DNA of 63,934 nt from a virus. The translations under genes were made by a program, and so were the position numbers. Location of the stretch: positions 1-63,934 of the IMG/VR virus record IMGVR_UViG_3300019360_000003, one strand, 5' to 3'. The notes below the pieces were generated by a model, which searched no databases, was not told the origin of the DNA, and saw nothing but the letters and a program-made list of their open reading frames with translations. Positions 1 to 63,934 of the stretch are shown here, one piece after another (within the stretch, counting starts at the first letter, position 1; every line of letters begins with the position of its first letter).

Positions 1-123
1 CCTAGACATAGAAGATAACGTTAAAGCGCGAGCGGCCTTTTACCTGCTGGATGAAATTCGCGCTCTGCAACAAAGCGGCTTCGATGCTGACAAAATCGTT
101 GACGCGTTGATAGAGAAAGCGGA
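1..123. repeat. Terminal direct repeat / circularisation overlap (left copy)
   Basis: These 123 bases are identical to the last 123 bases of the window (63812-63934). A gene reads in frame from the right end through the repeat into 124-169, which is what is expected when a circular genome is assembled with a k-mer-sized overlap. A true short terminal redundancy cannot be excluded, but a redundancy lying inside a gene would be less natural. Confidence 0.95.
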
Positions 124-169
124 TAGCAGACTGAAGCCGGTTTGTGCGGCTGGAGAGATTTCAATGTGA
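2..169 (+). CDS. Small protein spanning the contig junction (3' part)
   Basis: This is the continuation of the ORF that begins at 63717; joining the ends gives an 87-residue protein ending in TGA at 167-169. It is charged, probably helical, and has no family I recognise. The uninterrupted frame across the junction supports circularity. The full-length protein exists only after the ends are joined. Confidence 0.7.
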   Translation, partial: LDIEDNVKARAAFYLLDEIRALQQSGFDADKIVDALIEKADSRLKPVCAAGEISM

Positions 170-554
170 ACCTGGCAAGCAAACCTATTCTCGGGCTCTC
201 GACGTCGAGAAGGCCGAAGAGGACGCGCTCCGTGTAGCGGCTACGGGGCGGCGGAGCGGGCGGAAGAAATAATTTTGCGCTCGCCCGTCTCCACTCCGTC
301 CGCTCGCTCAGTCGCTCGCAGGACTTTGCTGCCGAGGGTGGCGGCTCGTTCACGGCCCTATCCAGGGCGCGCTCTCTCGCAGGCGGCGCAAATACGCGCT
401 CAACCTTGAGGCGCTGAGCCCGCATGACCGCCAGAAGATCGCGGACGCCTTGTGGGCGATCGTGCTGGAGCTCGCGGGAGAGCAATTGCTCACCCCTGCG
501 GAGCTGGAGATCTTGAAGCGTGAGGGGGCAAGCGCTCTCTCATCTTGCGGTTAA
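144..554 (+). pseudogene. Interrupted small gene remnant
   Basis: Two coding-like segments share one strand. The first (GTG at 144 to TAA at 270-272) is acidic then basic, ending RRSGRKK. The second (about 387-554, stop TAA 552-554) has a clearly protein-like composition, beginning RKYALNLEALSPHD and continuing as a helical segment, but it has no start codon in frame. If the GC-rich stretch at about 268-386 were removed, the two would join at a repeated basic RRxxRKK-type sequence. I read this as one gene split by an insertion or rearrangement. No function is assignable. Confidence 0.35.
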
Positions 555-888
555 TTGGTGAGGTGGAGAGCGCCCCGGCCTGGAATCTGATCGAATCACC
601 GGCAAGGCGTAGCTGGCGACGTCGGGGCGCGGCGCACAGATAGAGAAAATCACGTCGCGCTCCGATTTGTCCCACGACGAACCAGGCGCGCAGGGGCCTG
701 GAGGAGCCGGCTGGAGAGCGGCTCCGAACTGCGGGGATGCGGGATCGAGCGATCCCGATAGGCTGGGAGCGCGGCAAAGAGTCCCGATGCCGCTCAGGCT
801 GGCGATTCTTCGGCGCGTATAAGACGATCAGAGCGCTTGGCTTGGAGCGCGGCGTGTCTCGGGTTTTTGACATTTGAGTTTTGACATT

Positions 889-1146
889 GCCAGCGTGGGT
901 CGCTGGCGATCCGGGCGCAGGGTATTTCCGTATGGGGCGGGACTGCGCCCGGTTGGTGAGGGTCGGAATTTGTAGAGAGATTCCGGCTTCCAGGGCGCGT
1001 GGGACGAACGCTCGTCCCGTGCGCTCTGGCCTTCGCTGCGGTCGGCAACGACGACCGCAGAGCCTGTCTGCGGGGACAGGCTGTAGCTGCCCGGACGCGG
1101 CGCTCTGGCTGAGGACGTGTTGATTGGCGCCGCGTCCGGGGTTTTT
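889..1146 (+). ncRNA. Candidate structured RNA ending in an intrinsic terminator
   Basis: Six consecutive stem-loops lie within 260 bases, the last followed by GTTTTTG. Nested pairing is possible around 1001-1018 because flanking bases at about 990-999 and 1020-1029 are also complementary. No RNA family was recognised. The call rests only on pairing potential read by eye, and the 5' end is unknown. Confidence 0.35.
1090..1146 (+). terminator. Rho-independent terminator-like hairpin
   Basis: A perfect 14-bp GC-rich stem (1090-1103 with 1127-1140), a 23-base loop and then GTTTTTG at 1141-1146. It lies between non-coding DNA and the 1536 gene, so it would end the upstream transcript. Confidence 0.6.
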
Positions 1147-1535
1147 GAAAATTCTGCAATTCTTCGAACTCCGCAACCCTATGGCGTCTCGTAGGGGATC
1201 GGTCGCAATGATCCTCGGAGCGTTCCATCGCGAACGACGAGGGGAGTGATAGCGATGTAGCGCAAGTGGGAGGCAGAGACGCGAAGCGGAGTCGCATGCC
1301 GTGATCCCGTACACGGGATCGAGGTTGCGAGGGCGCCGATGATTCACTGGACAAGGACCGGCCGACAGAGATCGGCTGCCTCACACCCGCCAAGAACCGC
1401 AATGGGCCCCCTCACCCACAGAGGGTTGCGCGATCTGGACAGGTGGTGACGCGAGGCGCGCAGCCTCTCGCAACTGAAATTAAGGAGAGTACCGGCATCT
1501 GATTTTGCGGGCGCGAGCCTGCCTAGGAGGGCTTT

Positions 1536-1751
1536 ATGTTGGTGATCTTTCTTTTCGTGTTTTTTTTCTCGCTGATCATCGCGCTTGGAATGCTGGGGGT
1601 GAGCTTGATGATTGACGATTGGCCTGAATCAAGATCTGCGGCGATACCGCAGCCGCAGCCAGGAGGCTCCACGCCTCCGCCCGCTGGCGCCGTTTCGGGG
1701 CAAAAAGGCGCGGCGCCAAACAAGACCGGGGACGTTTCCAGAACCGCATGA
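1536..1751 (+). CDS. Small single-pass membrane protein
   Basis: A 71-aa protein with a strong ribosome site (TAGGAGGG, 6-8 bases before ATG). Residues about 2-27 form one hydrophobic helix (FLFVFFFSLIIALGMLGVSL), followed by a Pro/Gly/Ser/Gln-rich soluble tail. Its stop overlaps the next start. The architecture suits a small anchored phage protein, but no family is recognised. Confidence 0.65.
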   Translation: MLVIFLFVFFFSLIIALGMLGVSLMIDDWPESRSAAIPQPQPGGSTPPPAGAVSGQKGAAPNKTGDVSRTA

Positions 1752-2020
1752 CCGCTTGCGTCCCCGGTCAATTTCCCGCCACGGCTTTGGGGCGGTTGGC
1801 CGCGGCGGACTGGTTGAAGCGCGCCGCCGAAGGAAAGAGTGAAATGGAGAAAGAGAAAATCGAAAAGCTCCAGGCCGTGATCAGCGGCGCGATCGTGAGC
1901 GCCGTGAATCTCGCCGCCGGGGAGGGAGTGGGGCAGGCCCTATTGGCCGCCACGCAGATCAAGCTCAGGCCTCGCAGGCCGGCGTCGAAAGCTCAGGCGC
2001 CGAAGCCGGCCAAGGCCTAA
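1748..2020 (+). CDS. Small hypothetical protein, Ala/Lys-rich C-terminus
   Basis: The start at 1748 overlaps the upstream TGA (ATGA). An internal ATG at 1844, preceded by AAGGAAAGAG, is an alternative start giving 58 aa. The middle (EKLQAVISGAIVSAVNLAAG) is an amphipathic or weakly hydrophobic helix and the tail is basic and Pro/Ala-rich, possibly nucleic-acid-binding. Function unknown. Confidence 0.5.
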   Translation: MTACVPGQFPATALGRLAAADWLKRAAEGKSEMEKEKIEKLQAVISGAIVSAVNLAAGEGVGQALLAATQIKLRPRRPASKAQAPKPAKA

Positions 2021-2151
2021 CAAGCTTCGCGCGCGTCGCGACGCTCTTTCATAACGATCAAACGCTGAAGTCTACGAGCGTGCGATTCTTCGTTTGGACT
2101 GGCAGGGGCCAGTAGGCGGCGCGCGTGAAATAACTATAGAGGGAGATAGTG

Positions 2152-2817
2152 ATGACCGAACAAGATGGAATTGATTTGATTAGCGTGCTCGGTGAGATCA
2201 GGCAATCGCTCGCATTGATCGCTGGCGCAATGGCCTCGGCTCCGGACATTCGGGAGCCGATTCAGAATTACTCGACCTTTGATTGGTCGTCTATCGGAGC
2301 CGAGGTATTGCGGAACGACCAGGACGGGCCGAGCGTCGTCCGTTGGAACGGCAAGATCTTCAAGCGCCGCTCCCCTTCGAATAAATTCGCGCCATCGATC
2401 TGGTTCTCGCGCTGTGTCGGGAAAGCGGAGGATGGCGCGAATTTATACGAGACGCTGATCTCCTTCGACATAATCTCGGACGACGTAGAGCCGGTCAATC
2501 CGAAGGCGCGCGCGCTGGCGTTCGCGAACGCCACGAAGAGCGACGGCCTCAACGATCTAAGGCCAAACCTGGAGGCGCTCGCCGAACGCTTATACAGGGA
2601 GGGGCGCGTCACGAAGACCGGGGCGAGCTACTCCGTCAAACCGAATGGCCCGGTGACCTACTCCGTCACGAGAGGCGCTTCCGGCAATGCCATCTGCAAT
2701 TGCGAGCGATACGAGGCGGGATCGGCTTCCGACCCGAAATTCCGTTGTGAGCACGTGCTTGCAGTGAAACTCTTCGCCGCGCAAGCTGAGAGGGAAGCAA
2801 GCCGGAAGGCGGCGTAA
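2152..2817 (+). CDS. SWIM zinc-finger domain protein
   Basis: The C-terminal third contains CNC(x)15CEH, the CxC...CxH arrangement of SWIM zinc fingers, which bind DNA or proteins. Residues about 55-110 contain RWNGKIFKR and an aromatic segment suggesting a small globular nucleic-acid-associated domain. I chose ATG 2152, with GAGGGAGA 6-8 bases upstream; the GTG just before it is less likely. It sits at the start of the early block, so a DNA replication or recombination accessory role is plausible but inferred. 221 aa. Confidence 0.65.
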   Translation: MTEQDGIDLISVLGEIRQSLALIAGAMASAPDIREPIQNYSTFDWSSIGAEVLRNDQDGPSVVRWNGKIFKRRSPSNKFAPSIWFSRCVGKAEDGANLYETLISFDIISDDVEPVNPKARALAFANATKSDGLNDLRPNLEALAERLYREGRVTKTGASYSVKPNGPVTYSVTRGASGNAICNCERYEAGSASDPKFRCEHVLAVKLFAAQAEREASRKAA

Positions 2818-2891
2818 TCGGCTTTCCGCGGTGAGATTGGGCGCTTGGTAGCCGCGGAACGCACGAAGCGCTTTTGGAACCTATCTAACGA

Positions 2892-2921
2892 GATGGGAGC
2901 GAGGGAGGAATCGCTCGCTCC
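2892..2921 (+). promoter_or_regulatory. Hairpin upstream of the metallopeptidase gene
   Basis: GGGAGCGAG at about 2894 pairs with CTCGCTCCC ending at about 2921, around a purine-rich loop, 24 bases before the 2945 start. There is no T-run, so it is a candidate leader structure or processing site, not a terminator. Confidence 0.3.
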
Positions 2922-2944
2922 CACTGTATCCTCACGAGGTAACC

Positions 2945-3487
2945 ATGCCGCAAGAATACGCGCCGGCGCCTGACGTCGAAGAGGTCGCTCGCGACCTCAT
3001 AGATTCTTATCACTCTCACCTGGCGAGCGTCAGGATTGATTTCGTTTTCGTGAGCGAGTCCCTGAAGGAGAAGGGAAAGCTTGTATGGGGCCGCGCCAAA
3101 AAGGTTGGCGGCCTCAACGCTTGGCTGGCGTCGGAGACCAGAAGGCCGGACGCTATACAGCCACAAGAATTCTTTGTGGTTGAGATCGACCGCAAGGTGT
3201 GGGGGCAACTCGACGACAAATGCAGGAGGGCGCTCGTAGATCACGAGCTGACGCATCTGGACGTCGATATAGACACAAGCAAGCTCTCGATCCGCCCGCA
3301 CGATCTCGAAGAATTTAATTCAATCGTCCGCCGCTACGGCCTTTGGCGCGACGATGTCCAGTTGTTCATCGAGGCCGCCAAAGACGAGCGGAAACTGTTT
3401 GAGACCAGGATCGAGCGAATCATCGAGCGAATCAACGAGGGGGCGCTGGGGCCTGAAGTGTCGGCCTCACGCGTGAGCGCCGGATGA
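2945..3487 (+). CDS. Putative phage metallopeptidase (PF18894-like)
   Basis: This 180-aa protein contains HELTHLD at about residues 100-106, a zinc-peptidase HExxH-type motif, preceded by the RALVDHEL context typical of the putative phage metallopeptidase family. A downstream HDLEEFNSIVRRYGLW segment matches the conserved C-terminal part of that family as I remember it. An upstream FVFVSES strand fits the same fold. These proteins are common in early phage operons with unknown substrate. Ribosome site GAGGTAACC is weak. Confidence 0.8.
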   Translation: MPQEYAPAPDVEEVARDLIDSYHSHLASVRIDFVFVSESLKEKGKLVWGRAKKVGGLNAWLASETRRPDAIQPQEFFVVEIDRKVWGQLDDKCRRALVDHELTHLDVDIDTSKLSIRPHDLEEFNSIVRRYGLWRDDVQLFIEAAKDERKLFETRIERIIERINEGALGPEVSASRVSAG

Positions 3488-3537
3488 TCAACTCAAACCC
3501 CAATACAGGAGTTTGAATCTAGCTAAGCAGGACATCC

Positions 3538-3963
3538 ATGATTGAAATCATTCAAAAACTCGACCACCTGGCCGCGCTCTACGCGCGCCGCAACCGTCTG
3601 GAGGCCGCCCGCGCCGAGGCGCTCGACTCGATTCTGACCGACGAGCAGCGCGAACGCGTTCGCGAGATTGATACCGAATTCGCCGAGTTCCAGTCGCGGC
3701 TCGGTCCTGAGATCGATGTCGCCGAGCGAGAGGCGAGAGAGGCTGTGTTGCTGCGCGGCGAGAGTGTGAAGGGCGTCGGCGTCCACGCGATCTATCGCCA
3801 CGGCGCGATCAAGTGGAATAGCGACGCGCTGGTCGGCTACGCGAAGGCTGGACATATGGAGATTTTAAGCTTCGCGTCCGAGGGCAAACCTTCGGTCGCG
3901 CTGAAGGAGCTGGGGAAGACTGAGCGCGCGGAGGCCGCGCCTTTTTCTGTTACGGTGGCGTGA
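3538..3963 (+). CDS. Coiled-coil phage protein, conserved hypothetical
   Basis: A 141-aa protein. Residues 1-75 are a long charged helix (likely coiled coil), followed by a compact region with AIYRHGAIKWNSDALVGYAK and a PSVALKE end. This pattern recurs in phage and plasmid proteins of about 130-140 aa near recombination genes, sometimes compared with nuclease-inhibitor or Gp157-like proteins. The comparison is from memory and tentative. Its TGA abuts the next ATG. Confidence 0.55.
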   Translation: MIEIIQKLDHLAALYARRNRLEAARAEALDSILTDEQRERVREIDTEFAEFQSRLGPEIDVAEREAREAVLLRGESVKGVGVHAIYRHGAIKWNSDALVGYAKAGHMEILSFASEGKPSVALKELGKTERAEAAPFSVTVA

Positions 3964-4203
3964 ATGCCGGAGGTCCTGGACCCGAAAAAGCGAGACCTGA
4001 TCTTCGAGGTCGCGACGCTGATCGACCGGCTGCTGCCAGTGATCTCCGCGCTGCGCGAGAACGAGGCGGATTTCCTCCGGTCGCTCAACGCGAAGGTGGA
4101 GCGGTACGGAGTGGAAGCCTTCGTCAGCGCGGCGCAACTGAATTGGCTTCGGGATCTGGAGAAGAGATACGCGCCAGACCCGCGGCAGGAGAGTTTGTTT
4201 TGA
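3964..4203 (+). CDS. Small helical hypothetical protein
   Basis: A 79-aa protein starting directly after the upstream stop (TGAATG) and ending two bases before the next ATG. It is all-helical by composition, rich in Leu/Arg/Glu. No family recognised. A longer frame overlapping it in another register (3960 start) has shadow-like composition until 4206 and was not used. Confidence 0.6.
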   Translation: MPEVLDPKKRDLIFEVATLIDRLLPVISALRENEADFLRSLNAKVERYGVEAFVSAAQLNWLRDLEKRYAPDPRQESLF

Positions 4204-4205
4204 GT

Positions 4206-4805
4206 ATGCGAATCTCTGAAAACTGGGACTTCGATCTGCTGAAGCTTATTCCGCAGGCGGAAGCCATTCTCGCGCCGGTGGCTGACGCGCAGCTGGTGAC
4301 GATCGGGAGCGCCGATCGGGAAGGCCGGCTCGAACATCCGTCGGTCTGGAATCACGAGCGCGGGATGGTGGCCTTCTTCGGCCTCCTCGACGGCATGGGC
4401 CGGTCTTCCGGGGTGAACACATGGAAGCCGCCCATTTATTCGACCGAGCAGCCGATCGTCACTTGCTCGGCGCTCGAGGCCTTCGCCGACGCCTGGGCGC
4501 ATGGCTATTTGCTTTGCGTCGAACACGAGATGATCTGGGATGCCTACAAATTCCGAAACCTGCTGATGTCCTTGATGTATGACGCGCGCGGTTATAAGGG
4601 CTACGCGCTCCCGGAGCAGCTCCGGCGAGAAAAACAAAACCGCGTGGCGAAAAATCTTAGGTTGGCCGTCGGCCGGCTCGAAGATCTCATCGAGCGAGTC
4701 GAGACCGTCACCGGTATTGAAATCCCAATGAAGACGGCCGGGAGCGGGGCCGCGGAGCGATCCACGGCCGGGTCGAGCGATCAATCCGATAGTCCGCACT
4801 TGTAA
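4206..4805 (+). CDS. Hypothetical protein
   Basis: A 199-aa protein starting at ATG 4206, two bases after the preceding stop. The body is mixed alpha/beta with many aromatic residues. A helical segment near residues 140-180 (REKQNRVAKNLRLAVGRLEDLIERV) leads to a Ser/Gly-rich tail. No catalytic motif is apparent. It closes the 2.9-4.8 kb early gene run. Confidence 0.6.
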   Translation: MRISENWDFDLLKLIPQAEAILAPVADAQLVTIGSADREGRLEHPSVWNHERGMVAFFGLLDGMGRSSGVNTWKPPIYSTEQPIVTCSALEAFADAWAHGYLLCVEHEMIWDAYKFRNLLMSLMYDARGYKGYALPEQLRREKQNRVAKNLRLAVGRLEDLIERVETVTGIEIPMKTAGSGAAERSTAGSSDQSDSPHL

Positions 4806-5105
4806 GGGCTTGCCTCGCGCTCGCTGTAGCTGGCAACGGACGAGCGCTGAAACGCCGGAGCGGTAGCGGCTCCACGCGAAGATGGAGGGCTGAAATGCCA
4901 GACCTGTCCGGCTATTAAACAATGCGAGCCGGCACAAGCCGACGGACGGCCGCGAAGCGTCGCGGTAAGCCATCAGCGATGGCGCGCCAATGGGGCGTGA
5001 CGTCCGGCGGAAGTGGACCGAGGGAATCAGGGCTGGCGGCAGGCTACCAGGCCGCCGGCGAATAAGCATAGGGAGCGATAAATATCAGAGAGGTGTGAGG
5101 CAAGC
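4806..5105. other. 300-bp hairpin-rich intergenic region before the replication initiator
   Basis: No gene seen. Short inverted repeats stand close together (around 4850-4870, 4962-4972, 4968-4985 GCCATC/GATGGC, and 5040-5060 where GGCGGC pairs with GCCGCC). It resembles the 555-1523 region in character. It directly precedes the initiator gene, so it may be a structured leader or part of a replication-control region. Confidence 0.45.
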
Positions 5106-6299
5106 TTGTCCAACAAAGTCAGCGGTAAAGTCTGGGAATTGGATTTGGATCCCATTGACAAGCTAGTGCTCTTAGCGCTGGCCGATCACGCGGATCATGA
5201 GGGGAACAACGTGCGACCAGGGAACGATCTGATGTGCGCAAAAACCGGTCTGAGCGAGCGCACAATCGGCAAGAAGATCGAGAAATTCATTCAACTTGGG
5301 ATCCTCATCCCTGTGCGTTTAAGCGCCGGGCCGGGCAAGTTCCGGGAGTTTTCTCTCGTGGCTGACCACCTCCCCCGCCACGAACTCTTCATCAAGAGAG
5401 ACCTGAAAAAGGTCGAACCGCGTTCGACTGTTCACAAACAAACAGTCGAACGCGGTTCGACTGTTAAGGGTCCGAAGTCGCCTAAATCGCGCTCGACAAC
5501 TCGACAAAGAACAGTCGAACCTGGTTCGACTGTTCCGTCGAACCCCATTCGACCGTTCACAGAGAAACAGTCGAACCTGGCGCAACCAACGGTCGAACCT
5601 GGCGCGCTAACGGTCGAACCTGGCGCCGATTCGCATGATAAGGAACGCGCGCGCGTTCTGAACCGTCATGAACCGTCATGTGAACCGTCAGAAGAAGAAG
5701 CCGCTCCTCCTCCCTTCGACAACTTCGCCGATCCTCTCTCCGAACTCGCATCCGCTATCGCGACTGTAATGGGTCTTCCCGCCGCGCCGGAAGGCGATGC
5801 CGCGGCGCCGATCAACGAAGCGGCGTCCGAGTTCCTGGCGGCCGGCTTGACCCCATCGGCTGTCTCCGAGTTCGAGGAGGATTTTTACCGCCGCAAAAAC
5901 CAACAGGGCAAAAAGTACGTCCTCACGCTCAAGATCCTCCGCGAGGATCTGCCTGGCTGGTCACGCGCCAATCGTATGCGACAGGTCGCCTCTCGCGCCG
6001 GCGCGAATGGCGCCGCGAAAGAAACCCAGAGCCTCGACCCGCAACCCCCTCGACCCAGAGTCGGCCAATGGGGCCAAGCGCTCACCCTGCTCGACACCCT
6101 GATCGGCTCTGACGCTGTCGCCGCATGGTTCGCGCCGCTCGAATTCCTCGGCGTCGAAGACGCTCAGGTTCGGTTGCGGTGCCCCGACGCCGTCTTCCGC
6201 GACTGGATCGAACGGAATTATTCAGCGCAGCTCGCCGACGCGCTGCGCGAGGTTGGACTGGGAGGCCGCGCGGTTTTCGAGATTGGAGGCTTATCGTGA
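5106..6299 (+). CDS. Phage replication initiator: winged-helix N-terminus, DnaA-domain-I-like C-terminus
   Basis: A 397-aa protein, TTG start at 5106 with GAGG upstream. Residues 1-95 resemble the helix-turn-helix of phage O/RepO-type initiators (LSERTIGKKIEKFIQLGIL). Residues about 100-180 are a low-complexity linker with repeated TVEPGSTV-like units, encoded by DNA iterons. Residues about 325-393 (ALTLLDTLIG...WFAPLE...DWIERNYSAQLADAL) resemble DnaA domain I, which recruits the replicative helicase. The inferred role is binding the in-gene origin and loading host DnaB. Domain I at the C-terminus is unusual relative to DnaA. Confidence 0.75.
   Translation: MSNKVSGKVWELDLDPIDKLVLLALADHADHEGNNVRPGNDLMCAKTGLSERTIGKKIEKFIQLGILIPVRLSAGPGKFREFSLVADHLPRHELFIKRDLKKVEPRSTVHKQTVERGSTVKGPKSPKSRSTTRQRTVEPGSTVPSNPIRPFTEKQSNLAQPTVEPGALTVEPGADSHDKERARVLNRHEPSCEPSEEEAAPPPFDNFADPLSELASAIATVMGLPAAPEGDAAAPINEAASEFLAAGLTPSAVSEFEEDFYRRKNQQGKKYVLTLKILREDLPGWSRANRMRQVASRAGANGAAKETQSLDPQPPRPRVGQWGQALTLLDTLIGSDAVAAWFAPLEFLGVEDAQVRLRCPDAVFRDWIERNYSAQLADALREVGLGGRAVFEIGGLS
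5411..5626 (+). other. Candidate origin: AACRGTCGAAC iterons inside the initiator gene
   Basis: About seven copies of a GTCGAAC core lie in 216 bases. Two form perfect 25-base palindromes, AACAGTCGAAC-NNN-GTTCGACTGTT (5441-5465, centre GCG; 5510-5534, centre CTG). A palindrome truncated on its left arm sits at 5412-5432. Degenerate or single sites follow at 5536-5557, about 5566, 5589 and 5610. Iterons inside the initiator coding sequence match the lambda O/ori arrangement. Confidence 0.65.
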
Positions 6300-6727
6300 T
6301 CGAAGACGTTTACGGCGAACTGACCAAAAAGCTCGAGGACTTGGCTCCCGCGTACTCTCTGCGACTCGACGCCGGCGAGCTGGAGGCCTACCGCGTCGAG
6401 CTGGCCCGATTTCCGCTCGCGGTCGCGCTCGTCGCGCTGGACGCCGCGCCGCTGATCTTCCCGGCGGTTTTCCCGAGCCTCGATGAGATGGTGGATCTGT
6501 GCGAGCGAATCGCGTCCGCGGCCCCGAGACTCGTCCAGGATCTCGCGCTGGTCGCCGAGTGTGAGCACGAGTACCGCTTCGAGCCCGAGCCGGAAGGCGG
6601 TTTGTATTCCGGCTTCGACGTTTGCTGCAAGTGCGGCCGCGCGAAGCCTCGCGTTAACGAGGCCCCGCCGCCGGTCCAACTGGAATATTTCCGGATGGCC
6701 GTGAATCCGCAGGGGAGGGAAAACTGA
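6296..6727 (+). CDS. Zinc-ribbon-like early protein
   Basis: A 143-aa protein with GTG start overlapping the initiator's stop (GTGA) and GGAGG 7 bases upstream. A helical N-terminal half is followed by CEHEYRF near residue 84 and CCKCGRAKP near residue 110, a CxH...CxC pattern suggesting one zinc site. Operonic position right after the initiator suggests a replication-accessory role, but this is only context. Confidence 0.55.
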   Translation: MIEDVYGELTKKLEDLAPAYSLRLDAGELEAYRVELARFPLAVALVALDAAPLIFPAVFPSLDEMVDLCERIASAAPRLVQDLALVAECEHEYRFEPEPEGGLYSGFDVCCKCGRAKPRVNEAPPPVQLEYFRMAVNPQGREN

Positions 6728-7068
6728 TGGCGACCGCGCTACGAGCCGCGGACATCGAGTCCCAATACGAGGCTGCGAAAGGCTCCCTTCACGCCCTGGT
6801 CATCGAGCGAGCGCGCCGGATTGTCGAAGAGCCCGATCTCTATTTCGCCCCGGAACAGCGCGACCGCGAGCTGATCTGGCAAATATGGGCGCGCTGGCGA
6901 GAGTTCGCCGCGCTCCACGCGCAATACCTATCCACGCGCGGCGAATACCTGATGCTCGGCTGTCTCATCGGCGAGCACAAAAAATGCAGGCGCGAGATCG
7001 TTCGCGCCGGCGCGCGATTGGTTTGCGGTTGCGCGTGTCATAAAACCCAAGGAGGAACCAATGAATGA
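6727..7068 (+). CDS. Cys-rich hypothetical protein
   Basis: A 113-aa protein sharing TGATG with the previous stop. The N-terminal two thirds are helical. The end carries C..H..C...CGCACH (about residues 80-106), a likely zinc site. No family recognised. It overlaps the start of the DUF3102-like gene by 8 bases, so translation is probably coupled. Confidence 0.55.
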   Translation: MATALRAADIESQYEAAKGSLHALVIERARRIVEEPDLYFAPEQRDRELIWQIWARWREFAALHAQYLSTRGEYLMLGCLIGEHKKCRREIVRAGARLVCGCACHKTQGGTNE

Positions 7069-7990
7069 ATTGATCGAAGCGACCCAACCCGAAGTCGTCG
7101 GTCAGCACGCGCTCTTCGATTACGCGCAGCTCGACCACGACACGCAGATTGCGATCCGGATCAAGACCAGCGAGATCAAATCGCTGGCCAAGCGGATGGC
7201 GGGCGACGTGGTGGAGATCGGCGGGAAGTTGGCCGAGGTGAAGGATCATCTGGGCGGCAACGGCCGCTTCAATGACTGGCTGTCGGCGGAGCTGGGCTGG
7301 AGCGAGCGCACGGCGTACAACTTCATTGCTGTTTGGCAGAAGTTCGGCGCCGCAAATTTTGCGCTGGAGAACGTGGCTACGTCGGCCCTGTATTTACTCG
7401 CCGCGCCGTCTACGCCGGCGGAGGCTGTGGAGTCGGCCAAGCGGATCGCTGAGGAGGGCGGGGAGGTCACGCACGCCGTGGCGAAGGCTATAGTCGAGGA
7501 GGCGAAGCAGGCGCGGCGCGCCAATACCAGGCCGGAGCTCTTCGCGGTGGAAGACGAGGAGCGCGAAGCCGATCAGGAGTCCGCTGAAGCCGCGCCTGCG
7601 GAGCCCGCCGAGGCGTCCAGCGCTGAGAGGCCGCGGGATGCGACGGACAAGACGAACACCAAAGAGATCGAAGCCGCCTGGCGCAAGCATGGCGTCATGG
7701 TCACGATCCAGCTCCTGCCAGCCAAGCACACCGAGCGCCAAGCGATGGTCACGGTTCGCGCCGGCGACCTGGAGCCGCTGAGCAAGGTGAAGCCCGAATC
7801 GGAAGTCATCTTCGTGGGCGCATTGCTTGAGCTGATCGAGCAGTACAAGCGCGAGCTGCCGGCGAAGATAGCAAATCGCAAGCCGGCGCCGAAGACCCCT
7901 GCGAAGTCTTCAGCGAAGCCCGCGCCCAAGGCCGCGGGTAAACAAGCCCCCAAGTCGGCTAAACAAAAACCCGCGAAAGCGCGCAAATAA
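7061..7990 (+). CDS. DUF3102-like protein, possible PRTRC-E-like C-terminal region
   Basis: A 309-aa protein with strong ribosome site AAGGAGG. Residues about 25-110 (EIGGKLAEVKDHL...FNDWLSAELGWSERTAYNFIAV) match DUF3102, a helical DNA-associated domain of plasmids and phages. An acidic linker (about 160-200) joins a small domain at about 205-265 that ends in a Lys/Ala/Pro-rich tail. That second part is similar in style and position to PRTRC protein E, which precedes C in such cassettes. The E assignment is weak. Confidence 0.6.
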   Translation: MNELIEATQPEVVGQHALFDYAQLDHDTQIAIRIKTSEIKSLAKRMAGDVVEIGGKLAEVKDHLGGNGRFNDWLSAELGWSERTAYNFIAVWQKFGAANFALENVATSALYLLAAPSTPAEAVESAKRIAEEGGEVTHAVAKAIVEEAKQARRANTRPELFAVEDEEREADQESAEAAPAEPAEASSAERPRDATDKTNTKEIEAAWRKHGVMVTIQLLPAKHTERQAMVTVRAGDLEPLSKVKPESEVIFVGALLELIEQYKRELPAKIANRKPAPKTPAKSSAKPAPKAAGKQAPKSAKQKPAKARK

Positions 7991-8026
7991 CCGGGCGCTA
8001 TTAAACAAACACGAAGGAGAGTAACG

Positions 8027-8311
8027 ATGGCGAAAATCAAAATCGAAGGGCAAACAATCGAGATGGACGACGAGATCGCCGGCGACGACGAATTGCTGAA
8101 GGCCGCGCTTGCGCCGAGCTGGCCCGACGCGAAGACAGCGACGTTCACGCGAACGGGCGGGAAGGACAAGGAGCTTGTCGTCAGCGTGACTAAAAAGGCC
8201 GGCACGAAGGGCATGGACGACGCCGAGATCGAAGCGCTCTTGCTCTTCGATCGGCGAGAGGAGCGCGAGAAGCGAGACGCCGAGCGCATAAGCGAGAGGA
8301 GGGGCGCATGA
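8027..8311 (+). CDS. PRTRC system protein C, prokaryotic ubiquitin-like protein
   Basis: A 94-aa protein with ribosome site GAAGGAGAG. Residues 1-62 resemble the Prok_Ub/PRTRC-C family, a short beta-grasp protein whose members, as I remember them, end in GTKG. Here GTKG is at residues 59-62 and is followed by a 32-residue charged helical tail. The tail looks like a pro-peptide that the JAMM protease at 10609 could remove to expose a C-terminal Gly. Fold and processing are inferred from family and context. Confidence 0.65.
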   Translation: MAKIKIEGQTIEMDDEIAGDDELLKAALAPSWPDAKTATFTRTGGKDKELVVSVTKKAGTKGMDDAEIEALLLFDRREEREKRDAERISERRGA

Positions 8312-8556
8312 CCGGACTTATCGAGCGCCTGCTCGCCTCCCCCGAGGCCCCCAACCCCGCCGTCGAGATGAGCGCGTGGCTCGCCGAGCTGCAGCGATCC
8401 GGCCAGCTCGATCAGGTCCGCATCCAGGAGTTGCTCCCCGCGATCGAGGCCGCGGCCGACCAGGGCGAGCGCGATCTCGACGGCGCGGGGGCCGCGCGGA
8501 GGAGCCTGGAGCGCGCCGGCGCTATACCATCGAAGGAGGTCCCACTCGGGTTTTGA
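8308..8556 (+). CDS. Small helical protein in the PRTRC cassette
   Basis: An 82-aa protein with an ATGA overlap with protein C. It is rich in Ala/Glu/Leu/Arg and probably helical, with no recognised domain. The tight coupling implies co-expression with the Ub-like protein, for example as a partner or substrate, but nothing in the sequence shows this. Confidence 0.5.
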   Translation: MTGLIERLLASPEAPNPAVEMSAWLAELQRSGQLDQVRIQELLPAIEAAADQGERDLDGAGAARRSLERAGAIPSKEVPLGF

Positions 8557-8557
8557 T

Positions 8558-8866
8558 ATGGAAGGGCTGACCGAAATCCAAGCGTCAAAACTTGCGCTGC
8601 TATCCGCTCATTTGTCTCTGACCGTCCCACTCGCGATTGGCGATCTACAGGCTCGCGGTGGACCGACAAAGACCGATCTTGAGTTCGCGGCAGCCTTCGG
8701 CGCAACGCTCGCTCATAAAGGTGACGTCTTGCTCTACAGAGGCAAGAGGGGCGAAGCGGCTGATTTGGTAAGTCGGCTAGCGCGCGCGCTGGCTGTGCTG
8801 GCCTTCCAGCCTGGTGGCGTTGAGATTTTTGGACTTTGCTTTGAGGCGGAAAAGCGCAATGACTGA
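8558..8866 (+). CDS. Hypothetical protein in the PRTRC cassette
   Basis: A 102-aa protein starting one base after the preceding stop. A GAAGGAGG sequence lies 18-20 bases upstream, farther than usual, so coupling probably drives initiation. Mixed alpha/beta composition with an alanine-rich helix (DLVSRLARALAVLAF). No family recognised. Confidence 0.5.
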   Translation: MEGLTEIQASKLALLSAHLSLTVPLAIGDLQARGGPTKTDLEFAAAFGATLAHKGDVLLYRGKRGEAADLVSRLARALAVLAFQPGGVEIFGLCFEAEKRND

Positions 8867-8877
8867 GGAGGCGATCA

Positions 8878-9129
8878 ATGGACATTGGCGATCCTAAAAC
8901 TGTCGCAGCGTTATTGCTTGGCTTCCCACCAAATAAATTCGAGATCACGAAGCAGATGGTGATTGCTACGCCCCGCGAGTCGGGCGGTCGCTTCGTCGAT
9001 CTCAAGGTGACCGAGCTTAAAGGCGGCCAGCGCCTCTTCGAGGTGGCTTGGCGTGGCGGCCACAAGCGCGTCGCGACTGAGGCTGAGGCTGTGGCTTTGT
9101 TTTTGGAAAAGCTGAAGGCGATTCAATGA
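8878..9129 (+). CDS. Small alpha/beta hypothetical protein
   Basis: An 83-aa protein with a good ribosome site (GAGGAGG, 6-7 bases before ATG). It has alternating strand-like stretches (VDLKVTEL...RLFEVAWRGG) and a C-terminal helix. It overlaps the next gene by ATGA. Unknown function, within the Ub-like cassette. Confidence 0.55.
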   Translation: MDIGDPKTVAALLLGFPPNKFEITKQMVIATPRESGGRFVDLKVTELKGGQRLFEVAWRGGHKRVATEAEAVALFLEKLKAIQ

Positions 9130-9932
9130 CTCGAAAGAAAGCCAAAAAATCGAAGAAGCCCTCCCCTCGCGCCAGCGCCCAGGACGCCGTTCTGCATCTG
9201 CGCCTCATCCAGTACGGGGCGCATATCGTCGAGCTTTACGAGAAGTTTTTCCCCAAGGAGTTCGACGGGATTGATTACAGCTCCTTCGAGGCGCTGCTCG
9301 CGTCGTACGACCGCTTCGCGCTGCTCGTCAACGACAATCTGTTTCCGGTCCACGCGTTCAGCTCGAACGATCTGATGTATGAAGAGCCTGATCACAACCT
9401 CCACACGATGGAGATCTGTTTTCACGGCTTCAGCTCTTTCGTCTGGTTCGACCGCATGAACCACGGCGAGGAGGTATCGGTGGTCGAGAGGATGCTTGTC
9501 TCCGCGGCCGGCTATCACGATTTCCCGATGGTCAAACTCGGGCCGCCTAAAGACCACAGGTTTAGCAGTGAGAAGCTCCAGGAGGTCTCCTGGAAGCAGA
9601 AGGGAATGATCTCGCGCCTGTGGCTCGCGGCGATGGCCGTGCTCGGCGGCACGGGCAACGTATGGCTCGATCTGTCCGAGGAGGAATACTACGCGTCGGA
9701 GCCGCCAGAGTGGAACGAGGCTCAGATCATGTGGCTCGCCAGCGAGTTCAAGGAGGCTCAGAGAGTCTCCGATCAGGTCAACGAGTTCCTCGTCTGGGCC
9801 GACTCGAAGGAGAAACTCGAGCGGATCGAGCGGCTACTCCGCCGGGCGCAGGTTCCGGATAAGCCTATCCGCATGAAGGTCCGGGATCTTCCCGAGGTCC
9901 CACTCGTCGAAGCGTTGGGAGGCGTTTTGTGA
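9126..9932 (+). CDS. Possible PRTRC system protein F
   Basis: A 268-aa protein overlapping the upstream stop. After a basic N-terminus (RKKAKKSKK), the body is alpha/beta. The C-terminal third (GNVWLDLSEEEYY...PEWNEAQIMWLASEFKEA) resembles, from memory, the conserved C-terminal part of PRTRC protein F, and the position between C and B matches the usual order. No catalytic motif seen. The alternative is an unrelated hypothetical protein. Confidence 0.45.
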   Translation: MTRKKAKKSKKPSPRASAQDAVLHLRLIQYGAHIVELYEKFFPKEFDGIDYSSFEALLASYDRFALLVNDNLFPVHAFSSNDLMYEEPDHNLHTMEICFHGFSSFVWFDRMNHGEEVSVVERMLVSAAGYHDFPMVKLGPPKDHRFSSEKLQEVSWKQKGMISRLWLAAMAVLGGTGNVWLDLSEEEYYASEPPEWNEAQIMWLASEFKEAQRVSDQVNEFLVWADSKEKLERIERLLRRAQVPDKPIRMKVRDLPEVPLVEALGGVL

Positions 9933-10618
9933 GTAAACGGGTCTCCAAAAATCTGATCCCCGTGGGTGTGAACCCCCAGGCGGCGATCTACCTGGTCAAC
10001 GACCAATTTCTCCTCGTCGCCAATCGCGACGGCAAGGTCGAGCAGAAGTACGTCAGCCCCGGCGCGGTCCGGAGCGCCTTCGCCGCCGAGCCGGTCGACA
10101 CGGGCTGGATCCCCGAGGGCGTGCGCCGCTGGGGCGTCGGCGCGAAGGGCGTGTACATGCTGCGATGGCATGCGCCGGCGGTGTATTCGGTCTGGCTGCC
10201 GGAGCGCAAGCGCCAGGCGCGCGTCCCGATGCCGGCGCTCGTGTTCTTCGCGCAAGCGAAGGCCTATTACATTTGGGCGATGAGGGGCGACAAGTTCGAC
10301 CCGAAGGGACTGCTCTTCAACGCGCCGTGCGCCAATGTCAACAACCTCGGGCTGATTTGCTGGGGGTCGAATCCGCACCTCGACGTCGCTGAAGGCGGCG
10401 CCTTCGACCGGATGTGGAGCCTCTTTTGGGAGGCGCCGTTTTCCGGCGACCACGAGGCCGGCGCGAACGCGCGCATGGCGGAGCTCGCGCGGAAGAAGGT
10501 CGAGCGGTTTCCGGAGGCCGAATTGACGCCGCTTTCGCATCGGCTCGTGACAGGGCCTTGCACGCTGGAGGCCGTCGTGGAGCGATTTACGAGGAGAGGA
10601 GAAGATCAATGGGGTTAG
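9929..10618 (+). CDS. PRTRC system protein B, E2-like (Prok-E2_D type)
   Basis: A 229-aa protein with GTG start overlapping the previous stop and GGGAGG upstream. Residues 65-160 contain WHAPAVYSVWLPE, VPMPALVFF, a YYIWAMRG strand and LLFNAPCANVNNLGLICWG. These match the core of PRTRC protein B, which belongs to the proposed prokaryotic E2-like families. The Cys in NAPCANV or in LICWG could be the thioester residue, but I cannot tell which. Role inferred: carrier in conjugation of protein C. Confidence 0.7.
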   Translation: MSKRVSKNLIPVGVNPQAAIYLVNDQFLLVANRDGKVEQKYVSPGAVRSAFAAEPVDTGWIPEGVRRWGVGAKGVYMLRWHAPAVYSVWLPERKRQARVPMPALVFFAQAKAYYIWAMRGDKFDPKGLLFNAPCANVNNLGLICWGSNPHLDVAEGGAFDRMWSLFWEAPFSGDHEAGANARMAELARKKVERFPEAELTPLSHRLVTGPCTLEAVVERFTRRGEDQWG

Positions 10619-11304
10619 TGACTGATGTTTTGAATTCGGCCTACGCCGCCGAACCGCCTGCAGTCCTCATCGGCTACCTCCTGAATCAGGAGGAGGGATT
10701 GAGGCCTCCGCCGCAGCGTGGAGGCCTCTACGATTACGTCCTGAGCGCCGACGGTCTCTATCTGCACGCGCGACGTGAGGAGATGGAGGTCAGCTTCCCG
10801 ATCCTGCCCGGGGCCTCAGGAGTAATTCGAGGATTGCGGCCGACTGCGCCTGTCTTCGATTTTCATCTCCCGCTCGTTCCCGCGGGCTTGGTCACCGAGC
10901 TGTGGGCGCAGGCCGAGGACTGGGCGAATCAAGGCCTCGAAACGCTCTTTCATCTCGTCTGGTCGCCAGTCTACCCGTGGAATAACGGGTGGGGACTCGA
11001 TACGCCCGAGCAGGAGCGCTCCGCGACCAGGTGCAAGCCGCTCCACGACGGCCCAGGCTCGTCTCACGAGAAGGCGATCGTCGAGATCCATTCCCACCAT
11101 TTGATGCCCGCGCGGTTCTCGCCGACGGACGACAAGGACGAGACCGGCTTCCGCCTGTACGGTGTGATCGGCCGACTGCCCGAGGCGCCGGAGATCCGGC
11201 TGCGCGTCGGCGTGTACGGTTATTTCTGGGAGATTCCCGCGTCGTGGGCGCTGGAGCTGCCGGAATGTTTGAGGGATTGCAACGCGGAGGACTGGGATGG
11301 CTGA
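10609..11304 (+). CDS. PRTRC system protein A, JAB/JAMM-type protease
   Basis: A 231-aa protein with ATG 10609 inside the end of gene B and ribosome site GAGGAGAGGAG. It carries a full zinc-peptidase signature HSH-x7-SPTD at residues about 161-174 (H161, H163, S171, D174), in a strand context IVEIHSH. JAMM proteases cut isopeptide bonds to ubiquitin or process Ub-like precursors. With Ub-like C, E2-like B and ThiF alongside, it is the deconjugating or processing enzyme of the cassette. Confidence 0.75.
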   Translation: MGLVTDVLNSAYAAEPPAVLIGYLLNQEEGLRPPPQRGGLYDYVLSADGLYLHARREEMEVSFPILPGASGVIRGLRPTAPVFDFHLPLVPAGLVTELWAQAEDWANQGLETLFHLVWSPVYPWNNGWGLDTPEQERSATRCKPLHDGPGSSHEKAIVEIHSHHLMPARFSPTDDKDETGFRLYGVIGRLPEAPEIRLRVGVYGYFWEIPASWALELPECLRDCNAEDWDG

Positions 11305-11544
11305 CTGGAAAGAGCTCCGATACGCGCTCAGCCTGCGCGAGTTCGAGCCGCAGAGCTGGCGGGATTATGCGCTTATTCCCTGGCACGTAGCGGGCTGGCT
11401 ACTCGCTTGCGTCTTGACGGCCCTGCGAAGCCCATTCCTGAAACGGAGCATTTTTATCACCTCCGATGTCTGTCCGCGGCCGCCGCGATGGCGCTCGTCT
11501 TTTCACTGTTGGCGATTTATGAAGCGATGAAGGAGGAGACATGA
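11297..11544 (+). pseudogene. Membrane protein gene with a reading-frame break
   Basis: The ATG at 11297 overlaps the stop of gene A. The first frame encodes a soluble start and one membrane helix (WHVAGWLLACVLTAL), then becomes unlikely sequence. From about 11435 the -1 frame becomes coding-like (IPETEHFYHLRCLSAAAAM, then a second membrane helix) and ends at TGA 11542-11544, which overlaps the next ATG as elsewhere in this operon. A -1 shift at about 11425-11440 restores a two-helix protein of about 82 aa. Mutation, assembly error or recoding are all possible; no classic slippery heptamer is visible. Confidence 0.5.
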
Positions 11545-11804
11545 TCAGATCAATCGCGCCTCCGCCGCCGTGTGATTGTTGCGGGGCGGAGTATCGAAAC
11601 ACCGGCTGCGTGCGTGGGTACGGCTGCGACTGCCCTGGCTTCGCTACTTTTTGTGAGGTCTGCAAATTTTGCATGACGCACTGCCAGTGCGACGAGGCGA
11701 TGAAGGCGGAGTTTTCCGTCGCGCGCGCGGATTACCTGGAGGCGCTGCGGCTGATCAGATGCGCGCATCCGAAACAAATTAATAAAAAGCTGGCGTCAAT
11801 TTGA
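11541..11804 (+). CDS. Cys-rich zinc-binding protein
   Basis: An 87-aa protein with GAAGGAGGAG before ATG. The first 60 residues hold ten or more Cys in CxxC, CxC and CxxCxxC groupings (CDCCGAEY, CDCPGF, CEVCKFCMTHCQC), indicating two or three zinc sites of the treble-clef or ribbon kind. A zinc-finger protein in a ubiquitin-like operon could be an E3-like adaptor, but nothing else supports that. Confidence 0.6.
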   Translation: MIRSIAPPPPCDCCGAEYRNTGCVRGYGCDCPGFATFCEVCKFCMTHCQCDEAMKAEFSVARADYLEALRLIRCAHPKQINKKLASI

Positions 11805-12265
11805 TGACTCAAGAATTGCTTCAATCAATGCGTGAAACCGCAATCACACATCACTGCCGTTTCGCCTTTGAAACCGCGCATCCGCGCTTCGCCCGGCTAG
11901 TCCGCCATCCCGCCGGCGCTACGTCGGCCATCCTAACCGTCAATAGTGGCTATGAGTGACTGGAGGCGGGCTTTGGCGGGCCGGTCTGGCACGCCTCGAT
12001 TGCGGCCCGCGGCAAGCTCTCGCAGGCCTCGTGTTACAACATCGCAAGGCGGATCATCGAAGGGATTGGCGATCCGCTGCGGGAATGGCATGAATGGACC
12101 GGGCGCGCCTTTCATATCCGGCGCCGGCTCACCGCGGAGGAGCAGACGCGCGTTGGTGAGGCGATTGATTGTCGCGGAAAAGCGGAAGGGCGCGAACGCT
12201 TTGAACGGATCTGCGCGGAACTACCCGAGGCGGCGCTTAAATTCGCAATGCAGGAGATTGGATGA
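11804..12265 (+). pseudogene. Gene interrupted by an in-frame TGA
   Basis: From ATG 11804 the frame is open for 51 codons to TGA 11957-11959, then continues in the same frame as clearly protein-like sequence (LEAGFGGPVWHASIAA, then REWHEWTGRAFHIRRRL) to TGA 12263-12265. Together they make a protein of about 152 aa similar in style to conserved phage proteins with a WHxS...EWxE...HxRRRL pattern. TGA is used as a normal stop elsewhere, so this is a nonsense lesion, recoding, or two coupled genes. Confidence 0.5.
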
Positions 12266-12441
12266 GGAGGAGCGGCCACGCGAAGAGTTGGTTCACGTCC
12301 GGAGCCGCCAATGATCGTTGGCGGCAGGCTCTATGTCGGCCTTTGCCGCAAGGTCTGGTGGCGGGGAGTTACGGCAAGGGCGGGATCGGCGCTCAGATCG
12401 TGTGGCTGAGAGCGCAGATGGAGAAGAGTAAGGAGGCCTGA
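12262..12441 (+). CDS. Short ORF in a frame-disturbed region
   Basis: The uninterrupted frame ATG 12262 to TGA 12441 gives 59 aa. However, the protein-like pieces change frame: an acidic stretch ends at 12314, a piece beginning MIVGGRLYVGLCRKVWW starts at 12311, and the last part (SYGKGGIGAQIVWLRAQ) is in this frame. I read it as one or two small genes carrying indels. Function unknown. Confidence 0.3.
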   Translation: MRRSGHAKSWFTSGAANDRWRQALCRPLPQGLVAGSYGKGGIGAQIVWLRAQMEKSKEA

Positions 12442-12444
12442 CTT

Positions 12445-12858
12445 ATGGACATCGAACTGGCGAAAGAGATCACGGCTAAATGCGTCGAGACCTCACTCTC
12501 GCTCACATTGCATGACCGCTACCAGCCTCTGCCAGACATTGAGCTGGCCGACCTGGTCGAAGCGAACCGACTCGTCGCGGAGATGGAGCCTGAGCGGCAG
12601 GCCGACGGTTCCAGGAATCATTACATCCACGTCGACCCGCGTGGGATCGCGCTCCACTACGCGTTCAAGCATTTCGGCCTGTCACCGAATCAAATGCTTG
12701 AGGCGCTGGGGTTCGGCTTTGACGAGGACTGGATCGAGTTCTGCGCTGGCTGCTGGAAGTTCACGCGCAAGGACCTGGTGCGGTTCATGAACGGCCATCT
12801 CTATTGCGAGGATTGCCGGAACTTGCTTAAGGAGCAGGAGAATGCCGAAACCCATTGA
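12445..12858 (+). CDS. Zinc-finger hypothetical protein upstream of ThiF
   Basis: A 137-aa protein with ribosome site TAAGGAGGCC. A helical N-terminal domain precedes CAGCWKF (about residue 98) and CEDCRNL (about residue 120), a four-Cys zinc knuckle. It overlaps the ThiF gene by 17 bases, so the two are co-translated. A substrate-binding or adaptor role in the cassette is possible but only contextual. Confidence 0.6.
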   Translation: MDIELAKEITAKCVETSLSLTLHDRYQPLPDIELADLVEANRLVAEMEPERQADGSRNHYIHVDPRGIALHYAFKHFGLSPNQMLEALGFGFDEDWIEFCAGCWKFTRKDLVRFMNGHLYCEDCRNLLKEQENAETH

Positions 12859-13693
12859 CCTCTCCTACGCCCGGGCCGCGCAACTGTTGCTGCCCGCCTA
12901 CGACCGCCTGCGCCTGATCCTCGTCGGCTGCGGCGGGACCGGGAGCTGGCTCGCGCCGTCGGTCGCGCGGATCGCCAGGCTCCAGCGCGAGCAGGGCAGG
13001 CCTGTTGAGTTACTGTTTTACGATCACGACCACGTCGAGCCCAAGAATATCCCCCGGCAAAATTTCTGCGACGCCGAACTTGGCCGTAACAAGGCCGTCG
13101 CGTTGGCCGCGCGCTTCTCCGCGGCGTGGGGCGTGGAGATCGCGGCGGTTCCGCGAAAATTCCGGGCCGCGTCGTTCGATTGGCCGCAGGCCGGAACCCT
13201 CACGATCCTGATCGGTTGTGTGGATAACGCCGCGGCGCGCGGCGAGATGGCGAGCGTGGTCAAAACGCAAAGGTTCGACCTGCTGCCGGCCTGGTGGCTC
13301 GACTGCGGCAACGAAGAATCCTCCGGCCAGGTGATAGTCGGCTCGACCATTCAGCCGAAGGATCTCGCCGGCTCGTTTACGCCGTCTTGCAAAATTTGCA
13401 AAGCGCTCCCCGCGCCCTCGCTGGTCGCGCCGGATCTGCTGGTCGCGAAGCCGGAGGAGTTGGAAGACTCGAAGGTGTCCTGCGCCGAGATGCAGGTACT
13501 CAACGCCCAGAGCCTGGCCGTGAACCAGACGGTCGCCGCCATCGCGACGGATTACCTACTGGGGCTCCTCGGCGGGAAGTTGCGAAAATTCGCAACTTAT
13601 TTCGACCTGGCGAGCGGGTCGATGAGGTCGAAGTATATAACCCCCGAGGAGATCACCGGCGCGATCAGGCGGCCGCCGGCGTATTTGATCTAG
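12842..13693 (+). CDS. PRTRC system ThiF-family E1-like adenylyltransferase
   Basis: A 283-aa protein with AAGGAG upstream. The nucleotide-binding loop GCGGTGS is at residues 30-36, followed by FYDHDHVEPKNIPRQNF (about 59-75) with the Asp that binds ATP-Mg and the conserved N..RQ. ELGRNKA follows, then WLDCGNEESSGQVIVG and a CKIC pair near residue 183. This is the ThiF/E1 fold that adenylates the C-terminal Gly of Ub-like proteins. It completes an E1-E2-Ub-JAMM set. ParB and protein D of the canonical cassette were not found. Confidence 0.8.
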   Translation: MPKPIDLSYARAAQLLLPAYDRLRLILVGCGGTGSWLAPSVARIARLQREQGRPVELLFYDHDHVEPKNIPRQNFCDAELGRNKAVALAARFSAAWGVEIAAVPRKFRAASFDWPQAGTLTILIGCVDNAAARGEMASVVKTQRFDLLPAWWLDCGNEESSGQVIVGSTIQPKDLAGSFTPSCKICKALPAPSLVAPDLLVAKPEELEDSKVSCAEMQVLNAQSLAVNQTVAAIATDYLLGLLGGKLRKFATYFDLASGSMRSKYITPEEITGAIRRPPAYLI

Positions 13694-13728
13694 GCGCCGA
13701 AAGCCAAGAAAGAGAAGGAGGCCGCGTA

Positions 13729-13947
13729 ATGGACTATTTCGATTATTTGTTCGTCTTCATCGTCGGAGGCCTCGCGCTCTTCCTGCTCGTCGGCTTTACC
13801 TTCCATTTCGCGTATGGCCTCGGCCATGCGATGGGCGAGATCACCGAGCGGCTGCGCATGACGCTGCTTGTCGGACGCGTCGAGGCATGCGCGGCCCTTG
13901 GGTCGGACGAAGCGGACGAAGAGATCCGGCAGGAAGAATTGCCGTAG
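13729..13947 (+). CDS. Small membrane protein
   Basis: A 72-aa protein with ribosome site GAAGGAGG. One membrane helix covers residues about 7-30 (FVFIVGGLALFLLVGFTFHF), followed by an acidic soluble tail. Longer upstream frames here are shadows of ThiF. Confidence 0.6.
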   Translation: MDYFDYLFVFIVGGLALFLLVGFTFHFAYGLGHAMGEITERLRMTLLVGRVEACAALGSDEADEEIRQEELP

Positions 13948-13975
13948 TCATCATTTTTCTCGAAAGGTATTTAAG

Positions 13976-14212
13976 GTGGACGCTCCTCAATCAATACCCG
14001 TGTCTCCGGTCCCGATCGTCGCTCTCTATTGCCCCTTGTGCGGAGGCCTGATCGACCGGGTCGGCGTGGATGTCCAGGGGACGCTCCTACCCAACTGCCG
14101 AAAGTGCAAGAGCCTGCGGGCGGTCAAAATCGCCTGCGGGAAGCTCACCATCGAGGCCGAACTCCCGCTCCCGCCTATTGCGCCGGAGAATCCTCGAATC
14201 GCGGGGGAATGA
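13976..14212 (+). CDS. Com-like zinc-ribbon protein
   Basis: A 78-aa protein with GTG start and AAAGG 8 bases upstream. Two pairs, CPLCGGL near residue 18 and CRKCKSL near residue 39, separated by a short hairpin, give a zinc ribbon like the phage Mu Com family of small RNA-binding or translational regulators. It is the last gene of the left block and converges on the minus-strand operon. Confidence 0.6.
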   Translation: MDAPQSIPVSPVPIVALYCPLCGGLIDRVGVDVQGTLLPNCRKCKSLRAVKIACGKLTIEAELPLPPIAPENPRIAGE

Positions 14213-14224
14213 TCCCGCGAGATC

Positions 14225-14524
14225 TCAGTCTTTCCACGTGCGCCCATTACAAATATCGGAGATCGCGTGCTCCGACATGCCAAATTGTCGCGCTAGGCTG
14301 CTGAGCGTCCATCCTTGGTCGGCGCGCAGCTTGCGGATTTTTGCGACTTGGGCGCTGGTGAGTTTCGCCGTAGGCGCCAGCTCGCCGCTATGAGTGGCGT
14401 TTGGCGGCGCTTCCGGGTCGAGGCCGGCGCGCTGGCGGCGGAGAATTTGCGCGGAGCGGCGCTTTTGGAGGCGTTGCGCTTCGCGACGCTCCTCTTCGGT
14501 GGCGTATTTAGGTGGTCTGCCCAT
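14225..14524 (-). CDS. Small HTH DNA-binding protein, candidate Aca-type regulator
   Basis: A 99-aa basic protein. Residues 55-97 (LTSAQVAKIRKLRADQGWTLSSLARQFGMSEHAISDI) form a helix-turn-helix ending in NGRTW, as seen in phage HTH proteins linked to HNH enzymes. The N-terminus is rich in Arg/Glu. It is the last gene of a six-gene operon whose promoter has an operator. By analogy with Aca proteins it may repress that promoter. Confidence 0.65.
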   Translation of the reverse strand: MGRPPKYATEEERREAQRLQKRRSAQILRRQRAGLDPEAPPNATHSGELAPTAKLTSAQVAKIRKLRADQGWTLSSLARQFGMSEHAISDICNGRTWKD

Positions 14525-14547
14525 ATGATTTTCTCCGTATTATCCCT

Positions 14548-15471
14548 TCATTCTCCAATCAGCGCTGGCTCGATCCAGATTCGCCTGATCTGACTCCGTC
14601 CCGCGCCATATGGCTGATTTCTGTAATGGCCTCTTCTCCAATGCAGTCGTGGGCTCGCGTGTGTGCCAGCATCTCCTCCGCACTCCCTCACGATTCGATA
14701 ATCTCTCCCGATTATGTTCGGCTCCCAAATCTCGCGATGAGATTTTTTGTGGGATCCGACCCTGCGACCGTGGGAGAGCAGCGTCGGCCGCGCCTCAATC
14801 GCCAGCAGCGCGCCAAAGACGATTCCCCTGAGCTGTTGCAAAAATTCATTCTCGTTCTCGGCCAAGGGGAATTCATAACTACCTGCCCGGTTCTGCCCGG
14901 TCGAGACGCCGGGCGCGGAGCGGTCCCCCAACTGGGGGGAGGTCTTTGCGTTCAGCACCGTGTCGAGCAGGGGAAAGTTCTCCTTTTCCGCGAGACCCGT
15001 CCATACGGTAAAAATATCCTCCGACAATTTGACCTTCGGACGTCCCGGCGCGAATTGCAGTACCTCCTCGGCCGGGATTCGCGCCCAGCCCAGGATCTCG
15101 CATGCCCCGTCGGTCGGATGGCGCAGGGCGCCGCGAGGCAGGCACAAGGCGCCCGCCTCGAACGGCAGCTTGATCTCCTGCCAGAGCAGGTCGCCCGGAG
15201 GCTCCGTCTCCGACACCGCCGCGAGCAGGTCTGGGGCGATGAACAGGGTCGGAAAATCGAACTCCCGGGCCTTGCAGACGGCCGTATAGATGTTCCGCGC
15301 CGTCGCCGGCGCGTTCCGGTAGTCGTCCGAGACCCATTCGATCGCGGCGACGGCGGCTGCGGCGGCGACCTTCGGGGAGCCGTAGCGCTCCATATCGCGG
15401 TAGATTCGCGGGTAGCATTCGCGCCAGGCCTGCAAGGGCTCGATTTTTTGGAGGAACTCTTGAAAGGTCAT
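14548..15471 (-). CDS. AcrVA2-like C-terminal domain protein, candidate anti-CRISPR family
   Basis: A 307-aa protein. The last 60 residues contain HWRRGHYRNQPYGAGR followed by IWIEPALIG. From memory this resembles the RRGHWH...G...RWxPxxV end of AcrVA2, an anti-CRISPR that lowers Cas12a expression. Length is also close (AcrVA2 is about 320 aa). Homologues of this C-terminal domain are common in mobile elements with no known role, so the function remains open. Its start overlaps the upstream stop by one base. Confidence 0.5.
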   Translation of the reverse strand: MTFQEFLQKIEPLQAWRECYPRIYRDMERYGSPKVAAAAAVAAIEWVSDDYRNAPATARNIYTAVCKAREFDFPTLFIAPDLLAAVSETEPPGDLLWQEIKLPFEAGALCLPRGALRHPTDGACEILGWARIPAEEVLQFAPGRPKVKLSEDIFTVWTGLAEKENFPLLDTVLNAKTSPQLGDRSAPGVSTGQNRAGSYEFPLAENENEFLQQLRGIVFGALLAIEARPTLLSHGRRVGSHKKSHREIWEPNIIGRDYRIVRECGGDAGTHASPRLHWRRGHYRNQPYGAGRSQIRRIWIEPALIGE

Positions 15472-15908
15472 TACCCCTCCAGCGCTTCCTTAAAGTCCGG
15501 TTGCTCGCCGCGCGAGACACGATTCCACCATCGCTCGCAAGCGTCTGCGAGGGCGAGTAGTGTGATGAAATCGAGATTTTTGACTTTCTCGACCAGGGAC
15601 TTGCCATCAACCTTCCATTTTTTATCCATCCCTTCCAGGCTGATTCCGTCCGAAACTTCGGCCCATAACGCCTGAATCGTGAACGGCTCGCTGAACCAAG
15701 TTCTATTCGTTACGTCCAGGATCAGCGAAAGCTCGCTCTCGCTCAGCAGATCGCGGAGCTTAGCGCGAGAGTAAGTGAGCGCGGTGTAGTAGCGATTCAG
15801 GTCGCGTGAGATTACGCCCGACCTGTTGGCCTCGCCCCGGTCCCCGCGCGCATCTACGGCCGCGAGAACTGAATCCTGCATAGTAATTGATAGCTTTTCG
15901 ATTGGCAT
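15471..15908 (-). CDS. Ribbon-helix-helix-type regulator
   Basis: A 145-aa protein. The N-terminal 35 residues (KLSITMQDSVLAAVDARGD...RSGVISRDLNRYY) fit an RHH DNA-binding strand-helix-helix, followed by a helical domain with SESELSLILDVTN. It is translationally coupled to the AcrVA2-like gene, so the pair may act together or the RHH protein may autoregulate the operon. Confidence 0.6.
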   Translation of the reverse strand: MPIEKLSITMQDSVLAAVDARGDRGEANRSGVISRDLNRYYTALTYSRAKLRDLLSESELSLILDVTNRTWFSEPFTIQALWAEVSDGISLEGMDKKWKVDGKSLVEKVKNLDFITLLALADACERWWNRVSRGEQPDFKEALEG

Positions 15909-15963
15909 TTTTTATTATTCCTTTGAAAGACGGGGCGCGATCGCGCGCCCTGGTTCATACGAT

Positions 15964-16416
15964 TTATAGCGCGCCTCGCTTGAGGGGGTGATACCCCCAA
16001 AGCAATTCAAGCCATCGGGCGATCGGCGTGTCTTGCTCGAACTGATAGAGGATCTCCGTTCGGTTGAGCGTCCGTTGTTCTCCACTCCCAACATCCAACC
16101 GCCAGATCTGGGGATCGTCGAACACAAACTGCAATTCCGGGCCGCCGTTGACTGAGGCGCAGCACAGGACGCCCTCTTGCGTAATCTCGCAGGCGTAATC
16201 CTTCACCGACGCAATCGCTTTACGAAACCCGCTGAGTTGCCAGGCTAAATAGGGATTTTCGTTTTCGATGACGGTGGTTGATTTGTGGCCACCAGCGCGG
16301 GCTTTCGCCGCGAGCGCCTGCGCCTCTTGCTTGTCGAGAAAAATCATCGGGGCGTCGGCGCCCCAAACTTGCGCATGGGTATAGACGCTTGGGCCTTGCT
16401 TGATAATCCATTCCAT
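15964..16416 (-). CDS. Hypothetical protein
   Basis: A 150-aa protein of mixed alpha/beta composition with no recognisable domain. There is one central helix (KQEAQALAAKARAGG). It lies in the operator-controlled minus operon, so it is a candidate host-takeover or counter-defence protein by location only. Confidence 0.55.
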   Translation of the reverse strand: MEWIIKQGPSVYTHAQVWGADAPMIFLDKQEAQALAAKARAGGHKSTTVIENENPYLAWQLSGFRKAIASVKDYACEITQEGVLCCASVNGGPELQFVFDDPQIWRLDVGSGEQRTLNRTEILYQFEQDTPIARWLELLWGYHPLKRGAL

Positions 16417-16466
16417 AATATTCCTCCGTTAGGCGGGGACGCGAAGATGGCGTCCCCGCGAGCTAT

Positions 16467-16769
16467 CTAGCAACCGCAGTAAGAATCCGACCAATCCCCA
16501 TCGCGCTCCTTGGATTCGCGATAGGTGAATTCACAGCCGCATTCCCAGCAGATCTTTTTTTCGGCGCACGCCCGTGACGCCTCCGATTGCGGCGGCGGAT
16601 TGGTGAGTTTGGACGCGTCCACCCAAAACTCCAGTGTGTCGTCGAAGCTCTTCAGCTTTGCTCGCCGCTTGCCCGGGTTGAATTTGTCGGGGACTTCGGC
16701 GACTTTTTTATAAGCGCCGAGCTTGCCCGACTTTCCGACGTAACCGACGATCTTGTAGGACTGTCTCAT
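16467..16769 (-). CDS. Small zinc-finger hypothetical protein
   Basis: A 100-aa protein. A strand-rich N-terminal part is followed by CWECGCEF near residue 74 and a terminal YCGC, giving one four-Cys site at the C-terminus. No family recognised. Second gene of the minus operon. Confidence 0.55.
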   Translation of the reverse strand: MRQSYKIVGYVGKSGKLGAYKKVAEVPDKFNPGKRRAKLKSFDDTLEFWVDASKLTNPPPQSEASRACAEKKICWECGCEFTYRESKERDGDWSDSYCGC

Positions 16770-16782
16770 GATTCCTCCTCAT

Positions 16783-17488
16783 TCAGTCGGCGGTCGGGGT
16801 TGTGAAGCTCCAGGTGTCGGCCCGCAGGCCGTGCTGGATGCGCCAGAGTCCCTCACCGGTGACGGTCGGATGCTGGCCTTTGATATGCCGGATCGTGACG
16901 CGACCGCGGGCGTAGAGTTCGGCGCCGCAGGTATAAAATTCAGGCGCCTCAACCAAGTGGGAGTCGGCGACCAGTACCTGATTGCCTTCCCATTGCTCCC
17001 ATTGGCCCGAGACGCGCTTTTCATCCCGCGCGCCTAGAGGAATCAGGGCTACGTCACCGTTGCGCACGATTCGTGAGAGTTGGCTTTCGGTGCAGTCCCA
17101 AATCCGCATAAGGGCGAACCTCACACCGCCTTCAGGGGTGGCCAGCGCCGATTTGCTCCTCGCCACGCTGTCAACTGGATGCGCGAACGCATTACCATTC
17201 TCATTGCGCCCGATGAGGTAATAATCTTTTCGGACGCGATTCCAGCGGCGCGGGTGGAAAACGCACTCGCGAACCTGAACTATAGCCAAGCTCTGCGCGT
17301 TGTCGAACGCGTAGACATCCACGTTAATGGACGAGCCGCGCTGTTTCTTGTCAGAAGCGATGCCTGTCGTCCAGGCTTGGCCGTCCAATTCGGCGATCAG
17401 TGTTTTGACCCACTCGGGATAGCTGAGCAGTTGGCCAAAGTCGCCTCGCCTGAGGCTAACAAGTTGAGTAATATTGTTGACGTCCATG
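16783..17488 (-). CDS. Hypothetical protein, first gene of the minus operon
   Basis: A 235-aa protein. I chose ATG 17488 because TAGGAGA stands 7 bases upstream; a TTG two codons earlier is less likely. The protein is alpha/beta with no signal or membrane segment and no recognised domain. It lies directly downstream of the promoter with an operator at 17570-17598. Confidence 0.6.
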
Positions 17489-17569
17489 ATCAATCTCCTA
17501 GATAGATTGTTTGTGGTGGCGAGGCGTAGCGGGTTCCAGCCGTTTCGCCTCGCGTTTCAGCTTGGTAAT

Positions 17570-17598
17570 ACTATAATCCTGCCACGGTAGGATTGCAA
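17570..17598 (-). promoter_or_regulatory. Sigma70-type promoter of the minus operon
   Basis: On the minus strand, TTGCAA (17598-17593), a 17-base spacer and TATAGT (17575-17570), about 80 bases upstream of the 17488 start. Good -10 and moderate -35. Confidence 0.65.
17576..17593. promoter_or_regulatory. Operator-like inverted repeat between -35 and -10
   Basis: ATCCTGCC-AC-GGTAGGAT, arms matching at 7 of 8 positions, fills the spacer of the minus promoter. A dimeric regulator here would block RNA polymerase. The HTH (14225) and RHH (15471) products of the same operon are the obvious candidates. Confidence 0.6.
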
Positions 17599-17635
17599 GC
17601 TTTTTCTCTTAATTTTCGCCCTCCGAAAATAATTA

Positions 17636-17664
17636 TTGACGCCGCCCTCACTCCTGGGCATACT
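17636..17664 (+). promoter_or_regulatory. Probable late promoter
   Basis: TTGACG (17636-17641), an exactly 17-base spacer, then CATACT (17659-17664). It heads the long rightward block of secreted, terminase, head and tail genes and is divergent from the minus-operon promoter. Confidence 0.65.
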
Positions 17665-17744
17665 CCCGCCGAAAATTCGGGTGAACGTCCGCAGCGCGAC
17701 TAGCTCGCCCAGGACTTAAGCTGAAAGAAATTTTGCGCGCCACG

Positions 17745-17790
17745 AGCGCCAGACCCAACCGAGAGAGGTTCGGGGGCTGGCGCTTTTTTG
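17745..17790 (+). terminator. Attenuator-like intrinsic terminator in the late leader
   Basis: AGCGCCAG... pairs with ...CTGGCGCT (ending at about 17783), followed by a run of seven T. It lies about 80 bases after the promoter start and before the first late gene, so it would stop most transcripts unless antitermination occurs. The alternative is a small RNA gene of about 120 nt. This 17489-17858 interval holds no gene. Confidence 0.6.
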
Positions 17791-17858
17791 TTTTCCGGCT
17801 GGAAGTTGGTTGCTTTAAACCTCAAGGAAGGCCGCGCGGTTTTTCCAGCGTATTATTT

Positions 17859-18528
17859 ATGCTCTCAATCGGCGCAATAATCAAACGAATCGTTCTTCAC
17901 TGGCGCACGAGTCTTGAGGGGATCGGCTTCGGCTCGATCGCCTGGCTGATCACTGACCACGGCGGTCAGTTCATCATCCAGCGCAATGACAAGCTGATCC
18001 CGACCCTGATCACGATCGGGATGGCGATCTATAAACTGCTCTCGACGGATCCAGTCAACAAGCCCGCGCCGACCGCGAAGCCTGACCCCGTCATCGGGTC
18101 CCAGGTTCGCAACCTGTCCCTCTCGATCCTCCTATTGACCACCCTCGGACTCTCTTCGTCCGCCGCGGCGCAGAGCGTCGTTGTGACTAATGCCGCGAAC
18201 TTCAGGCATGGCATCGCCCCAGGATCCATCGCGGTCGCCTTCGGAGGCGAGGGTTTCACGACCGTGACCGAGGAGGCGCGCGCGCTGCCGCTGCCCGACA
18301 CGCTGGCGAGGGTTCGGTTGCTAGTCGACCGGTCATTCACCGGCCTCTTCTTCGTCTCGCCGCGACAGATCAACTTCCTCGTCCCGAGCGGCCTAACCCA
18401 GGGACTCCACACGGTTCTCTGAGTTATCGACGGCGCCGATCAACGCGTTCATCCGGGTCTATCTCCGCGCCGAGAACGGCGAGGAAGGCTATGTGAACTC
18501 GAACTCTTTTATCGTCCGATTTCAATAG
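17859..18528 (+). pseudogene. Holin-like N-terminus fused to TIGR03437-like secreted segment, with +1 frameshift
   Basis: ATG 17859. Residues 1-65 have two weak membrane segments, like small phage membrane proteins. A signal-like helix follows (LSLSILLLTTLGLSSSAAAQ, ending near residue 108). The next part (NAANFRHGIAPGSIAVAFG ... VSPRQINFLVPSGL) resembles the Solibacter C-terminal family TIGR03437. The frame hits TGA at 18420, but skipping T18420 continues as INAFIRVYLRAENGEEG... to TAG 18528. CTC-TGA-G resembles the prfB +1 site. Indel or recoding is undecided. Confidence 0.5.
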
Positions 18529-18536
18529 GAGAATCC

Positions 18537-18773
18537 ATGCGCAAGGCTAGATGCAAATTCACATGCACCGGTGTCACGCGGCATTCCTGGCCGGGCGAGA
18601 CCGTCAAGTTGCAGACGCAATACGACGACAAGATCCCGGAGGATCAAAAGTTCTCTACGGCGACGCCGTCGGGCTCAATGGAAATGATGATCAATAACTC
18701 GGCGCTCGATGGTTTCTTCGAGCCGGGCCGGAGTTATTACCTTGACGTCGTTCTCGTCGAAGCCGAATCGTAA
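18537..18773 (+). CDS. Small conserved viral protein
   Basis: A 78-aa protein with ribosome site TAGGAGAA. It matches a recurring small phage family with the pattern TxxxWPGETVKLQTQYDD...FSTATPSGSMEMMI...FEPGRSYYLDV. Role unknown. It is beta-rich and probably single-domain. Confidence 0.6.
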   Translation: MRKARCKFTCTGVTRHSWPGETVKLQTQYDDKIPEDQKFSTATPSGSMEMMINNSALDGFFEPGRSYYLDVVLVEAES

Positions 18774-18798
18774 CGAGTTACTAGTGAGAAGGGTTGAG

Positions 18799-18832
18799 GG
18801 CTGGCGATTCATCGAATCGCCAGCCGCTTTTT
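18799..18832 (+). terminator. Intrinsic terminator hairpin immediately before a start codon
   Basis: A perfect 12-bp stem (18799-18810 with 18814-18825), a 3-base loop, then GCTTTTT. The next ATG is at 18839, only 6 bases after the T-run, with no ribosome site between them. Confidence 0.75.
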
Positions 18833-18838
18833 AAAACT

Positions 18839-19390
18839 ATGCGAAAAATTCCACTCATTTTATTAGCGCTTTTTCTACACGCCACGGCGCAAGCTCAGGA
18901 CAAGCCGGTTAACGCCCACATCGAAATCTCGGCCTTCACGGTCACGAACAACCGCGGCCAGACCCCGGACAACATAGGCCTCGGGATCGCAGGCGGCGTA
19001 AACCTGTTCAGGCGCCTGTACCTGGGCGCTGAGGCATTCGGCGACCACGATGACCCGGGCGGCGCGAAGACCCGCGTCCGGACACGTTACTTCGGGACCT
19101 TTCAGTTTTACGAGATCGGCCCGCTAAACTTGAGCGTCGGCGGCGGGGGAGGGAAGACCGGCAATGAGGCGTTCGGCTTCGGCCAACTCGGCGTGCGGAT
19201 TCCAGCGCTCGCCGGCCTCGATGTCTTCGGTCGCTACGGCAACCAGGACGCCGTCGAGGCCGATGGAAGCGTAGCGCTGCTCGATAGCGACAACTGGGCG
19301 TTCCGCGGCTTCTACCGCTACAGCAAGATCAAGATCGCGAACCTTGACAGCGAGCAGCAGATCGCCGGCGTTCGCCTAGTGATCAAATGA
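18839..19390 (+). CDS. Secreted, outer-membrane beta-barrel-like protein
   Basis: A 183-aa protein. A Sec signal peptide (residues 1-20, ending AQAQ) is followed by alternating strands (NIGLGIAGGVNLF, YLGAEAFG, YFGTFQFYEIG, AFGFGQLGVRI, FRGFYRYSKIKI) typical of 8-strand outer-membrane barrels, ending in a strand RLVIK. A phage-coded surface barrel could change receptors or exclude other phages, which is an inference. No Shine-Dalgarno sequence is visible; a terminator hairpin ends 6 bases upstream. Confidence 0.6.
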   Translation: MRKIPLILLALFLHATAQAQDKPVNAHIEISAFTVTNNRGQTPDNIGLGIAGGVNLFRRLYLGAEAFGDHDDPGGAKTRVRTRYFGTFQFYEIGPLNLSVGGGGGKTGNEAFGFGQLGVRIPALAGLDVFGRYGNQDAVEADGSVALLDSDNWAFRGFYRYSKIKIANLDSEQQIAGVRLVIK

Positions 19391-19605
19391 GCGAGATCAG
19401 AATCACAAAAGCTGTCGAGCGGAAAGCGATCGACATCACGAAGCTTTTCTCGCCCGTCACGATCGCGGTCGCGCTTTCGCAAATTTTGCGGGCCGTCGCC
19501 GGCGCGAAATTAAGCGCTAAGCGCGCGGCTGACATACGTAAAGCGATCAAGATCGTGAAGGACGGAATCGCGGTCGCCGAGGAGGTCCTCGGCCCCGTCC
19601 AATGA
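19387..19605 (+). CDS. Small hydrophobic/basic hypothetical protein
   Basis: A 72-aa protein with an ATGA overlap with the barrel gene. The central stretch LFSPVTIAVALSQILRAVAGA is weakly hydrophobic, with basic segments around it. It could be a small membrane-active lysis protein, since it is next to holin-like genes, but this is not proven. Confidence 0.5.
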   Translation: MSEIRITKAVERKAIDITKLFSPVTIAVALSQILRAVAGAKLSAKRAADIRKAIKIVKDGIAVAEEVLGPVQ

Positions 19606-19946
19606 GTTCGCCCGCGCGGCGGTTCAGGTGTTTAGTATCGCGCATCAGGAGCGGATCGGCGCGCGGGCGATCCATAACGTTCCTGACGCCAAACGAGTCA
19701 ATGGATTTCAAGGAATGGTTCGAGGTGGCAGGCAAGGTAGCGTTTCCGATCCTGGCGTTGATCGCCATCGCCTGGTTCTGGCAGAAATCCATGTGGCCGT
19801 TTCTGGTCAAGAGGATTGAGCGGCAGGACGCGGACAGCGAGAAGTTTCTCGCCGCGCTGAAACAGTTAGGCGAGACGCATGAAGAGACTACGAAGGAGAT
19901 TGTCCAGGCCCTGCACGCCCTTCGCGATGAGGTGAGACGCCGGTGA
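19602..19946 (+). CDS. Holin-like single-pass membrane protein with coiled coil
   Basis: ATG 19602 overlaps the preceding stop and gives 114 aa; ATG 19701 (MDFKEWFEV) gives 81 aa and fits the usual size of such phage proteins better. A membrane helix (FPILALIAIAWFWQ) is followed by a charged helix (DADSEKFLAALKQLGETHEE). Similar short proteins occur in lysis modules. Which start is used is unclear. Confidence 0.5.
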   Translation: MSSPARRFRCLVSRIRSGSARGRSITFLTPNESMDFKEWFEVAGKVAFPILALIAIAWFWQKSMWPFLVKRIERQDADSEKFLAALKQLGETHEETTKEIVQALHALRDEVRRR

Positions 19947-20278
19947 GACCACTGTTATTGCTCTATAACTTTTTGCTCTATAGCACGACGGCCACATCGT
20001 TGACCGGATTGCTTTCCGCCGCCCTTCTGCTTCGGACCGCCCGTCGGCAGGTCAACCGGAGAGATCGCCGAGTGTTTCTCTTCTTCGCCATGCTTTGTTT
20101 GGCTGTAGGGATCGAGGCTGGGGTTATAAGCCTCACGATGGGCGGTATGCCCACCTGTAGCCCTCTGAGCGCGGTCGTAATCACGAGCCGTATCCTGACT
20201 CGACTCTTCGAGACCGCAACGGCGGCAACGCTGGCGCTCAGACTCGCGGGTCTGATCAACGGCCATACGGATAATTGA
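19943..20278 (+). CDS. Membrane protein, three or more helices
   Basis: A 111-aa protein with GTG start overlapping the previous stop. Hydrophobic segments lie at about 4-28, 45-68 and 80-105, with an Arg-rich loop between the first two. Location suggests the lysis module (holin or pinholin type), unconfirmed. Confidence 0.5.
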   Translation: MRPLLLLYNFLLYSTTATSLTGLLSAALLLRTARRQVNRRDRRVFLFFAMLCLAVGIEAGVISLTMGGMPTCSPLSAVVITSRILTRLFETATAATLALRLAGLINGHTDN

Positions 20279-20279
20279 T

Positions 20280-20351
20280 ATTCTGGCCGCCCGGAGTCGC
20301 TTTTGAAATGTAAAGCGATTTCGATGGGGGTCGTCGCCGGACGGCCAGAAT
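20280..20351 (+). promoter_or_regulatory. 10-bp inverted repeat before the DUF4394-like gene
   Basis: ATTCTGGCCG (20280-20289) and CGGCCAGAAT (20342-20351) are exact complements 52 bases apart, just upstream of the 20366 start. Possible leader stem or operator pair. Confidence 0.35.
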
Positions 20352-20365
20352 CGGATGCCTTAAAT

Positions 20366-21301
20366 ATGAAATCGAAACTTTTCAAACTCGTCGCCTTCTC
20401 GCTCTTTCTTGCGCAGGCTTTGCTCGCGTCGGCTAATTCTCAATCTCCGAAAATCTATGGAGGAGCGATCCCGCAGGCCGGAGCCTCGCTGTCCGGGATT
20501 ATCTGGCCGCGCGCGGATGTGGTTTTTCTCGATTCGGAGAACAGCCTCTGGATTCAGCGCGCATGCAGATTCGGATTCCGGCGCGAGATCACGGTCAAGG
20601 GCATCGCGGGCCAGTTGATCGGAATTGATTTCCGACCGGCCGACGGTCAGCTCTACGGCCTCGACGACGAAGGCAATCTCTACACGATTGACACTTTGGG
20701 GAACGCCGCGCCGTTCGGTTCGCTGACCGTTCCCTTCGGCGGCGACTTCAGGTCGCTGATGGATTTCAACCCGGTTGCGAACGCGCTCCGATTGATCGGC
20801 GCGAACGACCAGAACCTGGCGCTCGTCGGCGCCGATTTAGGCCAGACCGTGGCGCAAACCCAGATCGTCTACGCTCGGGGCGACGTCAATGAGGGAGCTA
20901 ATCCCAACCTGGTCGGCGGCGCGTACACCAATAATATCGCCGGCGCGACGACGACGATCTTCTACGGCCTCGACTACGGTCTCCATACCCTGGTCACCAT
21001 CGCGCCGCCGCTCGCCAATGGCAGCTCCGCGACAGGTGGCGGCCAGCTCCAGACCATCGGTGCCCCGACCTTCAACGGCAGGCCCTTCAAGCTCGCGCCG
21101 TCGGCCGACTTCGATATTTTCACGGTCAGGGGAATCAATTACCTGATCGGAGTGAATGACGGTCAGGTGTTTACGATCGATCTGGGTCGGCTGCGGCTCC
21201 CAGCGCTTGGCCAGACATGCAATGTTCCGGTCCGCGCGCTGCCGTTGCCTGGCGATGGTTTTATCGATCTGGCTATCGGGCCGCTCAAAAACTGCGATTG
21301 A
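20366..21301 (+). CDS. Secreted DUF4394-like protein
   Basis: A 311-aa protein. I chose ATG 20366 because it places a Sec signal peptide (MKSKLFKLVAFSLFLAQA, cleavage near residue 25) at the N-terminus. The mature part has repeated motifs such as GIDFRPADGQLYGLDDEG, FNPVANALRLIG and YTNNIAG...TIFYGLDYG, matching DUF4394, a beta-propeller-like family common in secreted bacterial proteins. It is unusual on a phage and is probably host-derived, with a possible cell-surface role. Confidence 0.7.
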   Translation: MKSKLFKLVAFSLFLAQALLASANSQSPKIYGGAIPQAGASLSGIIWPRADVVFLDSENSLWIQRACRFGFRREITVKGIAGQLIGIDFRPADGQLYGLDDEGNLYTIDTLGNAAPFGSLTVPFGGDFRSLMDFNPVANALRLIGANDQNLALVGADLGQTVAQTQIVYARGDVNEGANPNLVGGAYTNNIAGATTTIFYGLDYGLHTLVTIAPPLANGSSATGGGQLQTIGAPTFNGRPFKLAPSADFDIFTVRGINYLIGVNDGQVFTIDLGRLRLPALGQTCNVPVRALPLPGDGFIDLAIGPLKNCD

Positions 21302-21741
21302 TGCCTGAATGGAAAAACGAAATCATTCCGATTGATACGCTGCCTCCGGATGATCCGGTGCGACGGCAGCGCGATGAGGCGCGGCAAGGATTCGAGGAGC
21401 GCGCGAGCTACATGCGCCAGCAAGCCACCGAGGAGGGCGATCGCTCCGATCCTGGCGCTGATCCGGCGCGCCAGAGAGCGATAGAACAGGCCGAGCGTTA
21501 CAGCGTCCGACCGAACAGCGTCCGACCGACCGATATAAAACTCCCCGCCCCTTCCGGTTCGATCCGGACCTACTGCACGCGCTGCGGGAATTCCGTTCAG
21601 CTATCTCTGCCCGCGAGCGAGCCGAAGCCGGCGGCTAGATTTATCGCGCATGGCATGACTGTGGAGGTCTTTGAGGGCGGAGAGTCGGCGCGAATCTTGA
21701 TGGCGCTCGTTCAGCTTATGACGGATTCGGGGAAGCGATGA
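21301..21741 (+). CDS. Hypothetical protein with a CxxC pair, upstream of terminase
   Basis: A 146-aa protein sharing TGATG with the preceding stop. A charged, helical N-terminal half contains a short duplication (YSVRPNSVRPTD). CTRCGNS follows near residue 97. Function unknown. Confidence 0.55.
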   Translation: MPEWKNEIIPIDTLPPDDPVRRQRDEARQGFEERASYMRQQATEEGDRSDPGADPARQRAIEQAERYSVRPNSVRPTDIKLPAPSGSIRTYCTRCGNSVQLSLPASEPKPAARFIAHGMTVEVFEGGESARILMALVQLMTDSGKR

Positions 21742-21742
21742 T

Positions 21743-22384
21743 GTGGCGAAACCTCATGCTAAAGGAAAACCGAAGATACCCCATGCTAAATGTGGCGCGC
21801 GGCTCAAGAGCGGAAAAGGCGCCTGCTCCAAGGCGGCCGGCTGGCGGACCGACCATCCCGGCCAGGGCAAATGCTATCTGCATGGCGGCGCGACTCCTTC
21901 AAAGCATGGGCGCTATTCGTCGATCCAGTCCGAGGAGCTTCGGGAGAAGATTGCGAGATTCGCGAAAGACCCCGACCCGCTCAATCTGGAGCCGGAGGTC
22001 GCGCTATTGCGAGCCTTCCTCGAAGATTTGGTCGAGCGCTGGTATTCGATCTACGGACCCGATGGGGCTTTGCTCGCCTGGCATGAATCCTTCTCCGCTG
22101 GCGCCGAGGACAAGGAAAAGAAGCCCCGCGAGCTGTCCGACTTCAGCGCGGTCTCGGCGCTCGTCGACCGGGTCGGCAAGATGGTCGAGCGGATACACAA
22201 GTTCCGCGCCGAGCAGTCGATCAGCGTCGCGACGCTCAACCGGGTTGTCGAGCAGATGGGCGTCGAGCTGGTCGCGGCCGTGCGGGAAGTGAAGCTTGAC
22301 GGCGCTCAAAGTTCCCAGCTTCTGGAAGCGGTCGAACGGCGCTGGGGCGCTCTCCGATTGGAGCCCGGGCGAGGCGGCGGTTAA
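21743..22384 (+). CDS. Probable terminase small subunit
   Basis: A 213-aa protein with GTG start. The N-terminus carries a Cys/His motif (CGARLKSGKGACSKAAGW...CYLHGGATPSKHGRYS) common in phage proteins upstream of TerL, followed by a long helical region that could oligomerise. It overlaps the large subunit gene by 89 bases. Role: recognition of packaging DNA and handover to TerL. Confidence 0.65.
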   Translation: MAKPHAKGKPKIPHAKCGARLKSGKGACSKAAGWRTDHPGQGKCYLHGGATPSKHGRYSSIQSEELREKIARFAKDPDPLNLEPEVALLRAFLEDLVERWYSIYGPDGALLAWHESFSAGAEDKEKKPRELSDFSAVSALVDRVGKMVERIHKFRAEQSISVATLNRVVEQMGVELVAAVREVKLDGAQSSQLLEAVERRWGALRLEPGRGGG

Positions 22385-23783
22385 AGGCCTCCGGCAGGGG
22401 GCGAGATCTTTGACATTTCGTGAATTCGTCTCACGCGTGAATTCGCGCTACAAGTGGTATCGCCATTGTGAAACGCTAGCCGATGTTCTTGAGCGAGTCG
22501 CCGACGGGAAGATTAAGCGCCTGATGATCTTTCTGCCGCCGCGCCACTCGAAAAGCGAGACCGTCTGCCGGCTCTTCGCGGCTTACTTTCTGCACCGCTA
22601 TCCGGATCGGTGGGTAGGGCTCTGCAGCTACGGCGCGGAGTTGGCCTTCACGCTGTCTCGTAACGCGCGGGACAATTACCAGCGCGTGAGCGGTGAATTA
22701 CAAAGCAATACGACCGCCGTCAAACACTGGGAGACGGGTCGGGGAGGTGGTTTGTGGGCGGCCGGCGTCGGCGGCCCGATCACCGGCAAGGGCTGGCATC
22801 TCGGAATCATTGATGATCCCATCAAGAACGCGGAGGAGGCCGCCAGTGACACGATCCGGAGTAAGCAGAAGGATTGGTACGGCTCGACCTTCTACACGCG
22901 CGAGGAACCCTGGGCCGACGAAGACCCACATGGCGCGATGATCGTCATCCAGACCCGCTGGCATGAAGAAGACCTCGCGGGGTATTTGCTCTCTGAAGAA
23001 GCCCAGGGCGACGACCCGGAACGCTGGCATATCGTCAACCTGCCGGCGATCGCAGAGAAAGAGGAAGAGCGACCGGAGTTCCCGGTGACATGCACGGTCG
23101 AGCCCGACTGGCGGAAACCTGGCGAGGCGCTCTGCCCGGAGCGCAGGCCGCTCGATAAGCTCCGGAAGATCGCGGAGCGGATCGGCGACTTCTTCTTCGC
23201 CGCGCTCTTCCAGCAGCGGCCGCGGCCGAAGGCGGGCCTGTTCTTTAAAAGCGAATGGTTCGGGATCGTGCCCGCCGCGCCGGCCGACGCGGAGCGAGTG
23301 CGCTATTGGGATACGGCGGGCGCCGACGAGAACAAGGGCGACTGGACGGTCGGGCTTTTGATGGCCCGCGACGCCCGCGGGATCTTCTACGTCGAGGACG
23401 TCGAGCGTGGCCAGTGGATGACTCATCCTCGCAACCAGAAGATCAAGCAGACCGCCGAGCTCGACGAGCAAGAGTACGGCGAGGTCACGATCTACATCGA
23501 GCAACCGCCGGGCCTGGCGAAGGAGAGCACGGACGAGATCGTCCGGCAGCTCGCAGGTTTTCTCGTTTACGCCGACCCAGTCCACCGGGACAAGCTGGGG
23601 CGCGCGGAGCCTCTCAAGGCGCAGTGCCAGGCGGGGAACGTTAAACTGGTCAAGGGTGATTGGATCAAGAGATACCTGGCTGAGATGACGGGCTTCCCGA
23701 CCGGAAAATACGACGACCAGGTGGACGCGTCAAGCGGCGCGTTTAACAAGTTGGTCGAGAAGCGGTCAATCAAGGTTCTGTAG
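22296..23783 (+). CDS. terL: Terminase large subunit (TerL)
   Basis: A 495-aa protein, TTG start inside the small-subunit gene. Walker-A-like PPRHSKSE is at residues 81-88 and Walker B GIIDDP near 171. The RNaseH-type nuclease shows YWDTAGADE near 336 and YDDQVDASS near 471. This is the ATPase and nuclease that pumps DNA into the prohead and cuts it. The start is tentative because of the long overlap. Confidence 0.9.
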   Translation: MTALKVPSFWKRSNGAGALSDWSPGEAAVKGLRQGARSLTFREFVSRVNSRYKWYRHCETLADVLERVADGKIKRLMIFLPPRHSKSETVCRLFAAYFLHRYPDRWVGLCSYGAELAFTLSRNARDNYQRVSGELQSNTTAVKHWETGRGGGLWAAGVGGPITGKGWHLGIIDDPIKNAEEAASDTIRSKQKDWYGSTFYTREEPWADEDPHGAMIVIQTRWHEEDLAGYLLSEEAQGDDPERWHIVNLPAIAEKEEERPEFPVTCTVEPDWRKPGEALCPERRPLDKLRKIAERIGDFFFAALFQQRPRPKAGLFFKSEWFGIVPAAPADAERVRYWDTAGADENKGDWTVGLLMARDARGIFYVEDVERGQWMTHPRNQKIKQTAELDEQEYGEVTIYIEQPPGLAKESTDEIVRQLAGFLVYADPVHRDKLGRAEPLKAQCQAGNVKLVKGDWIKRYLAEMTGFPTGKYDDQVDASSGAFNKLVEKRSIKVL

Positions 23784-23784
23784 T

Positions 23785-24030
23785 ATGGAATTTGTGCGAG
23801 GTTTTATGACCGAGGAGCTTATGGCCAACTTAGAAGTGAATGTGGACACTGAGGCGTTAATCGATCACCTAAACGCCAGGATCGAGGCCGGAGACATCCG
23901 CATTGAGCTATGCGGACTTCTGGAGTGCGTGGACAATATCAAAGGCTTCACCCTGGATAAGACCAAATACCGATTACGGCTGACCGACGAGACCGAAACC
24001 TCCGTGAAGGTTTTGATCGAACCCAAATGA
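23785..24030 (+). CDS. Small hypothetical protein between TerL and portal
   Basis: An 81-aa protein starting just after the TerL stop (TAGTATG) and overlapping the portal start. Acidic, beta-strand-rich second half (YRLRLTDETETSVKVLI). No family known. Confidence 0.5.
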   Translation: MEFVRGFMTEELMANLEVNVDTEALIDHLNARIEAGDIRIELCGLLECVDNIKGFTLDKTKYRLRLTDETETSVKVLIEPK

Positions 24031-25376
24031 GTATATTCGGGCGAATAAAAGCAGCGTACCAAGCCTTCAGCGGCGAGCCGCCCTTCAGCGGCGTCGGCGG
24101 CCAGGGCTTCTGGAACGATTACAACATCGGCCAGCTCGAGAGGCTGCTGCGCTTCTTCACCGGCTCGCGCATCGACTATCAGGCGGAGCTCGGCGATCTG
24201 TCGCTCTCCTCGCTCGTTATGGCGGCCGCGAACTGGCTCGGGACTACGCTCCCCGAGGCGCCGCTCCAGATCACCGACGGCGGGAGGGGTAAGAAGGCCC
24301 AGATCATCGAAGACCATCCCCTGCCGCAACTCTGGGCCGCGCCGAACTCCTATTACTCGGGCGAGCTGCTTTGGAAGGCCTTCGGGGTGAGCTGGTTCAT
24401 CGCCGGGAATGTGTATTTCCTCAAAGTTCGGGACCTGACGGGCCAGGTCGTAGAGCTCTGGTATCTGCCGCACTGGATGGTGGCGCCGCAATGGCCGGTG
24501 ACGGGCGTCCCCTTCATCTCGCATTATCTCTATTGCGTGGACGGACTGGATTACAGGCTCGAGCGCGAGGACCTTATCCATTTTCGGTGGGGACTCGACC
24601 CGAACAACCCGCGCCTCGGGATGTCGCCGGCGGCGCCGGTGATGCGCGAGCTGTACAGCGATCATGAGGCCGCAAATTTTGCGGCGCAAATCCTGCGCAA
24701 CTTCGGGATCCCCGGCGTAATCATCTCGCCGAAGGGCGAGCGAATGACGATCTCCAAGGAGGACCGGGAGCTAATCAAGGGGGATTACCAACGAAAATTC
24801 CAGGGCGACGGCCGCGGCTCCCCAATGGTGCTCTCGGGGCAGATCGAGGTCTCCACTTTGAGCCTCGACCCGCAAAAGCTCCTCTGGCTCGACCAGCGCA
24901 AAATCTCGGAGGCCCGCTGGGCCGCAGTGACGGGGATCCCGGCGGCCGTGCTCGGATTCTCGTCGGGCATGGAGCAGACGAAGGTCGGGGCGACGATGCG
25001 GGAGCTCCGCGAGCAGGCCTATGAGGGTTTCCTGATTCCGACGCAGCGGCTGATCTCAGGGGACCTCAACGTCCAACTCCTCCCGGAGTTTGAGGGGGAG
25101 CGGTCCAAGCGGCGGATTCGCTTTGATAATGCAGAAGTGCGCGTCCTTCAGGAGGACCGCAATCAGGCCTGGAAGCGCGTCAATCTGGCCTGGACGGGCG
25201 ATGAGCTCACGCTCGATGAGGCCCGTGAGGCGATCGGCTACCCGCCCGACGCGACCGGGCGCGGCGCGCTGTATTACAGCCAGGTCAAACTGCTGTCGCA
25301 GCCGGAGCCTGGGTCGGCAGGGGACGAGAGGCCGCCGCTCGTGAACGGGAAGGCGTCGATGGAGGGACTGGGCTAA
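24027..25376 (+). CDS. Portal protein, HK97 family
   Basis: A 449-aa protein with typical HK97/phi-C31-type portal features: an SSLVMAAANWLGTTLPEAPL region, LIHFRWGLDPNNPRLGMSP near residues 180-200, and GIPAAVLGFSSGMEQTK near 310. It forms the dodecameric DNA gate at one capsid vertex and docks TerL. It has normal length and lies directly before the protease and capsid genes. Confidence 0.9.
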   Translation: MSIFGRIKAAYQAFSGEPPFSGVGGQGFWNDYNIGQLERLLRFFTGSRIDYQAELGDLSLSSLVMAAANWLGTTLPEAPLQITDGGRGKKAQIIEDHPLPQLWAAPNSYYSGELLWKAFGVSWFIAGNVYFLKVRDLTGQVVELWYLPHWMVAPQWPVTGVPFISHYLYCVDGLDYRLEREDLIHFRWGLDPNNPRLGMSPAAPVMRELYSDHEAANFAAQILRNFGIPGVIISPKGERMTISKEDRELIKGDYQRKFQGDGRGSPMVLSGQIEVSTLSLDPQKLLWLDQRKISEARWAAVTGIPAAVLGFSSGMEQTKVGATMRELREQAYEGFLIPTQRLISGDLNVQLLPEFEGERSKRRIRFDNAEVRVLQEDRNQAWKRVNLAWTGDELTLDEAREAIGYPPDATGRGALYYSQVKLLSQPEPGSAGDERPPLVNGKASMEGLG

Positions 25377-25583
25377 GTGACCGAGGCTTGCGCCAAATTC
25401 CGCTGCCGCAACTGTCGGGCCGAGCTCGGCCTGACGGACGGAATCCGCTTGGCGATCGCGGCCGTGGTGATCCATTCACGCGTGCCGTTGACGTGTCAGA
25501 AATGCGGAAAGGTCACGATCTGGTACCCGCCGCGCGCGCGACCGCAAAATATAGTCGCAAAGATTTCGCCGGCTGTTGTATAG
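25377..25583 (+). CDS. Com-like zinc-ribbon protein
   Basis: A 68-aa protein, GTG start immediately after the portal stop. CRNCRAEL and CQKCGKVTIWYPP form a four-Cys ribbon, as in Mu Com-type regulators. Second such protein in the window (see 13976). It may regulate translation, not established. Confidence 0.6.
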   Translation: MTEACAKFRCRNCRAELGLTDGIRLAIAAVVIHSRVPLTCQKCGKVTIWYPPRARPQNIVAKISPAVV

Positions 25584-25632
25584 TTCGGACGCAACAATTT
25601 GGCAGCCCATAAACAGGGCATTCCGCGAGATG

Positions 25633-25677
25633 AGCGCCGCGCTGAGGATTTTGATAATCCTCAGCGCGGCGCTTTTT
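25633..25677 (+). terminator. 18-bp terminator hairpin directly before the prohead protease
   Basis: A perfect 18-bp stem (25633-25650 with 25656-25673), a 5-base loop and TTTTT. The protease ATG at 25685 follows 7 bases later with no ribosome site. Confidence 0.75.
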
Positions 25678-25684
25678 GAATTTT

Positions 25685-26788
25685 ATGGCCAACATCATCC
25701 GAAAAGCCTTCCCCGCCGCCACGCTGGCGATGGACGACGAGAAAGGCACCATCGAAGCCATCGTCAGCGTGACCGGCAACAAGGACCGCGGCGGCGAACG
25801 CGTGATGCCGGGCTTCTTCGCAAAGAGCCTGCAGAAGAAACTCCCGCGCGGCGTCTGGTGTCACGACTGGAGCATGCCGATCGCGAAGACGCTCGTCGCG
25901 GAGGAGTGGGCCGCCGGCGACGGCCGGCTCCCCGAAGGACTGCGCCAGTACGGCGGCTATTACATCAAGGGCCAGTTCAACTTGGAGACCCAGCGCGGCC
26001 GGGAGGCTTATAGCGACCTCAAGTTCGGGACCATTGACGAGTTCTCGATCGGCTATTTGATCGAGAAGGACAAGTGGAACGCGGAGGCCAAGACGAAAGA
26101 CTTGATCGAGGGTGAGTGGTTCGAGTGGTCCCCGGTCCTCGTCGGGATGAATCCGGAGACGGCGCTACTGTCGGTCAAAGGCCTCGATCAGGCCGAGGCG
26201 AAGGGCCAATACCTCGGCGATTACATCGAGGCCTCGATGACGCTCGGCGCGTGCTACCGAGCGATGGACGCGTTTTACTGGGTCCTCATCGACCAGCTCT
26301 ACGACGACGATAAGAGTCACTCCGAGAGGATGGCCGCGACCGCCGGCGCGCTCGGCGAGCTCACGGCCCTGATCCTCAAAGTCGTCGACGCCATTATGAG
26401 CGGGAAGGCGGAAGAATCGCCTGAGATGGCCATTAAGACCGTCCAGGCTCTCTCGCTCAACCCTCAAGACTTCACCGTAGCCCTGCGTGCAGGGCTAACC
26501 CTCGCAAGACACTCCGAAAAGGCGCTTACCGCCGTGAAAGAGTGGCAAACACGCATCGAGAATGTCCATCACCTGCGGGTCAAGGAAGGGCGAGTCCTTT
26601 CATCAGCCAACCGCGCCACAATCAAACAGACGGCCGACGATCTTTCGGCTTGTGCGGTTCGGCTGCTGGAACTCTATGACGCGACCGATCCGGAGGCGAA
26701 GGGCAAGGACGCGGAGGAGTCACAGCGACTCTTCGCGGAATTTTTCTATCTCGACGCTCAACTGAGCGCGTTAGGAGTGTACCGATGA
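25685..26788 (+). CDS. HK97-type prohead protease with C-terminal extension
   Basis: A 367-aa protein; ATG 25685 chosen (an upstream TTG is unlikely). The first 170 residues match caseinolytic-fold prohead proteases: VSVTGNKDRGGERVMPGFF, catalytic His in WCHDWS near 59 and Ser in DEFSIGYL near 121. It cleaves the scaffold or delta domain of capsid subunits. Residues 185-367 form a helical extension longer than usual, possibly an internal scaffold. Its stop overlaps the capsid start. Confidence 0.85.
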   Translation: MANIIRKAFPAATLAMDDEKGTIEAIVSVTGNKDRGGERVMPGFFAKSLQKKLPRGVWCHDWSMPIAKTLVAEEWAAGDGRLPEGLRQYGGYYIKGQFNLETQRGREAYSDLKFGTIDEFSIGYLIEKDKWNAEAKTKDLIEGEWFEWSPVLVGMNPETALLSVKGLDQAEAKGQYLGDYIEASMTLGACYRAMDAFYWVLIDQLYDDDKSHSERMAATAGALGELTALILKVVDAIMSGKAEESPEMAIKTVQALSLNPQDFTVALRAGLTLARHSEKALTAVKEWQTRIENVHHLRVKEGRVLSSANRATIKQTADDLSACAVRLLELYDATDPEAKGKDAEESQRLFAEFFYLDAQLSALGVYR

Positions 26789-28233
26789 AACGATCACAAC
26801 AGATCGCGGCGAATATGAAGCAGAAACGCGACGCGATCGAAGAGCTTTTTAAGAAGAACCGGGACGAGCAGGGCCAGCTCAAGGCTCTGCCCGCCGAGGA
26901 CCAGACACAGGTCAGGGCCATCCAGGAGGAACTGAAGACGCTCAACTCCGACTTCGCCTCCGCTACGGAGCTCGAGCAGATTGAGCTCGAAAACAAGGCC
27001 GCCCTCGACAAGCTCGCCGAGCCTCAGTACCCGGCCCCGCTTGCGCCCGGACAGCTGGAGAAGGGCGTCGCCGAACGCGGGCAGAAGGCGGGCCAGGCCC
27101 TCGTCGAGGGATCGATCCCGGCGGGCGCGACTTACATTCGCACCATGCACGACCTCAAGCAGGCGCAGCTCCGCCAGCTCTCCGTCGCTTACGAGGAGGG
27201 CGAACTCGGCCTCGACGCGAAGATGCAGGCGGCGATCTCCTCGAAGACCTACCGTGACGCCTTCCGCAATTACATCCGCAAGGGGAAAGAGGGGCTGGCG
27301 ATCGGCGACCTTAAGACCTTGCAGGAGGGCGTGGATTCGCAGGGCGGCTTCCTGGTTCCGGAGGACATGCTCAACGTCCTGGTCCAGAAGCAGCCGACGC
27401 CGACCCGCGTCGCCGGTATGGTGACCAGGCTGCAAACCAGCCGCGACGCCTTGGCGATGCCGAAGGTCAACTACGCGGCCGACGACATCTACACGACCGG
27501 CATCCGCGTGACGAAGACGGGTGAAATTCCGTCATCCTCGACCGTCCACCGCGTCACTGAGCCCATCTTCGGGATGATCCGGATCCCGGTCCATACGTTC
27601 ATGATGTCCATGCCACTCACGAACGATATGATCGAGGACTCGGCCTTCCCGATCGTCGGCTGGTCGACGGGCAAGTTCTCGGAGACGGTGGACCTGCTCT
27701 ACGACAATGAGATCCTCAACGGGTCGGGCATCGGCGGCCCGGCGGGGATCCTGCTCAATCCGGGCGGGACCGACCAGCCTGCGATCGTCGTGAGCGGCTC
27801 CGCCGCGGCTGTTACGCCGGACGGGATCTTCGACCTGGTCTATGCGCTCCCGGAGCAATACGACGAGAACGCGGTATTCGTCTTCAACAAGACGAATACC
27901 GCGAAGGCGATCGCGAAGCTCAAGGACACCACGAACCGCTACCTCTTCGGCTATGGCGACCAGGACAGCGGGATCGCTGGCGGGCGGCCAAAGGAGCTGA
28001 TCGGCTACTCATACGCCTACTCGGGCTTTATGCCCGACATCGCGGCGAATTCGTTCCCGATTATTTTCGGCGACCTGATGGGCTACTACCTGGTCAATCG
28101 GGTCGGCTTTTCCGTCCAGGTCCTGCGCGAACTCTACGCCGAGACGAACCAGATTGTTCTGCTGGGGCGGCTGCGCTTCGGCGGCCAAGTGGCGGAGCCC
28201 TGGAAGCTCAAAATTCAAAAGATCAGCACCTAA
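26785..28233 (+). CDS. Major capsid protein, HK97 fold
   Basis: A 482-aa protein. Residues 1-85 are a coiled coil (delta/scaffold domain), then a flexible region to about 185. From EGVDSQGGFLVPEDMLN the HK97 fold begins, with the family-typical YDNEILNGSGIGGPAGIL near 310 and a C-terminal strand region. The upstream protease probably removes the N-terminal part during maturation. Confidence 0.9.
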   Translation: MKRSQQIAANMKQKRDAIEELFKKNRDEQGQLKALPAEDQTQVRAIQEELKTLNSDFASATELEQIELENKAALDKLAEPQYPAPLAPGQLEKGVAERGQKAGQALVEGSIPAGATYIRTMHDLKQAQLRQLSVAYEEGELGLDAKMQAAISSKTYRDAFRNYIRKGKEGLAIGDLKTLQEGVDSQGGFLVPEDMLNVLVQKQPTPTRVAGMVTRLQTSRDALAMPKVNYAADDIYTTGIRVTKTGEIPSSSTVHRVTEPIFGMIRIPVHTFMMSMPLTNDMIEDSAFPIVGWSTGKFSETVDLLYDNEILNGSGIGGPAGILLNPGGTDQPAIVVSGSAAAVTPDGIFDLVYALPEQYDENAVFVFNKTNTAKAIAKLKDTTNRYLFGYGDQDSGIAGGRPKELIGYSYAYSGFMPDIAANSFPIIFGDLMGYYLVNRVGFSVQVLRELYAETNQIVLLGRLRFGGQVAEPWKLKIQKIST

Positions 28234-28314
28234 GGCGGGCTGAGAGTTGAGAGTTGAAATCCGGCCCCGGGCGAATCCCGGCGCCCATTCAATCAATCGC
28301 AAGGAGCATTCGCA

Positions 28315-28758
28315 ATGAACATTCACAGTCCACATCAACATGTGCTGGTCAAACCTTCGCTCGATCCCGAATCCCGCACCGCATCGGCCCAGGGCCTGGG
28401 CGTCGACTGCCAGGGCTTCGAAGAGGCCCTCATGATCTTCCATCTCGGCGCGCATGACCGCACCACGGGCGATGAGACCATTGAGTTCAAGGTTCAGGAG
28501 TCCTCGGACAACGGCGGCTCCGACGCCTTCGCCGACGTCGCTGGCGCGACCACCGGCGCCCTGGGGAACGTCGTCCCGAACGCCACGAGCGGCTCGGTCT
28601 ATATGATCCATCTCAATCTCAACAAGCGAGAGCGGTACCTGCGCGCGGCTACGGTCGCGGCCGGCACGACGCCAATCGACCTCTGTTCGGCCCAGATCCT
28701 GCTCTTTAATCCACGTAACGCCGCGCCGTCGCAAGACAACTCGGTGGTCGTAGTCTAA
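28315..28758 (+). CDS. Probable capsid decoration or head-associated protein
   Basis: A 147-aa protein with ribosome site CAAGGAGC. It resembles phage proteins placed right after the capsid gene, with FEEALMIFHLGAH, a serine/acidic loop (QESSDNGGSDAFADV) and a C-terminal strand. Size and place suggest a decoration protein, but no clear family was recognised. Confidence 0.55.
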   Translation: MNIHSPHQHVLVKPSLDPESRTASAQGLGVDCQGFEEALMIFHLGAHDRTTGDETIEFKVQESSDNGGSDAFADVAGATTGALGNVVPNATSGSVYMIHLNLNKRERYLRAATVAAGTTPIDLCSAQILLFNPRNAAPSQDNSVVVV

Positions 28759-28796
28759 GTTTCTCTCCTTACTCCAGTCTTTATCCTGGAGGGCTC

Positions 28797-28844
28797 CGCC
28801 GGGCGCTCTATGTGAGGCGAACGCCGAGCGCCCGGCGATTTTTG
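28797..28844 (+). terminator. Terminator hairpin directly before 28850
   Basis: A 12-bp stem CGCCGGGCGCTC/GAGCGCCCGGCG (28797-28808, 28826-28837), then ATTTTTG. The next ATG is 6 bases after the T-run. Confidence 0.7.
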
Positions 28845-28849
28845 ATCGG

Positions 28850-29104
28850 ATGAATATGGCACCTGACGAACTCAAACAAGGCGACAGTATACAGGTCAAC
28901 GCTAAAGTGGTCCGCGTGCGGGGTGAGCGGGACGGCGATCCGGCCTATTGGTCGGTAGACCTCCAGCTCCCCGACGGGCAGTTCCTGCAGACGAACCTGA
29001 GGAACCTGGCCGACAAGCCGAAGGCGAAACCCGCGGCGAAGGCCATCGACGGGCCGCCCGAGACGAAGGCCGTCCAAGGTCCGCCGAAGACGAAGAAGCA
29101 ATGA
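28850..29104 (+). CDS. Small beta-domain protein in the head-connector block
   Basis: An 84-aa protein. A strand-rich domain (SIQVNAKVVRVRGERDG...WSVDLQLPDG) is followed by a Lys/Pro/Ala tail. Unknown role. There is no Shine-Dalgarno sequence because a hairpin/T-run occupies that position. Overlaps the next start. Confidence 0.55.
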   Translation: MNMAPDELKQGDSIQVNAKVVRVRGERDGDPAYWSVDLQLPDGQFLQTNLRNLADKPKAKPAAKAIDGPPETKAVQGPPKTKKQ

Positions 29105-29592
29105 GCGACGAACAGGCCAGGGAAGCGGCGCTGGAAGAACTCAAGCGCCTTACGCAGCACACTGTCGAGCCGCAGCTTTCGGACGCGGACCTCGACGGAT
29201 TGCTCGACAAGACCAAGCGGGCCTCGACCTGGAAGGCGGCGGTGGTCTACGCCCACGGCGACACGATCCAGCCGACGGTTCGCAATGGCCATCGCTACCG
29301 CGCTATCGAGAGCGGGACGAGCGGCGCAACGGAGCCGGACTGGCCCAAGTCGAAGGCTTCAGGCGTAGGCGACGGGACGAGCGACCCGCAACTGCGTTGG
29401 CAAGAGGACGGGCCGGCCTACGTCAACATCTACAACATGCGCCAAGCGGCGCATGAAGGCTGGATGATGAAAGCGGCTAAAGCCTCACTGTCGGTCGACA
29501 CCTCCGGGCCTGTCGGCGACCTGAAAGCAAGCCAGGTCTATCAACACTGTATCGAGATGGCCGAGCGGTTAGCGCCGGTGGAGTTCTCATGA
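29101..29592 (+). CDS. Head-tail connector region protein
   Basis: A 163-aa protein, ATGA overlap with 28850. A helical N-terminus is followed by a WKAAVVYAHGDTIQPTVRNGHRYRAIESG segment, like small carbohydrate-binding or appendage modules of phage virions, and a helical C-terminus. Position suggests connector or decoration. Function uncertain. Confidence 0.5.
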   Translation: MSDEQAREAALEELKRLTQHTVEPQLSDADLDGLLDKTKRASTWKAAVVYAHGDTIQPTVRNGHRYRAIESGTSGATEPDWPKSKASGVGDGTSDPQLRWQEDGPAYVNIYNMRQAAHEGWMMKAAKASLSVDTSGPVGDLKASQVYQHCIEMAERLAPVEFS

Positions 29593-29978
29593 CGGGAGCG
29601 ATCGCGCAGGCGAGCATCGCGCAGACAATCGAATGGTTCGGCGAGAACTTCACGATCCGCCGCAAGGTCGCGGCGAGTTACGACACGGCGACCTCGGTCG
29701 CGACCCCGAGCAATGATGCGCAAATTGTTAAAGGCTTTTTTGATGACGGCAGGCGCAATCGCCTCGCTGCTCTATTTGCTTCATTGGGCGGCCAGACGAC
29801 TGACGTTCGGGCGGCGCGGAAGGCGGTGATTGTGCCGGCGAAGAATTTGCTTTTCGTCCCCGGCGTCGGCGACGTGGTCGAGTCGGGATCGCTCAGGGAC
29901 TCGGTTCGCGAGGCGCAGGAGCTGAAAGGGGCTGAAGGGGTCGTCCTCTTCTATCGGTTGGTTCTCGAAAATGGCTAA
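29589..29978 (+). CDS. Head-closure/connector protein candidate
   Basis: A 129-aa beta-rich protein between connector genes. RKAVIVPAKNLLFVPGVGDVVESG suits a head-closure or stopper fold. The assignment rests on gene order. Confidence 0.5.
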   Translation: MTGAIAQASIAQTIEWFGENFTIRRKVAASYDTATSVATPSNDAQIVKGFFDDGRRNRLAALFASLGGQTTDVRAARKAVIVPAKNLLFVPGVGDVVESGSLRDSVREAQELKGAEGVVLFYRLVLENG

Positions 29979-30393
29979 CGGCGATTACAAACAGGTAATC
30001 AAGCAGTTCCGGGAAAAGGTCGAGCAACGCTCCCTGGCTGTGATTCAAGACACCGCCGGCGAGATGGCTGACCGCGTGATCCACCGCACGCCGGTGGACA
30101 GAGGCGAGGCGCGCGGGAACTGGCTCGCAGCGATCAATACGATCGATCAAGAGCACGATAAGAACAGCCTCGACCCCTCGGGCGACGCGCGCGCGGCTCG
30201 GGCCCGGGAAATCGCTAGACAGATGAAGCTCGGCGACGTGTTCACGCTCGCCAACTCGACCCCCTACATCTTTCCGCTGGAGTTCGAGGCGCATAGTCAG
30301 CAGGCCCCATTCGGTTTCGTCGGCGTGACGGTCGCGGAGTTCCCGCTGATCGTGCGCGATTCGGCCGAGAGGGCCGCGAGAGGGAGGGCCTGA
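29971..30393 (+). CDS. HK97 gp10-like tail-completion protein
   Basis: A 140-aa protein. TPVDRGEARGNWLAAI near residue 37 and NSTPYIFPLEFEAHSQQAPFGFVGVTV near residue 92 are hallmark stretches of the gp10 family that joins head and tail. Overlaps both neighbours. Confidence 0.8.
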   Translation: MANGDYKQVIKQFREKVEQRSLAVIQDTAGEMADRVIHRTPVDRGEARGNWLAAINTIDQEHDKNSLDPSGDARAARAREIARQMKLGDVFTLANSTPYIFPLEFEAHSQQAPFGFVGVTVAEFPLIVRDSAERAARGRA

Positions 30394-30860
30394 TGGCGTT
30401 GACGGTCGAGCAAGCGAGGCAGGCGATCCAGAGCGCCATCGAGCAGCGCGTCGAGGCCGAGTGGGTCTCGGGCGGAATCCCGCGCACGGCGGTTCAGTTC
30501 CCCGACGTGTTGGGTTTGAGAGACATCAACGGCCAGACGATCGAGAAGCCGCCGCCGGAGTCGCCCTGGCTCCAGGTGGATCTGATCTGGGGCTCATCGC
30601 TGGAGGCGACGTTCGGGATCAGCGCGCTGAACGAAAACGCCGCGCTGATCCAGCTCTCGGTCTTCGTCCCGCGCAACCGTGGCAAGGGGCCGCTCAACCA
30701 GCTCGTCGGATACGCGGCGAAGATCTTCGATCGTTTCCACGGAAACAATCTGCGCTGCCGCTCGTCGAGCCTGGGGCCGGATCTACCGGGCGCGGGCTAC
30801 TTGGTTGGAATCGTGCGCACCGCCGTCGCGTTCTACACGGAGGCGGGCAATCAATTTTGA
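30393..30860 (+). CDS. Tail terminator protein (DUF4128-like)
   Basis: A 155-aa protein with the one-base TGATG overlap. SPWLQVDLIWGSSLEATFGI and LIQLSVFVPRNRGKGPLNQLVGYAAKIFDRF match phage tail-terminator proteins, which cap the tail tube and bind the head connector. Confidence 0.7.
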   Translation: MALTVEQARQAIQSAIEQRVEAEWVSGGIPRTAVQFPDVLGLRDINGQTIEKPPPESPWLQVDLIWGSSLEATFGISALNENAALIQLSVFVPRNRGKGPLNQLVGYAAKIFDRFHGNNLRCRSSSLGPDLPGAGYLVGIVRTAVAFYTEAGNQF

Positions 30861-30871
30861 GTGAGGTGGTT

Positions 30872-31150
30872 ATGCCGAGAAGAACAGAACAAATTTTCGG
30901 AAACGTCCCTGTCGAAGAGGCGTCAGATGCCGCTCCGCAATTTCGACCCGCACCATCGCTTGATGGAGTTCGCGAATACTGGGCGTCCGGACGCGCTAAG
31001 GACGAGGCCGCTCGGATGATGGAGGCGTATCGGACCAAGTGCGCTTTTGGCGACTGCGGCGCGGAGTTTTATTACATCCCGCAACCGGACGAAGAGGCCG
31101 CCCCGACGGATCTCCTTTGCGAGGAACACAGCAAGCAGTTAACGAAGTGA
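30872..31150 (+). CDS. Small zinc-knuckle protein in the tail block
   Basis: A 92-aa protein with AGGTGG upstream. CAFGDCGAEFYY near residue 54 and LCEEHSKQ near residue 83 form a C4H-type zinc site. No family recognised. Confidence 0.55.
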   Translation: MPRRTEQIFGNVPVEEASDAAPQFRPAPSLDGVREYWASGRAKDEAARMMEAYRTKCAFGDCGAEFYYIPQPDEEAAPTDLLCEEHSKQLTK

Positions 31151-31158
31151 GGTGATAC

Positions 31159-32541
31159 ATGCCAGACGGCGCCAGTATTTCAAGACTCAGACTCTCCTCC
31201 GTGATCGAGGTCACACGCGGGACGACGCCGGCGAATCCGCCGTATGCGATCCTCCCGATCCGGCGCGGCAGTTCCGCGTCGGTCCAGAAAGCTTTCGAGC
31301 GCAGCTCGCTGATTCGCTCCGACCGCCAGGGGGGACAGCAGATCGGCGGCACGGCGTCCAACCAGGCCCGGCTCTCGATGCCGCTACTGCGCGAGGACGG
31401 CTTCATGCAGTGGATGCGCTCGGCGCTCTCGAACGTCGAGGCGGTCGTTGATCTGGCCGGGAGTTTCTCCTTCACGTCCGGCTCAAAGACGATGTCCCGC
31501 GCCGCGGGATCCTTTCTGACCGACCCGATCGCCGACCGTTTGAACGTCGGCGATGTGTGTTACATCACGGGCACGACCAACAACCAGTCTACGCTGACCG
31601 GCGCGCATGATGCGTCACAGACGACGTTTACCGTGGCCTCCACGGCGGCCTTCGACGCCTCCGGCGCGTTCCGTGTCGATACCGAAATCATCACCTACAC
31701 CGGCAAAACGGGAACAACGTTTACCGGCTGTACGCGCGGAGCTGCGGAAACTACGGCCGCGTCTCATTCGAACGGCGCCGCGGTGATCCCGATCCGGCGT
31801 ATCACCGCGATCACCGCCACCGACGTGACCTTCGGCAACAACACCGTCGTTACAGAGGCTGCGCTTGCTGTCACGGTCGTGACGCTTACGAAACTCCTTC
31901 TGCCCGGAACCTCTCGCAAGTTCTACAGCCTCGAACAGTTCGGCGGGGACATCAACGTATTCGAGATCTTCAAGGGCGTCGAGGCGAACACGGCCGCGTT
32001 TACCGTTCCGACCTCCGGCGAGGTCGGCGTCGAGTTCGGCCTGATCGGCACGAGATACGCTTTGGGACAGGTCTCCGGCTCGACCTACGCGGCCACGCTC
32101 GGCAACACACCGGCGGCGGCCTCCGCGGCCGGCTCATCGCTGCTCATTGATGGCGCGACGATCAATAGCTGCGTGGAGTCGTTGAACTTTAATATCAACA
32201 ACAACCGCGCCGCGAAGTTCGGCGTCGGCGAGCAGTTCGCGTGTTTTGTGGAAGAGGGCGATTTCGACGTCGACTTGTCATTGGTCATCTACTGGGTCGA
32301 TGCGACGCTTCAGACCAAGTTCCAGAACGAGACCCGCTTCGCGCTCGCGCTGCTCAACGTGGACCAGAACGCCGGCCACAAGTTCCGCCACACCTTCCCG
32401 CGCCTCGTCCCGACCCAGGCGCCAAAAGGAGAGAGCGGACAGACGATAACGGAACAACTTTCAGCATTCGCCGAATACGATCCGGTTACCGCGGCGAAAT
32501 ATTTTTACCACCACATTCAGAATATTCCAGCGGTTCTATAA
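31159..32541 (+). CDS. Major tail tube protein
   Basis: A 460-aa protein. The N-terminal 100 and C-terminal 200 residues match phage tail tube proteins of the PF18906 kind (EVTRGTTPANPPYAILPIRRGSS at the start). A middle insertion at about 130-215 (QTTFTVASTAAFDASG...TEIITYTGKTGTTFTGCTRGA) is a separate beta module often seen in surface-exposed phage proteins. Product: the hexameric rings of the tail tube. Confidence 0.8.
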   Translation: MPDGASISRLRLSSVIEVTRGTTPANPPYAILPIRRGSSASVQKAFERSSLIRSDRQGGQQIGGTASNQARLSMPLLREDGFMQWMRSALSNVEAVVDLAGSFSFTSGSKTMSRAAGSFLTDPIADRLNVGDVCYITGTTNNQSTLTGAHDASQTTFTVASTAAFDASGAFRVDTEIITYTGKTGTTFTGCTRGAAETTAASHSNGAAVIPIRRITAITATDVTFGNNTVVTEAALAVTVVTLTKLLLPGTSRKFYSLEQFGGDINVFEIFKGVEANTAAFTVPTSGEVGVEFGLIGTRYALGQVSGSTYAATLGNTPAAASAAGSSLLIDGATINSCVESLNFNINNNRAAKFGVGEQFACFVEEGDFDVDLSLVIYWVDATLQTKFQNETRFALALLNVDQNAGHKFRHTFPRLVPTQAPKGESGQTITEQLSAFAEYDPVTAAKYFYHHIQNIPAVL

Positions 32542-32580
32542 GGCGCCGCCATTTTACAGAAAGGACACCTGACGGTTCTT

Positions 32581-33102
32581 ATGTTTGACGTATCAAGTTT
32601 CGGAACCAAGGAAGACCTCACGAAGGGGGCCTGGCTGAGCTTTGAGAACTCAGCCGGCGATCCCGTCTTCCGCATCAAGCTCACCTCGACCGACGGCCAA
32701 GTCGGCGAAAAGCTCATTTACGAACAGGTCGATAAACGCGCGAAGAGAGGCGGCCAGATCTCGCAACCCTCGGCGGAACATGCCGTCGCGCAGAATACGC
32801 GGCTCCTGGCTCGCCTGACGCTCGAGTGGGAGAGCCTCGACGAGGAGAAGGGCGAGTGGAAGCCCCTGGTCCGCTGCGGCGAGAAAGATCTCGCCTGCAC
32901 CTACAACAACGCTGTCTGGCTCTACTCGAACGTTCCGATGATCTACGACAGGGTCAATAAGTTCGTCACTGACCCCGAAAATTTCGTCGCCCAGCGCGCC
33001 AGCGCCGAAGAGCGGGCCACGGACGCTCTCAACGGCCATCTCAGGGCTATCGAAAAAAACTCCGAGAGTGGGCCGATTGGCGCTTCGGCGATGCCGGCTT
33101 AG
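32581..33102 (+). CDS. Tail assembly chaperone, gpG-like
   Basis: A 173-aa protein between the tube and tape-measure genes. An acidic C-terminus and the slippery site at 33054-33060 mark it as the G-like chaperone that coats the tape measure during tail assembly. The beginning (LTKGAWLSFENSAGDPVFRI) is the usual start of such proteins in siphophages. Confidence 0.75.
   Translation: MFDVSSFGTKEDLTKGAWLSFENSAGDPVFRIKLTSTDGQVGEKLIYEQVDKRAKRGGQISQPSAEHAVAQNTRLLARLTLEWESLDEEKGEWKPLVRCGEKDLACTYNNAVWLYSNVPMIYDRVNKFVTDPENFVAQRASAEERATDALNGHLRAIEKNSESGPIGASAMPA
33054..33060 (+). promoter_or_regulatory. Programmed -1 frameshift site A-AAA-AAC
   Basis: In the G frame the codons are GAA AAA AAC. Slipping back one base at A-AAA-AAC continues in the T frame (LREWADWRFGD...) to 33437 without a stop. 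The heptamer and position match the known tail-chaperone recoding signal. Confidence 0.85.
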
Positions 33103-33437
33103 CCCACGAGGAAAACGCCGGCATTATCGCGCGGCGCCTTAAAGAGGGGTTGCCAGTGCGCGAGGAGCACGTCGAGGCCTCGCTCGCCGAAGGGGCGAAA
33201 CATGACCTGGCGCCCGACGGAGAGGCCGTCGCCGACTGGTTCTGGGAGCTGCATGCGGGGCGCGGCGCTTCCGGCTTCGGCGCTCCGGAGCCGCTCAGGT
33301 ACACCGAGATCGAGGCCTGGGCGCGGCTTACGGGAGTCGATCTCGACCCGTGGGGCTTGCGGCTCCTGAAGATGCTCGATGGGATTTATTTGCGGCTCGC
33401 CGCGGAGAGGATGCGGCGTGAGGCTGAGAGGCGCTGA
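33060..33437 (+). CDS. Tail assembly chaperone T region, made as G-T fusion
   Basis: A 125-residue extension read in the -1 frame after the slippery site, giving a fusion protein of about 284 aa from 32581. The T part is helical and Trp-rich (ADWFWELH, WARLTGVDLDPW). G:T stoichiometry set by frameshift efficiency controls tail assembly. Its stop TGATG overlaps the tape-measure start. Confidence 0.8.
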   Translation, partial: LREWADWRFGDAGLAHEENAGIIARRLKEGLPVREEHVEASLAEGAKHDLAPDGEAVADWFWELHAGRGASGFGAPEPLRYTEIEAWARLTGVDLDPWGLRLLKMLDGIYLRLAAERMRREAERR

Positions 33438-36400
33438 TGCCAACGGTTGACCTGGCGACACTGGCTTTCGAGATAGACGCGTCGCGCGCCGACGCGGGAG
33501 CGCGCAAGGTCAACTCCGCGCTCGACTCGATCGAGAAAAAAGCCGACGCGGTCACTCAGAGGATTAACGAGTTCAACGGCCGGCTCGGGGCCTCCGTCCA
33601 AACCTCCGCGCTGGAGAAGAGCGCTCGCGGCGTCGAGAGCGCGAACCGCCAGGCCGCCGCTTCGCTCAAGGATGTGGAGCGGGGCGTCGCCAGCGTTAGC
33701 CGCGCCCAGCAGAAGGCGGCTGACGACGCGCTCCGCCACGCGCAGGCCTTCGCCCGGCTCCTGCAGGCGCAAGGGAAGAGTGCGGACGCCATCAAGGCCC
33801 TTGAGCGCGCGCTCGGTCAATACCAGGGCAGTCAGATCCAGGTCCTCCGAGTCCAGACCCAACTTACGAACCTCCAGAACGATTACGCCAACTCGCCGCT
33901 GATCTCCGCCGTCCGCGCCCAGTCTGAGGCGATGGGATCTTTGGGCCGCGCGAGCGGCCAAGCCTCCGCCAACTTCGCGCAGACGGCCAAGGCGGGGACC
34001 GCGCTCGGGGACAGTCTCTCCAGCTCCACAGCCGCCACGATAGCCCAGGCTCAGGCGCTCGCCCAATTGCAAGTTTTGCAGGGCGATAACGCGGCCGCGG
34101 CCCGGACCCTGGCCGACGCGCTACAGACGGTTTCCGCGCAGCAAGAGCAGGCGCTCGCAAGTAAGAGCTCGTTCGGATCAAGATTGCTTGAGGGGCTGCG
34201 CGCCGCGACGGCCGTGGTCAACGCGGTCACGGCGGGCCTGCAGTTCTACACGACTCTGCGGGGCGAGGCCGGCCAGACGACGACTGAGGCCGAGGCCGCG
34301 GCGAAAGCGGTCTCGCGAAGCTTCGAGTTTGCGCGCGCTGGAGCGAAGGCTGTCAAGAACGCGGCCGATGAGGCGACGGCCTCGCTCTCCCGGATGGCCG
34401 CGATCGCGAAGGGGGCGTTTGGCGCGCCAGCGGAAGGGCGAGCGGTTGCGGCGCCGGCGGCAGGCCCTGTTACGGCGCAAAACCTCCTTGAGCGAATCCG
34501 CGCGGCCAATAAGGCCGTTCTGGAATCCTCTCGCAAAGAGGAGGGAGAGAAAGACGCGCAGCAGGCGGCTAAGCTCGCCCAGCAGGCTAAATCGACGGCG
34601 CGCTTCTTCGAGCAGCTCGACAAAGCCAAGCGGGCCGCGCTGCGCTTCGGCCGCGAGGAGACGGGATCGGCCAGTCTGATCGATTTCCTGGAGGGACTCT
34701 CCAGCGTGGCGGATCGAGCGGCCGCGCGCGTCTCGACTGCGGCCAGCTCGATCAGTCAGCGTATCCGCGCCTCATTCGCGGGCGATCTCGGCGACCGCGT
34801 AAGAGCGGTTTTTGATTCCTTCGGCGGAGGGGCCGAAGGAGCGGCGGGCAAGCTTGAGAGCCTGAATAACCGCGCGCAGTTCGCGACTGGTGTTTTCACG
34901 CTCGTCGCCGGCAAGGTGGCTTTTATGGCGGCGGCTTTCACCGCCCTCGCCGTAGCCATCGCCGCCGCGACGCCCATACTCATCGGGATCGGAGCTGTCG
35001 GCGTCCGAGCCAATGCGCAGTTCGAGCAGGTCAAACTCGGGATCGCCTCCATTACGGCCAGCGTGGCGGAACTGCGAACGGGCGAAGGAGTAAAGCTTGA
35101 GGGTATCAACGAGCTAAACGCCGCGCTCCCCATCGCGCAAAAGCAGCTCGACGCGCTGCGCGTGGACGCCCTGCAAACCGCTCTAACCTTCGAGCAGATC
35201 GCGCCGGCGTTCCTGCAGGCGGTCGGTCCCGGGCTCGCCGCGGGACTCAATCTCGACCAGATCCGCAAAACAGTCATCGATCTTTCGCAACTGATCATTC
35301 CTCTGACCGGCAACGCCGCGCAGCTCGGCCAGGAGCTGCGGGCCATTTTTAGCGGCGACATCAACCAGGATACGCAGGTCGCGAAGGCGCTCGGCATCAC
35401 AAAAGAACAAATCGAAGCGGCCAAAGAGCAGGGCAAGCTCGCCGACTTCCTCAATGAGAAACTGAAAGTCGCCGCGGCGACCGGCGCGCTAATGGCCAGG
35501 ACGTTCGAGGCCGCGACCTCGAACCTGCGCGAGGCTGGGACGGTGCTCGCCGGGCGAGTCACCGAAGGGTTTTTCAGCGCGCTCCGCGACAAACTCAACG
35601 CGACGCTCCCGACGATCTTCGAGACGGCGGGCGGGACGGTCGAGATCAGCGCGCGATTCAAAGGAATCGCCGACACGTTCACCGAGGTCTTCGACCGGCT
35701 GGGCCAGCGCGCCGTCCAGGCTATAGATTTCGCGCTGCGGCAGATCGAGAGCCTCTCGCGCTTTCTGGAGAGCGCTCGCATCCCTGTGCTGCGGCTGCTC
35801 GACGCCACGGACTTGCTGATCGACCGGATTACGATTCTAGGCAAGACCCTGGTAAGTGAACTGGGCTTCGATGGGAAGGGCGCTATCATCGACATCGCGC
35901 AGGAGCTTGAGGACCTGTCTTTGATCATCGCATTTCTCCAGGACGTGGGCGAGTTATTCGGCGTCTCCTTCCTGGGAACGATCAAAGAGATCGCCTTCGT
36001 TATTGAAGACAGGCTGAACGAGGCCCTTAAATTCCTGGGCATTCAGATCCAGGCGTTGGATAAAGATGTGCAGAGATTGGAGGGCGATCTGATCCAATTG
36101 GAGGATCGGTTCCAGCAGGGCTTTAAAAACGTGCGCGAAACTCAGAACCGTATAGAGATCGCGCGCGGGTTGAACGCGATTGACGCGAAACAGAGAGCGC
36201 AGGTCGTTCTATTTTTGGGCCAGGAGTTCGATCTACCTGGAGGCGGGACCGATGTTATCACTGGGGGGCGCGGAACGAAGATCGTCCCGCCGAAACCGAC
36301 GAGAGAAGCGGGGGGAGGAAAGTCGCGCGCCGAATCCGAAGCCCGCGCAATTCGTGAAGCTCAACTTGCGTTGGAGAAATCCGCCGTTGAGCAAACCGTC

Positions 36401-38539
36401 CGCTTACTGAAGGCCGAGCGCGAGGAGCGGCTCGCGCTTCTGAAGGAGCAATACGACCAGGGCCTGATCGCCACGCGGCGCTTTTACGACGAGAAGGTCA
36501 AGATAGCGGCCGACAACATAGACGCCGAGATCTCCCTGCTGCGGATCGAACAACAGTTGCTCGAAGACGCGCGCGGCTCGGCCAAGGGCGCTGAGAAGAT
36601 CCGGATCGAGCAGCGGATCGGCGAGGTGATCGCGGAGCAGGAGCTAAAGGTTATCGAGCTTACGAAGGCGTTCCGCGAGAATTTCGCGGAGTTCAAGAAA
36701 ATCACGGCGCTGCCCGCCTTCGATCCCTCGCAGACCATCGAAGAAGTTGCGCCAATAGAATCGCCGCTGATCCTTGGCGCGCGCGCGCGCCTCAAGGATC
36801 TCAAGGCCGCCTCCGAGGAATTCGACCGCCTGCAGGCGAATCTGGAGCGCGACCGGACGATTATTGACCAGCGCGTCGCCGCCGGCGCGCTCGACGAGGT
36901 CGAGGGACGCAAGGCGCTCGCCGCCGTGGAGCGCAAGTACCGCGACCAGCTCGTCTCTACGCTTGAGGCTCGGCGCGAGATTGCTATCATCGAAAAGGGC
37001 GCTTCATCGGCCGCGGTCGCTCAAATAGAGGCCGAGATCGAAGCCTTGAAATCCCTCGGCCAGGAGATCACCAATACACAGCGCTTCCTTCGAGGCCTCG
37101 GCCCTGGAAGCGATACTGGGCGGCTCTTCGAGGATCTGGGATCAGGACTGCGCGACGCGATCCGGGCTGGCTTCACCGATGGCTTCGCCGGCGCGAGGCG
37201 TTCATTCGGCGATCTACTAAAGAACTTGGCGGCCGACTTCCTCACCTCTCAGTTGATTCAATTGTTGCGCAACATTTTTAACCCTCAGGCAGCCGGCCAG
37301 ACAGGCGGCGCGGCTGGTGGCGCCGTGCAGACCGGCGGCGGCGGACTCAGCGCCGCGATCGGACGCGTTACGAGCGCGCTAGAGGGCGGTGGAGGAGGCG
37401 GCGGCAATTTCACGACTCCCCCGATCGCGGGCGGATCCATCCCAGGCGCTAGCGGGGCGCGAATACCCGGCCTGGGAGGAGGTTTCAATCTCGGCGGAAT
37501 CCTCTCGAAGATCCCCGGCTTGAGCGGAATCTTCGATTCATTCGAGAAGACGGCAGCGCAGGGGCGGCTCAACAGCCTGCCTCTGTTGGACGCGGCGGGG
37601 AACGCGATCCCTGGTAGCGCCGCAGCCGCAGCGCCGGGACTGCTCGGCTCTCTTGGCGGCTTCGGGTTGCTCGCCGGAGGCGGCTTCCTCGGCTCTCTGC
37701 TCGGTGGGAGCTCGCCAACGAGAAGGTTGCTTGGTGGCCTGGGCGGGACGCTTGGAGCCGGCGCCCTGGGCGCGACCGGCATCTTTGGCGGGGGCATCGC
37801 GGCAGCGCTCCCCGCTCTGTTCAGCAACCCCATCACGGCGATTGTCGCAGGCGGCATCTTGGGAGGCCTCGCGCTATTTAAGGTGTTTGGCGGCGGCGAG
37901 TTCAAGAAATTTGCGAAGGCTACACAGGACGCCTACCAAGTGAAGGTAAAAGACGATCCGCCAGGCAGGGAACTGTACAAGGCGGTCAAGCAAATCGGCG
38001 AGGGCGCGTTCGGCTCATTCGGCAAAAATATCTCGCGCACGATCCAGCTTGATGAGGCGCGCGATCTGATCGGTCAATATGCAGAGGCGACCAATCAAGA
38101 GAATTCGGCGCTCGTGAAACGCCTCCGCCAGATTCGCGAGATCGGCGAAATCGGGAATCCGGCGAATCAATTTGTCCGGCGGGCTTTCGGGGGTGGATTC
38201 CTCGCTGGGCAGACGGTGATAGCCGGGGAGCGTGGGGCCGAGGTAATCCAAGCCGGCTCGTCAGGTCACGTCTTCCCCTCTATCACCGATTATTTGGATC
38301 GCGCCTTCGCCCAACTCGAACGGAGGCGGGCGATTTCTCCTGGCGCCGGAGGCCAGCAGATGGCCGCGATACTGGGCGCGCTGATCGGACAACTGGAGCG
38401 ACTTGGCGCGGTGCCGCCGGGTTATGTGTTCATGCAGGGAGCGGAGGAATCGCGCGGGCAGGTCGGGCGACTCGTGCGCGAGGGCTTCGCGGCGAGCCCC
38501 GGCGAGCAGCGAGAGTTTTCGCAGCAACTAGGGCTATAG
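33437..38539 (+). CDS. Tape measure protein
   Basis: A 1700-aa protein. Long Ala/Gln/Lys/Glu helical stretches occupy residues 1-480, with a hydrophobic cluster near 490-525 (VAFMAAAFTALAVAIAAATPILIGI). More coiled coil follows to about 1260. A Gly-rich region with a second hydrophobic cluster lies at about 1320-1480, and the conserved-looking end contains GEHGAE-like ERGAEVI. By the rule of about 0.15 nm per residue the tail would be near 250 nm. No lysozyme or peptidase motif was seen. Confidence 0.9.
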   Translation: MPTVDLATLAFEIDASRADAGARKVNSALDSIEKKADAVTQRINEFNGRLGASVQTSALEKSARGVESANRQAAASLKDVERGVASVSRAQQKAADDALRHAQAFARLLQAQGKSADAIKALERALGQYQGSQIQVLRVQTQLTNLQNDYANSPLISAVRAQSEAMGSLGRASGQASANFAQTAKAGTALGDSLSSSTAATIAQAQALAQLQVLQGDNAAAARTLADALQTVSAQQEQALASKSSFGSRLLEGLRAATAVVNAVTAGLQFYTTLRGEAGQTTTEAEAAAKAVSRSFEFARAGAKAVKNAADEATASLSRMAAIAKGAFGAPAEGRAVAAPAAGPVTAQNLLERIRAANKAVLESSRKEEGEKDAQQAAKLAQQAKSTARFFEQLDKAKRAALRFGREETGSASLIDFLEGLSSVADRAAARVSTAASSISQRIRASFAGDLGDRVRAVFDSFGGGAEGAAGKLESLNNRAQFATGVFTLVAGKVAFMAAAFTALAVAIAAATPILIGIGAVGVRANAQFEQVKLGIASITASVAELRTGEGVKLEGINELNAALPIAQKQLDALRVDALQTALTFEQIAPAFLQAVGPGLAAGLNLDQIRKTVIDLSQLIIPLTGNAAQLGQELRAIFSGDINQDTQVAKALGITKEQIEAAKEQGKLADFLNEKLKVAAATGALMARTFEAATSNLREAGTVLAGRVTEGFFSALRDKLNATLPTIFETAGGTVEISARFKGIADTFTEVFDRLGQRAVQAIDFALRQIESLSRFLESARIPVLRLLDATDLLIDRITILGKTLVSELGFDGKGAIIDIAQELEDLSLIIAFLQDVGELFGVSFLGTIKEIAFVIEDRLNEALKFLGIQIQALDKDVQRLEGDLIQLEDRFQQGFKNVRETQNRIEIARGLNAIDAKQRAQVVLFLGQEFDLPGGGTDVITGGRGTKIVPPKPTREAGGGKSRAESEARAIREAQLALEKSAVEQTVRLLKAEREERLALLKEQYDQGLIATRRFYDEKVKIAADNIDAEISLLRIEQQLLEDARGSAKGAEKIRIEQRIGEVIAEQELKVIELTKAFRENFAEFKKITALPAFDPSQTIEEVAPIESPLILGARARLKDLKAASEEFDRLQANLERDRTIIDQRVAAGALDEVEGRKALAAVERKYRDQLVSTLEARREIAIIEKGASSAAVAQIEAEIEALKSLGQEITNTQRFLRGLGPGSDTGRLFEDLGSGLRDAIRAGFTDGFAGARRSFGDLLKNLAADFLTSQLIQLLRNIFNPQAAGQTGGAAGGAVQTGGGGLSAAIGRVTSALEGGGGGGGNFTTPPIAGGSIPGASGARIPGLGGGFNLGGILSKIPGLSGIFDSFEKTAAQGRLNSLPLLDAAGNAIPGSAAAAAPGLLGSLGGFGLLAGGGFLGSLLGGSSPTRRLLGGLGGTLGAGALGATGIFGGGIAAALPALFSNPITAIVAGGILGGLALFKVFGGGEFKKFAKATQDAYQVKVKDDPPGRELYKAVKQIGEGAFGSFGKNISRTIQLDEARDLIGQYAEATNQENSALVKRLRQIREIGEIGNPANQFVRRAFGGGFLAGQTVIAGERGAEVIQAGSSGHVFPSITDYLDRAFAQLERRRAISPGAGGQQMAAILGALIGQLERLGAVPPGYVFMQGAEESRGQVGRLVREGFAASPGEQREFSQQLGL

Positions 38540-38542
38540 ATT

Positions 38543-38728
38543 ATGGAAAAAGTGCGACTGCTAACAAAAGATGGCGGCTTCGTGACGAGCGGAATGATTC
38601 CGGCGTTCAATGATCCGCCCGATGTGATCGTGTGGGGCTCTCGGATTTTTCAGTACGACTCGACCGATGATGAGCGGGAACATGTCTACATTGAGGCCTT
38701 TAGTTCTTACCTGGTGATCGTGGAGTAG
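38543..38728 (+). CDS. Small tail-region protein
   Basis: A 61-aa beta-rich protein (FVTSGMIPAFNDPPDVIVWGSRIFQY...YIEAFSSYLVIVE). Common in this place in siphophages. Function unknown. Confidence 0.5.
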   Translation: MEKVRLLTKDGGFVTSGMIPAFNDPPDVIVWGSRIFQYDSTDDEREHVYIEAFSSYLVIVE

Positions 38729-38731
38729 AAG

Positions 38732-39187
38732 ATGGCGGATCTCGAAAAACTGATCACGACTGGCGTCGCTTCTTACGGGCTAAAGGTCCGTAAGCGCTGG
38801 CCCGTGCAGTTTTTCAGGAATCGCGCAGGCTATGGTTACCCGGTCGTGTATGACGACATCCGCGGGGCGAAAGAATGGGCGATTGTCTTCAACACGCTCG
38901 TTGATGATGTCTCGCAGTGTCCCGTCACGCTGGCCGACGGGACGATCCAAAGCACGTTTGAGTATCTGCGCGACTTTATTGATAGGCACTTCGAGCCGGA
39001 GGTAAAACCCTTCATCGTCAGGTGTCCGGCCGATGGGAAGGACTACACGGCGATGTTTACGGACCCGGACTTCGAGCTGAGTTATAACAACTTCCGTCTC
39101 TGGTCGAGCGGAATCGTTATCGCGCAATGGCGAAGCGGCGATCTGCAGCTTGATGGAATGCAGGTTGATAACCCGCTGGAGATTTGA
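38732..39187 (+). CDS. Minor tail protein candidate
   Basis: A 151-aa protein between the tape measure and hub genes. Gene order equates it with distal-tail components. The sequence has mixed strands and CPVTL/VRCPADG cysteines, possibly a metal site. No family recognised. Confidence 0.5.
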   Translation: MADLEKLITTGVASYGLKVRKRWPVQFFRNRAGYGYPVVYDDIRGAKEWAIVFNTLVDDVSQCPVTLADGTIQSTFEYLRDFIDRHFEPEVKPFIVRCPADGKDYTAMFTDPDFELSYNNFRLWSSGIVIAQWRSGDLQLDGMQVDNPLEI

Positions 39188-41313
39188 TGCGAAAAATTGT
39201 TACGAGCGTCAATCCGAACAAACTCGAAGAGCTCAAGCGCCTCCAGCGCGAGGGCCGCTCAATCTCTTACGCCGAGGTCCTTGCCGTCCACTGGCCGCAA
39301 CCCACGGGAACGCGCTATTACGCCATCAGCCGCTTCGATCTGGCGCCGAACTTCCAGAATCTCCCCTGGAAGCCGGTCCAATATCGGATCTACAGCCGAC
39401 AAGGGGAAGGCGTTGAGGCGATTCCGTACGTTACAACTCATGACGCGAATGACGATAAGATCTCCTGGGAGTTCATTGATCATGATCTGGAGATCACCAA
39501 GCTCTACGTACTCCATCAGTCATCGGCAAAAGTAGAACTTCTCTGCTATGTCGCTGAGATAGACCAGCAATTCAATTTGTGGTGGGGACTGCTCGATCCG
39601 CATGGCGGCCGACGGGCAACCCTGATCAAGGCGTCGGCGACCTTTGGGTTCCGCTCTCCCCGCGGCAAGATTCCACGTAAGCTTTTGAGCGCGACCACAT
39701 GCCAGGCCACCTTTGCGGATCTGGGCACGGGATGCACATACAATCTTGGCGCTGGCGGCTCAATCGGCAATATCAACTCGGCGACAGGCTTGCCCTATAG
39801 CGAATGCCCGAGGAATAGCCGGGCAGTTTGTTTGCAGCGAATTGGCGGCGATGAAAAGCGGCTGCCATACCAGGCCTTCAGCGCGGTTCTCGGGTCGGAG
39901 ACGGTCGAGCAGTCGAAAGGCCCGAACACTCTCGCGACGACCAAGGGCAATGACTCGGCGCTCAACATCGTCCTGCAACTGATCTTTGGGAAGCGCAAGG
40001 TTAGGGCGCTTCCGACTCGCCTTTATCAGATCCAGACCAATACGAATAAGCCGGAGAAGGGAACCGTCAGCGCAATCTTTCCGGTTTCTGATTGCCATGT
40101 GCGATCCATCACGAATCCGAGAATCAACAATGTCCTGGTTACATCCTCCAACGACAGCAGGAATCAATTTTTCCGAAACCTCGGGGAGATCGGACAGGCT
40201 CCGTTGCCGCTCACCTCAAAGCAACAGGCGGACAACGCCTCGGGCGTGGCTGAATTCCGCGGATTGATCTTCGGAGCATTCGGAGGTAAGAGCGCGGGCG
40301 ATTTTACGGGAAGCTGCGATGTCGAGGGCTGCGACGAGGTGCGCTTGTGGACCGGCCCACAGAAAGGCCAGAACGGCTATTCGACGAACCGCGCCGAGTG
40401 TCTCCGATTCCTGCTCGAAAACAAACGAAGCGGAAATGGCGACGGCGCAAGCACACTCGTTGATGAGGATTGGACGGAGCTGGCGGAACGCTGCAATGAT
40501 CAGGTCGGCTATTCGGACGCGCAGGGGGCGCACTTCACCGGGCCGCGTTCCACGTTCAACGCCCAGGTCGAGGGGCGACAGGCGAGCCAGGTCATCCGCG
40601 ACGTATGCATGGCCGGCTTCTTCACCGCGCCATTTCCGTTCGAGGGCAAGAAGCGGATATTCCTGATCAAGGACGAGCCGCTTGACAGCTCGATCCCTCA
40701 ATTCACCAACGCAGGCCCAGACGCTAATGTTGATTGGGAGTCGGTCGAGCTTATTCCGACTCAGGGTTACGACATCGTCAATGCGGTCACTGTCTGGTAT
40801 GAGGCTGCCGAGTTCGATTATGTTCGCCGCCCCCTGACTTTTAATTACACCGAACTCCAACAACTGCGCGGCCAGGCGTTGGGTGACGCAAGCGAAGAGA
40901 GGTCGCCGGCGGAGCACAGCCTGTTCGGAGTCGTCGAATTCGGCGAGGCTGTTAGGGTCGGCAATCTGATCGGCGATCTCGGGTCGTTCGCGGCGGGCGG
41001 GACGAAAAATCCCTTGCGCGTCCGCTTCCGCTCGGCGCGCTCATTTCTGGAGCCGGAATTCCTGACTCTTCACCCCTACAAAATTATTGATCTGAATTTC
41101 CCCGAACTCGCGCCATATCGCGAGCCGATGGGGGAGCCTGCGCGCTATTTCCGCGTTCTCACGATCCAGCGTTTGCAAAATTTGCAAATGGAGGTTCTGT
41201 GCCAATGGTGGCCATACGGCTATGTGAGCCGGATCGAGGACGCCACTCAATCCCCACCGATGGCGGGATCGGGCGGGACGGGCGCGCCATTGGAGGAAGT
41301 GATCACGACTTGA
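39187..41313 (+). CDS. Tail hub/tip protein
   Basis: A 708-aa protein, ATG 39187 overlapping the previous stop. It contains several Cys-bearing stretches (ATTCQATFADLGTGCTYNLG, DVEGCDEVRLW, AERCNDQVG), the first being the known C...F.D.GC pattern of phage tail proteins (DUF2163-like). The latter half has hub-like beta domains ending in QMEVLCQWWPYG. It is probably the baseplate hub at the tail tip. Confidence 0.65.
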   Translation: MRKIVTSVNPNKLEELKRLQREGRSISYAEVLAVHWPQPTGTRYYAISRFDLAPNFQNLPWKPVQYRIYSRQGEGVEAIPYVTTHDANDDKISWEFIDHDLEITKLYVLHQSSAKVELLCYVAEIDQQFNLWWGLLDPHGGRRATLIKASATFGFRSPRGKIPRKLLSATTCQATFADLGTGCTYNLGAGGSIGNINSATGLPYSECPRNSRAVCLQRIGGDEKRLPYQAFSAVLGSETVEQSKGPNTLATTKGNDSALNIVLQLIFGKRKVRALPTRLYQIQTNTNKPEKGTVSAIFPVSDCHVRSITNPRINNVLVTSSNDSRNQFFRNLGEIGQAPLPLTSKQQADNASGVAEFRGLIFGAFGGKSAGDFTGSCDVEGCDEVRLWTGPQKGQNGYSTNRAECLRFLLENKRSGNGDGASTLVDEDWTELAERCNDQVGYSDAQGAHFTGPRSTFNAQVEGRQASQVIRDVCMAGFFTAPFPFEGKKRIFLIKDEPLDSSIPQFTNAGPDANVDWESVELIPTQGYDIVNAVTVWYEAAEFDYVRRPLTFNYTELQQLRGQALGDASEERSPAEHSLFGVVEFGEAVRVGNLIGDLGSFAAGGTKNPLRVRFRSARSFLEPEFLTLHPYKIIDLNFPELAPYREPMGEPARYFRVLTIQRLQNLQMEVLCQWWPYGYVSRIEDATQSPPMAGSGGTGAPLEEVITT

Positions 41314-41320
41314 GGTATTT

Positions 41321-43618
41321 ATGAAGCGATTTTTCTTGCCGATTCTTATCCTTGCGCTTTTCGTCGCCGGCGCGCGCGCGCAAACGGCGACATCGTTCAG
41401 CGCGACCGTGAGCACTGTTGGTTCGACCGCGATTGGCCTGCAGGGGACGGTGGACAGCGGGACGCTGACCTTCGGGACGCATCTATCCGGATGCGCGAGC
41501 TGCGTCCAACCCACGCACGGGAAGCTCTCGAATTTTAACGCCAACTCCGGGATCCTGGTCTACACGCCGGAGAGCGGATATACAGGGAGCGATTCATTCG
41601 GGTTCACAGCGATCAAGGACGGCTCCACGTCGTCGAGCGAGGCGACCGTCACGATCACGGTCACGAGCTCGAAGACGACTATCACCGACAAGCTCCTTAA
41701 TCCTGATGGCTCGGCGCGAGCGGGGAAGATCACATTTATCCTTACGCAGCCGGCCAATTCACCGGAAGGCCTGATCCCAGCCTCCGCCACGGTGACGAGC
41801 GATCTGACCGCCGGCCAGTTCACCGTCAGCCTCTACCCGAGCCGCTCCCTCTCACCGCAGGCCTATTACCAGATGTGGGCTGGCGACTCGGGGAATCTCA
41901 GAAGGGAACTGCTCGGGATCTTCGATATTCCGGCCGCGACGGCGACCATCACCTCCATCCAGCCCTATCGGATCACCGACACCAATCGCCAGACCCGCTA
42001 CAACTTCGTCGAGTACGCCGCGTTCCAGGCCTTCGCGACGAAGGCGAATTCATTCGGGGTGTTGAATAACGGGACGCTCATTGGGACGCGGCCTTCGATC
42101 AATTTCATTCCGGGCGGCAACATCTCGCTGAATATCGCGGACAACTCCGGCGCGGGCCGCGTCGACGTGACGATCTCCGACCCGACCGGCGGGAGCGGCG
42201 GGACCGTCGGCTCCGCCACGTCGGGGCAGTTGCCCGTGTATAACGGCGCGACCTCGATCACCGGGCTCGCCTTCGCCGGCGCGAACAAGATCCTCAAGAC
42301 GAATACATCGAATAACGGGATCGAATGGGCCACGGTCACCGCGGGGACGGGAATCAGCGTCACGCCGGCGGCCGGCTCGATCACGATCGCGAACACCGGG
42401 ATCAGCTCGATCAACGGGAGCTCCGGCGGCGCTCACACAATCAATGCCGGGACCAGTGGCTGCGGCTCCCAGCCCACCGTGACGACGCTAGGGGCCACGA
42501 CGACGATCTGCGTCCCAATGGCCACCGCCACCGTCGGCGGATACGTCACGGCCGGCCAAGGGACCCAGACGATCGCCGGCCAGAAAGTTTTCACCGGCTT
42601 CAACACGACCGATCTGCCGGTGACGGTGAAGCAATTCCCGAGCGGCTCCTCGACCGTCCAGGAGTGGCAGGATTCCGGCGGGACCGCCTTCGCGCGCATG
42701 ACGATTCCCGCGTCGACGCATCCGGGTCTCTGGGTGAAAAGAATGGCCCTCGGCGGGAACCTCAGCGCGCCTGCGATTGGCTATGGCCTGACCTTCGCCG
42801 AGACCAACAGTACGGACAACTTCGCCGGAATCGGTTCGTTCCCGATCGTGCAAGTGAATAACGCCGCGAGCGGCGCGCAGGGCGTCCGGTCGCAGCCGCG
42901 CTTCGAGGGGACCGGGACGCATACGGCGACCGATAGCGCCGCCTATTTCGGGATCTTCACCTATAACGGCTCTGGGACCCTGCCGCGCGCGTCCGGCGCG
43001 AAGGTCCGCGTCGATAATTCCAATACCGGGACCACGACCTGGGGGAACGGTTATTACTCCACGTGGTCACAGGACAACGGCGCGACCACCAATTTCGCCC
43101 ACTTTCTCGCCGCGGCCGGGACGCTCAACGGCGGAACGCGAGGGACTGAATACGGCCTCTACGTCGAGTCGCTCGCCGTCGCGACCACGAACTGGGGCGT
43201 CTATACGGCGGGCACTATGGGTTCAAGCCTCGGTGGCTTCCTGGACCTGCGCGGGAGGACCGCGCCCGCGGTCTCAAACGCCTCGGAACTGCGGATCTAT
43301 ATGGACTCGTCGGTGAACGCGCCCAAAGCGAGTTTCAACGGCGCGGCCTACGGATTCTTCCCAACCTATCTGACCGCGACCGCGACGCTGGACTTTCCTT
43401 CGACCTCGGCTCAGCAATCGACTGAGCTCACAATCACCGTGACCGGGGCCGCGGTCGGTAAGCCGGTCTGGCTCGGAACACCGGCGTCGCTCAATAACCA
43501 CACAGGTTTTATGGGCTATGTAAGCGCCACGAATACCGTGACGGTGCGATTCTTAAACTTCAGTAGCGGCGCGGTGGATCCGGCGAGCGGGTCTTACACC
43601 GTCGCCGTTCTGCAGTAG
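41321..43618 (+). CDS. Fibre-like protein with a Sec signal peptide
   Basis: A 765-aa protein. Residues 1-21 (KR, hydrophobic core ILILALFVAGA, then RAQ) form a convincing signal peptide. The mature part begins with an Ig/cadherin-like domain (YTPESGYTGSDSFGFTAIKDG) and continues as repetitive Gly/Thr/Ser beta structure with SGQLPVYNGATSITGLAF, as in phage tail fibres. Gene order after the hub supports a receptor-binding fibre, yet virion proteins normally lack export signals. See findings. Confidence 0.7.
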   Translation: MKRFFLPILILALFVAGARAQTATSFSATVSTVGSTAIGLQGTVDSGTLTFGTHLSGCASCVQPTHGKLSNFNANSGILVYTPESGYTGSDSFGFTAIKDGSTSSSEATVTITVTSSKTTITDKLLNPDGSARAGKITFILTQPANSPEGLIPASATVTSDLTAGQFTVSLYPSRSLSPQAYYQMWAGDSGNLRRELLGIFDIPAATATITSIQPYRITDTNRQTRYNFVEYAAFQAFATKANSFGVLNNGTLIGTRPSINFIPGGNISLNIADNSGAGRVDVTISDPTGGSGGTVGSATSGQLPVYNGATSITGLAFAGANKILKTNTSNNGIEWATVTAGTGISVTPAAGSITIANTGISSINGSSGGAHTINAGTSGCGSQPTVTTLGATTTICVPMATATVGGYVTAGQGTQTIAGQKVFTGFNTTDLPVTVKQFPSGSSTVQEWQDSGGTAFARMTIPASTHPGLWVKRMALGGNLSAPAIGYGLTFAETNSTDNFAGIGSFPIVQVNNAASGAQGVRSQPRFEGTGTHTATDSAAYFGIFTYNGSGTLPRASGAKVRVDNSNTGTTTWGNGYYSTWSQDNGATTNFAHFLAAAGTLNGGTRGTEYGLYVESLAVATTNWGVYTAGTMGSSLGGFLDLRGRTAPAVSNASELRIYMDSSVNAPKASFNGAAYGFFPTYLTATATLDFPSTSAQQSTELTITVTGAAVGKPVWLGTPASLNNHTGFMGYVSATNTVTVRFLNFSSGAVDPASGSYTVAVLQ

Positions 43619-43623
43619 GAGGA

Positions 43624-43935
43624 ATGAAGAATATGGCTTTGCCTGTTTCGCCGGTCCTGCCCGGCGCCGATCTCCCGGAGACTGTGATGGGAGCGAATCA
43701 ACCCGAATATGAGCCGCTGCCGGCGTTCCGCCATCCCGACGGGACGATCCTGACGAGATGGCGATTGACTTGGCGCGAGCGCCTATTCGCGCTCTGGCGG
43801 GGCGATGTGTATTTGTGGGTGTTGACTTTTAACCACCCCTTGCAGCCCGTCATGGTCGAGATCGACCGCCCGGCGCTCAGGCGGACCCAAGAGGGCGAGA
43901 CAGTTTTAGAAGCCGGTAGTCTTTCCAAGGCATGA
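43624..43935 (+). CDS. Small conserved phage protein in the fibre block
   Basis: A 103-aa protein with ribosome site TAGGAGGA. The RWRLTWRERLFALWRGDVYLWVLTFNHPLQPV stretch is a family pattern seen in many phages near tail genes, role unknown. Confidence 0.6.
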   Translation: MKNMALPVSPVLPGADLPETVMGANQPEYEPLPAFRHPDGTILTRWRLTWRERLFALWRGDVYLWVLTFNHPLQPVMVEIDRPALRRTQEGETVLEAGSLSKA

Positions 43936-46520
43936 TGCGATTTCTTTCCATCCTCATCCTGATTCTGGCCTGCGGCTCGGCCTATGCCCAACGGCCCGGC
44001 CAGACCCAGGACGCGCCCATAGACAGCAAGCGCATCGGCTTCGCGCCCGTCGTCGCCCCCTTCGCAAATCTCGCCGCGCAGGACGCCTCTACCTGGTCGA
44101 CGCTGCCCGGGCAGGCCATAGTCACGACCGGGATCAAGGCGCCCGACGCCACGACCGGCGCGGCCTCGCTCTCAACTAACTCCCCAATCACCGCCGGTAG
44201 ATTTGTATACAGCGCTTCCCGGACACTGCGCGTTGGCGACCGCCTGATCGCCGCCGTCTGGGTCAAGGCTGTCTCACAGCAAAGCGGGCTATCGGCGCAG
44301 CCCGCCGTCACGCTCGACGAGCAGGCCGTGGCGAGTATCACGGCTGATGACGCCACGCAGGGCTATCATTTCGACACCGACGCGCTCAATTACCGGTACC
44401 TGGTCACGACCTCCAAAGCCGACACCGAGTGGGAATGGGTCACCACGGCCGCCACCGTGATCGACGCGCCCTCGACGCCCTCGGCGACGGTGAAGTTCGA
44501 GCTTCAGTGCACGAACAACCGAACGCTCGCCTTCTACGCGCCACTGCTCTATCACGTCCTAGCCGGCGAGATGACCGATGATGAGGCTGCGGCGCTGCTG
44601 CGCAATCTCTACACCGTTCCGGACGGCGTGCCAGCCGGGGCCGCGGCGCTATTGAGAGGTCAAACCCTCTATTGCTACAGCGGCGGAAGCTACGCGCCCT
44701 GTTCGTTCGGCGGAGGCGGCGGGCTTACCGGCTCCGGTGTGAATGGCCGCTTGGCGTTGTGGAACGGGACTTCGAGCCTGACCAGCAACGCTAACCTGCT
44801 CTACGGCGCGAGTAGTATCACGGTCAAGGGGAGCGATCTGACCGCTTCGACGATCTCCCCTGGAGACGCGCTCCTGACATTTGGTACGACGACCAACCTG
44901 CAGGGCATCGCGCTCGACCTGGGTGGAACCTCGCCATTCATCGAAATCTCAACTCGCAGCGATACAGCGCCGCCTATCCTGGAGCTTCAACGCGCGCGCG
45001 CCAGCAATAATCTCCTACAGTCGGGGGACGTTATCGGCGAAATCGATTTCGTCGCCGATTCCTCGATCTCCCAATCCCGGCCGGGAGTCATCCGCGGAGT
45101 CACCAGCCAGATCCAAAGCTCCACGAATGGTGGCGGAAGGCTTGAATTTTTGACGACCCCGCTCAACAGCCTCACGCCGGCGATCAGGCTTACGCTCGAC
45201 TCGCAAGGCAACGCGGTGATCGGGACAGCCGCTCTTGCGACGAACGCCACTGACGGGTTTTTATATTTAGACTCGATGGTCGGAGTTCCGACCGGAACTC
45301 CGACGATACATACAGGCCGCGTTCCTGTGACCGTGGACACCAGCAACTCGCGGCTCTACTCATATATCGGCGGAGCGTGGGTGAACCTGAGTGGCGCGGG
45401 AGGCGGATCTCCTGGCGCCCCGGATAACTCTCTGCAATATCGGGTTGACGCCACGACCTTCGGCGGGTTGTCAGGATTGACGACCGACGGGACGAATGTC
45501 ACCGCCGGAACAGGGATTTTGCGCGCGAGCCGCCCGCGGATCACGACTGGGGTCGATGATATTAGCGGAAATAGATGGTTGAGCGTCAGCGCGACGCCAT
45601 CCGCGGTCAACTCGTACACTATCGCGAATGCGGCGGCGAGCGGACATCCCAAATTGACCACGGAAGGCTCCGACGCGAATATCAACATCGACCTACAGCC
45701 GAAGGGCGCCGCGAACGTGCGCGGCATATTCGGCGTTGGCCAAGGTTTCATCGCGCAGGCCAATGGCTCGTCCGATTCCCCACTCAATGGTTTTGCGAAC
45801 TCATCCGGCACTGTGGTGGGTGGAATCGGACTCGCCCTCGGGGCATCAAATTACAGCAGTCTAGCCGCGACAAATGACATCGTGATTCGCTCGGGCAGCG
45901 CTTCAGGCGCGGCTGGACATCTGATTCTGACTGCGATGTCGGGAAAGGACATCAAGTTCGGCACGGGCACGAATGACGCGAGCGGTCAGAACGACACGCT
46001 CAAGGCGACGATCACGAGCGCTGGCCGGTTTGAAGCAGTGACGGGCAATGGCTCGACCTCGATGATGAACCTGAATGGAACGCTGGCCGTTCAATTCAAT
46101 ACCGTCGGCTGTTCTGGTTCGAGTGAAACCGATCTCCACTCCAAGACCATCCCGGCTAACACGCTCGCTCTTGATGGCGATCAGATCACCGCCGATTTCG
46201 GCGGGCGCTTCGCCAACAACGCCAACTCGAAGACCATCAAGGTCTACTTCGGCGGAACGGTGATCTATACAGCGGTCGCCGCCTTTCAAAACATTGACTG
46301 GCATTTGCGCGTCACGATTATTCGAGACGCTTCAGGCAGCGTCAGAACCGTCACCAGCGGTAACTGGCAGAGCAGCGTGGTCAATACTTTTGTTCAACTC
46401 GGCTCTGTCGGCAGTCTGACCTTCAGCTCCGGCATTGTTCTAAAAGTCACTGGGCAAGGAACATCGAATAACGACATCGAGCAGACATTGAGCGTTATCC
46501 GCAAGGGTGGCAATCAATGA
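43932..46520 (+). CDS. Second fibre-like protein with a Sec signal peptide
   Basis: An 862-aa protein. ATG-ATG start, signal peptide to about residue 20 (SILILILACGSAYAQ). A beta-domain of about 180 residues follows, then typical fibre repeats (GSGVNGRLALWNGTSSLTSNANLLY, NSLQYRVDATTFGGLSGLTTDG, DTLKATITSAGRFEAV). The C-terminal 150 residues form a globular beta domain. Overlaps the upstream gene by four bases. Confidence 0.7.
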   Translation: MMRFLSILILILACGSAYAQRPGQTQDAPIDSKRIGFAPVVAPFANLAAQDASTWSTLPGQAIVTTGIKAPDATTGAASLSTNSPITAGRFVYSASRTLRVGDRLIAAVWVKAVSQQSGLSAQPAVTLDEQAVASITADDATQGYHFDTDALNYRYLVTTSKADTEWEWVTTAATVIDAPSTPSATVKFELQCTNNRTLAFYAPLLYHVLAGEMTDDEAAALLRNLYTVPDGVPAGAAALLRGQTLYCYSGGSYAPCSFGGGGGLTGSGVNGRLALWNGTSSLTSNANLLYGASSITVKGSDLTASTISPGDALLTFGTTTNLQGIALDLGGTSPFIEISTRSDTAPPILELQRARASNNLLQSGDVIGEIDFVADSSISQSRPGVIRGVTSQIQSSTNGGGRLEFLTTPLNSLTPAIRLTLDSQGNAVIGTAALATNATDGFLYLDSMVGVPTGTPTIHTGRVPVTVDTSNSRLYSYIGGAWVNLSGAGGGSPGAPDNSLQYRVDATTFGGLSGLTTDGTNVTAGTGILRASRPRITTGVDDISGNRWLSVSATPSAVNSYTIANAAASGHPKLTTEGSDANINIDLQPKGAANVRGIFGVGQGFIAQANGSSDSPLNGFANSSGTVVGGIGLALGASNYSSLAATNDIVIRSGSASGAAGHLILTAMSGKDIKFGTGTNDASGQNDTLKATITSAGRFEAVTGNGSTSMMNLNGTLAVQFNTVGCSGSSETDLHSKTIPANTLALDGDQITADFGGRFANNANSKTIKVYFGGTVIYTAVAAFQNIDWHLRVTIIRDASGSVRTVTSGNWQSSVVNTFVQLGSVGSLTFSSGIVLKVTGQGTSNNDIEQTLSVIRKGGNQ

Positions 46521-46532
46521 AGCAAGGGAATT

Positions 46533-46925
46533 ATGCAAAATCTATTTATCGTTTTTTCACTCATCATCGTCTGCGCTTGCGGGGCCTACGCGCAGGAAGC
46601 GAGCGCCGCTAACGGCGCCGCGGACAAAGCCGCTAAGGGCGCCGTGTCGGCAAAGGCCGCTCCGCTCAAGCCCCTCACCCTCACGCAAGAGCAGCTCACC
46701 CGGCTTGTGGACGCGCAGCGGACGCTCCAGCTCGCGCAGGCTCAGGTCGAGAAAGCCCAGATCCAAATTGATAGTTTGATCAAGGGGTTTCGGCTGGAGT
46801 TCGTTGATCTGGGTTTTGATCTCAAGCGATACGAGCCTGATCTCCGCGTGATCGATCAACAGAGAGGGCAGTTCGGTTTTCTGCCGAAACCTGAGCCGGC
46901 GAAAGAGGCAAAGCCGGACAAGTAA
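46533..46925 (+). CDS. Secreted coiled-coil protein
   Basis: A 130-aa protein. Signal peptide residues 1-21 (VFSLIIVCACGAYAQ; the Cys could suggest a lipoprotein but the AYAQ site fits better). An Ala/Lys-rich segment and a helix (LTRLVDAQRTLQLAQAQVEKAQIQ) follow, ending in a Pro/Lys tail. Perhaps a partner of the fibres. Function unknown. Confidence 0.6.
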   Translation: MQNLFIVFSLIIVCACGAYAQEASAANGAADKAAKGAVSAKAAPLKPLTLTQEQLTRLVDAQRTLQLAQAQVEKAQIQIDSLIKGFRLEFVDLGFDLKRYEPDLRVIDQQRGQFGFLPKPEPAKEAKPDK

Positions 46926-47050
46926 TATCGAGAATGGCCGCCGGGAGCTGGGATGCGCCCGCTGGCCAGGAACACTCCGGCCATAGAAGCTGACAACCTT
47001 TGGGGAGGTAGAGAGCCGACAGGTCGGAGCGTTCAAGAGGGAAGGGAAGT

Positions 47051-49666
47051 ATGAAGAGAGCGTTTTTCGCCATCACTGTCGCGATCTTGCTGGCCTCCGC
47101 CGCCCTCGCGCAGCTCCCGGTCTGCAACGTCGCGGCGCAGATCTATGACGTCAACGGGCAGCCGCGGGCGAACTTCCGCATTACAGTAGTCAGGATCATC
47201 AAGAACGGCCAGCTCCTGAGCCGGACGCCGATCACGTACACGACCAACGCGTCGGGCCAGGTTACGATCTCGCTGCCGCAGACCTCGACAGCGTACATTT
47301 ATTGCAACGCCTATGCGCTCGACGCTAACGGAACCGCCGGCGTTCCGCTCTCGATCCCGGCGCAGTCGTCGGCTCAGCTCGAAGCGCTCGCGAACCTGGC
47401 GACAGTGCTCACGACACTCGGCGACACGCTCTACAGCGGCATGAATGGCGTTCCCACGCGGCTCGCCGGCAACACGACCACGACGCCAAACTTCCTCGGA
47501 CAGACGGGGACGGGGAGCGCGTCGGCCGCGCCGGCCTGGTGGTCGCTTGTGGCCGGCGCGAACGTCGGCCTCTCCTACAACATAGTCAATAAGACGGTGA
47601 CGATCAGTTCGACGGGAGGAGGGGGCGGCGGGGGATCACTCACTACCCGCGAGGTGGACGGCTCGCCCTCGATCACGACGACGACGCTGGAGTTCAACCA
47701 GGCGAACGGCCTGATGCTGACGGATCAGGGCGGGGGCGTGGCGCGGCTCGGACTTTCCGGCGTGCCGTATTCGGCGCTGAGCTTGACGAGTGCGATCCTC
47801 GGAGGCGACCTGGCGAACGACGCCGTCACCTTCGCCAAAATACAGAACCTCACGACCGACCGCCTGATCGGCCGCGACACGGCGAGCAGTGGAGATCCGG
47901 AGGAGATCGCGCTCGCGGGCTCGCTGGTCTTCACGGGCTCTCAGTCGATTCAATTGAGTGGCGATAGCGCTAGTCCTGGCAATAGCAAGTATTACGGGAC
48001 GAATGGGAGCGGGACCAAGGGCTTCTATGATTTGCCGACCGGCGGCTCGCCGCATAATTTGCTGAGCGGGACCCATTCCGACACGACAACGGGATCGGTC
48101 GCGCGCGGCGATCTGATTACGGGTCAGGGCGGGTCGGCCACATGGCAGAGGCTGGCGATCGGCGCGGCGAATCGCGCGCTGATCAGCGACGGGACGGATG
48201 CGGCCTGGAGCACGGTCACCAATGCGGCGCTCGCGAATTCCTCGCTGACCATCACCGCCGGCGCAGGCCTTATCAATGGCGGCTCCGTCGCGCTGGGCGG
48301 CTCGACGACGCTCGACATCGGCGCGGGGACGGGGATCCTGGCGAACGCGAACGATGTGGCCGTAGATCAGAGCTTCGCGCCGACCTGGACAGGCGTGCAT
48401 GCGTATAACCCGGGCACGACGCCGGCGAACGCTATTGTGCTGGACATCGCCGCGATCGGATCGGCGGGTACGCGTGATTCGCATAATCTGCTCTGGCGCG
48501 GACGGAGTGATGACGGGTCGGCGCACGCGGTTGAGTGGCGGGCGTTCGCGGATATGACATCAAACGCTGGGGCCTCGACTTTCACGGTTCAGAGCAAAGT
48601 AGACGCCGCTTCATTCGCAAATCGGCTCACCATCAGCGACGCCGGCGCGGTCGTGGCGACTTCATTCAGTGGCGATGGGAGCGCTCTTACGGCGCTCAAC
48701 GCGTCGAATTTGAGTTCGGGCACGGTTTCTAACTCACTGCTCGACAGCGATCTCGCAGCGCTCGGCAACAACTCGACCAATGGTATTTGGGCGAGAACCG
48801 GTAGTGGCACGGGCAGCGCGCGAACGATCACGGCCGGAAGCTCGTCAATTACAGTCACGAACGGCGATGGAGTATCTGGCAATCCAACGATTGACGCGGT
48901 GCAGAACATCCAGACCACCGCGACACCGCAGTTTGCTCGCCTGGGCCTGAACGGCGCGGCAGGCAGTGTCACTTCGCTCAAGATTACCGGGCCGACCATC
49001 AACACCGATGCGGATGCGACGATCGCCGTGATGGATTCAAGTTGGAGTCTTACGAAAAACGATTCCAACACGAGGCAGTTCTATGGGTGGAAATTCAAGC
49101 CAACCCTCAACACTGGCGTCTCGAATGCCAATACGACGGTCAACCTCTTGGACGTTGATACGACGAACACGGCGGTCACGGGCGTCACTACCAACCTCTT
49201 GAAGCTCTCCTATGGTGGCACGCAAGCGCTTGTAGTCACGTCAGCGGGCAACACGACGGTTGCGGGCACGTTCACCGCGACCGGCGCGCAGACGCTGACG
49301 GGCAACACGACGCATAGCGGGAATGTGACCTTTAACAAGGCCACTTATTCGACCGCGGTCGGCCTGACGGATGCCTCGACCATCGCCACGGATGCAAGCC
49401 TGGGCAATCGATACCGAGTTACATTGGCCGGCAATCGCACCCTCGGCAATCCGAGCAATCCGACAGACGGCCAGCAAATTGTCTGGGAGATTGTTCAGGA
49501 TGGGACGGGGAGTCGGACGATTTCGCTTGATACGAAATTCGCCCTGGGCACGGATATTACAGCGGTCACCTTGTCTACAACAGCGAACAAGCGAGACTTC
49601 CTGACCGCAATCTACAACTCGACCGCCGACAAGTGGTTCGTGGTCGGCTTTATCAAGGGGTATTAA
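47051..49666 (+). CDS. Third large fibre-like protein with a Sec signal peptide
   Basis: An 871-aa protein with ribosome site GAGGGAAGGGAA. Signal peptide 1-21 (TVAILLASAALAQ). Residues 22-110 are a beta module (VCNVAAQIYDVNGQPRANF). Classic phage fibre repeats follow (LGGDLANDAVTFAKIQNLTT, LIGRDTASSGDPEEIAL, GTGILANANDVAVDQ). The end (WEIVQDGTGSRTISLDTKF) is a known fibre C-terminal pattern. Confidence 0.7.
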   Translation: MKRAFFAITVAILLASAALAQLPVCNVAAQIYDVNGQPRANFRITVVRIIKNGQLLSRTPITYTTNASGQVTISLPQTSTAYIYCNAYALDANGTAGVPLSIPAQSSAQLEALANLATVLTTLGDTLYSGMNGVPTRLAGNTTTTPNFLGQTGTGSASAAPAWWSLVAGANVGLSYNIVNKTVTISSTGGGGGGGSLTTREVDGSPSITTTTLEFNQANGLMLTDQGGGVARLGLSGVPYSALSLTSAILGGDLANDAVTFAKIQNLTTDRLIGRDTASSGDPEEIALAGSLVFTGSQSIQLSGDSASPGNSKYYGTNGSGTKGFYDLPTGGSPHNLLSGTHSDTTTGSVARGDLITGQGGSATWQRLAIGAANRALISDGTDAAWSTVTNAALANSSLTITAGAGLINGGSVALGGSTTLDIGAGTGILANANDVAVDQSFAPTWTGVHAYNPGTTPANAIVLDIAAIGSAGTRDSHNLLWRGRSDDGSAHAVEWRAFADMTSNAGASTFTVQSKVDAASFANRLTISDAGAVVATSFSGDGSALTALNASNLSSGTVSNSLLDSDLAALGNNSTNGIWARTGSGTGSARTITAGSSSITVTNGDGVSGNPTIDAVQNIQTTATPQFARLGLNGAAGSVTSLKITGPTINTDADATIAVMDSSWSLTKNDSNTRQFYGWKFKPTLNTGVSNANTTVNLLDVDTTNTAVTGVTTNLLKLSYGGTQALVVTSAGNTTVAGTFTATGAQTLTGNTTHSGNVTFNKATYSTAVGLTDASTIATDASLGNRYRVTLAGNRTLGNPSNPTDGQQIVWEIVQDGTGSRTISLDTKFALGTDITAVTLSTTANKRDFLTAIYNSTADKWFVVGFIKGY

Positions 49667-49669
49667 GGG

Positions 49670-50167
49670 ATGCCATCGAAACAATACTTCGCGCCTGAAA
49701 CCGGGCGCACGTTTAATAACGCAGGCGATACCACCTTCACGCCGAAAAATATCGCTGATGGCGCTGGCCGGATCAGCGCGCAGTGGGATCGAGGCTCAGG
49801 CTCAAAGCCTGGTCTCTATCGCTGGTACGCTAAAACCAAAGCTGCTGCGGCGCTCACCGCTGGCAGGCAGCTCGAAATCTACCTCGCGCAGAGTTACGGG
49901 TCCGCGTCGGGGGAGGTGACTGGTAACCAGGGCACGACTGACGCCGCGTTTTCGAGCGCGGATAAGCGCAGGAATTTGGGCGCGCCGATTGGCGTAGTGA
50001 ATGCGGATTCAACGAGCAACGGCGAAATCCAGGTCGCGACTGGCGTCTGTTTTATTTATTCGCGGTACGTGTCGGTCGTCTGGTGGAACGCCTTCGGCCA
50101 ATCGCTGACCAATACCGACGCGGATCATAATTTCATCCTTGAGGCGATTCCGCCGGAGCAGCAATGA
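49670..50167 (+). CDS. Tail appendage-type protein
   Basis: A 165-aa protein immediately after the fibre gene. Beta-rich with AGRISAQWDRGSG and FILEAIPPEQQ, similar in style to small phage proteins that accompany fibres. No signal peptide, unlike its neighbours. Confidence 0.5.
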   Translation: MPSKQYFAPETGRTFNNAGDTTFTPKNIADGAGRISAQWDRGSGSKPGLYRWYAKTKAAAALTAGRQLEIYLAQSYGSASGEVTGNQGTTDAAFSSADKRRNLGAPIGVVNADSTSNGEIQVATGVCFIYSRYVSVVWWNAFGQSLTNTDADHNFILEAIPPEQQ

Positions 50168-50985
50168 GCTTTCACGACCGACAAATCATCAGGCCGGTAT
50201 GGCCATTCGCGCTGAACCACCTATCACCGCAGGCGCAGGGGTTGGTGGCGTGGTGGCCGATGGCTTTGCCGGGCGGGAACACGCTGTTCGATCTCAGTGG
50301 ACGCGGATTTAACGGAGCGCTGGTAAACGGGCCAACTTGGGGAGCGGATGCTGATGGGAATTCAGTGTTGCGGTTTGACGGATCGGATGACTATGTTTCT
50401 TGTGGGCAGGTAAGCATCACCGGGCATATCACGTTGTCCGTATGGGTCAGCTTGGACGCTCTGACCTTTCACCGTCCCTTTATCGCCAAGCGCGATGACT
50501 CCTTGTCAAATAAGGTCAATTACGCATTCGACAAGGATAACAACAACGGCGAAATCCGGTTTTACTGGCATGATGGTAGCCAGTATATAGTTTATGTCTC
50601 CACAAATGCAGCACTTGCAATAAATCGGTGGTACCACATTGTGGCCACCTATGAGACAGGCGTCACACCCAACTTGTATCTGAATGGGGTTGCGCTGAAC
50701 CGCACGGTGCAATTAGGTACAGGGCTACCCGCATTGGTTGCTAACGCGGCAGATACTCGGCTGGGCAGTTTTGTGGGTGCCAGCGGGGACGATCAGGCGC
50801 TTAGCGGGTTCATGCGCGACGTGCGCATCTACAACCGCGCGCTGTCCGATGCTGAGGTGTACGCCCTTTTCGACCCCACCACGCGCTATGACTTGTATTG
50901 GGAGCTTGGGCGGCGAGTGACGTTTCTACCTATGGCGGGTGACCCGCGTAAAGGCGATTTCTTCAGTCCGATGACGGGATTTTGA
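50164..50985 (+). CDS. LamG/concanavalin-like carbohydrate-binding protein
   Basis: A 273-aa protein. Residues 25-235 carry the laminin-G-like pattern: GLVAWWPM, FDLSGRGFNGALVNGPTW, VLRFDGSDDYVSCG, WYHIVATYETG, LYLNGVAL and GFMRDVRIYNRALSDAEVYALF. It probably binds cell-surface glycans at the tail tip. Overlaps the previous gene. Confidence 0.8.
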   Translation: MSFHDRQIIRPVWPFALNHLSPQAQGLVAWWPMALPGGNTLFDLSGRGFNGALVNGPTWGADADGNSVLRFDGSDDYVSCGQVSITGHITLSVWVSLDALTFHRPFIAKRDDSLSNKVNYAFDKDNNNGEIRFYWHDGSQYIVYVSTNAALAINRWYHIVATYETGVTPNLYLNGVALNRTVQLGTGLPALVANAADTRLGSFVGASGDDQALSGFMRDVRIYNRALSDAEVYALFDPTTRYDLYWELGRRVTFLPMAGDPRKGDFFSPMTGF

Positions 50986-51020
50986 CAAGCGCGAAGACGA
51001 TGGAGAAAAAAGAGGCTGAA

Positions 51021-52049
51021 TCACATTCTGATTCTGAACAGCAGTTTCAGCGACTCTCTTATCGGAAGATAAGCGATTTTGTGGAAAGCGCCTTTCGGCG
51101 CGAACCGAACGACAAGAATACAATACAGCCATTTCAGAGATTCTTTCCAACGCGGGCTTGCGCGAAAGGCGTTTTTCAGAATTTGAACACCAACTTCCAA
51201 ATATCCAGCGTCAATCAATCGCACCGCGCAATGCCCGTCATAACCGTCGAGTGTTTGCTGGATGGCGCGAACAAGCGATTGATCGGAAGCTGATTCGCGC
51301 CATTTGCGCCGCAGTTTCCAAATCTGCGCCTCCATGAGCGGGGAATTCTGGCTCGCGCTTTCAGTGTGCAAACGAATCACGGATAGCGTTCCTTCCATGT
51401 CTAAATACTTAAACTTTGCGCCATGCAAGGCGCAACGGAACCAGTAGTCCCAGTCTTCGACTGGGGAGACAGTCCAATCGAACAGTCCCACCCGATCAAC
51501 CATCCCCCGCCTCAGCAATGGAGCGCTGACTACCATGATATTCGTTTTTACCAGCGCTTCGAGAATGGGCTTCCCCGAGCCTGAGACTTCAAGCATCCAG
51601 GGCGCGTCAGTCTGCGATAATGAGCGCGTTTCAGCGTCTATTACTAAAAATGAATACCTCTGCTCCTCTGGGTACTCTGTTCTGAAATATCGGACGCTCC
51701 CATAAACAATATCCACGTCCGGATGATCGTCCAGATACTGAGCGTGACATAGAAGCTTTCGCGGCTCGATCAGGTCGTCCGCGTCGAGGAACTGGATGTA
51801 TGCGCCCTTGGTCAGCGTTAGCCCCTTGTTTCTGGCCTGCGCAACCCCGCTGTTTGCTTGATAGATATAGAGAATCCTGCCGTCTCTTTTGGAAAAGCTT
51901 GCCACGACCTCCGCCGTGTTATCCGTGGAACCGTCATCAATGACTATGCATTCCCAATCCTGATATTGCTGCTGTAAGATGGATTCTAAGGTCGCGGGAA
52001 GGAACGCGCCATAATTGAATGCGGGAATAATAATACTAACAGCGGCCAT
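51021..52049 (-). CDS. Glycosyltransferase family 2
   Basis: A 342-aa GT-A fold enzyme: SIIIPAFNYG at 5-14, VIDDGSTDNT near 35-44, QFLDADDLIEP near 86-96 (DxD metal site) and a WDYWFR segment near 200. It transfers a sugar from an NDP-sugar to a surface glycan. Base composition is visibly more AT-rich than flanking phage genes. Nine bases separate it from the Wzt gene, so they form an operon. Probable transferred cargo for lysogenic conversion. Confidence 0.85.
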   Translation of the reverse strand: MAAVSIIIPAFNYGAFLPATLESILQQQYQDWECIVIDDGSTDNTAEVVASFSKRDGRILYIYQANSGVAQARNKGLTLTKGAYIQFLDADDLIEPRKLLCHAQYLDDHPDVDIVYGSVRYFRTEYPEEQRYSFLVIDAETRSLSQTDAPWMLEVSGSGKPILEALVKTNIMVVSAPLLRRGMVDRVGLFDWTVSPVEDWDYWFRCALHGAKFKYLDMEGTLSVIRLHTESASQNSPLMEAQIWKLRRKWRESASDQSLVRAIQQTLDGYDGHCAVRLIDAGYLEVGVQILKNAFRASPRWKESLKWLYCILVVRFAPKGAFHKIAYLPIRESLKLLFRIRM

Positions 52050-52058
52050 ATTAGCCCA

Positions 52059-53312
52059 TCACCCAATCGACCATTTGGATCGAACAAGCATCTTCCCTCG
52101 AAGGGGAAGGATTTCTTTCCCATTGTTATAAAAATCGCTGGAGATCACTGTAAAAGAGGTGAAATTGATCAAATCATCCATTTCCCGCGCTCCTCGGTCT
52201 CCAACCGTAATTGTTAAGCAGTATTCTCCGGGCGCTAAGGATAACTCTTCGATCTCGCATAGGATTTTCGTCTCTCTCTCTATAGCGGGCAACGCTGAGG
52301 CCGATAAATAGGTGGCGACAGTGAAGATCCTTGCTCCTAAACTATCGTTGATTCCCACGCCGATCTCAGGCTGATTTAATAGCGCGGCGGGATTGAGAGT
52401 GATTTCAAGGATGATTTTTTCCCCGGATGCAAAGATAGATTTGGGATGACCATCATTCTCGAGTAATCGAACGAAGGTAATTAGATGTGCGCTTCCTGTT
52501 TGGCGAGCTGGATGGGTAGTAACATCTATACTTCCTTCTTGCAACTCGTGATGCCGCATGTTGTAAAGCTTTAACCCGGCCTCCGTGGCTCCATGATATT
52601 CGATTTTACCATTCGCCAGGAGAATAACCGTGTGGCATAGGTACTGTATTGCGGTCAAATTATGGCTAACGAAAAAGATGGTTCTGCCGTGGCTGCCCAC
52701 CTCTCTCATCTTGCCGATACATTTATTCTGGAATTCCGCATCTCCTACCGCTAAAACCTCATCCACCAATAAAATCTCCGGCTCCAGATGCGCGGCCACA
52801 GCGAAAGCCAGACGCATATACATTCCGCTGGAGTAATGTTTGACTGGCGTATCGATGAACTTATCGATCTCGGCAAAGGCGACAATTTCATCAAGCCTGC
52901 GATCAATCTCATTCCGTTTCATCCCCAGGATCGCGCCGTTCAAATAGATGTTCTCGCGCCCCGACAGCTCCACGTGGAATCCCGTGCCGACTTCGAGCAG
53001 GCTGCCGACGCGACCATAGATGTCTACCTGACCGGTGGTCGGATGCGTGATCCGAGACAGGATTTTGAGCAGTGTGGATTTGCCCGCGCCATTGCGTCCA
53101 ATAACGCCCATGATTTCGCCTGGCTTAATTTCGAAACTGACATCTTTCAATGCCCAGATCGTATTGTCCTGGCGATTTCCATTTCGCCGGAGCCAGCCGA
53201 AAGGGAAGCGTAATGTTTCGGCGATTGAATCGCGGAGCGTCGGAAAGGACGCTTGTCGCGCGCCAATGCGGTATTGTTTGCTCAGGTTTTCAACCTTGAT
53301 GATCGGTTTCAT
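52059..53312 (-). CDS. ABC-2 exporter ATPase, Wzt type (O-antigen/polysaccharide export)
   Basis: A 417-aa protein; ATG 53312 chosen (a TTG two codons upstream is less likely). Walker A GRNGAGKST near 72-80, signature YSSGM near 160, Walker B ILLVDEVLA near 182 and H in FVSHN. Residues 250-417 are the beta-rich carbohydrate-binding domain of Wzt that selects capped O-antigen. No permease (Wzm) partner is in the window, so it would pair with a host permease or compete with the host Wzt. AT-richer, like the adjacent glycosyltransferase. Confidence 0.85.
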   Translation of the reverse strand: MKPIIKVENLSKQYRIGARQASFPTLRDSIAETLRFPFGWLRRNGNRQDNTIWALKDVSFEIKPGEIMGVIGRNGAGKSTLLKILSRITHPTTGQVDIYGRVGSLLEVGTGFHVELSGRENIYLNGAILGMKRNEIDRRLDEIVAFAEIDKFIDTPVKHYSSGMYMRLAFAVAAHLEPEILLVDEVLAVGDAEFQNKCIGKMREVGSHGRTIFFVSHNLTAIQYLCHTVILLANGKIEYHGATEAGLKLYNMRHHELQEGSIDVTTHPARQTGSAHLITFVRLLENDGHPKSIFASGEKIILEITLNPAALLNQPEIGVGINDSLGARIFTVATYLSASALPAIERETKILCEIEELSLAPGEYCLTITVGDRGAREMDDLINFTSFTVISSDFYNNGKEILPLRGKMLVRSKWSIG

Positions 53313-53480
53313 AGACAAGCGGTCTGGCGACTCACGATTCCAAATTAATTGGCTGTTGGATGATCTCCAAAATAAATGAGCGCTCCTTTCGGCGCGCTCG
53401 CTTCGGCGGCGTCCTCAGCCATTAGGGTATTTACCGCCGCCAGTTTGCAGAAGAGAGCCGTCCGGCTTTGCGGTTAGGGC

Positions 53481-53831
53481 TTAGGGAGGGGAAGCGCCCC
53501 GTCTCTTGCGGGGCTTCACCCCCATTTCTCTCAGCTTCTCCCTCGCCCCTGCGTCGCCCCGCGCGGCGCGCGCATGCAGCGCGGCCATGCTGGGCGCCTT
53601 CGAGCGCGGGCGACCAACGGGAGCGTCCGCGGCCTCGCGCAGCGGCTCAAGGCCGAAGACCACCCGGAGGAAGTCGCCGGTGTTCGAGAAAGGGGCGTGC
53701 GCGACGAGCCGCTCGGTGATCTCCTCGCCAAGTTTGCGAGCGCGCCGGGCGTCGAGGCTGAGGATCATGGTCTCGGTCTCGACTTGCTCCTCCTCGGAGA
53801 CGCGACAACGAAGGTATTGGTCTCTGGCCAT
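53481..53831 (-). CDS. Small RHH/helical DNA-associated protein
   Basis: A 116-aa protein, ATG 53831 overlapping the stop of 53831-54103. RCRVSEEEQVETETMILSLDARRARKLGEEI suggests a ribbon-helix-helix-like start; the C-terminus is basic (RKRRGAS). Coupled with the HTH gene upstream, it could form a regulator or toxin-antitoxin-like pair. No toxin motif was recognised. Confidence 0.5.
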   Translation of the reverse strand: MARDQYLRCRVSEEEQVETETMILSLDARRARKLGEEITERLVAHAPFSNTGDFLRVVFGLEPLREAADAPVGRPRSKAPSMAALHARAARGDAGAREKLREMGVKPRKRRGASPP

Positions 53832-54103
53832 CACGCGCCTCCGGCGAGCCTGTTGGCGCGGGCGACGGCCTCCACCGCGCGAGCCCGCAACGCCGCGAAC
53901 TCTTCGTCGCTCATGGCGTTGGCCTCGTACTCCAATTCGTCCATGGCCAGATCGAGAAGGCCGGGGTAGGCGCAACATGCCTCCACGCCTTCCGGGTCCT
54001 CCCAGATCGTGATCATGTCAGCTTCGCAGCGGAATTTCTCGGCTAGTTGTTCGGGCGTGAGGCCGAGGGCCTCACGCCGCTCTCTCAATTCTGCTCCAGT
54101 CAT
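53831..54103 (-). CDS. XRE-like HTH regulator
   Basis: A 90-aa protein. TGAELRERREALGLTPEQLAEKF at the N-terminus is a Cro/CI-type helix-turn-helix start, but the recognition helix is divergent (RCEADMITIWEDPEG). A near-consensus promoter starts transcription only about 10 bases before the ATG, and an inverted repeat overlaps that promoter, so self-repression is likely. Confidence 0.6.
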   Translation of the reverse strand: MTGAELRERREALGLTPEQLAEKFRCEADMITIWEDPEGVEACCAYPGLLDLAMDELEYEANAMSDEEFAALRARAVEAVARANRLAGGA

Positions 54104-54120
54104 AGCAGTGCGATGATGGT

Positions 54121-54149
54121 ATTATCCATAAACGAGCCACGCTTGTCAA
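54121..54149 (-). promoter_or_regulatory. Near-consensus sigma70 promoter of the HTH gene
   Basis: On the minus strand TTGACA (54149-54144), a 17-base spacer, then GATAAT (54126-54121). The HTH start codon is at 54103, so the mRNA leader is very short. Confidence 0.75.
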
Positions 54150-54170
54150 TAAGAAAAACGTGGCTCGTTT
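54130..54170. promoter_or_regulatory. 12-bp inverted repeat (operator) overlapping the promoter
   Basis: AAACGAGCCACG (54130-54141) and CGTGGCTCGTTT (54159-54170) are exact complements. One half-site lies between -35 and -10, the other upstream of -35. On the plus strand the second arm is followed by ATTTTTTTTG, so the same sequence is also a terminator for rightward transcripts. Confidence 0.65.
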
Positions 54171-54230
54171 ATTTTTTTTGTGAAAACAAGCCGGTAAGGG
54201 AAGGGAAGTATCAGACAGGCTTATCGCTGA

Positions 54231-54698
54231 TCAAAATTTGGGAATCCTCTGCTCAACCTGGGCGATTCCGATTTTGGTCACAAAGTATCCGACCAGGTGA
54301 ATGGTTGGCGTGACTGTGGGATCGTTTTTAGCCTGAAAGTCATGGGCGATTTTCGCTTGGGATTCGGTCAAGTAATGTCGGAAGTGCACATCTGGTTCGA
54401 TTCTTCTTGGACCAATAATGCGGCGCTTGAGTAACGCGCCTTCGAAGAGCGGCTGGCTAAGCCAGACCTCAATTAGGAGCCGGTCGAGGATGATATTGAA
54501 GTGGCTAAGATTGGTGATCTCGAAATACAATTCAATTCGAGGTGGTTGGCTCTGTAGGTCTATATGAACGTGCTTATTATCCCTTGGCTTGATTTTTATT
54601 TCGCTCGCGAGTTTTGTGATGGAGACAAACTTGGAAAGTATCCAACTTGGAGCCTTGTCTACAGCTTTCCCTAGAATGTAGGCGGCGATTTCGTTCAT
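54231..54698 (-). CDS. Hypothetical protein
   Basis: A 155-aa protein. A helical N-terminus (AAYILGKAVDKAPSWILSKF) is followed by a beta-sandwich-like body (VHIDLQSQPPRIELYFEITNLS). AT-richer than the phage core, so possibly acquired. No family recognised. Confidence 0.5.
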   Translation of the reverse strand: MNEIAAYILGKAVDKAPSWILSKFVSITKLASEIKIKPRDNKHVHIDLQSQPPRIELYFEITNLSHFNIILDRLLIEVWLSQPLFEGALLKRRIIGPRRIEPDVHFRHYLTESQAKIAHDFQAKNDPTVTPTIHLVGYFVTKIGIAQVEQRIPKF

Positions 54699-54761
54699 TG
54701 TGGCGTGGATGGTATCACCATGCCGCGCCTTGGGTAAACGCCAACGCGCGTGGCGTTCGCT

Positions 54762-55628
54762 TCAATCCTCCGATTTTATCAGATAGCTCGCCGTAGACTC
54801 GACCGGATTCACATCCAAGTAAATCTGCGTGGTTGAAAGGCTCTTGTGCCCAAGGTCTCGCTGGATCAGGGGCAGCGGGGCGCTGTTCTTCAATCCCTCC
54901 GTGGCGAAGGAATGCCTGAGCCAGTGCGGAGACGCCGCCCAATTTGCGCCAGATCTTTTCGCCGCGGCTTTCACGATCCGGTAGACCTGCTGGCGCGTCA
55001 TCCCTCCCGCGTCTTTCTGCGAAGTGAAGACGCGGTCCTTGGCTTGGCCGCCGGATTGCCGCCGGTATTCTATCAACTCCTGGTAGAGCTCCGCTGTGAC
55101 GCCCACGGTTCGGTTCTCGCCGCCTTTCCCGAACAGCGCCAACTGGCCGCCGCTATATTCGTTCGACTGAACGTCCTGCCAGCGCAAGCCGGTCAGCTCC
55201 GACACGCGAGCGCCGGAGAAGAAGAGAGTCTTCAGTATTAAGCGGTCACGCTGCGTTTTGGTCGCTGAGATTAGCTTTTCGACCTCGGCGCGGCTGAGCA
55301 CGCGCGCCCCGCGGTCATCCTTGCACTTCGGCAACTGAATTCGCTTGGCCGGGTTCGCGCCGATCAACCCTTCCTCGGCGGCGAAAGAGAAGAGGCTTTT
55401 GACGGCCGTCAGAATTCTTTGCTTCGTTTTCTCAGCGTAAGGCTTTCCATGCTTCGTTTTGATCGAATTCAGCCGCTCCTGGAATTGCTGAAGATCGCGT
55501 AGTTCGATCTCGGGGAGCGATTTCTTCAGATGGTCGCGCAACAGTAGGATGTCGCCGGCGTAGGCCTCCCGCGTCCGCTCGCTACGCTGACTTGAAAGCC
55601 AAAGGTCAATGATTTGATCGTCGTTCAT
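54762..55628 (-). CDS. Tyrosine recombinase, XerC/D-like
   Basis: A 288-aa protein; ATG 55628 has AGGGGA 8 bases upstream. The N-terminal SAM-like domain is followed by the catalytic domain: GARVSELTGLRW (Arg), HWLRHSFAT (His-x-x-Arg), LGHKSLSTTQIYLDV (His and Tyr nucleophile). The small size is like Xer or mobile-element recombinases. It could resolve multimers of a plasmid-like form or drive integration. Second recombinase in the window. Confidence 0.85.
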   Translation of the reverse strand: MNDDQIIDLWLSSQRSERTREAYAGDILLLRDHLKKSLPEIELRDLQQFQERLNSIKTKHGKPYAEKTKQRILTAVKSLFSFAAEEGLIGANPAKRIQLPKCKDDRGARVLSRAEVEKLISATKTQRDRLILKTLFFSGARVSELTGLRWQDVQSNEYSGGQLALFGKGGENRTVGVTAELYQELIEYRRQSGGQAKDRVFTSQKDAGGMTRQQVYRIVKAAAKRSGANWAASPHWLRHSFATEGLKNSAPLPLIQRDLGHKSLSTTQIYLDVNPVESTASYLIKSED

Positions 55629-55722
55629 GGGTGAATCCCCTGCGTACAAAAGTGTAGCTATGTAACATTCTGGGTTTCTCGCGTATTCGCGGCGACTGCG
55701 TCTCGCACTTCAGGCCGTTACG

Positions 55723-56016
55723 TTAAACGGCGCCCTCCGCGTTGAGAGCGGCGATCCTCGCCGGCGTCATCGCGCACGTCTCGCACACCAGCAGTTCGAC
55801 CGCCTCCCCGATCGGCGTCGCCATGTCCTCGTCCGGCCCCATCACGTTTGCGAGCTGCGCATTCCCGCCCAGCATTATCTCCAGCCCGGCCTGCCGGCGA
55901 ACGGCGTCGAGCTGAACGCCGAAGCGCTGGATAGAGACTCGATAGAAGAGCGGGATCCCGGTATGCATTACACCCTGAGCGCAGAGGGCGCAGGGTTTAA
56001 AGTCGGTCTGTTTCAC
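55723..56016 (-). CDS. Small zinc-knuckle protein
   Basis: A 97-aa protein with CALCAQG near residue 9 and CETCAMT near residue 78, a four-Cys site split by a 65-residue helical insert. Overlaps its upstream neighbour. Unknown function. Confidence 0.5.
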   Translation of the reverse strand: MKQTDFKPCALCAQGVMHTGIPLFYRVSIQRFGVQLDAVRRQAGLEIMLGGNAQLANVMGPDEDMATPIGEAVELLVCETCAMTPARIAALNAEGAV

Positions 56017-56285
56017 GCGCCTGACTCCTCCTTGGGCTCATGTAGGATGCGCTCAGCCTCCTCTCGCCACCCTGCGCCATGCTCGACGTAGAGACTAAGC
56101 ATCCAAAATAGAGAGTAGGCTTGCTCCTCCTCGGCCTTGAACGGTATCTCGTGGCCGAGGGCGCGCAAACGCCTGAAGATCGCCGCGCAGGCGAAATTCG
56201 GCTGGCCCAAAATCCATCGCACTTCATCATCGAAGCTGATCGTGATGGGCGCTGTGGTTTTATCGAAAACTATTGAATCGCTCAT
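56013..56285 (-). CDS. Small hypothetical protein, coupled to the HerA-like ATPase
   Basis: A 90-aa protein starting at ATG 56285, overlapping the ATPase stop. The strand-like start (SIVFDKTTAPITISFDD) and helical remainder resemble small phage proteins of unknown role. Confidence 0.5.
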   Translation of the reverse strand: MSDSIVFDKTTAPITISFDDEVRWILGQPNFACAAIFRRLRALGHEIPFKAEEEQAYSLFWMLSLYVEHGAGWREEAERILHEPKEESGA

Positions 56286-58153
56286 TCGAAGAACACCTCT
56301 GACGCGCATACCTCGCCGCGCCCAACATTCACAATAAGTTTGCGCGCATTGAGCCGTTGCAAGTAAGTATCACGGCTTGACCGTTTGTAATCGGTCGCCT
56401 CGCTGATAGTTTCGCGGTCAACCGATTTTGGATATGCGGCCAATACGATCTCTAGGATCCGGCGCTCACCCTCTGGTAGCCGATCGAGCCAGTAGGCCCG
56501 TAAATCCTCACCGGTCGGCAGCGGCTCGAAATTGGCCCCGAGCGCTTTAACGCCGGCCTGCGTTGGGATCAGCATGTCACCGAGATTTTCGACCAGTTCG
56601 GCCGCGCGTAGTCGCTGAATATAAGTGTCGCGGCTGGATCGCTTGTAACCGGTCAGAATCGTGATCTGTTCCCGCGCCGCGCCATAGGGATATTGGGCGA
56701 TCACGGTCAAAATTGCGCGCTCACCCTTGGCCAGCGGCTGGCTCCCGTTCGTATGCGCAGGCGGGCCTGTTTTATGCGCGGACGTGGCGTTTTTGTGTCT
56801 GGGAACGGCCTCTTTATGCGCCGGCGCGCCCCGTGGGACGAAGACTTCGGCCGGATCAGGCTCGGAGGCGATAAACCGATGCGGCCCGCCTATCCCCGGC
56901 GCTTCCCGCTTGGGTTGGATGATCGCCAAGAGTTTCTCCCGCTCCTCGCGCGTGCTGATCGAGATCGAAGACTCCCTCGGGACGTGCGGCGCCATTAAGT
57001 CGGCGGCCTCAGCCAGCGCGCGGATCTGCTCCAACCGCTCGAAAAGAGTCGCGATTCGCTCCATGTATTTTCGCTCGGCCTCCAGATGGGCCTTGGCCAT
57101 CCGCTCCGTTTCCCGCTCCACCGCGCGGGCGATCGCCTCCTGGTCGGCTGCGGTTCCCTTCTCTCTGAGCTGGCGCTCCAGTTCGGCGATGCGCTTTCGC
57201 AAAATTTGCGGATCGCTGGCCCGCGCTCGCTCAATGGTCTCAGCCATCCGCTCCTGGTATTTCGCGAGGTCCGGCTTGGCGGCCCGGCCCGGCGCTCGCT
57301 CGGTCTGGCCAGGTTTAGGCGTGGCCGAAGAGTCGAACGTATTCCGCCGGCGGATCTCCGCGATCCCCTCGTATTCGAGCCAGCCCGGCGAGATCACGAG
57401 CGCCCGGCCGACCGGCAGCGACCGCAGCGTCTCGGCGATCTCCTTCTGCCTGGCCTTCTCCACGTGCTCGCCGAGCCAGTCAAGGATGGCCTCCATCGAG
57501 CGTGGCCCGACGGTGCGAAACGCGATCATGCATTCCGCGAGCTCCGAGACGGATTTGTTCATCCGCGCGCTACGCTGCGTGATCAGCGTCACGCCGACGC
57601 CGACATTGCGGCCCCACTCGACGAGCTGCTCGATCGCGCCGACGCAGCGCGCCAGGTCTATCGCGCCTGACGGGATTGTTTGCGGGACGAAGCGCCCGGC
57701 CTCGTCCACTATCTGCATGATTGGCCGCCGGCGCTCGCCCTGCCGCTCGAAGAGGCGCGAGCAGTAGTCGGCCATGAAGCGGATCCGCTCGTTCGCGCCC
57801 CACATCTGGCCGCTCGCCTTGCGCGAGATATCGATCACGACATTGACGTCTTCATCCGCGACCAGGTCGGCCACGACAGCGCCGCCTGTCGGCTCGATCG
57901 GGATGTCGCCGCGCGCGCCGCCGAGCATGAGGACCTCGACGCCTAGGCTCTTGCCGTCGGCCGAATGTCGCAGGCCCCAGAAGACGCCGAGCGGATCGAT
58001 CACGCTGAAGCGGAGGCCGACGCGGGCGAACTCCTCGACGAGGACGGTCCCGAAATTGGACTTGCCCATCCCCTTCCCGCCGTAGACGACGAGGGTTTGG
58101 GTGAGGGTTTCGAGGGGCAACTCGAGATTACTGGCGATTTGTAGTTTGCTCAT
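56282..58153 (-). CDS. HerA/FtsK-like ATPase with tandem winged-helix repeats
   Basis: A 623-aa protein from ATG 58153. Walker A GGKGMGKSN is near residues 25-33 and Walker B IMQIVDEAGRF near 145, followed by a helicase-like ITQRSARMN arginine region. A coiled coil lies at about 290-385 and a linker with AHK/PAHT repeats near 450-470. Two tandem winged-helix units both contain YKRSSRDTY (about 500 and 580). HerA-type ATPases pump or unwind DNA. Here it may serve DNA transfer, partition or resection. Confidence 0.75.
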   Translation of the reverse strand: MSKLQIASNLELPLETLTQTLVVYGGKGMGKSNFGTVLVEEFARVGLRFSVIDPLGVFWGLRHSADGKSLGVEVLMLGGARGDIPIEPTGGAVVADLVADEDVNVVIDISRKASGQMWGANERIRFMADYCSRLFERQGERRRPIMQIVDEAGRFVPQTIPSGAIDLARCVGAIEQLVEWGRNVGVGVTLITQRSARMNKSVSELAECMIAFRTVGPRSMEAILDWLGEHVEKARQKEIAETLRSLPVGRALVISPGWLEYEGIAEIRRRNTFDSSATPKPGQTERAPGRAAKPDLAKYQERMAETIERARASDPQILRKRIAELERQLREKGTAADQEAIARAVERETERMAKAHLEAERKYMERIATLFERLEQIRALAEAADLMAPHVPRESSISISTREEREKLLAIIQPKREAPGIGGPHRFIASEPDPAEVFVPRGAPAHKEAVPRHKNATSAHKTGPPAHTNGSQPLAKGERAILTVIAQYPYGAAREQITILTGYKRSSRDTYIQRLRAAELVENLGDMLIPTQAGVKALGANFEPLPTGEDLRAYWLDRLPEGERRILEIVLAAYPKSVDRETISEATDYKRSSRDTYLQRLNARKLIVNVGRGEVCASEVFFE

Positions 58154-58364
58154 CTTCGTCGGGCGTGTATTCAATCAACAAGGCCGGATGGGCGTTGATC
58201 TCATTGCAAAGCGTGTTGAGCGTCCGGAACGCGACCATCTTGGCCTTCCCTTCCCACAACTGATAGCAGGAGGTCAGGCCAAGCCCGGTGCGGCGAGAAA
58301 GCTGGGCGGCGTTCTCAATACCGAGCGCCCGAGCCACCTCGTCAATTTTGAGTTTCAGAGCCAT
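58128..58364 (-). CDS. XRE-family HTH repressor
   Basis: A 78-aa protein from ATG 58364 (two upstream ATGs are possible). IDEVARALGIENAAQLSRRTGLGLTSCYQLWEG is a Cro/CI helix-turn-helix. Two copies of GCCAYTARTGGC sit 20 and 44 bases upstream of the start, so it probably represses itself and the HerA-like gene it overlaps. Confidence 0.7.
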   Translation of the reverse strand: MALKLKIDEVARALGIENAAQLSRRTGLGLTSCYQLWEGKAKMVAFRTLNTLCNEINAHPALLIEYTPDEDEQTTNRQ

Positions 58365-58383
58365 CAGCGCCTCTCGTCGCCTA

Positions 58384-58419
58384 GCCATTAGTGGCGATGT
58401 CTCGGTAGCCACTAATGGC
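58384..58419. promoter_or_regulatory. Operator pair GCCAYTARTGGC upstream of the XRE gene
   Basis: GCCATTAGTGGC (58384-58395) and its complement form GCCACTAATGGC (58408-58419), centres 24 bases apart. Three further copies occur at 58942-59013. Confidence 0.65.
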
Positions 58420-58649
58420 TACGCGGCGACCGCCAACGCCATCTCCTTCGCCACCTCCGCCATCCGCGCCTGGACGTCAGGCGTTAACCTGCCCTCCAGG
58501 ACATCGAGCAGCCGGGTCGCGCTGTCATAGATAACCTTGGCCATCTCGTCAGAGACCGGAGTTTGACTGGCGAGAGCCTGGATCTGAATTACGTCGGCGA
58601 TCCACAAGGCCAAGTCCGCCGGGACGATTTGCGAGTTTTCGTGAGCCAT
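58419..58649 (-). CDS. Small helical protein
   Basis: A 76-aa protein from ATG 58649 with GGAGA upstream. All-helical (LALWIADVIQIQALASQ, ARMAEVAKEMALAVAA). Unknown function. Overlaps the gene upstream in another frame by about 100 bases. Confidence 0.5.
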   Translation of the reverse strand: MAHENSQIVPADLALWIADVIQIQALASQTPVSDEMAKVIYDSATRLLDVLEGRLTPDVQARMAEVAKEMALAVAA

Positions 58650-59151
58650 ACATTTTCTCCAATTGTTTGATGGTCGCCGGGGCGTACCAGGCGACATAGT
58701 CGCTCTTGCCCCGCTTGCCGGCGACATAAGGCCGTCGCCACAAAACCCAACCGTCGCCGGTCGGGGCCTTTCGCCACTCGTAGCCATCAGACGCCACGAG
58801 CGGGTTGCCGGGCTTCGTCTTACGCTTCGGGGCGCGCCAGATGATGGCGTTTTTGGCGGCGCCGAACAGGCCGCCAGCGCCTAGCGATGGGAAGATTCGA
58901 ACGTTGTCCTGTCGCGTCCCTAAAGAGTTTTTCGCTCTGTAGCCACTAATGGCTACGGGACTGTTTTTCGAGCTCTCGCCACTAATGGCTACAGAGGCGT
59001 CGCCATTAGTGGCTAGAGCTTGATCGTCGTCGTCGGCCACTGAGCCTGGAGCGGTCCTCGCCCCCCACAACTCCGCGGCGCCGACCCGTCCGTTCTCGGC
59101 CGCGGAGGTCTCGCTCAGCGGCGCTGGTCTTTTGGGTCGCGTTCGTCCCAC
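58549..59151 (-). CDS. Hypothetical protein with operator repeats in its coding sequence
   Basis: A 200-aa protein, GTG start. The middle to C-terminal part (WRAPKRKTKPGNP...WVLWRRPYVAGKRGKSDYVAWYAPATIKQLEKMYG) looks like a compact nucleic-acid-related domain. Residues about 45-70 include ATNGDASVAISGESS and PVAISGYR, produced by three GCCAYTARTGGC sites. The last 35 codons overlap the next gene. Confidence 0.5.
   Translation of the reverse strand: MGRTRPKRPAPLSETSAAENGRVGAAELWGARTAPGSVADDDDQALATNGDASVAISGESSKNSPVAISGYRAKNSLGTRQDNVRIFPSLGAGGLFGAAKNAIIWRAPKRKTKPGNPLVASDGYEWRKAPTGDGWVLWRRPYVAGKRGKSDYVAWYAPATIKQLEKMYGSRKLANRPGGLGLVDRRRNSDPGSRQSNSGL
58942..59013. repeat. Three GCCAYTARTGGC palindromic sites
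   Basis: Copies at 58942-58953, 58978-58989 and 59002-59013, inside a coding region. Same 12-mer as the operator pair at 58384-58419. Fits a multi-site binding region for the XRE repressor or a partition-type centromere. Confidence 0.6.
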
Positions 59152-59954
59152 GTAGTCACCCCGTTCGCCCGCTCCTCCGCGCCTAGGATGATCGAATCCA
59201 CCAAGCCGCCCATCTCATTGGATCGCCGGCCGCTGACAGCGGAAAGTCCGGCGCGCCCGAACCGCGTCTCGACCTCGGCGTCGAAGGCCGGCCAGAGGTC
59301 CGAATGTAACTCCGAGCGCATCCGGGCCAGGGCCTCGAGCGCGAGTTGCTTACCCTTGAACTCGGCGATCATATTTTGAGCGCCGGCCACCGCCTCGCTA
59401 TCGAGGGCCTTCTTTTCGCCCTGCCACTTCCATTCCGCCTCCCTTCCCCGTTGGCGGAGCTGGTTCCGGTGTTGGCGCACGTAAGGGGCAAGCAGGGCCA
59501 TCGCTATGGACTGGCACAGCACGACGATCGGGACGATCACGATCGCCCACGTCTGCCAATGGAGCAGGACCGGGCTCACTTCATGATCGAGAATGAACTG
59601 CCGGAATTTCGTGATTACGTTGATGATCATCACCGCGATCAGGAAGCCAAGGCAGGAATACGCCACAGCGATCTCCCACAAGGTAGAGAATACTCTCTTG
59701 AGGCCGTAGAGATTTGCCGCGACGGCGAACTCAACGCCAGCGGTGTAGACCGAAGCCAGGAGGGCCGCGAGCGCCCAGTGCTGCTTCGGGTATAGCAGGA
59801 AGAAAATAAGGAGCCAGCCCGTGACGCCGGTAAAAATGAGCAGCGCCAGCCGGATCCAAAAAAGCATGAGGTCATAACTCCGTCGCGCCCGTTCGAGCTG
59901 AATCTGAGAGGCTTCGCCAGCCACCCCACTTTGTCGCCTATTAGGATTATTCAT
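59115..59954 (-). CDS. Polytopic membrane protein with cytoplasmic coiled coil
   Basis: A 279-aa protein with ribosome site GGAAGGGGAA. Four hydrophobic helices lie at about 30-55, 62-85, 93-115 and 130-155 and are followed by a long charged helix (QRGREAEWKWQGEKKAL...). Co-directional with the HerA-like ATPase genes, so a membrane-anchored DNA-handling or exclusion role is conceivable, not shown. Confidence 0.6.
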   Translation of the reverse strand: MNNPNRRQSGVAGEASQIQLERARRSYDLMLFWIRLALLIFTGVTGWLLIFFLLYPKQHWALAALLASVYTAGVEFAVAANLYGLKRVFSTLWEIAVAYSCLGFLIAVMIINVITKFRQFILDHEVSPVLLHWQTWAIVIVPIVVLCQSIAMALLAPYVRQHRNQLRQRGREAEWKWQGEKKALDSEAVAGAQNMIAEFKGKQLALEALARMRSELHSDLWPAFDAEVETRFGRAGLSAVSGRRSNEMGGLVDSIILGAEERANGVTTWDERDPKDQRR

Positions 59955-60070
59955 AATTCCCCTTCCCTATCGGTCAGTCAATCAATCGGTAAGCGGCGTG
60001 CAAACTCTGTAGAGGTGGTATAAATTCACGGCGCCGCACGACTGTGGTTAACTCTCGATTGTGCGGTGAA

Positions 60071-60113
60071 GCCTCGCGCGTGTGATTGGGCTCTACGCGC
60101 GGGGCGTTTTTAT
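60071..60113 (+). terminator. Terminator-like hairpin, possible end of a small RNA
   Basis: GCCxCGCGCGT pairs with ACGCGCGxGGC, followed by GTTTTTATTT. No plus-strand gene precedes it; the upstream TATAAAT box could start a short RNA. Confidence 0.5.
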
Positions 60114-60122
60114 TTAAGAACA

Positions 60123-60139
60123 GCGGGAATCTCGGAAGG
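60123..60139 (+). repeat. 17-base direct repeat (copy 1)
   Basis: GCGGGAATCTCGGAAGG, identical to 63635-63651. The two copies flank the integrase-to-excisionase segment. Confidence 0.8.
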
Positions 60140-60306
60140 TGAACGCACTATACAGCTATTCATTCGCGGTGTCCACTTTTTGGCCACAATGCCGCGCATC
60201 AGGCCTCTGAGCCGTAGAATCCGTGGCTGAAACGCCAGTAGAAAGCCAATAATATCAATGAAATGAGATATGGAGATCTGGAGGTTGGCGTCCCGCCCTC
60301 GGCATC

Positions 60307-60350
60307 AAGACCAACTGTAAATCGTTTATTTACAATTGGTCTTATTTTTA
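60307..60350 (+). terminator. Hairpin with T-rich tail at the integrase 3' end
   Basis: AAGACCAA.TGTAAAT pairs with ATTTACA.TTGGTCTT, followed by ATTTTTATT on the plus strand. It overlaps the last codons of the integrase gene. It could stop rightward transcription into the integrase. Confidence 0.55.
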
Positions 60351-61552
60351 TTGGCCAATTTTTGGCCATTCCCGTTTAACCTGGCCGCCTCCACGGCCTC
60401 GATCGCTACGACTGCTCGAGCCGCGGATTCTGGCGTCACGTGGCTATAATGCAACACGAGCTCCCGGTCAGTATGGCCCGTGATGTCGCCGACCGTTCGA
60501 AGGTCCAGTCCGCTCTGTAAGAGCTTGGTCGTGAAGGTGTGGCGCGCGCAGTAGAGCACGAACCCTTCGGCCGAGTCCCGCCCGTACTCGATCCCGACCG
60601 CCTCGGCCGCCTCGCGCAAGATCCGGTAATGCTTCGGCGTGGGATTGCCGCCGCGGCTGAAGATATAGTCACGCTTTGTCGCGAATTCGCGCTGCTCCTC
60701 GACGCTCTCGATGAGTGGCGCTGTCAGGGGTACATATCGAGTCGAGGGCGTCTTCGTCTCCGTCTTGGTCCCACGCACCCGGATCCGCCTATTGTCGTAA
60801 TCCACGTCCGCCCATTTCAGAAGAAAAATCTCTTTCGGCCGCATCCCTGAGTTCATCGCGAAGCGCAGGACCGCCGCGACCCGGAGCCTCGCCCGCCTGG
60901 CGTTCGCCTTGTCCTGGACTCGCGTCCCGTCGCGCTCGTCGGCCGGGCGGCTCAAGTGATCGAGCAGGCGGCGGTATTCGTCGTCGCTGATGATTCGCTC
61001 GCGCCGGCTCTTGCTCACTTTGGGGCGCGGGATCTTCGGCGGGCGCCACTGCGCGAGCTCCGGGAAGAACTCAGCGACTGAGTTAAGCGCGGCGGCGATG
61101 ATATTGAGTTCGCGATTGATCGACGCCGCCGCTTGGCCGTCAGCCTGGCGGCGCTCGACGTAGAGGCGGATGAGCGGCGTCGTGATCTCGTCTATCTTGA
61201 TTCCCGCCGGCAGGAGATCGAGCCAGACTCGGAAGACTCTGGTCGCGCGCGTCCGCTCCGCGCGGAGCTCGATGCCTGGCGTCCGGAGATCGATGAGCTC
61301 TTTCAGCGCCGGGCGCTTGATCGGCGCGGCCAAGCCGAATTTCGCCTCGCGCTCGGAGCGCCGGAGCGCGGCGAGCGCCTCTTCGGCCTCCTTCCGGCTC
61401 TCGAATTGATAGATACGCATTCGCCGCTTGCCGCCCCTGCCATCCGAGACGCGGACGTCGAAGCCCCAGCGCTTCTTTTTGGCTTTTTTGGAATAGCTCT
61501 GCCCGATCGGGCCTTCGCGGCGCCTGGCTTTCTTTTCTCGATGCTTGAGCAT
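60326..61552 (-). CDS. int: Phage-type tyrosine integrase
   Basis: A 408-aa protein. The N-terminus is very basic (KHREKKARRREG), with an arm-binding region (RWGFDVRVSDGRGGKRR), a SAM-like core-binding domain, then the catalytic residues: SGMRPKEIFLLKW (Arg), ARHTFTTKLL (His-x-x-x), GHTDRELVLHYSHV (His and Tyr). Length and arm domain mark it as the site-specific integrase for lysogeny, in contrast to the smaller Xer-like recombinase at 54762. Confidence 0.9.
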   Translation of the reverse strand: MLKHREKKARRREGPIGQSYSKKAKKKRWGFDVRVSDGRGGKRRMRIYQFESRKEAEEALAALRRSEREAKFGLAAPIKRPALKELIDLRTPGIELRAERTRATRVFRVWLDLLPAGIKIDEITTPLIRLYVERRQADGQAAASINRELNIIAAALNSVAEFFPELAQWRPPKIPRPKVSKSRRERIISDDEYRRLLDHLSRPADERDGTRVQDKANARRARLRVAAVLRFAMNSGMRPKEIFLLKWADVDYDNRRIRVRGTKTETKTPSTRYVPLTAPLIESVEEQREFATKRDYIFSRGGNPTPKHYRILREAAEAVGIEYGRDSAEGFVLYCARHTFTTKLLQSGLDLRTVGDITGHTDRELVLHYSHVTPESAARAVVAIEAVEAARLNGNGQKLANKNKTNCK

Positions 61553-61607
61553 ACCAATTTACACGTTGCATAACAGACGGCGCGTAAATCTGCAAATTTT
61601 GCAGGGA

Positions 61608-61850
61608 TCAACGGAATAGGCTCTCGATCTCTCGCCGCCTGTCCTCCCCATGCCGCTCGACCTGTTTTACGTGATAGGTAATCCAGAAAGCGAACAGGAG
61701 CGCGAGCGCAACGGCGGCGATTAGCGCGCCATAGCCGATCTTGCCGGATGCTGAACGGTCGTCCTCGCCGCTGGTGATATGCGCCTGGAAGATCTCCAGG
61801 CCCTTAAAAACCAGATAGACGCAGAGCAGGTAGCTGATGATTTGGAGCAT
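61608..61850 (-). CDS. Small two-helix membrane protein
   Basis: An 80-aa protein with hydrophobic helices at 3-20 and 41-60 (YGALIAAVALALLFAFWITYH) and a charged C-terminus. It lies upstream of the integrase on the same strand. Superinfection exclusion is a common role for such genes, but there is no direct evidence. Confidence 0.55.
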   Translation of the reverse strand: MLQIISYLLCVYLVFKGLEIFQAHITSGEDDRSASGKIGYGALIAAVALALLFAFWITYHVKQVERHGEDRRREIESLFR

Positions 61851-62006
61851 AGAGATCCTCGATCGGGAACGCCCTCAAGCCTGCGCTCCCAACGCGCGGA
61901 CTTCGGCGCATTGGGGCCGGATCTAAACGTTTACCAAACCAGCAGTCCGCAGACATAGGCGAATTGTCGTGATGATCGGGGCTGCAGGGATCCCCGATCG
62001 TTTATT

Positions 62007-62276
62007 TTATGGGTGCGCATGCTGGGCGCGGGCGAAAAGCCCCCAAGCTTGGGGAGAGCGCTTGGAATGTTTATATTCAGCTAGAATAATGGCCGAACCG
62101 AGAATGGGTTGGCCGTGATAAAACGCCAGTCTGAAACGCCGGCTTAATTCGATCGCCACAAGATCGCCGAATCGCGGCGACCCTTTTGTATCCACCAAAA
62201 CGAAGCCATATTGATGGATCGCTTGGTATAGAAGGTAGCGCGCCGAGCTGCGCGCAAGGGAGCCTACTTCGACCAC
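62007..62276 (-). CDS. Hypothetical protein
   Basis: An 89-aa protein. I chose GTG 62276 because AAAGGAG lies about 6-8 bases upstream, instead of the farther ATG at 62303. Compact alpha/beta composition (RYLLYQAIHQYGFVLVDTKG, GDLVAIELSRRFRLAFYHGQ). No family recognised. Confidence 0.5.
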   Translation of the reverse strand: MVEVGSLARSSARYLLYQAIHQYGFVLVDTKGSPRFGDLVAIELSRRFRLAFYHGQPILGSAIILAEYKHSKRSPQAWGLFARAQHAHP

Positions 62277-62361
62277 GGGACGCTCCTTTCTGGATGGGGG
62301 CACAGTTGTTAGACTGTGGCTGCCTAGTCTGAACCATTAAGACTCTCCCGCAAAGTCTTTC

Positions 62362-62700
62362 CTATGCGCGTTTTTTATGTGATTTGGGGCGTCTCGGACG
62401 TCTTTGTGGGGTATGAGCGTCGTCCGGCACGAGTTCTATCATTTCACCCGCCCGCATCCTTCTAACGATCTCGTCGTGTAAATTCGGAGACGGCCCAGGC
62501 TCAGAGCCAGGCGAAAGAAGGCGCCTTCGAAGCTCTGGCGTGATCAATCCTGTATCCTCAAGTCCTATCAACTCTCGTATAACATCGGCTTCTTTCAAAT
62601 AATGATGTTTCTTCATCAGATCGGCGGCAAGTTCCTTAATCCTATTAATCTCTTCTTCGCTTGCGCGAACGCTCAGCATTTTGTTGCGTTTAGTTTTCAT
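62362..62700 (-). CDS. RHH-type/relaxosome-like DNA-binding protein
   Basis: A 112-aa protein. NKMLSVRASEEEINRIKELAADLMKKHHYLKEADVIRELIGL is a ribbon-helix-helix module as in plasmid and phage regulators (MobC or Arc style). The tail is basic (RRPRRPKSHKKR). Transcribed divergently from the second RHH gene at 62804. Confidence 0.65.
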   Translation of the reverse strand: MKTKRNKMLSVRASEEEINRIKELAADLMKKHHYLKEADVIRELIGLEDTGLITPELRRRLLSPGSEPGPSPNLHDEIVRRMRAGEMIELVPDDAHTPQRRPRRPKSHKKRA

Positions 62701-62726
62701 ATAGCAATTAGAATTGCCTGTCAGAC

Positions 62727-62755
62727 AGTGTATTACGCGCTCATTAACTGATCAA
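62727..62755 (-). promoter_or_regulatory. Promoter of the 62700 RHH gene
   Basis: Minus strand TTGATC (62755-62750), 17-base spacer, TACACT (62732-62727). Start codon about 27 bases downstream of the -10. Confidence 0.5.
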
Positions 62756-62767
62756 GAAAATAAATGC

Positions 62768-62797
62768 TTGACGGCGTATGACGGCGCAGTACATAAT
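62768..62797 (+). promoter_or_regulatory. Promoter giving a leaderless mRNA for the 62804 gene
   Basis: TTGACG (62768-62773), 18-base spacer, CATAAT (62792-62797), then only six bases to ATG 62804. Transcription would start at or within a base or two of the start codon. A GTATGAC site (62776-62782) lies in the spacer. Confidence 0.6.
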
Positions 62798-62803
62798 CTA
62801 ACT

Positions 62804-63016
62804 ATGGGCGATCAGAAACCAAAGGTCATGAAGGCATGGCGCCTGCATCCGGATGTCGTGGAGGCGATCAAGCGGGGAGCTGAAAAGCACGGCTACCCGG
62901 ACGAAACCTCTTTCGTGGAGACGATTTTCAGAAGAGTGTTGGGGCTTCCCGAAACTCAAAAACCGACACCCCAGCCGCCTCAAATAAGCAATGAGGCGAT
63001 GGACCTACGGGTCTGA
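62804..63016 (+). CDS. Small RHH repressor-like protein
   Basis: A 70-aa protein. KVMKAWRLHPDVVEAIKRGAEKHGYPDETSFVETIFRRVLGL is a ribbon-helix-helix fold, followed by a Pro-rich tail. I chose ATG 62804 (a longer frame from 62714 crosses the promoter). The GTATGAC sites at 62776, 63033 (reverse) and 63063 flank the gene and are candidate operators. Confidence 0.65.
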   Translation: MGDQKPKVMKAWRLHPDVVEAIKRGAEKHGYPDETSFVETIFRRVLGLPETQKPTPQPPQISNEAMDLRV

Positions 63017-63032
63017 TTTTTTGTCATTCTAC

Positions 63033-63069
63033 GTCATACGACGCTTGACAGGGCTATACGATGTATGAC
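63033..63069. promoter_or_regulatory. GTATGAC operator-like sites downstream of the RHH gene
   Basis: GTCATAC (63033-63039) and GTATGAC (63063-63069) are inverted copies of the site in the upstream promoter spacer, placed before the 63134 gene. Confidence 0.4.
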
Positions 63070-63133
63070 ACACTTTCCCCGTTGAAAGACATGAAGTCAA
63101 GCTGGGGCTGATGGTTCAATTCTAATATATCAC

Positions 63134-63268
63134 ATGACCAGATCAACGAAATGCCAACTCTGCGGCCGCCAGGCGATGGCCGCCGGCGAACAAGATCAAG
63201 TCAATCTATTTCTGGAGGCCGCGCGCCGGGCGAAAGCCCTGGCCGAGGCTGAAGCGATCGCGGCATGA
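63134..63268 (+). CDS. 44-aa zinc-knuckle microprotein
   Basis: ATG 63134 to TGA 63268. It begins TRSTKCQLCGRQ, with a CxxC pair, and has an Ala/Arg/Glu-rich helix. Its stop overlaps the next ATG. Too short for confident family assignment. Confidence 0.5.
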   Translation: MTRSTKCQLCGRQAMAAGEQDQVNLFLEAARRAKALAEAEAIAA

Positions 63269-63606
63269 AGAGCGAAACTCTACAACCGGATATTGAGTGG
63301 ATCGGCCACCGCGAGGCCGCGGCGATAATGCGCGTCAACGAGCGCAACCTTCGCCAGCGTGGCCCCGACGGTCTGTTCCTTTTCTACCCGGACATCGCCC
63401 GCTGGCAGCCCGGCGGGCCGAGGACACGGCTTTTCGTGAGCAAGGCAGATGTCGTTCGCTGGATCGAACGATCACAGGCCGAAGCTCGGGATCTCCTGCC
63501 CCGCGAGACACAGATAGAGATGGGCGCTTATTACGCGAGCGCCCTGCCGACGCTGCGCAGGCTCGGCGCTGACCGCGTGATCAAGGCGCTAGGGGTGAAA
63601 GCTTGA
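63265..63606 (+). CDS. Excisionase/MerR-type HTH protein
   Basis: A 113-aa protein. IEWIGHREAAAIMRVNERNLRQR near the N-terminus is a winged-helix AlpA/excisionase-type HTH. A later strand (TRLFVSKADVVRWIERSQ) is the usual wing and closing helix. By position near the integrase it is a candidate recombination-directionality factor or operon activator. Confidence 0.6.
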   Translation: MKSETLQPDIEWIGHREAAAIMRVNERNLRQRGPDGLFLFYPDIARWQPGGPRTRLFVSKADVVRWIERSQAEARDLLPRETQIEMGAYYASALPTLRRLGADRVIKALGVKA

Positions 63607-63634
63607 GCGGGCAAGCGCCCGCTCATTGCGGGCG

Positions 63635-63651
63635 GCGGGAATCTCGGAAGG
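63635..63651 (+). repeat. 17-base direct repeat (copy 2)
   Basis: Identical to 60123-60139. It follows a GC-rich hairpin region (63605-63630) and precedes the junction-spanning gene. Confidence 0.8.
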
Positions 63652-63716
63652 ACGCTCGCCGCTCGCCCCTTCGGGTAACTCCGAAGTAGGCGAGTAACGA
63701 AAGGAAGAGACTATTC

Positions 63717-63934
63717 ATGGAAAAAGCGCAGACAAAGAAGCATGAAGCACAATACAAGGCCCTTTGCGAAGAGATGCGCCGCTGGCTTTATAACACTCCT
63801 CGGAAATTAGCCCTAGACATAGAAGATAACGTTAAAGCGCGAGCGGCCTTTTACCTGCTGGATGAAATTCGCGCTCTGCAACAAAGCGGCTTCGATGCTG
63901 ACAAAATCGTTGACGCGTTGATAGAGAAAGCGGA
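63717..63934 (+). CDS. Small protein spanning the contig junction (5' part)
   Basis: ATG 63717 with GAAAGGAAGAG upstream. The frame runs off the right end and continues at base 2 to TGA 167-169 after circular joining, total 87 aa. Charged, helical (KHEAQYKALCEEMRRW...). No family recognised. Confidence 0.7.
   Translation, partial: MEKAQTKKHEAQYKALCEEMRRWLYNTPRKLALDIEDNVKARAAFYLLDEIRALQQSGFDADKIVDALIEKA
63812..63934. repeat. Terminal direct repeat / circularisation overlap (right copy)
   Basis: Exact copy of bases 1-123. See the left copy. Confidence 0.95.

Follow-up and report, generated by a model that had tools for sequence, protein, structure and literature searches.

A predicted ubiquitin-like conjugation cassette of the PRTRC type in a temperate tailed phage and its relatives

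The window, a 63,934-nt stretch of viral DNA (IMG/VR record IMGVR_UViG_3300019360_000003), carries an intact PRTRC or "type 6d" cassette at positions 7061 to 13693, in the order E-like protein, C, F-slot protein, B, A, and ThiF (Table 1). As judged by sequence, the kit of the phage is predicted to comprise a tag (C), an activating enzyme (ThiF), a transfer enzyme (B), and a tag-removing protease (A). All cassette genes form a single run on the plus strand in the ORF list of the window. The original prediction of a phage-borne, PRTRC-type ubiquitin-like set made of C, B, A, and ThiF genes on one strand was borne out by profile matches and phage hallmark genes, but it had missed the E-like, x, and F-slot genes. 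Terminase, portal, capsid, and tail genes and two integrases identify the window as a temperate tailed phage, and because of these genes a misfiled plasmid was ruled out. Chance motifs or an unrelated operon were likewise ruled out, as order and catalytic residues are kept in more than 100 loci. As far as could be found, this would be the first recognized complete E1-E2-Ubl-JAMM set in bacterial viruses. Literature searches found no paper on phage-borne PRTRC, and a survey of 224 jumbo phages named no E1-like, E2-like, or JAB set. Prediction of the type 6d/PRTRC Ubl system in bacteria dates from 2006 (PMC1779556), and neither a tested function nor a solved structure for it was found in the searchable literature. 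So far known from plasmids, the system now looks like a part of phage biology too.

Table 1. Predicted features of the cassette and of the ORFs lying within it
Feature	Position	Strand	Length	Basis
E-slot protein: DUF3102 (residues 30-102), C-terminal PRTRC-E-like domain, Lys-rich tail	7061..7990	+		PF11300, 2.5e-8
C: ubiquitin-like modifier	8027..8311	+	94 aa	Family-level PRTRC_C/Prok_Ub matches; AlphaFold2
x: helical partner of C	8308..8556	+	~80 aa	HMM of 90 loci
Small ORF	8558..8866	+	102 aa	ORF list; no family matches
Small ORF	8878..9129	+	83 aa	ORF list; no family matches
F-slot all-alpha protein	9126..9932	+	268 aa	PRTRC F position; 44 conserved ORFs in the first locus set
B: E2-like transfer enzyme	9929..10618	+	229 aa (GTG start)	PF14460, TIGR03737
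A: JAMM/JAB metalloprotease	10609..11304	+	231 aa (from ATG)	PF14464, TIGR03735
Insert separating A from ThiF; holds small ORFs, of which 11541-11804 is Cys-rich	11297..12441	+		Variable cargo position
Protein with C-terminal CxxC...CxxC zinc-binding-like motif	12445..12858	+	137 aa	Common to the window and L015 only
ThiF: E1-like activating enzyme	12842..13693	+	283 aa	TIGR03736, PF00899

Each of the three enzymes was recognizable as had been proposed. ThiF matched TIGR03736 (6.2e-41; 140.3 bits, just under the cut-off of 144.75) and PF00899 (1.2e-12), and its profile matched eukaryotic E1s, ThiF, and MccB in the PDB. The predicted E1/ThiF loop was read as GCGGTGS, followed by NIPRQ; the residues identified were GCGGTG, D61, R72, K84, D128, and a candidate catalytic cysteine, Cys214, which is present in 53/53 viral and 88/88 other homologues. 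The E2-like assignment of B was upheld by PF14460 (Prok-E2_D; 5.7e-22, 78.7 bits, cut-off 25), and TIGR03737 was matched below its cut-off (1.4e-14; 54 bits against 131.45). Its conserved Cys144 (NVNNLGLICWG) is a cysteine in 49/49 viral and 79/79 other homologues. Type 6d E2-like proteins carry a conserved His downstream of the Cys; B has SGDHEAG, and the position is H or D across homologues. In A, the JAMM motif HSH-x7-SPTD could be read directly together with an upstream Glu, the latter found in 46/46 viral and 71/71 other homologues; eight columns of the A3 alignment are invariant, and they include the JAMM residues. Matches of A were to PF14464 (Prok-JAB; 4.4e-6, 27.0 bits, cut-off 25) and, below the cut-off of 101.8, to TIGR03735 (1.6e-10, 40.8 bits). 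Profile searches thus brought B and A over the Pfam thresholds but gave C no direct match, and no protein reached its PRTRC cut-off. PDB searches turned up no proteins related in sequence to A, B, or C.

The case for C as a small ubiquitin-like protein comes from its family. Profile searches returned no NCBIfam or Pfam match for C of the window itself, but 26 of 47 aligned family members matched TIGR03738 (PRTRC_C) and 21 of 47 matched PF14454 (Prok_Ub), and hhalign aligned window-like C proteins to canonical PRTRC_C with a probability of 95 (P, 2e-8). AlphaFold2 predicted a strand-strand-helix-strand-strand topology followed by a tail helix (pLDDT, 73; pTM, 0.40), a model of moderate confidence that is consistent with a ubiquitin-like fold; a fold search with it gave no significant PDB match, and Ub-fold chains, ubiquitin and SUMO included, scored only weakly. 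PADLOC gave a curious match of C to C3a152 (4.6e-6), which was not counted as a defense match. In the window, the conserved KKAGTKG ends at residue 62 and precedes a 32-aa helical tail. Elsewhere, 19 loci encode a C whose end is exactly KG-COOH, 51 have it fused to x, and two cultured phages have three and four tandem ubiquitin-like repeats, a variety that would be expected if the Gly needs exposure by processing. With the fourfold C of Bacillus phage KLEB27-3, one of the phage sets includes a polyubiquitin-like gene. The protein x is a previously unrecognized cassette partner, newly found here. Its start overlaps C in ATGA and it ends in PLGF in the window, whereas in relatives, such as the closest one (L015) and L059, it is fused directly behind KxGxKG of C. 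Across the 90 loci collected with an HMM, x was fused to C in 51 and separate in 39, and 83 carried the C-terminal Gly-Phe.

Absence of the ParB and D partners had been predicted, and no TIGR03734 match, ParB_N domain, or TIGR03739 (PRTRC_D) match was found in profile searches of the window; the ParB slot, however, is not empty, as it holds a DUF3102-E protein where related phages have ParB+E. Of 51 related records, 14 had a ParB match and four matched TIGR03739, all below the cut-off. The C-terminal part of the E-slot protein matched a profile of ParB-fused and stand-alone Nostoc E domains (E value, 1.7e-9) and, weakly, canonical E (hhalign, 48%; P, 1.8e-4). In phage cassettes, the E domain is fused to ParB or, as here, ParB is replaced by DUF3102. 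For the F-slot protein, AlphaFold2 gave a good all-alpha model (pLDDT, 84; pTM, 0.78) with no fold match in PDB or BFVD. It was rejected as canonical PRTRC F, as none of 41 F-slot proteins matched TIGR03742 and hhalign against canonical F was empty.

The plasmid PRTRC cassettes (NCBIfam TIGR03734-TIGR03742), exemplified by pMOL28 of Cupriavidus metallidurans (L139), have homologous C, B, A, and ThiF and likewise lie on a mobile replicon. Their order in pMOL28, ParB-E-C-F-B-A-ThiF, is matched in the window by (ParB/E slot)-C-F-B-A-ThiF. The window differs in being phage-borne, in scoring below every PRTRC equivalog cut-off, in having E fused to DUF3102 in place of ParB and no PRTRC_D, in an F-slot protein without detectable homology, and in the extra x after C. 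Type 6d operons were described in bacteria by Iyer, Burroughs and Aravind in 2006 (PMC1779556; Table 1, row 6d), with a small Ub-like protein bearing a C-terminal Gly, a largely alpha-helical protein, a Cys-bearing E2-like protein, a JAB protein with an N-terminal domain, and an E1-like protein. All of these are found in one operon in the window, though here the Gly precedes a 32-aa tail. Among the organisms of row 6d is Anabaena, which, like the hosts of the nearest plasmids identified here, is a cyanobacterium. In the available part of that paper, phages appear only with the lambda/T1 tail-assembly TAPI/TAPK set (row 5), and there is no mention of an x partner, of C in tandem, or of E fused to ParB. 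Outside phages and MAG contigs, the closest ThiF proteins (45 to 49% identity) are from cyanobacterial plasmids, namely Nostoc pn3 (L008), Pseudanabaena pPg_04 (L010), and Leptolyngbya pLBX (L009). These cassettes share the C-F-B-A-ThiF order and an x domain with a GF end, but they are on plasmids with no virion genes in the regions examined, and in Nostoc, E has a gene of its own. Bil (BilABCD) and type II CBASS Cap2/Cap3 resemble the cassette in E1, E2, and JAB logic and in having ubiquitin-like modifiers in bacteria, but are host defense operons with other E1/E2 architectures.

The cassette was identified in about 50 IMG/VR contigs and three cultured phages. Terminase or portal genes were present in 33 of the 51 IMG/VR records searched (the window included), and with at least these 33 records and the three cultured phages the system can no longer be called unusual in a phage, as it originally had been. 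Nearly all untruncated viral loci have the order C-F-B-A-ThiF, as do 53 of the 86 loci of a second set made up of genome contigs, canonical plasmids, and the window. The nearest relatives are Acidobacteriota phages. The ThiF tree contained several purely viral clades (17, 9, 6, and 4 rows), with phage and plasmid forms intermixed in part of the tree. Distances for C, B, A, and ThiF across 35 viral cassettes correlated at 0.70 to 0.82, values never reached in 999 permutations, and dN/dS between phage pairs was mostly 0.04 to 0.42 (one outlier, 0.69), indicating purifying selection. Given the same gene order in dozens of other phages and in plasmids, the system looks long-standing in phage biology. 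Many tailed phages keep it as a stable module, and the three in culture offer tractable systems for testing. In the window, the cassette adjoins the DNA-copying genes of the phage, with an O-like initiator at 5106. Around 28 viral cassettes examined, the flanking genes included ParB HTH (11), ParB_N (6), and DUF3102 (6), as well as DnaC-like loaders, O-like initiators, and DnaB. This replication/partition setting is a strong hint on the context of type 6d/PRTRC function. Early expression, and not function, may also account for a replication neighborhood.

Sequence establishes which components are present, that their catalytic residues are intact and their order conserved, that they are inherited together under purifying selection, and that replication and partition genes lie nearby; the chemical relay, the processing of the precursor, and most of all the target are inferred. 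JAMM protease A would cut C after ...GTKG and so remove what follows, be it a tail, a fused x, or the next repeat. Using ATP, ThiF would then adenylate the C-terminal Gly laid bare and form a thioester on Cys214, C would move to Cys144 of B, and B would join it to target lysines. The F-slot, x, and E-slot proteins probably act as scaffold or adaptor during attachment, and A would later strip C from the target. The likeliest targets would be the E-slot DNA-binding protein (ParB-E in relatives, DUF3102-E here) or the adjoining replication initiator or loader. Because its neighbors are replication and partition genes, tagging of DNA-maintenance proteins is favored over an attack on host or rivals, and we give about an even chance to the cassette being a phage-encoded reversible ubiquitin-like conjugation system directed most likely at such phage proteins. 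More tentatively, and less likely than not, a complete ubiquitin-like pathway could be a long-held core of tailed-phage DNA maintenance that reversibly tags ParB/DUF3102-E or the replisome, with a polyubiquitin-like precursor in some phages and a co-processed x, the plasmid PRTRC being one offshoot of a shared phage/plasmid system.

Alternatively, C could be attached to proteins of the host, such as those of bacterial immunity, and so inactivate or redirect them. Bacterial Ubl conjugation (Bil, type II CBASS) is already part of phage-host conflict (PMC10097602, PMC11354881), which makes a phage version for host takeover plausible, and the cassette has its place in the early/replication region, next to the O-like initiator. 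However, the same cassette is common on cyanobacterial and proteobacterial plasmids, which need no takeover, and it is co-inherited over deep divergence near partition and replication genes rather than at variable accessory sites; we regard host takeover as unlikely. A role of the prophage cassette against rival phages or plasmids, like that of Bil or CBASS Cap2/Cap3, would suit a temperate phage with two integrases, and ThiF is similar to the E1 portion of CBASS-type E1-E2 proteins (partial PADLOC matches, best 7.5e-9; NCBIfam NF058523, 1.6e-7). Apart from these, one weak BilD match of ThiF (0.0014), and the C3a152 match of C, PADLOC gave nothing, B and A matching none of its models, and identity with a known defense system was dropped. 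A fused E1-E2, a CD-NTase, and a metallo-beta-lactamase partner are also missing, and the operon is of type 6d, not 6a, 6b, or 6e, so superinfection defense seems improbable. Sulfur transfer by C and ThiF as a ThiS/MoaD-ThiF pair, without tagging, draws on the homology of ThiF to ThiF/MoeB and on the thiocarboxylation possible on Gly-terminated beta-grasp proteins. It is rendered quite improbable by the E2-like protein with its invariant Cys and the JAMM protease, by a C that ends in KG rather than GG, and by top flanking families that include no thiazole, molybdopterin, or rhodanese genes. Passive cargo acquired from a plasmid and without a phage role, compatible with the mixed part of the ThiF tree, is already disfavored and highly improbable in view of the purely viral clades, purifying selection, and intact catalytic residues.

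In addition to the conserved genes, the operon of the window holds ORFs of narrower distribution. The two small ORFs between x and the F-slot gene are absent from L015; tblastn found no match for the first in L015 or L059 and none for the second. The contents of the gap between A and ThiF differ between loci, and the insert of the window has no counterpart in L015. The zinc-binding-like protein preceding ThiF gave weak zinc-finger/RING matches (E values, 0.005 to 0.009), and since these are weak and the protein is confined to the window and L015, a role as E3 is not claimed. It shares 45% identity over 131 aa with the L015 gene at the equivalent position.

The four genes of the original prediction, encoding a ubiquitin-like protein (C), an E2-like protein (B), a JAMM protease (A) and an E1-like protein (ThiF), were confirmed as real. 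Profile searches, one of the checks put forward with it, identified B as Prok-E2_D (5.7e-22), A as Prok-JAB (4.4e-6, barely above the cut-off) and ThiF as a ThiF-family E1 matching TIGR03736 (6.2e-41). No direct match to C was obtained in NCBIfam or Pfam; among 47 aligned members of its family, 26 matched PRTRC_C and 21 matched Prok_Ub, and when those resembling the window's C were made into a profile, it aligned with canonical PRTRC_C at a probability of 95%. AlphaFold2 predicted strand-strand-helix-strand-strand and then a tail helix for C with moderate confidence (pLDDT 73; pTM 0.40), and a fold search with this model returned nothing significant, although chains with a Ub fold, ubiquitin and SUMO among them, appeared as weak matches. 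For C, as for the E-like domain described below, structural support is moderate. Searches of the PDB found no solved structure related in sequence to A, B or C. The PADLOC model C3a152 ('Type III-C specific') matched C at 4.6e-6, and this model may therefore itself contain a ubiquitin-like protein.

The predicted gene set was nevertheless incomplete, as the cassette also includes the E-slot, x and F-slot genes. In related phages, the E-slot holds ParB (ParB_N plus HTH) fused to a similar E-like C-terminal domain, whereas ParB and E are separate adjacent genes in canonical plasmids; Nostoc has a free-standing E-like domain. Such ParB-PRTRC-E-like fusions were observed at L002:3897-5081, L016:6025-7329, L027:4952-6694 and other phage loci. 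The x protein, which matched no known family, is fused behind the KxGxKG of C in 51 of 90 loci (the window and 89 others) and separately encoded in 39, and ends in Gly-Phe in 83. The F-slot model was all-alpha and confident (pLDDT 84; pTM 0.78); no relationship to canonical PRTRC F was detectable and no fold match was found in the PDB or BFVD, and the model possibly represents a new fold. The gap between A and ThiF is a variable insertion spot in many loci (e.g., L026, L027, L030, L138 and the window), and in L138 it seems, by eye, to carry a group II intron reverse transcriptase.

Features of the cassette and of the phage genome in the window
Feature	Position	Strand	Description
O-like replication initiator	5106		
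E-slot protein	7061-7990		Upstream of C; DUF3102 joined to E-like C-terminal domain
C	8027-8311		Ubiquitin-like protein
x	8308-8556		~80-aa helical protein immediately after C; start in ATGA overlap
F-slot protein	9126-9932		Gene before B, at PRTRC F position
B	9929-10618		E2-like protein
A	10609-11304		JAMM protease
A-to-ThiF interval	11297-12441		Resembles inserted cargo
ThiF	12842-13693		E1-like protein
Terminase large subunit	22296		
Portal	24027		
Head protease	25676		
Major capsid	26785		
Tyrosine integrase	54762-55649	-	
Tyrosine integrase	60326-61552	-	

Alignments showed the catalytic positions to be retained in viral and other homologues alike: Cys214 of ThiF (53/53 and 88/88, respectively), Cys144 of B (49/49 and 79/79) and the JAMM Glu of A (46/46 and 71/71; numbering in the A alignment runs from 10606, one more than in the protein starting at 10609). 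The ThiF adenylation residues D61, R72, K84 and D128 were conserved everywhere except in Vibrio phage D69, whose annotated frame lacks the N-terminal part and still conserves D128. In close pairs dN/dS was 0.04 to 0.42, apart from one outlying value, 0.69, obtained for F, which evolves fast. Across 35 viral cassettes, C, B, A and ThiF gave pairwise distances that correlated at 0.70 to 0.82, and none of 999 permutations reached such values.

Fifty distinct IMG/VR loci were recovered in two ThiF scans, in which the query was a single protein or an alignment, and the order C-F-B-A-ThiF was kept in nearly all those not broken by contig ends. Terminase or portal matches were present in 33 of 51 records, window included (phrog_2 terminase, 22; additionally phrog_12 portal, 6, and phrog_38 terminase, 5); the remainder may be fragments or plasmids. 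ThiF with recognizable A, B and C also occurs in the cultured phages Burkholderia BgVeeders33, Vibrio D69 and Bacillus KLEB27-3. The closest nonviral ThiF proteins were from Acidobacteria MAG contigs (57% and 50%), cyanobacterial plasmids or contigs, and Chloroflexota contigs. A ThiF tree, built by a quick method without bootstrap and containing several long branches, included purely viral groups of 17, 9, 6 and 4 rows and placed the window with its closest relative, L015, and the best MAG contig, L059 (SH-aLRT 96), within a mixed phage, MAG and cyanobacterial-plasmid clade. In Nostoc plasmid pn3 (L008), a Hachiman HamA defence gene (18292 onward) lies ∼8 kb from the cassette.

The phage cassette has the composition by which Iyer et al. 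2006 (PMC1779556) define type 6d operons, and would work like the operons described there. Under the strict NCBIfam PRTRC definition, however, A and B fell below the cut-offs and ThiF just below, and profile searches of the window did not find PRTRC F, ParB or D. It is most aptly described as a phage branch and a variant within the 6d/PRTRC kind. No published report of such a cassette in phages was found in the literature covered, which excluded most subscription journals, and a survey of 224 jumbo phages does not mention it.

Of 114 aligned C domains, 110 terminate with KG, a count favored by trimming of the model at that point. Beyond it, x is fused at 51 loci, C ends exactly at Gly at 19, and a short tail (17) or other tails (20, including the 32 residues in the window) follow elsewhere. 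Varied extensions are expected if a protease must expose the Gly of C, a step that JAMM protein A, encoded in the same cassette, would be placed to perform. Tandem C genes in Vibrio phage D69 (three diverged domains; L013:2385-3176) and Bacillus phage vB_BauM_KLEB27-3 (four near-identical domains; L014:664-1413), each domain ending G(T/V)KG, are polyubiquitin-like. The predicted cleavage of C would parallel that of polyubiquitin and that in the Bil system, in which BilA is processed by BilC (PMC11354881).

Among 98 genes flanking 28 viral cassettes, ParB HTH (11), ParB_N (6) and DUF3102 (6) were the leading matches, with DnaC-like loaders, O-like initiators, DnaB, primase and SSB ranking next, and canonical plasmid cassettes start with ParB and E. 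This replication and partition setting, shared by phages and plasmids, argues for a putative role in replicon maintenance or replication; function, conjugation and targets are all inferred from sequence, and the ParB/DUF3102-E protein is the prime candidate target or adaptor. The system might instead attack host defences or rivals, but support for this is weaker, as A and B fit no PADLOC model and plasmids commonly carry such cassettes.

The window record is a virus, a temperate tailed phage that also carries tail genes. The contig L059 has terminase, portal and head genes 5 to 9 kb downstream of its cassette, and its gene at the window's terminase-small-subunit-like position is 64% identical; on these grounds, the host is likely a member of the Acidobacteriota. 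Two tyrosine integrases are present in the one phage, with ∼5 kb between them. A GtrB-like glycosyltransferase gene beside an ABC-transporter-ATPase-like gene (51021-53318, minus strand), oriented opposite to the structural genes, may represent lysogenic conversion genes.

Follow-up and report, generated by a model that had tools for sequence, protein, structure and literature searches.

Comparative evidence for a phage ubiquitin-like precursor probably trimmed by a JAMM protease of its own operon

Introduction

An operon of a temperate phage encodes a ubiquitin-like (Ub-like) protein in which the motif GTKG is followed by 32 further residues. Is this protein synthesized as a precursor, from which a JAMM protease of the same operon exposes a C-terminal glycine, or does the tail have a different meaning? 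The original prediction, made from the DNA alone, favored the precursor and named a simple fusion or a degenerated copy as the alternative. In eukaryotes, polyubiquitin, Ub-eL40, and Ub-eS31 are in-frame fusions in which ubiquitin is joined to further ubiquitin units or to a small protein of a different kind and is freed by proteolysis (PMC6721733). In bacteria, the JAMM protease BilC pre-processes BilA, exposing its C-terminal glycine, in the antiphage system BilABCD (PMC11354881, section 2.4); JAMM pre-processing of a bacterial Ub-like protein is thus already known. JAB proteases have also been predicted to release Ub-like domains in phage tail proteins and in ThiS/MoaD fusions (PMC1779556; Iyer et al. 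2006), and the same study describes an operon type, 6d, with a small standalone Ub-like protein that has a conserved C-terminal glycine. We take type 6d to be the PRTRC system, a mapping that is our own. PRTRC systems are common on large plasmids and also occur in phages. Our literature search found no paper on their function, nor did it find the coupling of tails to JAMM genes, the fusions of the Ub-like domain to a partner, or the tandem forms in phages described for the PRTRC-type family; a family-wide coupling is likewise unmentioned in the Bil review (PMC11354881).

Results

The ubiquitin-like gene and its tail

The window, by which we mean the whole 63,934-nucleotide stretch of DNA analyzed (IMG/VR record IMGVR_UViG_3300019360_000003), is that of a tailed temperate phage, in which the terminase, portal, major head protein, tape measure, and integrase were all matched. 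The Ub-like gene has the following parts.

8027..8311, + strand: Ub-like protein of 94 residues, with the Ub domain at residues 1–62 and the tail at 63–94 (from the sequence, homologues, AF2 model, and E1 tree)
8201..8212, + strand: GTKG codons, residues 59–62, with the predicted cut after G62 (from the sequence, the terminal glycine of relatives, and the drop in conservation)
8213..8308, + strand: charged 32-residue tail, residues 63–94, predicted to be removed (from a ~95-nt insertion relative to the related locus L215, and phmmer)

The predicted ORF, with GTKG at residues 59–62 and 32 residues behind it, was confirmed by translation. The tail, MDDAEIEALLLFDRREEREKRDAERISERRGA, is abundant in Glu, Arg, and Asp and is followed by the stop codon TGA at 8309–8311. 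As encoded, G62 is internal, and it would become a C-terminal glycine available to an E1 only after the proposed cut.

Homologues on cyanobacterial plasmids align to residues 3–68 with 37–48% identity and E values down to 8e-7 (tblastn) and lie in the same E2-JAMM-E1 operon; the ORF is a real gene. No NCBIfam or PHROGs family matched the protein, the single Pfam match was far under its cut-off, and Prok_Ub (PF14454) was unmatched in both the Pfam and the genome searches; by curated profile, the protein therefore falls outside both PRTRC-C (NCBIfam) and Prok_Ub. The latter profile touched just 4 of 38 fused relatives (best E 0.019). Used as a query, the window protein gave one hit among viral contigs, L001, and none among phage records; L001 was rejected as a viral relative, being an unrelated phage protein.

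The AF2 model consists of a β-grasp-like domain (EE-HHH-EE, with pLDDT 83–87 across residues 1–40), a flexible stretch at residues 56–64, and a helix at residues 65–93. GTKG lies within the flexible linker both here and in the model of the L215 protein, and Foldseek returned nothing under E 0.001 for either model. VIA-align rows for the window model were mostly ubiquitin, which gave the best superposition among the chains compared, some rows superposing residues 1–61 on ubiquitin up to its residue 76, but with Z of at most 5.5 and an rmsd of 2.0 Å over 57 residues this similarity is weak and not high enough to be relied on by itself. Searching solved structures by sequence gave none for the E1 or the JAMM protein and none convincing for the Ub profile.

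A PRTRC-related operon

The Ub-like gene belongs to an operon with the following further genes.

7061..7990, + strand: protein upstream of the Ub-like gene in the PRTRC-E position, a putative role, with PF11300 (DUF3102) at its N-terminus
9126..9932, + strand: PRTRC-F-like protein, positioned like its counterpart in cyanobacteria and Cupriavidus and grouped with them by HMM clustering in which the window protein was itself a seed
9929..10618, + strand: E2-like protein, Prok-E2_D (PF14460, E 5.7e-22, 78.7 bits with a cut-off of 25; PRTRC_B, E 1.4e-14)
10609..11304, + strand: JAMM protease, Prok-JAB/PRTRC_A-like (PF14464, E 4.4e-6; PRTRC_A, E 1.7e-10; motif)
12842..13693, + strand: E1-like ThiF protein (TIGR03736, E 6.2e-41; PF00899, E 1.2e-12)

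The JAMM protein is intact and has the motif Glu...H-x-H-x(7)-S-x-x-D (GLETLFHL ... HSHHLMPARFSPTDD). Its gene had been predicted to adjoin the Ub-like gene; it lies in the same operon, though some 2.3 kb downstream. The E1 has 283 residues and a single ThiF domain, and the 7061–7990 protein resembles the 7520–7987 protein of locus L002 in position and motifs.

With Ub-like, Prok-E2_D, Prok-JAB, and ThiF proteins in one operon, and with the Pfam gathering scores exceeded by the last three, the window falls within the broad PRTRC-related lineage. It shares with PRTRC the order E-C-F-B-A-ThiF, common to cyanobacterial plasmids and Cupriavidus PRTRC, as well as the Prok-E2_D E2, the JAB protease, the ThiF-like E1, and a small Ub-like protein with a conserved glycine. 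It differs in that the Ub-like protein carries a tail, is accompanied by a helical partner, and matches no family model, and in that its scores lie under the equivalog cut-offs: 54 bits for PRTRC_B (131.45), 40.8 for PRTRC_A (101.8), and 140.3 for PRTRC_ThiF (144.75). Judged by sequence, then, the operon is homologous to the PRTRC system yet a separate lineage. Like Bil, it combines an E1, an E2, a Ub-like protein, and a JAMM protease in one operon, but in Bil the Ub-like domain is doubled (BilA) and the E1, BilD, contains a pair of adenylation domains (IAD and AAD). The window encodes a PRTRC-F-like protein, a single Ub domain of 62 residues, and an E1 with one ThiF domain, and so is neither a Bil system nor a carrier of BilA.

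Two ORFs at 8558–8866 and 8878–9129, situated between the partner ORF described below and the PRTRC-F-like gene, have no family match. Between the JAMM and E1 genes lie two small Cys-rich ORFs with CxxC pairs (11541–11804 and 12445–12858), resembled by an ORF at 8563–8952 of locus L007; it is possible that the window pair encodes adaptor or E3-like parts.

Tails accompany JAMM genes across loci

An E1 alignment served to retrieve loci from collections of genomes, viruses, and plasmids; annotated classical PRTRC plasmids were added, and each locus was scored for the presence of a JAMM gene and for the number of residues after the glycine that ends the Ub domain. Viral scans with single E1 seeds gave two loci for L145 and none for L170. 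Reducing redundancy at 85% E1 identity left 120 loci. All 24 JAMM-less loci, meaning loci with no JAMM gene at the locus itself while one elsewhere in the host is possible, end at the terminal Gly or Ala (Ala in two). Extra residues were found in 87 of the 96 JAMM-bearing loci, and more than 12 residues in 76 of them (Fisher 3.5e-18). JAMM absence was verified by motif scan and gene-by-gene reading in six loci (L144, L145, L161, L110, L112, and L075). On the E1 tree, the JAMM state changed about eight times by parsimony, and a four-state model of correlated evolution was favored over independence (LR 42.6, p 1.2e-8, 120 loci).

An independent check drew on two isolated phages and on genomes from Acidobacteria and cyanobacteria, added once models and definitions had been fixed. 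The tail was absent from all three JAMM-less Acidobacteria loci with intact E1 and present in all 15 non-redundant JAMM-bearing loci, where it often comprises just one to three freely varying residues, after which the partner is encoded by a separate gene. Combining everything gave 139 non-redundant loci, in which tail-less and tailed proteins number 27 and 2 without an intact JAMM, and 9 and 101 with one (Fisher 7e-19; phylogenetic test p 8e-9). Tails common among JAMM-less homologues had been named as the finding that would speak against a precursor; the opposite was seen, 27 of 29 such loci being tail-less. Errors in the tree or an unbalanced sample of loci might reduce this coupling, but would hardly abolish it.

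The two exceptions, L060 and the later-added L367, were counted as JAMM-less in the 139-locus comparison; both lack the GxGGTG loop of E1 and look decayed. The L367 protein extends two residues past the glycine, and its shortened JAMM is fused to the loop-less E1. Both loci are cyanobacterial, and in each an N-terminal portion of JAMM reads in frame into such an E1 (L060 9848–10852 and L367 8732–9694), with both active sites lost.

The expectation that PRTRC-C proteins end at GTKG holds for classical PRTRC plasmids without PRTRC-A, in which the Ub-like protein ends in GTKA*, GDRG*, GAKG*, GDKG*, HANG*, or GTKG*, but not for many of those with PRTRC-A, which have 3 to 71 extra residues (one has 0).

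The junction and the tandem proteins

The last residue of the Ub domain is glycine in 116 of the 120 loci. Among 73 tail-bearing proteins, position −1 is Gly in all 73 and position −2 is Lys in 72, and the information falls from 4.32 bits at −1 to 0.89 at +1; the value for Gly is partly set by definition, as junctions were positioned by that column, but the Lys and the subsequent drop are independent of it. Across 38 fusions, Lys-Gly are the sole two invariant residues. What follows is diverse: 48 of the tails belong to one family, that of the partner, and the others, about 25, are unrelated sequences that come after the same GxKG.

Tandem copies were found twice. Locus L152 (IMGVR_UViG_3300047563_000187, 6052–6492), on a 175-kb viral contig with a JAMM gene, encodes two tandem Ub-like units, both ending in RTGTKG. 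In Vibrio phage D69 (OZ195729.1; L340, 4373–5176), three tandem units each end in GTKG, with linkers between them; JAMM, E2, and E1 genes lie beside this protein, which is annotated as hypothetical. Type 6e polyUbl operons, where the JAB domain usually forms a fusion with E1 and the E2 is inactive (PMC1779556), likewise have tandem units and a JAB domain, but in L152 and D69 the JAMM, E2, and E1 proteins are encoded by separate genes in a PRTRC-like set.

A cut after the glycine is suggested by the near-invariant internal Lys-Gly, the free sequence that follows it, the exact ends in the absence of the protease, and the tandem copies taken together. Several observations stand against a precursor: nine JAMM-bearing systems are tail-less; L060 and L367 have tails without an intact JAMM; L090 (7314–7781), L124, and L125, from Herpetosiphon and viral contigs, have GTKA in place of GTKG with a tail of ~87 residues and JAMM present; and the window E2, JAMM, and E1 score under the NCBIfam equivalog cut-offs. 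The nine tail-less systems imply that JAMM does something else as well, presumably deconjugation, to which maturation may be secondary.

These nine systems, together with the long modeled helix at residues 65–93, could also be read to mean that the tail is retained, the product being a non-conjugated Ub-like protein whose helix works as a linker or in binding, while JAMM serves only to remove conjugates formed with other proteins. We consider this unlikely, because it leaves unexplained the exact terminal-residue ends in 27 of 29 JAMM-less loci, the invariant Lys-Gly at an internal junction, and the lack of relationship among tail sequences of different loci.

Origin of the tail

Two further features lie at and beyond the 3' end of the gene.

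8297..8302, + strand: AGGAGG, putatively the site where ribosomes bind to translate the partner ORF, within the last tail codons and ending five nucleotides before the partner ATG
8308..8556, + strand: helical partner domain as a separate ORF with an ATGA overlap (E 1.1e-13 with a partner HMM from which the window was left out; alignment with L215)

The profile was needed to recognize the partner, since BLASTP of this ORF against the tail of L002 alone gave no match. In Anabaena, Gloeothece, and Trichormus, ~80 more residues directly follow GTKG in the same protein as the Ub domain, and in Pseudanabaena (L003) the Ub-like protein ends in GTKGAT* and the ~80-residue partner is a separate gene with a 4-nt overlap. 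The E1 tree places the window locus beside L215 and L012, with L215 closest (support 0.895). L215 is a plain fusion, in which the ~80-residue helical partner comes straight after GTKG (...KKAGTKGSGLLIERMLLQPEYINPA...), and DNA alignment shows that in the window ~95 inserted nt separate GTKG from the partner; the insertion is unique to the window and has shifted the frame. As L215 is fused, the window carries the insertion, and the partner is now the next ORF, we derive the tail from a split of the ancestral fusion. No tail homologues were found by phmmer among the loci collected by that stage, and no exact copies of the tail DNA longer than 14 nt were found elsewhere in the window. Judged from these alignments, the tail is a private leftover of the split, an accident of descent and not a conserved module. 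It follows that the simple-fusion alternative was also partly true.

A private, frame-shifting insertion could also mark a degenerated copy, i.e., a broken gene in a decaying system, and decayed relatives are known in L060 and L367. Against this, the window has an intact E1, E2, and JAMM, each retaining its motifs, the two parts of the former fusion still have open reading frames, the partner has AGGAGG and an ATG, and short, freely varying tails are common among other JAMM-bearing systems. We regard decay as quite improbable, and still less probable is programmed −1 frameshifting that would join the two ORFs and keep the Ub-partner fusion as the true product. The second ORF does lie in the −1 frame with a 4-nt overlap, but the partner has a ready AGGAGG-ATG start, and Pseudanabaena L003 has the identical overlap behind GTKGAT*. 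A frameshift signal was sought and rejected, as there is no X XXY YYZ heptamer ahead of the stop (AGC GAG AGG AGG GGC GCA TGA).

Discussion

Since tails occur essentially only with the protease gene among the 139 clusters, a precursor that is trimmed, as eukaryotic ubiquitin is, appears probable. The JAMM protein is the obvious protease, being intact, encoded in the operon, and of a kind whose absence accompanies tail-less Ub-like proteins. The comparative tests all favored the predicted precursor (the tail-JAMM coupling, the Gly/Ala ends without JAMM, the invariant Lys-Gly, and the tandem units). The picture needed three corrections: the tail is not a conserved module, classical PRTRC-C proteins often carry tails, and the JAMM gene is not directly next to the Ub-like gene.

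In the mechanism that we propose, the product of ORF 8027–8311 would be a Ub-like modifier synthesized as a precursor. The operon JAMM would cleave it after G62, giving a 62-residue modifier with a free C-terminal glycine and a disposable 32-residue tail, whereupon the E1 (12842–13693) would adenylate the freed glycine and the E2 (9929–10618) would conjugate the modifier. The tail would have no function of its own, being a linker that remains from the ~95-nt split of the ancestral fusion, and its last codons would double as the ribosome-binding site of the separate partner gene. We infer cleavage, the exact cut position, and conjugation from comparison of sequences, and consider this reading as a whole, from trimming after G62 to a functionless tail, to be likely.

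With somewhat less confidence, we favor extending it to PRTRC-type systems of bacteria and phages in general. These would constitute a precursor-ubiquitin family, in which a modifier ending in Lys-Gly is fused to a helical partner, to unrelated tails, or to its own copies, PRTRC-A acts as the maturation protease, and lineages without the protease must encode the mature form. If true, this arrangement resembles Ub-eL40, Ub-eS31, and polyubiquitin. The likeness lies in the in-frame fusion of ubiquitin to other ubiquitin units or to a small protein of a different kind (PMC6721733), whereas eukaryotic ubiquitin ends in GG rather than KG, the protease family and partners are different, and cleavage in our systems is a prediction. 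A rule linking the form of the modifier to one protease would imply that these are genuine conjugation systems and that a precursor step is part of them. It would also mean that bacteria and phages possess ubiquitin fusions and genes of the polyubiquitin kind, a point relevant to the origin of the eukaryotic precursor arrangement.

The isolated Burkholderia phage BgVeeders33 (L339, 5839–6410) encodes a Ub-like protein with a 62-residue tail together with E1, E2, and JAMM, and would be a handy laboratory model. The window also encodes a putative phage metallopeptidase upstream of the operon (2945–3487; PF18894, E 2.3e-30), and in L112 a protein with a HELLH motif (5944–6645) adjoins the Ub-like gene.

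Follow-up and report, generated by a model that had tools for sequence, protein, structure and literature searches.

Sec signal peptides on the tail-fibre proteins of an uncultured temperate phage suggest a putative export step before fibre attachment

In the textbook view, the assembly of tailed phages takes place in the cytoplasm; in T4, the fibres are able to join finished particles in extracts. In filamentous phages, the receptor-binding virion protein pIII is exported through Sec, cleaved, disulphide-bonded and added from outside the cytoplasm; however, these phages are extruded at the inner membrane without lysis and have no tail, and pIII is not related to the fibres described here.

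Other exported phage products are known. Secreted endolysins have been described (PMC6116005), and in lambda the signal-peptide gene lom lies among tail-tip and tail-fibre genes (PMC12309495), as do the genes analysed in this work, even though Lom is an outer-membrane beta-barrel made in lysogens and not a fibre. The Nixviridae phages of P. gingivalis harbor five genes of unknown function whose signal peptides follow the Q-rule and for whose products a role in modifying the outer membrane of the host has been suggested; signal peptides have also been reported for capsid proteins of P. gingivalis phages (PMC10367356). The Nixviridae proteins resemble those of our locus in being phage proteins with signals for signal peptidase I (SPase I) that expose a glutamine, but they have not been identified as fibres (PMC10367356). 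The Q-rule, i.e., a glutamine at position +1, belongs to Bacteroidetes, with variable Q-values outside this group (PMC5837995). In the literature searched, outside which most subscription journals lie and where an earlier description is possible, no account of exported tail fibres of tailed phages was found, nor did any of the papers describe an export step preceding fibre attachment.

The late tail operon

The window, i.e., the whole stretch of DNA under investigation, is the 63,934-base record of an uncultured virus, in which head/packaging and tail genes follow the usual order (terminase, portal, prohead protease, HK97-type capsid protein, tail tube, tape measure; Table 1). This order and the presence of two integrase genes indicate that, judging from its gene content, it is a temperate, siphovirus-like phage; the TIGR03437 domain suggests a host belonging to Acidobacteriota. 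The capsid relatives of this phage (41-57%) have unrelated tails, and no fibres with a signal peptide (SP) were seen near them among the stretches read.

The tape measure gene and a protein in the hub position are followed by a run of genes on one strand (41321, 43624, 43935, 46533, 47051, 49670 and 50164, named here by their start), separated mostly by 3-12 base gaps or joined by start/stop overlaps, with 125 bases ahead of 47051. The glycosyltransferase and Wzt-type genes that come next are likely involved in the modification of surface polysaccharides. The initial annotation had placed the exported products after the tail hub gene: their location in the late tail operon holds, but the "hub" label of 39184 is given by position, the domain and phrog profile searches having yielded zero family matches and the protein, used as a query, no relatives in viral contigs, genome contigs or phages.

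Table 1. Features of the window (coordinates in the 63,934-base stretch; the caret marks the predicted cleavage point)
Feature	Coordinates	Strand	Evidence and remarks
TIGR03437 Soli_cterm (Solibacter-type) domain	17859-18422	+	E 2e-14
Signal-peptide protein, MRKIPLILLALFLHATAQA^QDK	18839-19390	+	Sub-threshold beta-barrel hint, PF13505, E 0.0096; upstream of packaging genes
Signal-peptide protein with DUF4394 domain, phage-borne	20366-21301	+	E 1.7e-45
Tail tube protein	31159-32541	+	PF18906 Phage_tube_2, E 1.9e-25
Tape measure protein	33437-38539	+	phrog_10093 tail length tape measure, E 3.8e-8
Probable tail hub/tip protein, no signal peptide	39184-41313	+	Between tape measure and fibres
Exported fibre-like protein 1 (putative), 765 aa	41321-43618	+	Big_9 (PF17963, E 4.2e-8) after signal; phage-fibre C-terminus; mature chain 4 Cys
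Predicted signal peptide of fibre 1, MKRFFLPILILALFVAGARA^QTAT	41321-41380	+	SP score 7.92 (rule-based scorer); ribosome-binding stretch/GC3
Small non-exported protein between fibres 1 and 2	43624-43935	+	No SP
Exported fibre-like protein 2 (putative), 861 aa	43935-46520	+	Mature chain 4 Cys
Predicted signal peptide of fibre 2, MRFLSILILILACGSAYA^QRPG	43935-43988	+	SP score 7.16 (rule-based scorer)
Small helical protein, probable signal peptide MQNLFIVFSLIIVCACGAYA^QEAS	46533-46925	+	Core KD 3.43; low-confidence helical model, pLDDT 62
Exported tail fibre protein 3 (putative), 871 aa	47051-49666	+	SKYYGTNGSGTKGFYDLP motif; phage-fibre C-terminus; mature chain 2 Cys
Predicted signal peptide of fibre 3, MKRAFFAITVAILLASAALA^QLPV	47051-47110	+	SP score 7.67 (rule-based scorer)
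Late protein, no signal peptide	49670-50167	+	Scorer; 1 Cys
LamG/ConA-like late protein, no signal peptide	50164-50985	+	PF13385, E 1.3e-25; phrog_8510 virion structural, 3.3e-17
Glycosyltransferase family 2 and Wzt-type polysaccharide ABC ATPase with Wzt_C	51021-53318	-	Directly after fibre cluster
Two integrase genes	54762-55628 and 60326-61552	-	Same strand, ~5 kb apart

Three of the products had been described as fibre-like, a claim that by sequence is borne out for 47051 and partly for 41321. Residues 767-871 of 47051 share 49% identity with the minor tail protein of Streptomyces phage Kromp (E 2e-19), and its C-terminus 41% with the tail fiber of Caulobacter phage S2B; the C-terminal domain is also present in Synechococcus and Prochlorococcus phage fibres, the SKYYGTNGSGTKGFYDLP motif is common to other phage proteins, and the protein matches phrog_19976 (tail assembly, E 4.7e-5). 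The C-terminus of 41321 has a 45% match in another phage (E 1e-12) and a weak one (34%, E 2e-3) in the tail fiber of an E. coli phage. In the case of 43935, the composition is fibre-like and a single weak match was retrieved, C-terminal and to a Microcystis phage (35%, E 4e-5). Structure prediction gave models with low pLDDT (67 and, for 46533, 62).

No relatives were found for 41321 in viral contigs, nor for the fibre cluster as a whole in the viral contig and phage searches and in the loci of the capsid relatives, so that the window's own case is argued by analogy. Profile searches gave no match between the cluster proteins and outer-membrane beta-barrel families of the Lom type. Relatives of the 43624 protein, with 50-53% identity, occur in two IMG/VR contigs, and Croceibacter phages were also matched; the protein was considered as a marker of exported fibres and rejected, its relatives not adjoining SP fibres. 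A small coiled-coil-like SP protein encoded between two SP-bearing tail-region genes of another contig (L010, 10835-11116, + strand) is similar to 46533 in size and place, and a role as a periplasmic helper is possible.

Signal peptides of the fibre cluster

The initial annotation had reported four consecutive strong signal peptides ending in A-x-A-Q and had called for their prediction, which was carried out with a rule-based scorer looking for a basic n-region, a hydrophobic core of 8-15 residues and an A-x-A-type site. Eight E. coli signal peptides scored 4.8-7.5, and a score of at least 6 was reached by 4.7% of 2332 called phage genes. The products of 41321, 43935 and 47051, in which n-region, core and site are all found, passed (7.92, 7.16 and 7.67), equalling or exceeding most of the eight controls; strong Sec/SPase I signal peptides with a predicted cleavage A-x-A^Q are thus confirmed in these three. 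The fourth, that of 46533, is probable: the rule failed solely for want of a basic n-region residue, and the core is strongly hydrophobic (KD of the best 10-mer 3.43, with 2.6 reached by 3.2% of genes). Given the 4.7% background, chance hydrophobic starts were rejected as an explanation. All four signals are preceded by a purine-rich ribosome-binding stretch and have a codon GC3 matching the rest of the gene, which indicates that they are translated parts of the ORFs and led us to reject misplaced start codons as well. The second exported gene might start at 43935 or, since the protein begins with M-M, at the listed 43932, one codon upstream.

The scorer gave no signal for the neighbours 39187, 43633, 49670 and 50164, in agreement with the annotated lack of signals in 43624, 49670 and 50164. 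The specificity claimed on this basis stands against the named neighbours, but not for the window at large, where two further exported-type products are encoded (18839 and 20366; Table 1), the former being a candidate Lom-like protein. A glutamine at +1 of the SPase I site is found in 4/4 fibre-cluster proteins and also in 18839; the hosts to which the Q-rule applies are Bacteroidetes with glutaminyl cyclase, and the host suggested for the window by TIGR03437 is acidobacterial.

Signal-peptide fibres in other phages

Consecutive SP tail genes following the tape measure/tip genes, mostly with glutamine at +1, are also present in the Cellulophaga phages phi19:1, phi10:1 and phi39:1. Unlike those of the window, these proteins are annotated as detected in virions, i.e., their records carry the note "experimental MS/MS proteomics", and the host belongs to Bacteroidota; the records are silent on signal peptides, and no sequence relation with the window fibres was seen in tblastn searches. 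The marked proteins are gp101, gp102 (pectate lyase), gp103 (tail fiber) and gp104 of phi19:1; gp091, gp092, gp093 (pectate lyase) and gp094 (tail fiber) of phi10:1; and gp25 and gp26 of phi39:1. At the annotated starts, 8/10 pass the SP rule with a score of at least 5, while phi19:1 gp104 and phi39:1 gp25 are SP-like by eye; glutamine directly follows the site in nine of the ten (by eye), phi19:1 gp104 having lysine. No signal peptides were found on the head, tube and tape-measure proteins tested in the three phages. The MS/MS detection could include co-purified envelope material. In phi38:1 and phi46:1, which infect the same host species, no SP fibres were seen, and thus fibre assembly in that host does not need export.

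A second analogue is a family of fibres (QWN-type) retrieved by scanning IMG/VR for the motif (PT..QWN.YF..K) of the L102 fibre, whose N-terminus reads MNRIFAALLFLLASINFAVA^QSNPGLQFGQVPTATQWNSYF. Similarly to the window fibres, they follow baseplate/tail-tip genes and have a signal peptide, mostly glutamine at +1 and even cysteine counts; they differ in the N-terminal domain, and several are located in baseplate operons of the contractile-tail type. The motif is absent from the window fibres; judging from the sequences, the feature is analogous and the family is not the same. A signal peptide was recognized by rule in 58 of the 64 distinct N-termini collected, versus 10 of 156 other (non-fibre) genes of at least 300 aa in the same loci (p 2e-35). 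The genes upstream of the fibre, which often include baseplate J (phrog_6, 3e-56) and collar-type fibres, score in 6/51 cases and those downstream in 16/38. Tandem SP fibres within one phage were observed in L129 (8766-11387 and the following gene) and likewise in L145.

The mean identity among these fibres is 23% in the signal peptide and 66% at the mature start, suggesting that the function of the signal has been kept and not its sequence; the A-x-A-type consensus with glutamine at +1 is maintained as a pattern in 49 of the 58 SP-bearing members. Among the members failing the rule, the N-terminus of the second L129 fibre looks SP-like on visual inspection and that of L124 degenerate, while L151, L153, L183 and L190 are SP-less and start with a methionine at, or within 4 residues of, the predicted cleavage point of the others, L151 and L153 aligning to the mature forms from residue 1. 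Members with and without a signal peptide share a conserved fibre N-terminal domain. The N-terminal query including the signal peptide gave no match in phages; without it, three phage records were retrieved, two of which were read and contain SP-less fibres. No match was found in plasmids.

Proteins folded in the periplasm tend toward even cysteine numbers. Complete mature SP fibres of the QWN-type are even in 34 cases and odd in 5, with none lacking cysteine, and their cysteines are spaced as close pairs; the control genes of the same loci are even in 119 cases, odd in 146 and cysteine-free in 61 (Fisher p 5e-7), and a set of SP-less genes from these loci, mostly collar-type fibres, in 11, 24 and 8 cases, respectively. 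The ratio is 32:5 after clustering at 50% identity, whereas merging loosely linked clusters leaves seven parity units (7:0), so that independence is limited. Even parity points to folding in an oxidising compartment and hence is an independent sign of export. The mature window proteins have 4, 4, 0 and 2 cysteines (41321, 43935, 46533 and 47051) and two SP-less late proteins one each, counts that agree with the pattern but are too few to count.

Proposed route, alternatives and occurrence

In the reading towards which we lean, if only slightly, the host Sec translocon would carry the tail-fibre proteins out late in infection, signal peptidase I would cut after A-x-A, generating an N-terminal glutamine, and the mature fibres would acquire their fold, oligomeric state and disulphides in the periplasm, joining finished particles once the inner membrane opens at lysis; part of the tail assembly would thus occur outside the cytoplasm. 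The window itself contributes canonical predicted signals, fibre identity (47051, and partly 41321) and the position in the late tail operon, whereas the conservation of signal peptides across a family, cysteine pairing, the starts of SP-less members and the annotated MS/MS come from analogues that are not sequence relatives. Export of SP fibres is strongly indicated by these sequence patterns, and their presence in virions is suggested by database annotation; by analogy, export and cleavage in the window phage, periplasmic folding and joining at lysis may follow, while the place of joining (periplasm, lysate or membrane) we infer. The paradox raised by the initial annotation, i.e., export signals on proteins of a virion assembled in the cytoplasm, is real, given that the proteins with intact Sec signals are tail fibres and, in the Cellulophaga phages, annotated MS/MS virion components. 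Of the two solutions it offered, the evidence favours attachment outside the cytoplasm over secreted adhesins or decoys, since both virion presence and the conserved fibre N-terminal domain point to the particle.

The latter solution, which we consider rather unlikely, would have the proteins secreted or displayed at the surface without being bound to the virion and acting as receptor decoys against superinfection or the adsorption of progeny to debris, in the infected or lysogenic cell. The signals and the disulphide signature point to export in this case as well, the phage encodes other exported-type products and envelope-modifying genes, and QWN loci often also have an SP-less collar-type fibre gene; moreover, Lom is an exported outer-membrane protein whose gene, in lambda, sits between those of the tail spike and the tail fibre (PMC12309495), and P. 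gingivalis phages encode Q-rule secreted proteins with no known function (PMC10367356). Decoys, however, would account for export but neither for the SP-bearing tail proteins that MS/MS annotation places in the virions of three Cellulophaga phages nor for an N-terminal domain that is conserved in SP and SP-less fibres and is needless in a free decoy; in addition, the genes lie within the late tail operon.

It appears improbable that the signal is not used for export, being either a hydrophobic N-terminus retained to anchor the fibre to the tail or a remnant of an adhesin gene acquired from a host. Even though the cytoplasm is the normal assembly site of virion proteins, cleavage is so far predicted rather than observed, and a Big_9 domain, of a type frequent among surface proteins, occurs in mature 41321, the site consensus and the glutamine at +1 are retained (49/58) while the sequence of the signal drifts. 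An uncleaved anchor, which the initial annotation had named as the outcome that would speak against export, might explain virion presence, but the sequences disfavour it: it accounts neither for the cysteine pairing, which marks an oxidising compartment, nor for SP-less homologues beginning at or near the cleavage site. We regard as highly improbable that the proteins are lysogenic-conversion adhesins, serving attachment or biofilm formation and simply housed in the tail region; a temperate phage with two integrase genes and further cargo (DUF4394, GT2 and the Wzt-type ABC ATPase) would suit them, but the genes are packed with tail genes, mostly at 3-12 base gaps, a lysogen could express them only from a separate promoter, and phage tail proteins match the fibre C-termini.

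If the route through the periplasm is correct, it changes where host-range proteins fold, makes the phage dependent on host Sec, signal peptidase, Dsb enzymes and perhaps glutaminyl cyclase, and bears on how progeny avoid receptor binding inside the cell. In uncultured phages, receptor-binding proteins could then be recognized by a simple sequence feature, the signal peptide, which, as a warning, is no argument against the virion membership of a protein; a direct test is possible in cultured phages for which virion proteomes are already available.

In some tailed phages, export of the fibres from the cytoplasm probably precedes their attachment. A general extracytoplasmic route in some tailed phages of diderm hosts, with Sec export, periplasmic maturation with disulphides and loading at lysis, is quite possible, to a degree that stops a little short of probable. 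Among fibre proteins with the YYGTNG motif, clear SP carriers were found in the unrelated contigs L009, L029, L034, L036, L088 and L102. Bradyrhizobium phage ppBdUSDA122-1 has signal peptides on the tail fiber (Collar, E 2.9e-10; phrog_1858, E 2.8e-28) and on the adjacent next gene, the sole SP genes of its tail region; siphophage particles are released by Bradyrhizobium strain USDA 122 (PMC10127595). An SP fibre is also present in Acetobacter phage phiAO1. The feature, for which a survey of acidobacterial phages had been suggested, is therefore not confined to such phages, phages of Bacteroidota and Alphaproteobacteria having it too. An SP-like start was also observed in the major capsid protein of Bradyrhizobium phage ppBeUSDA76-1 (L162, 21065-22555, + strand).
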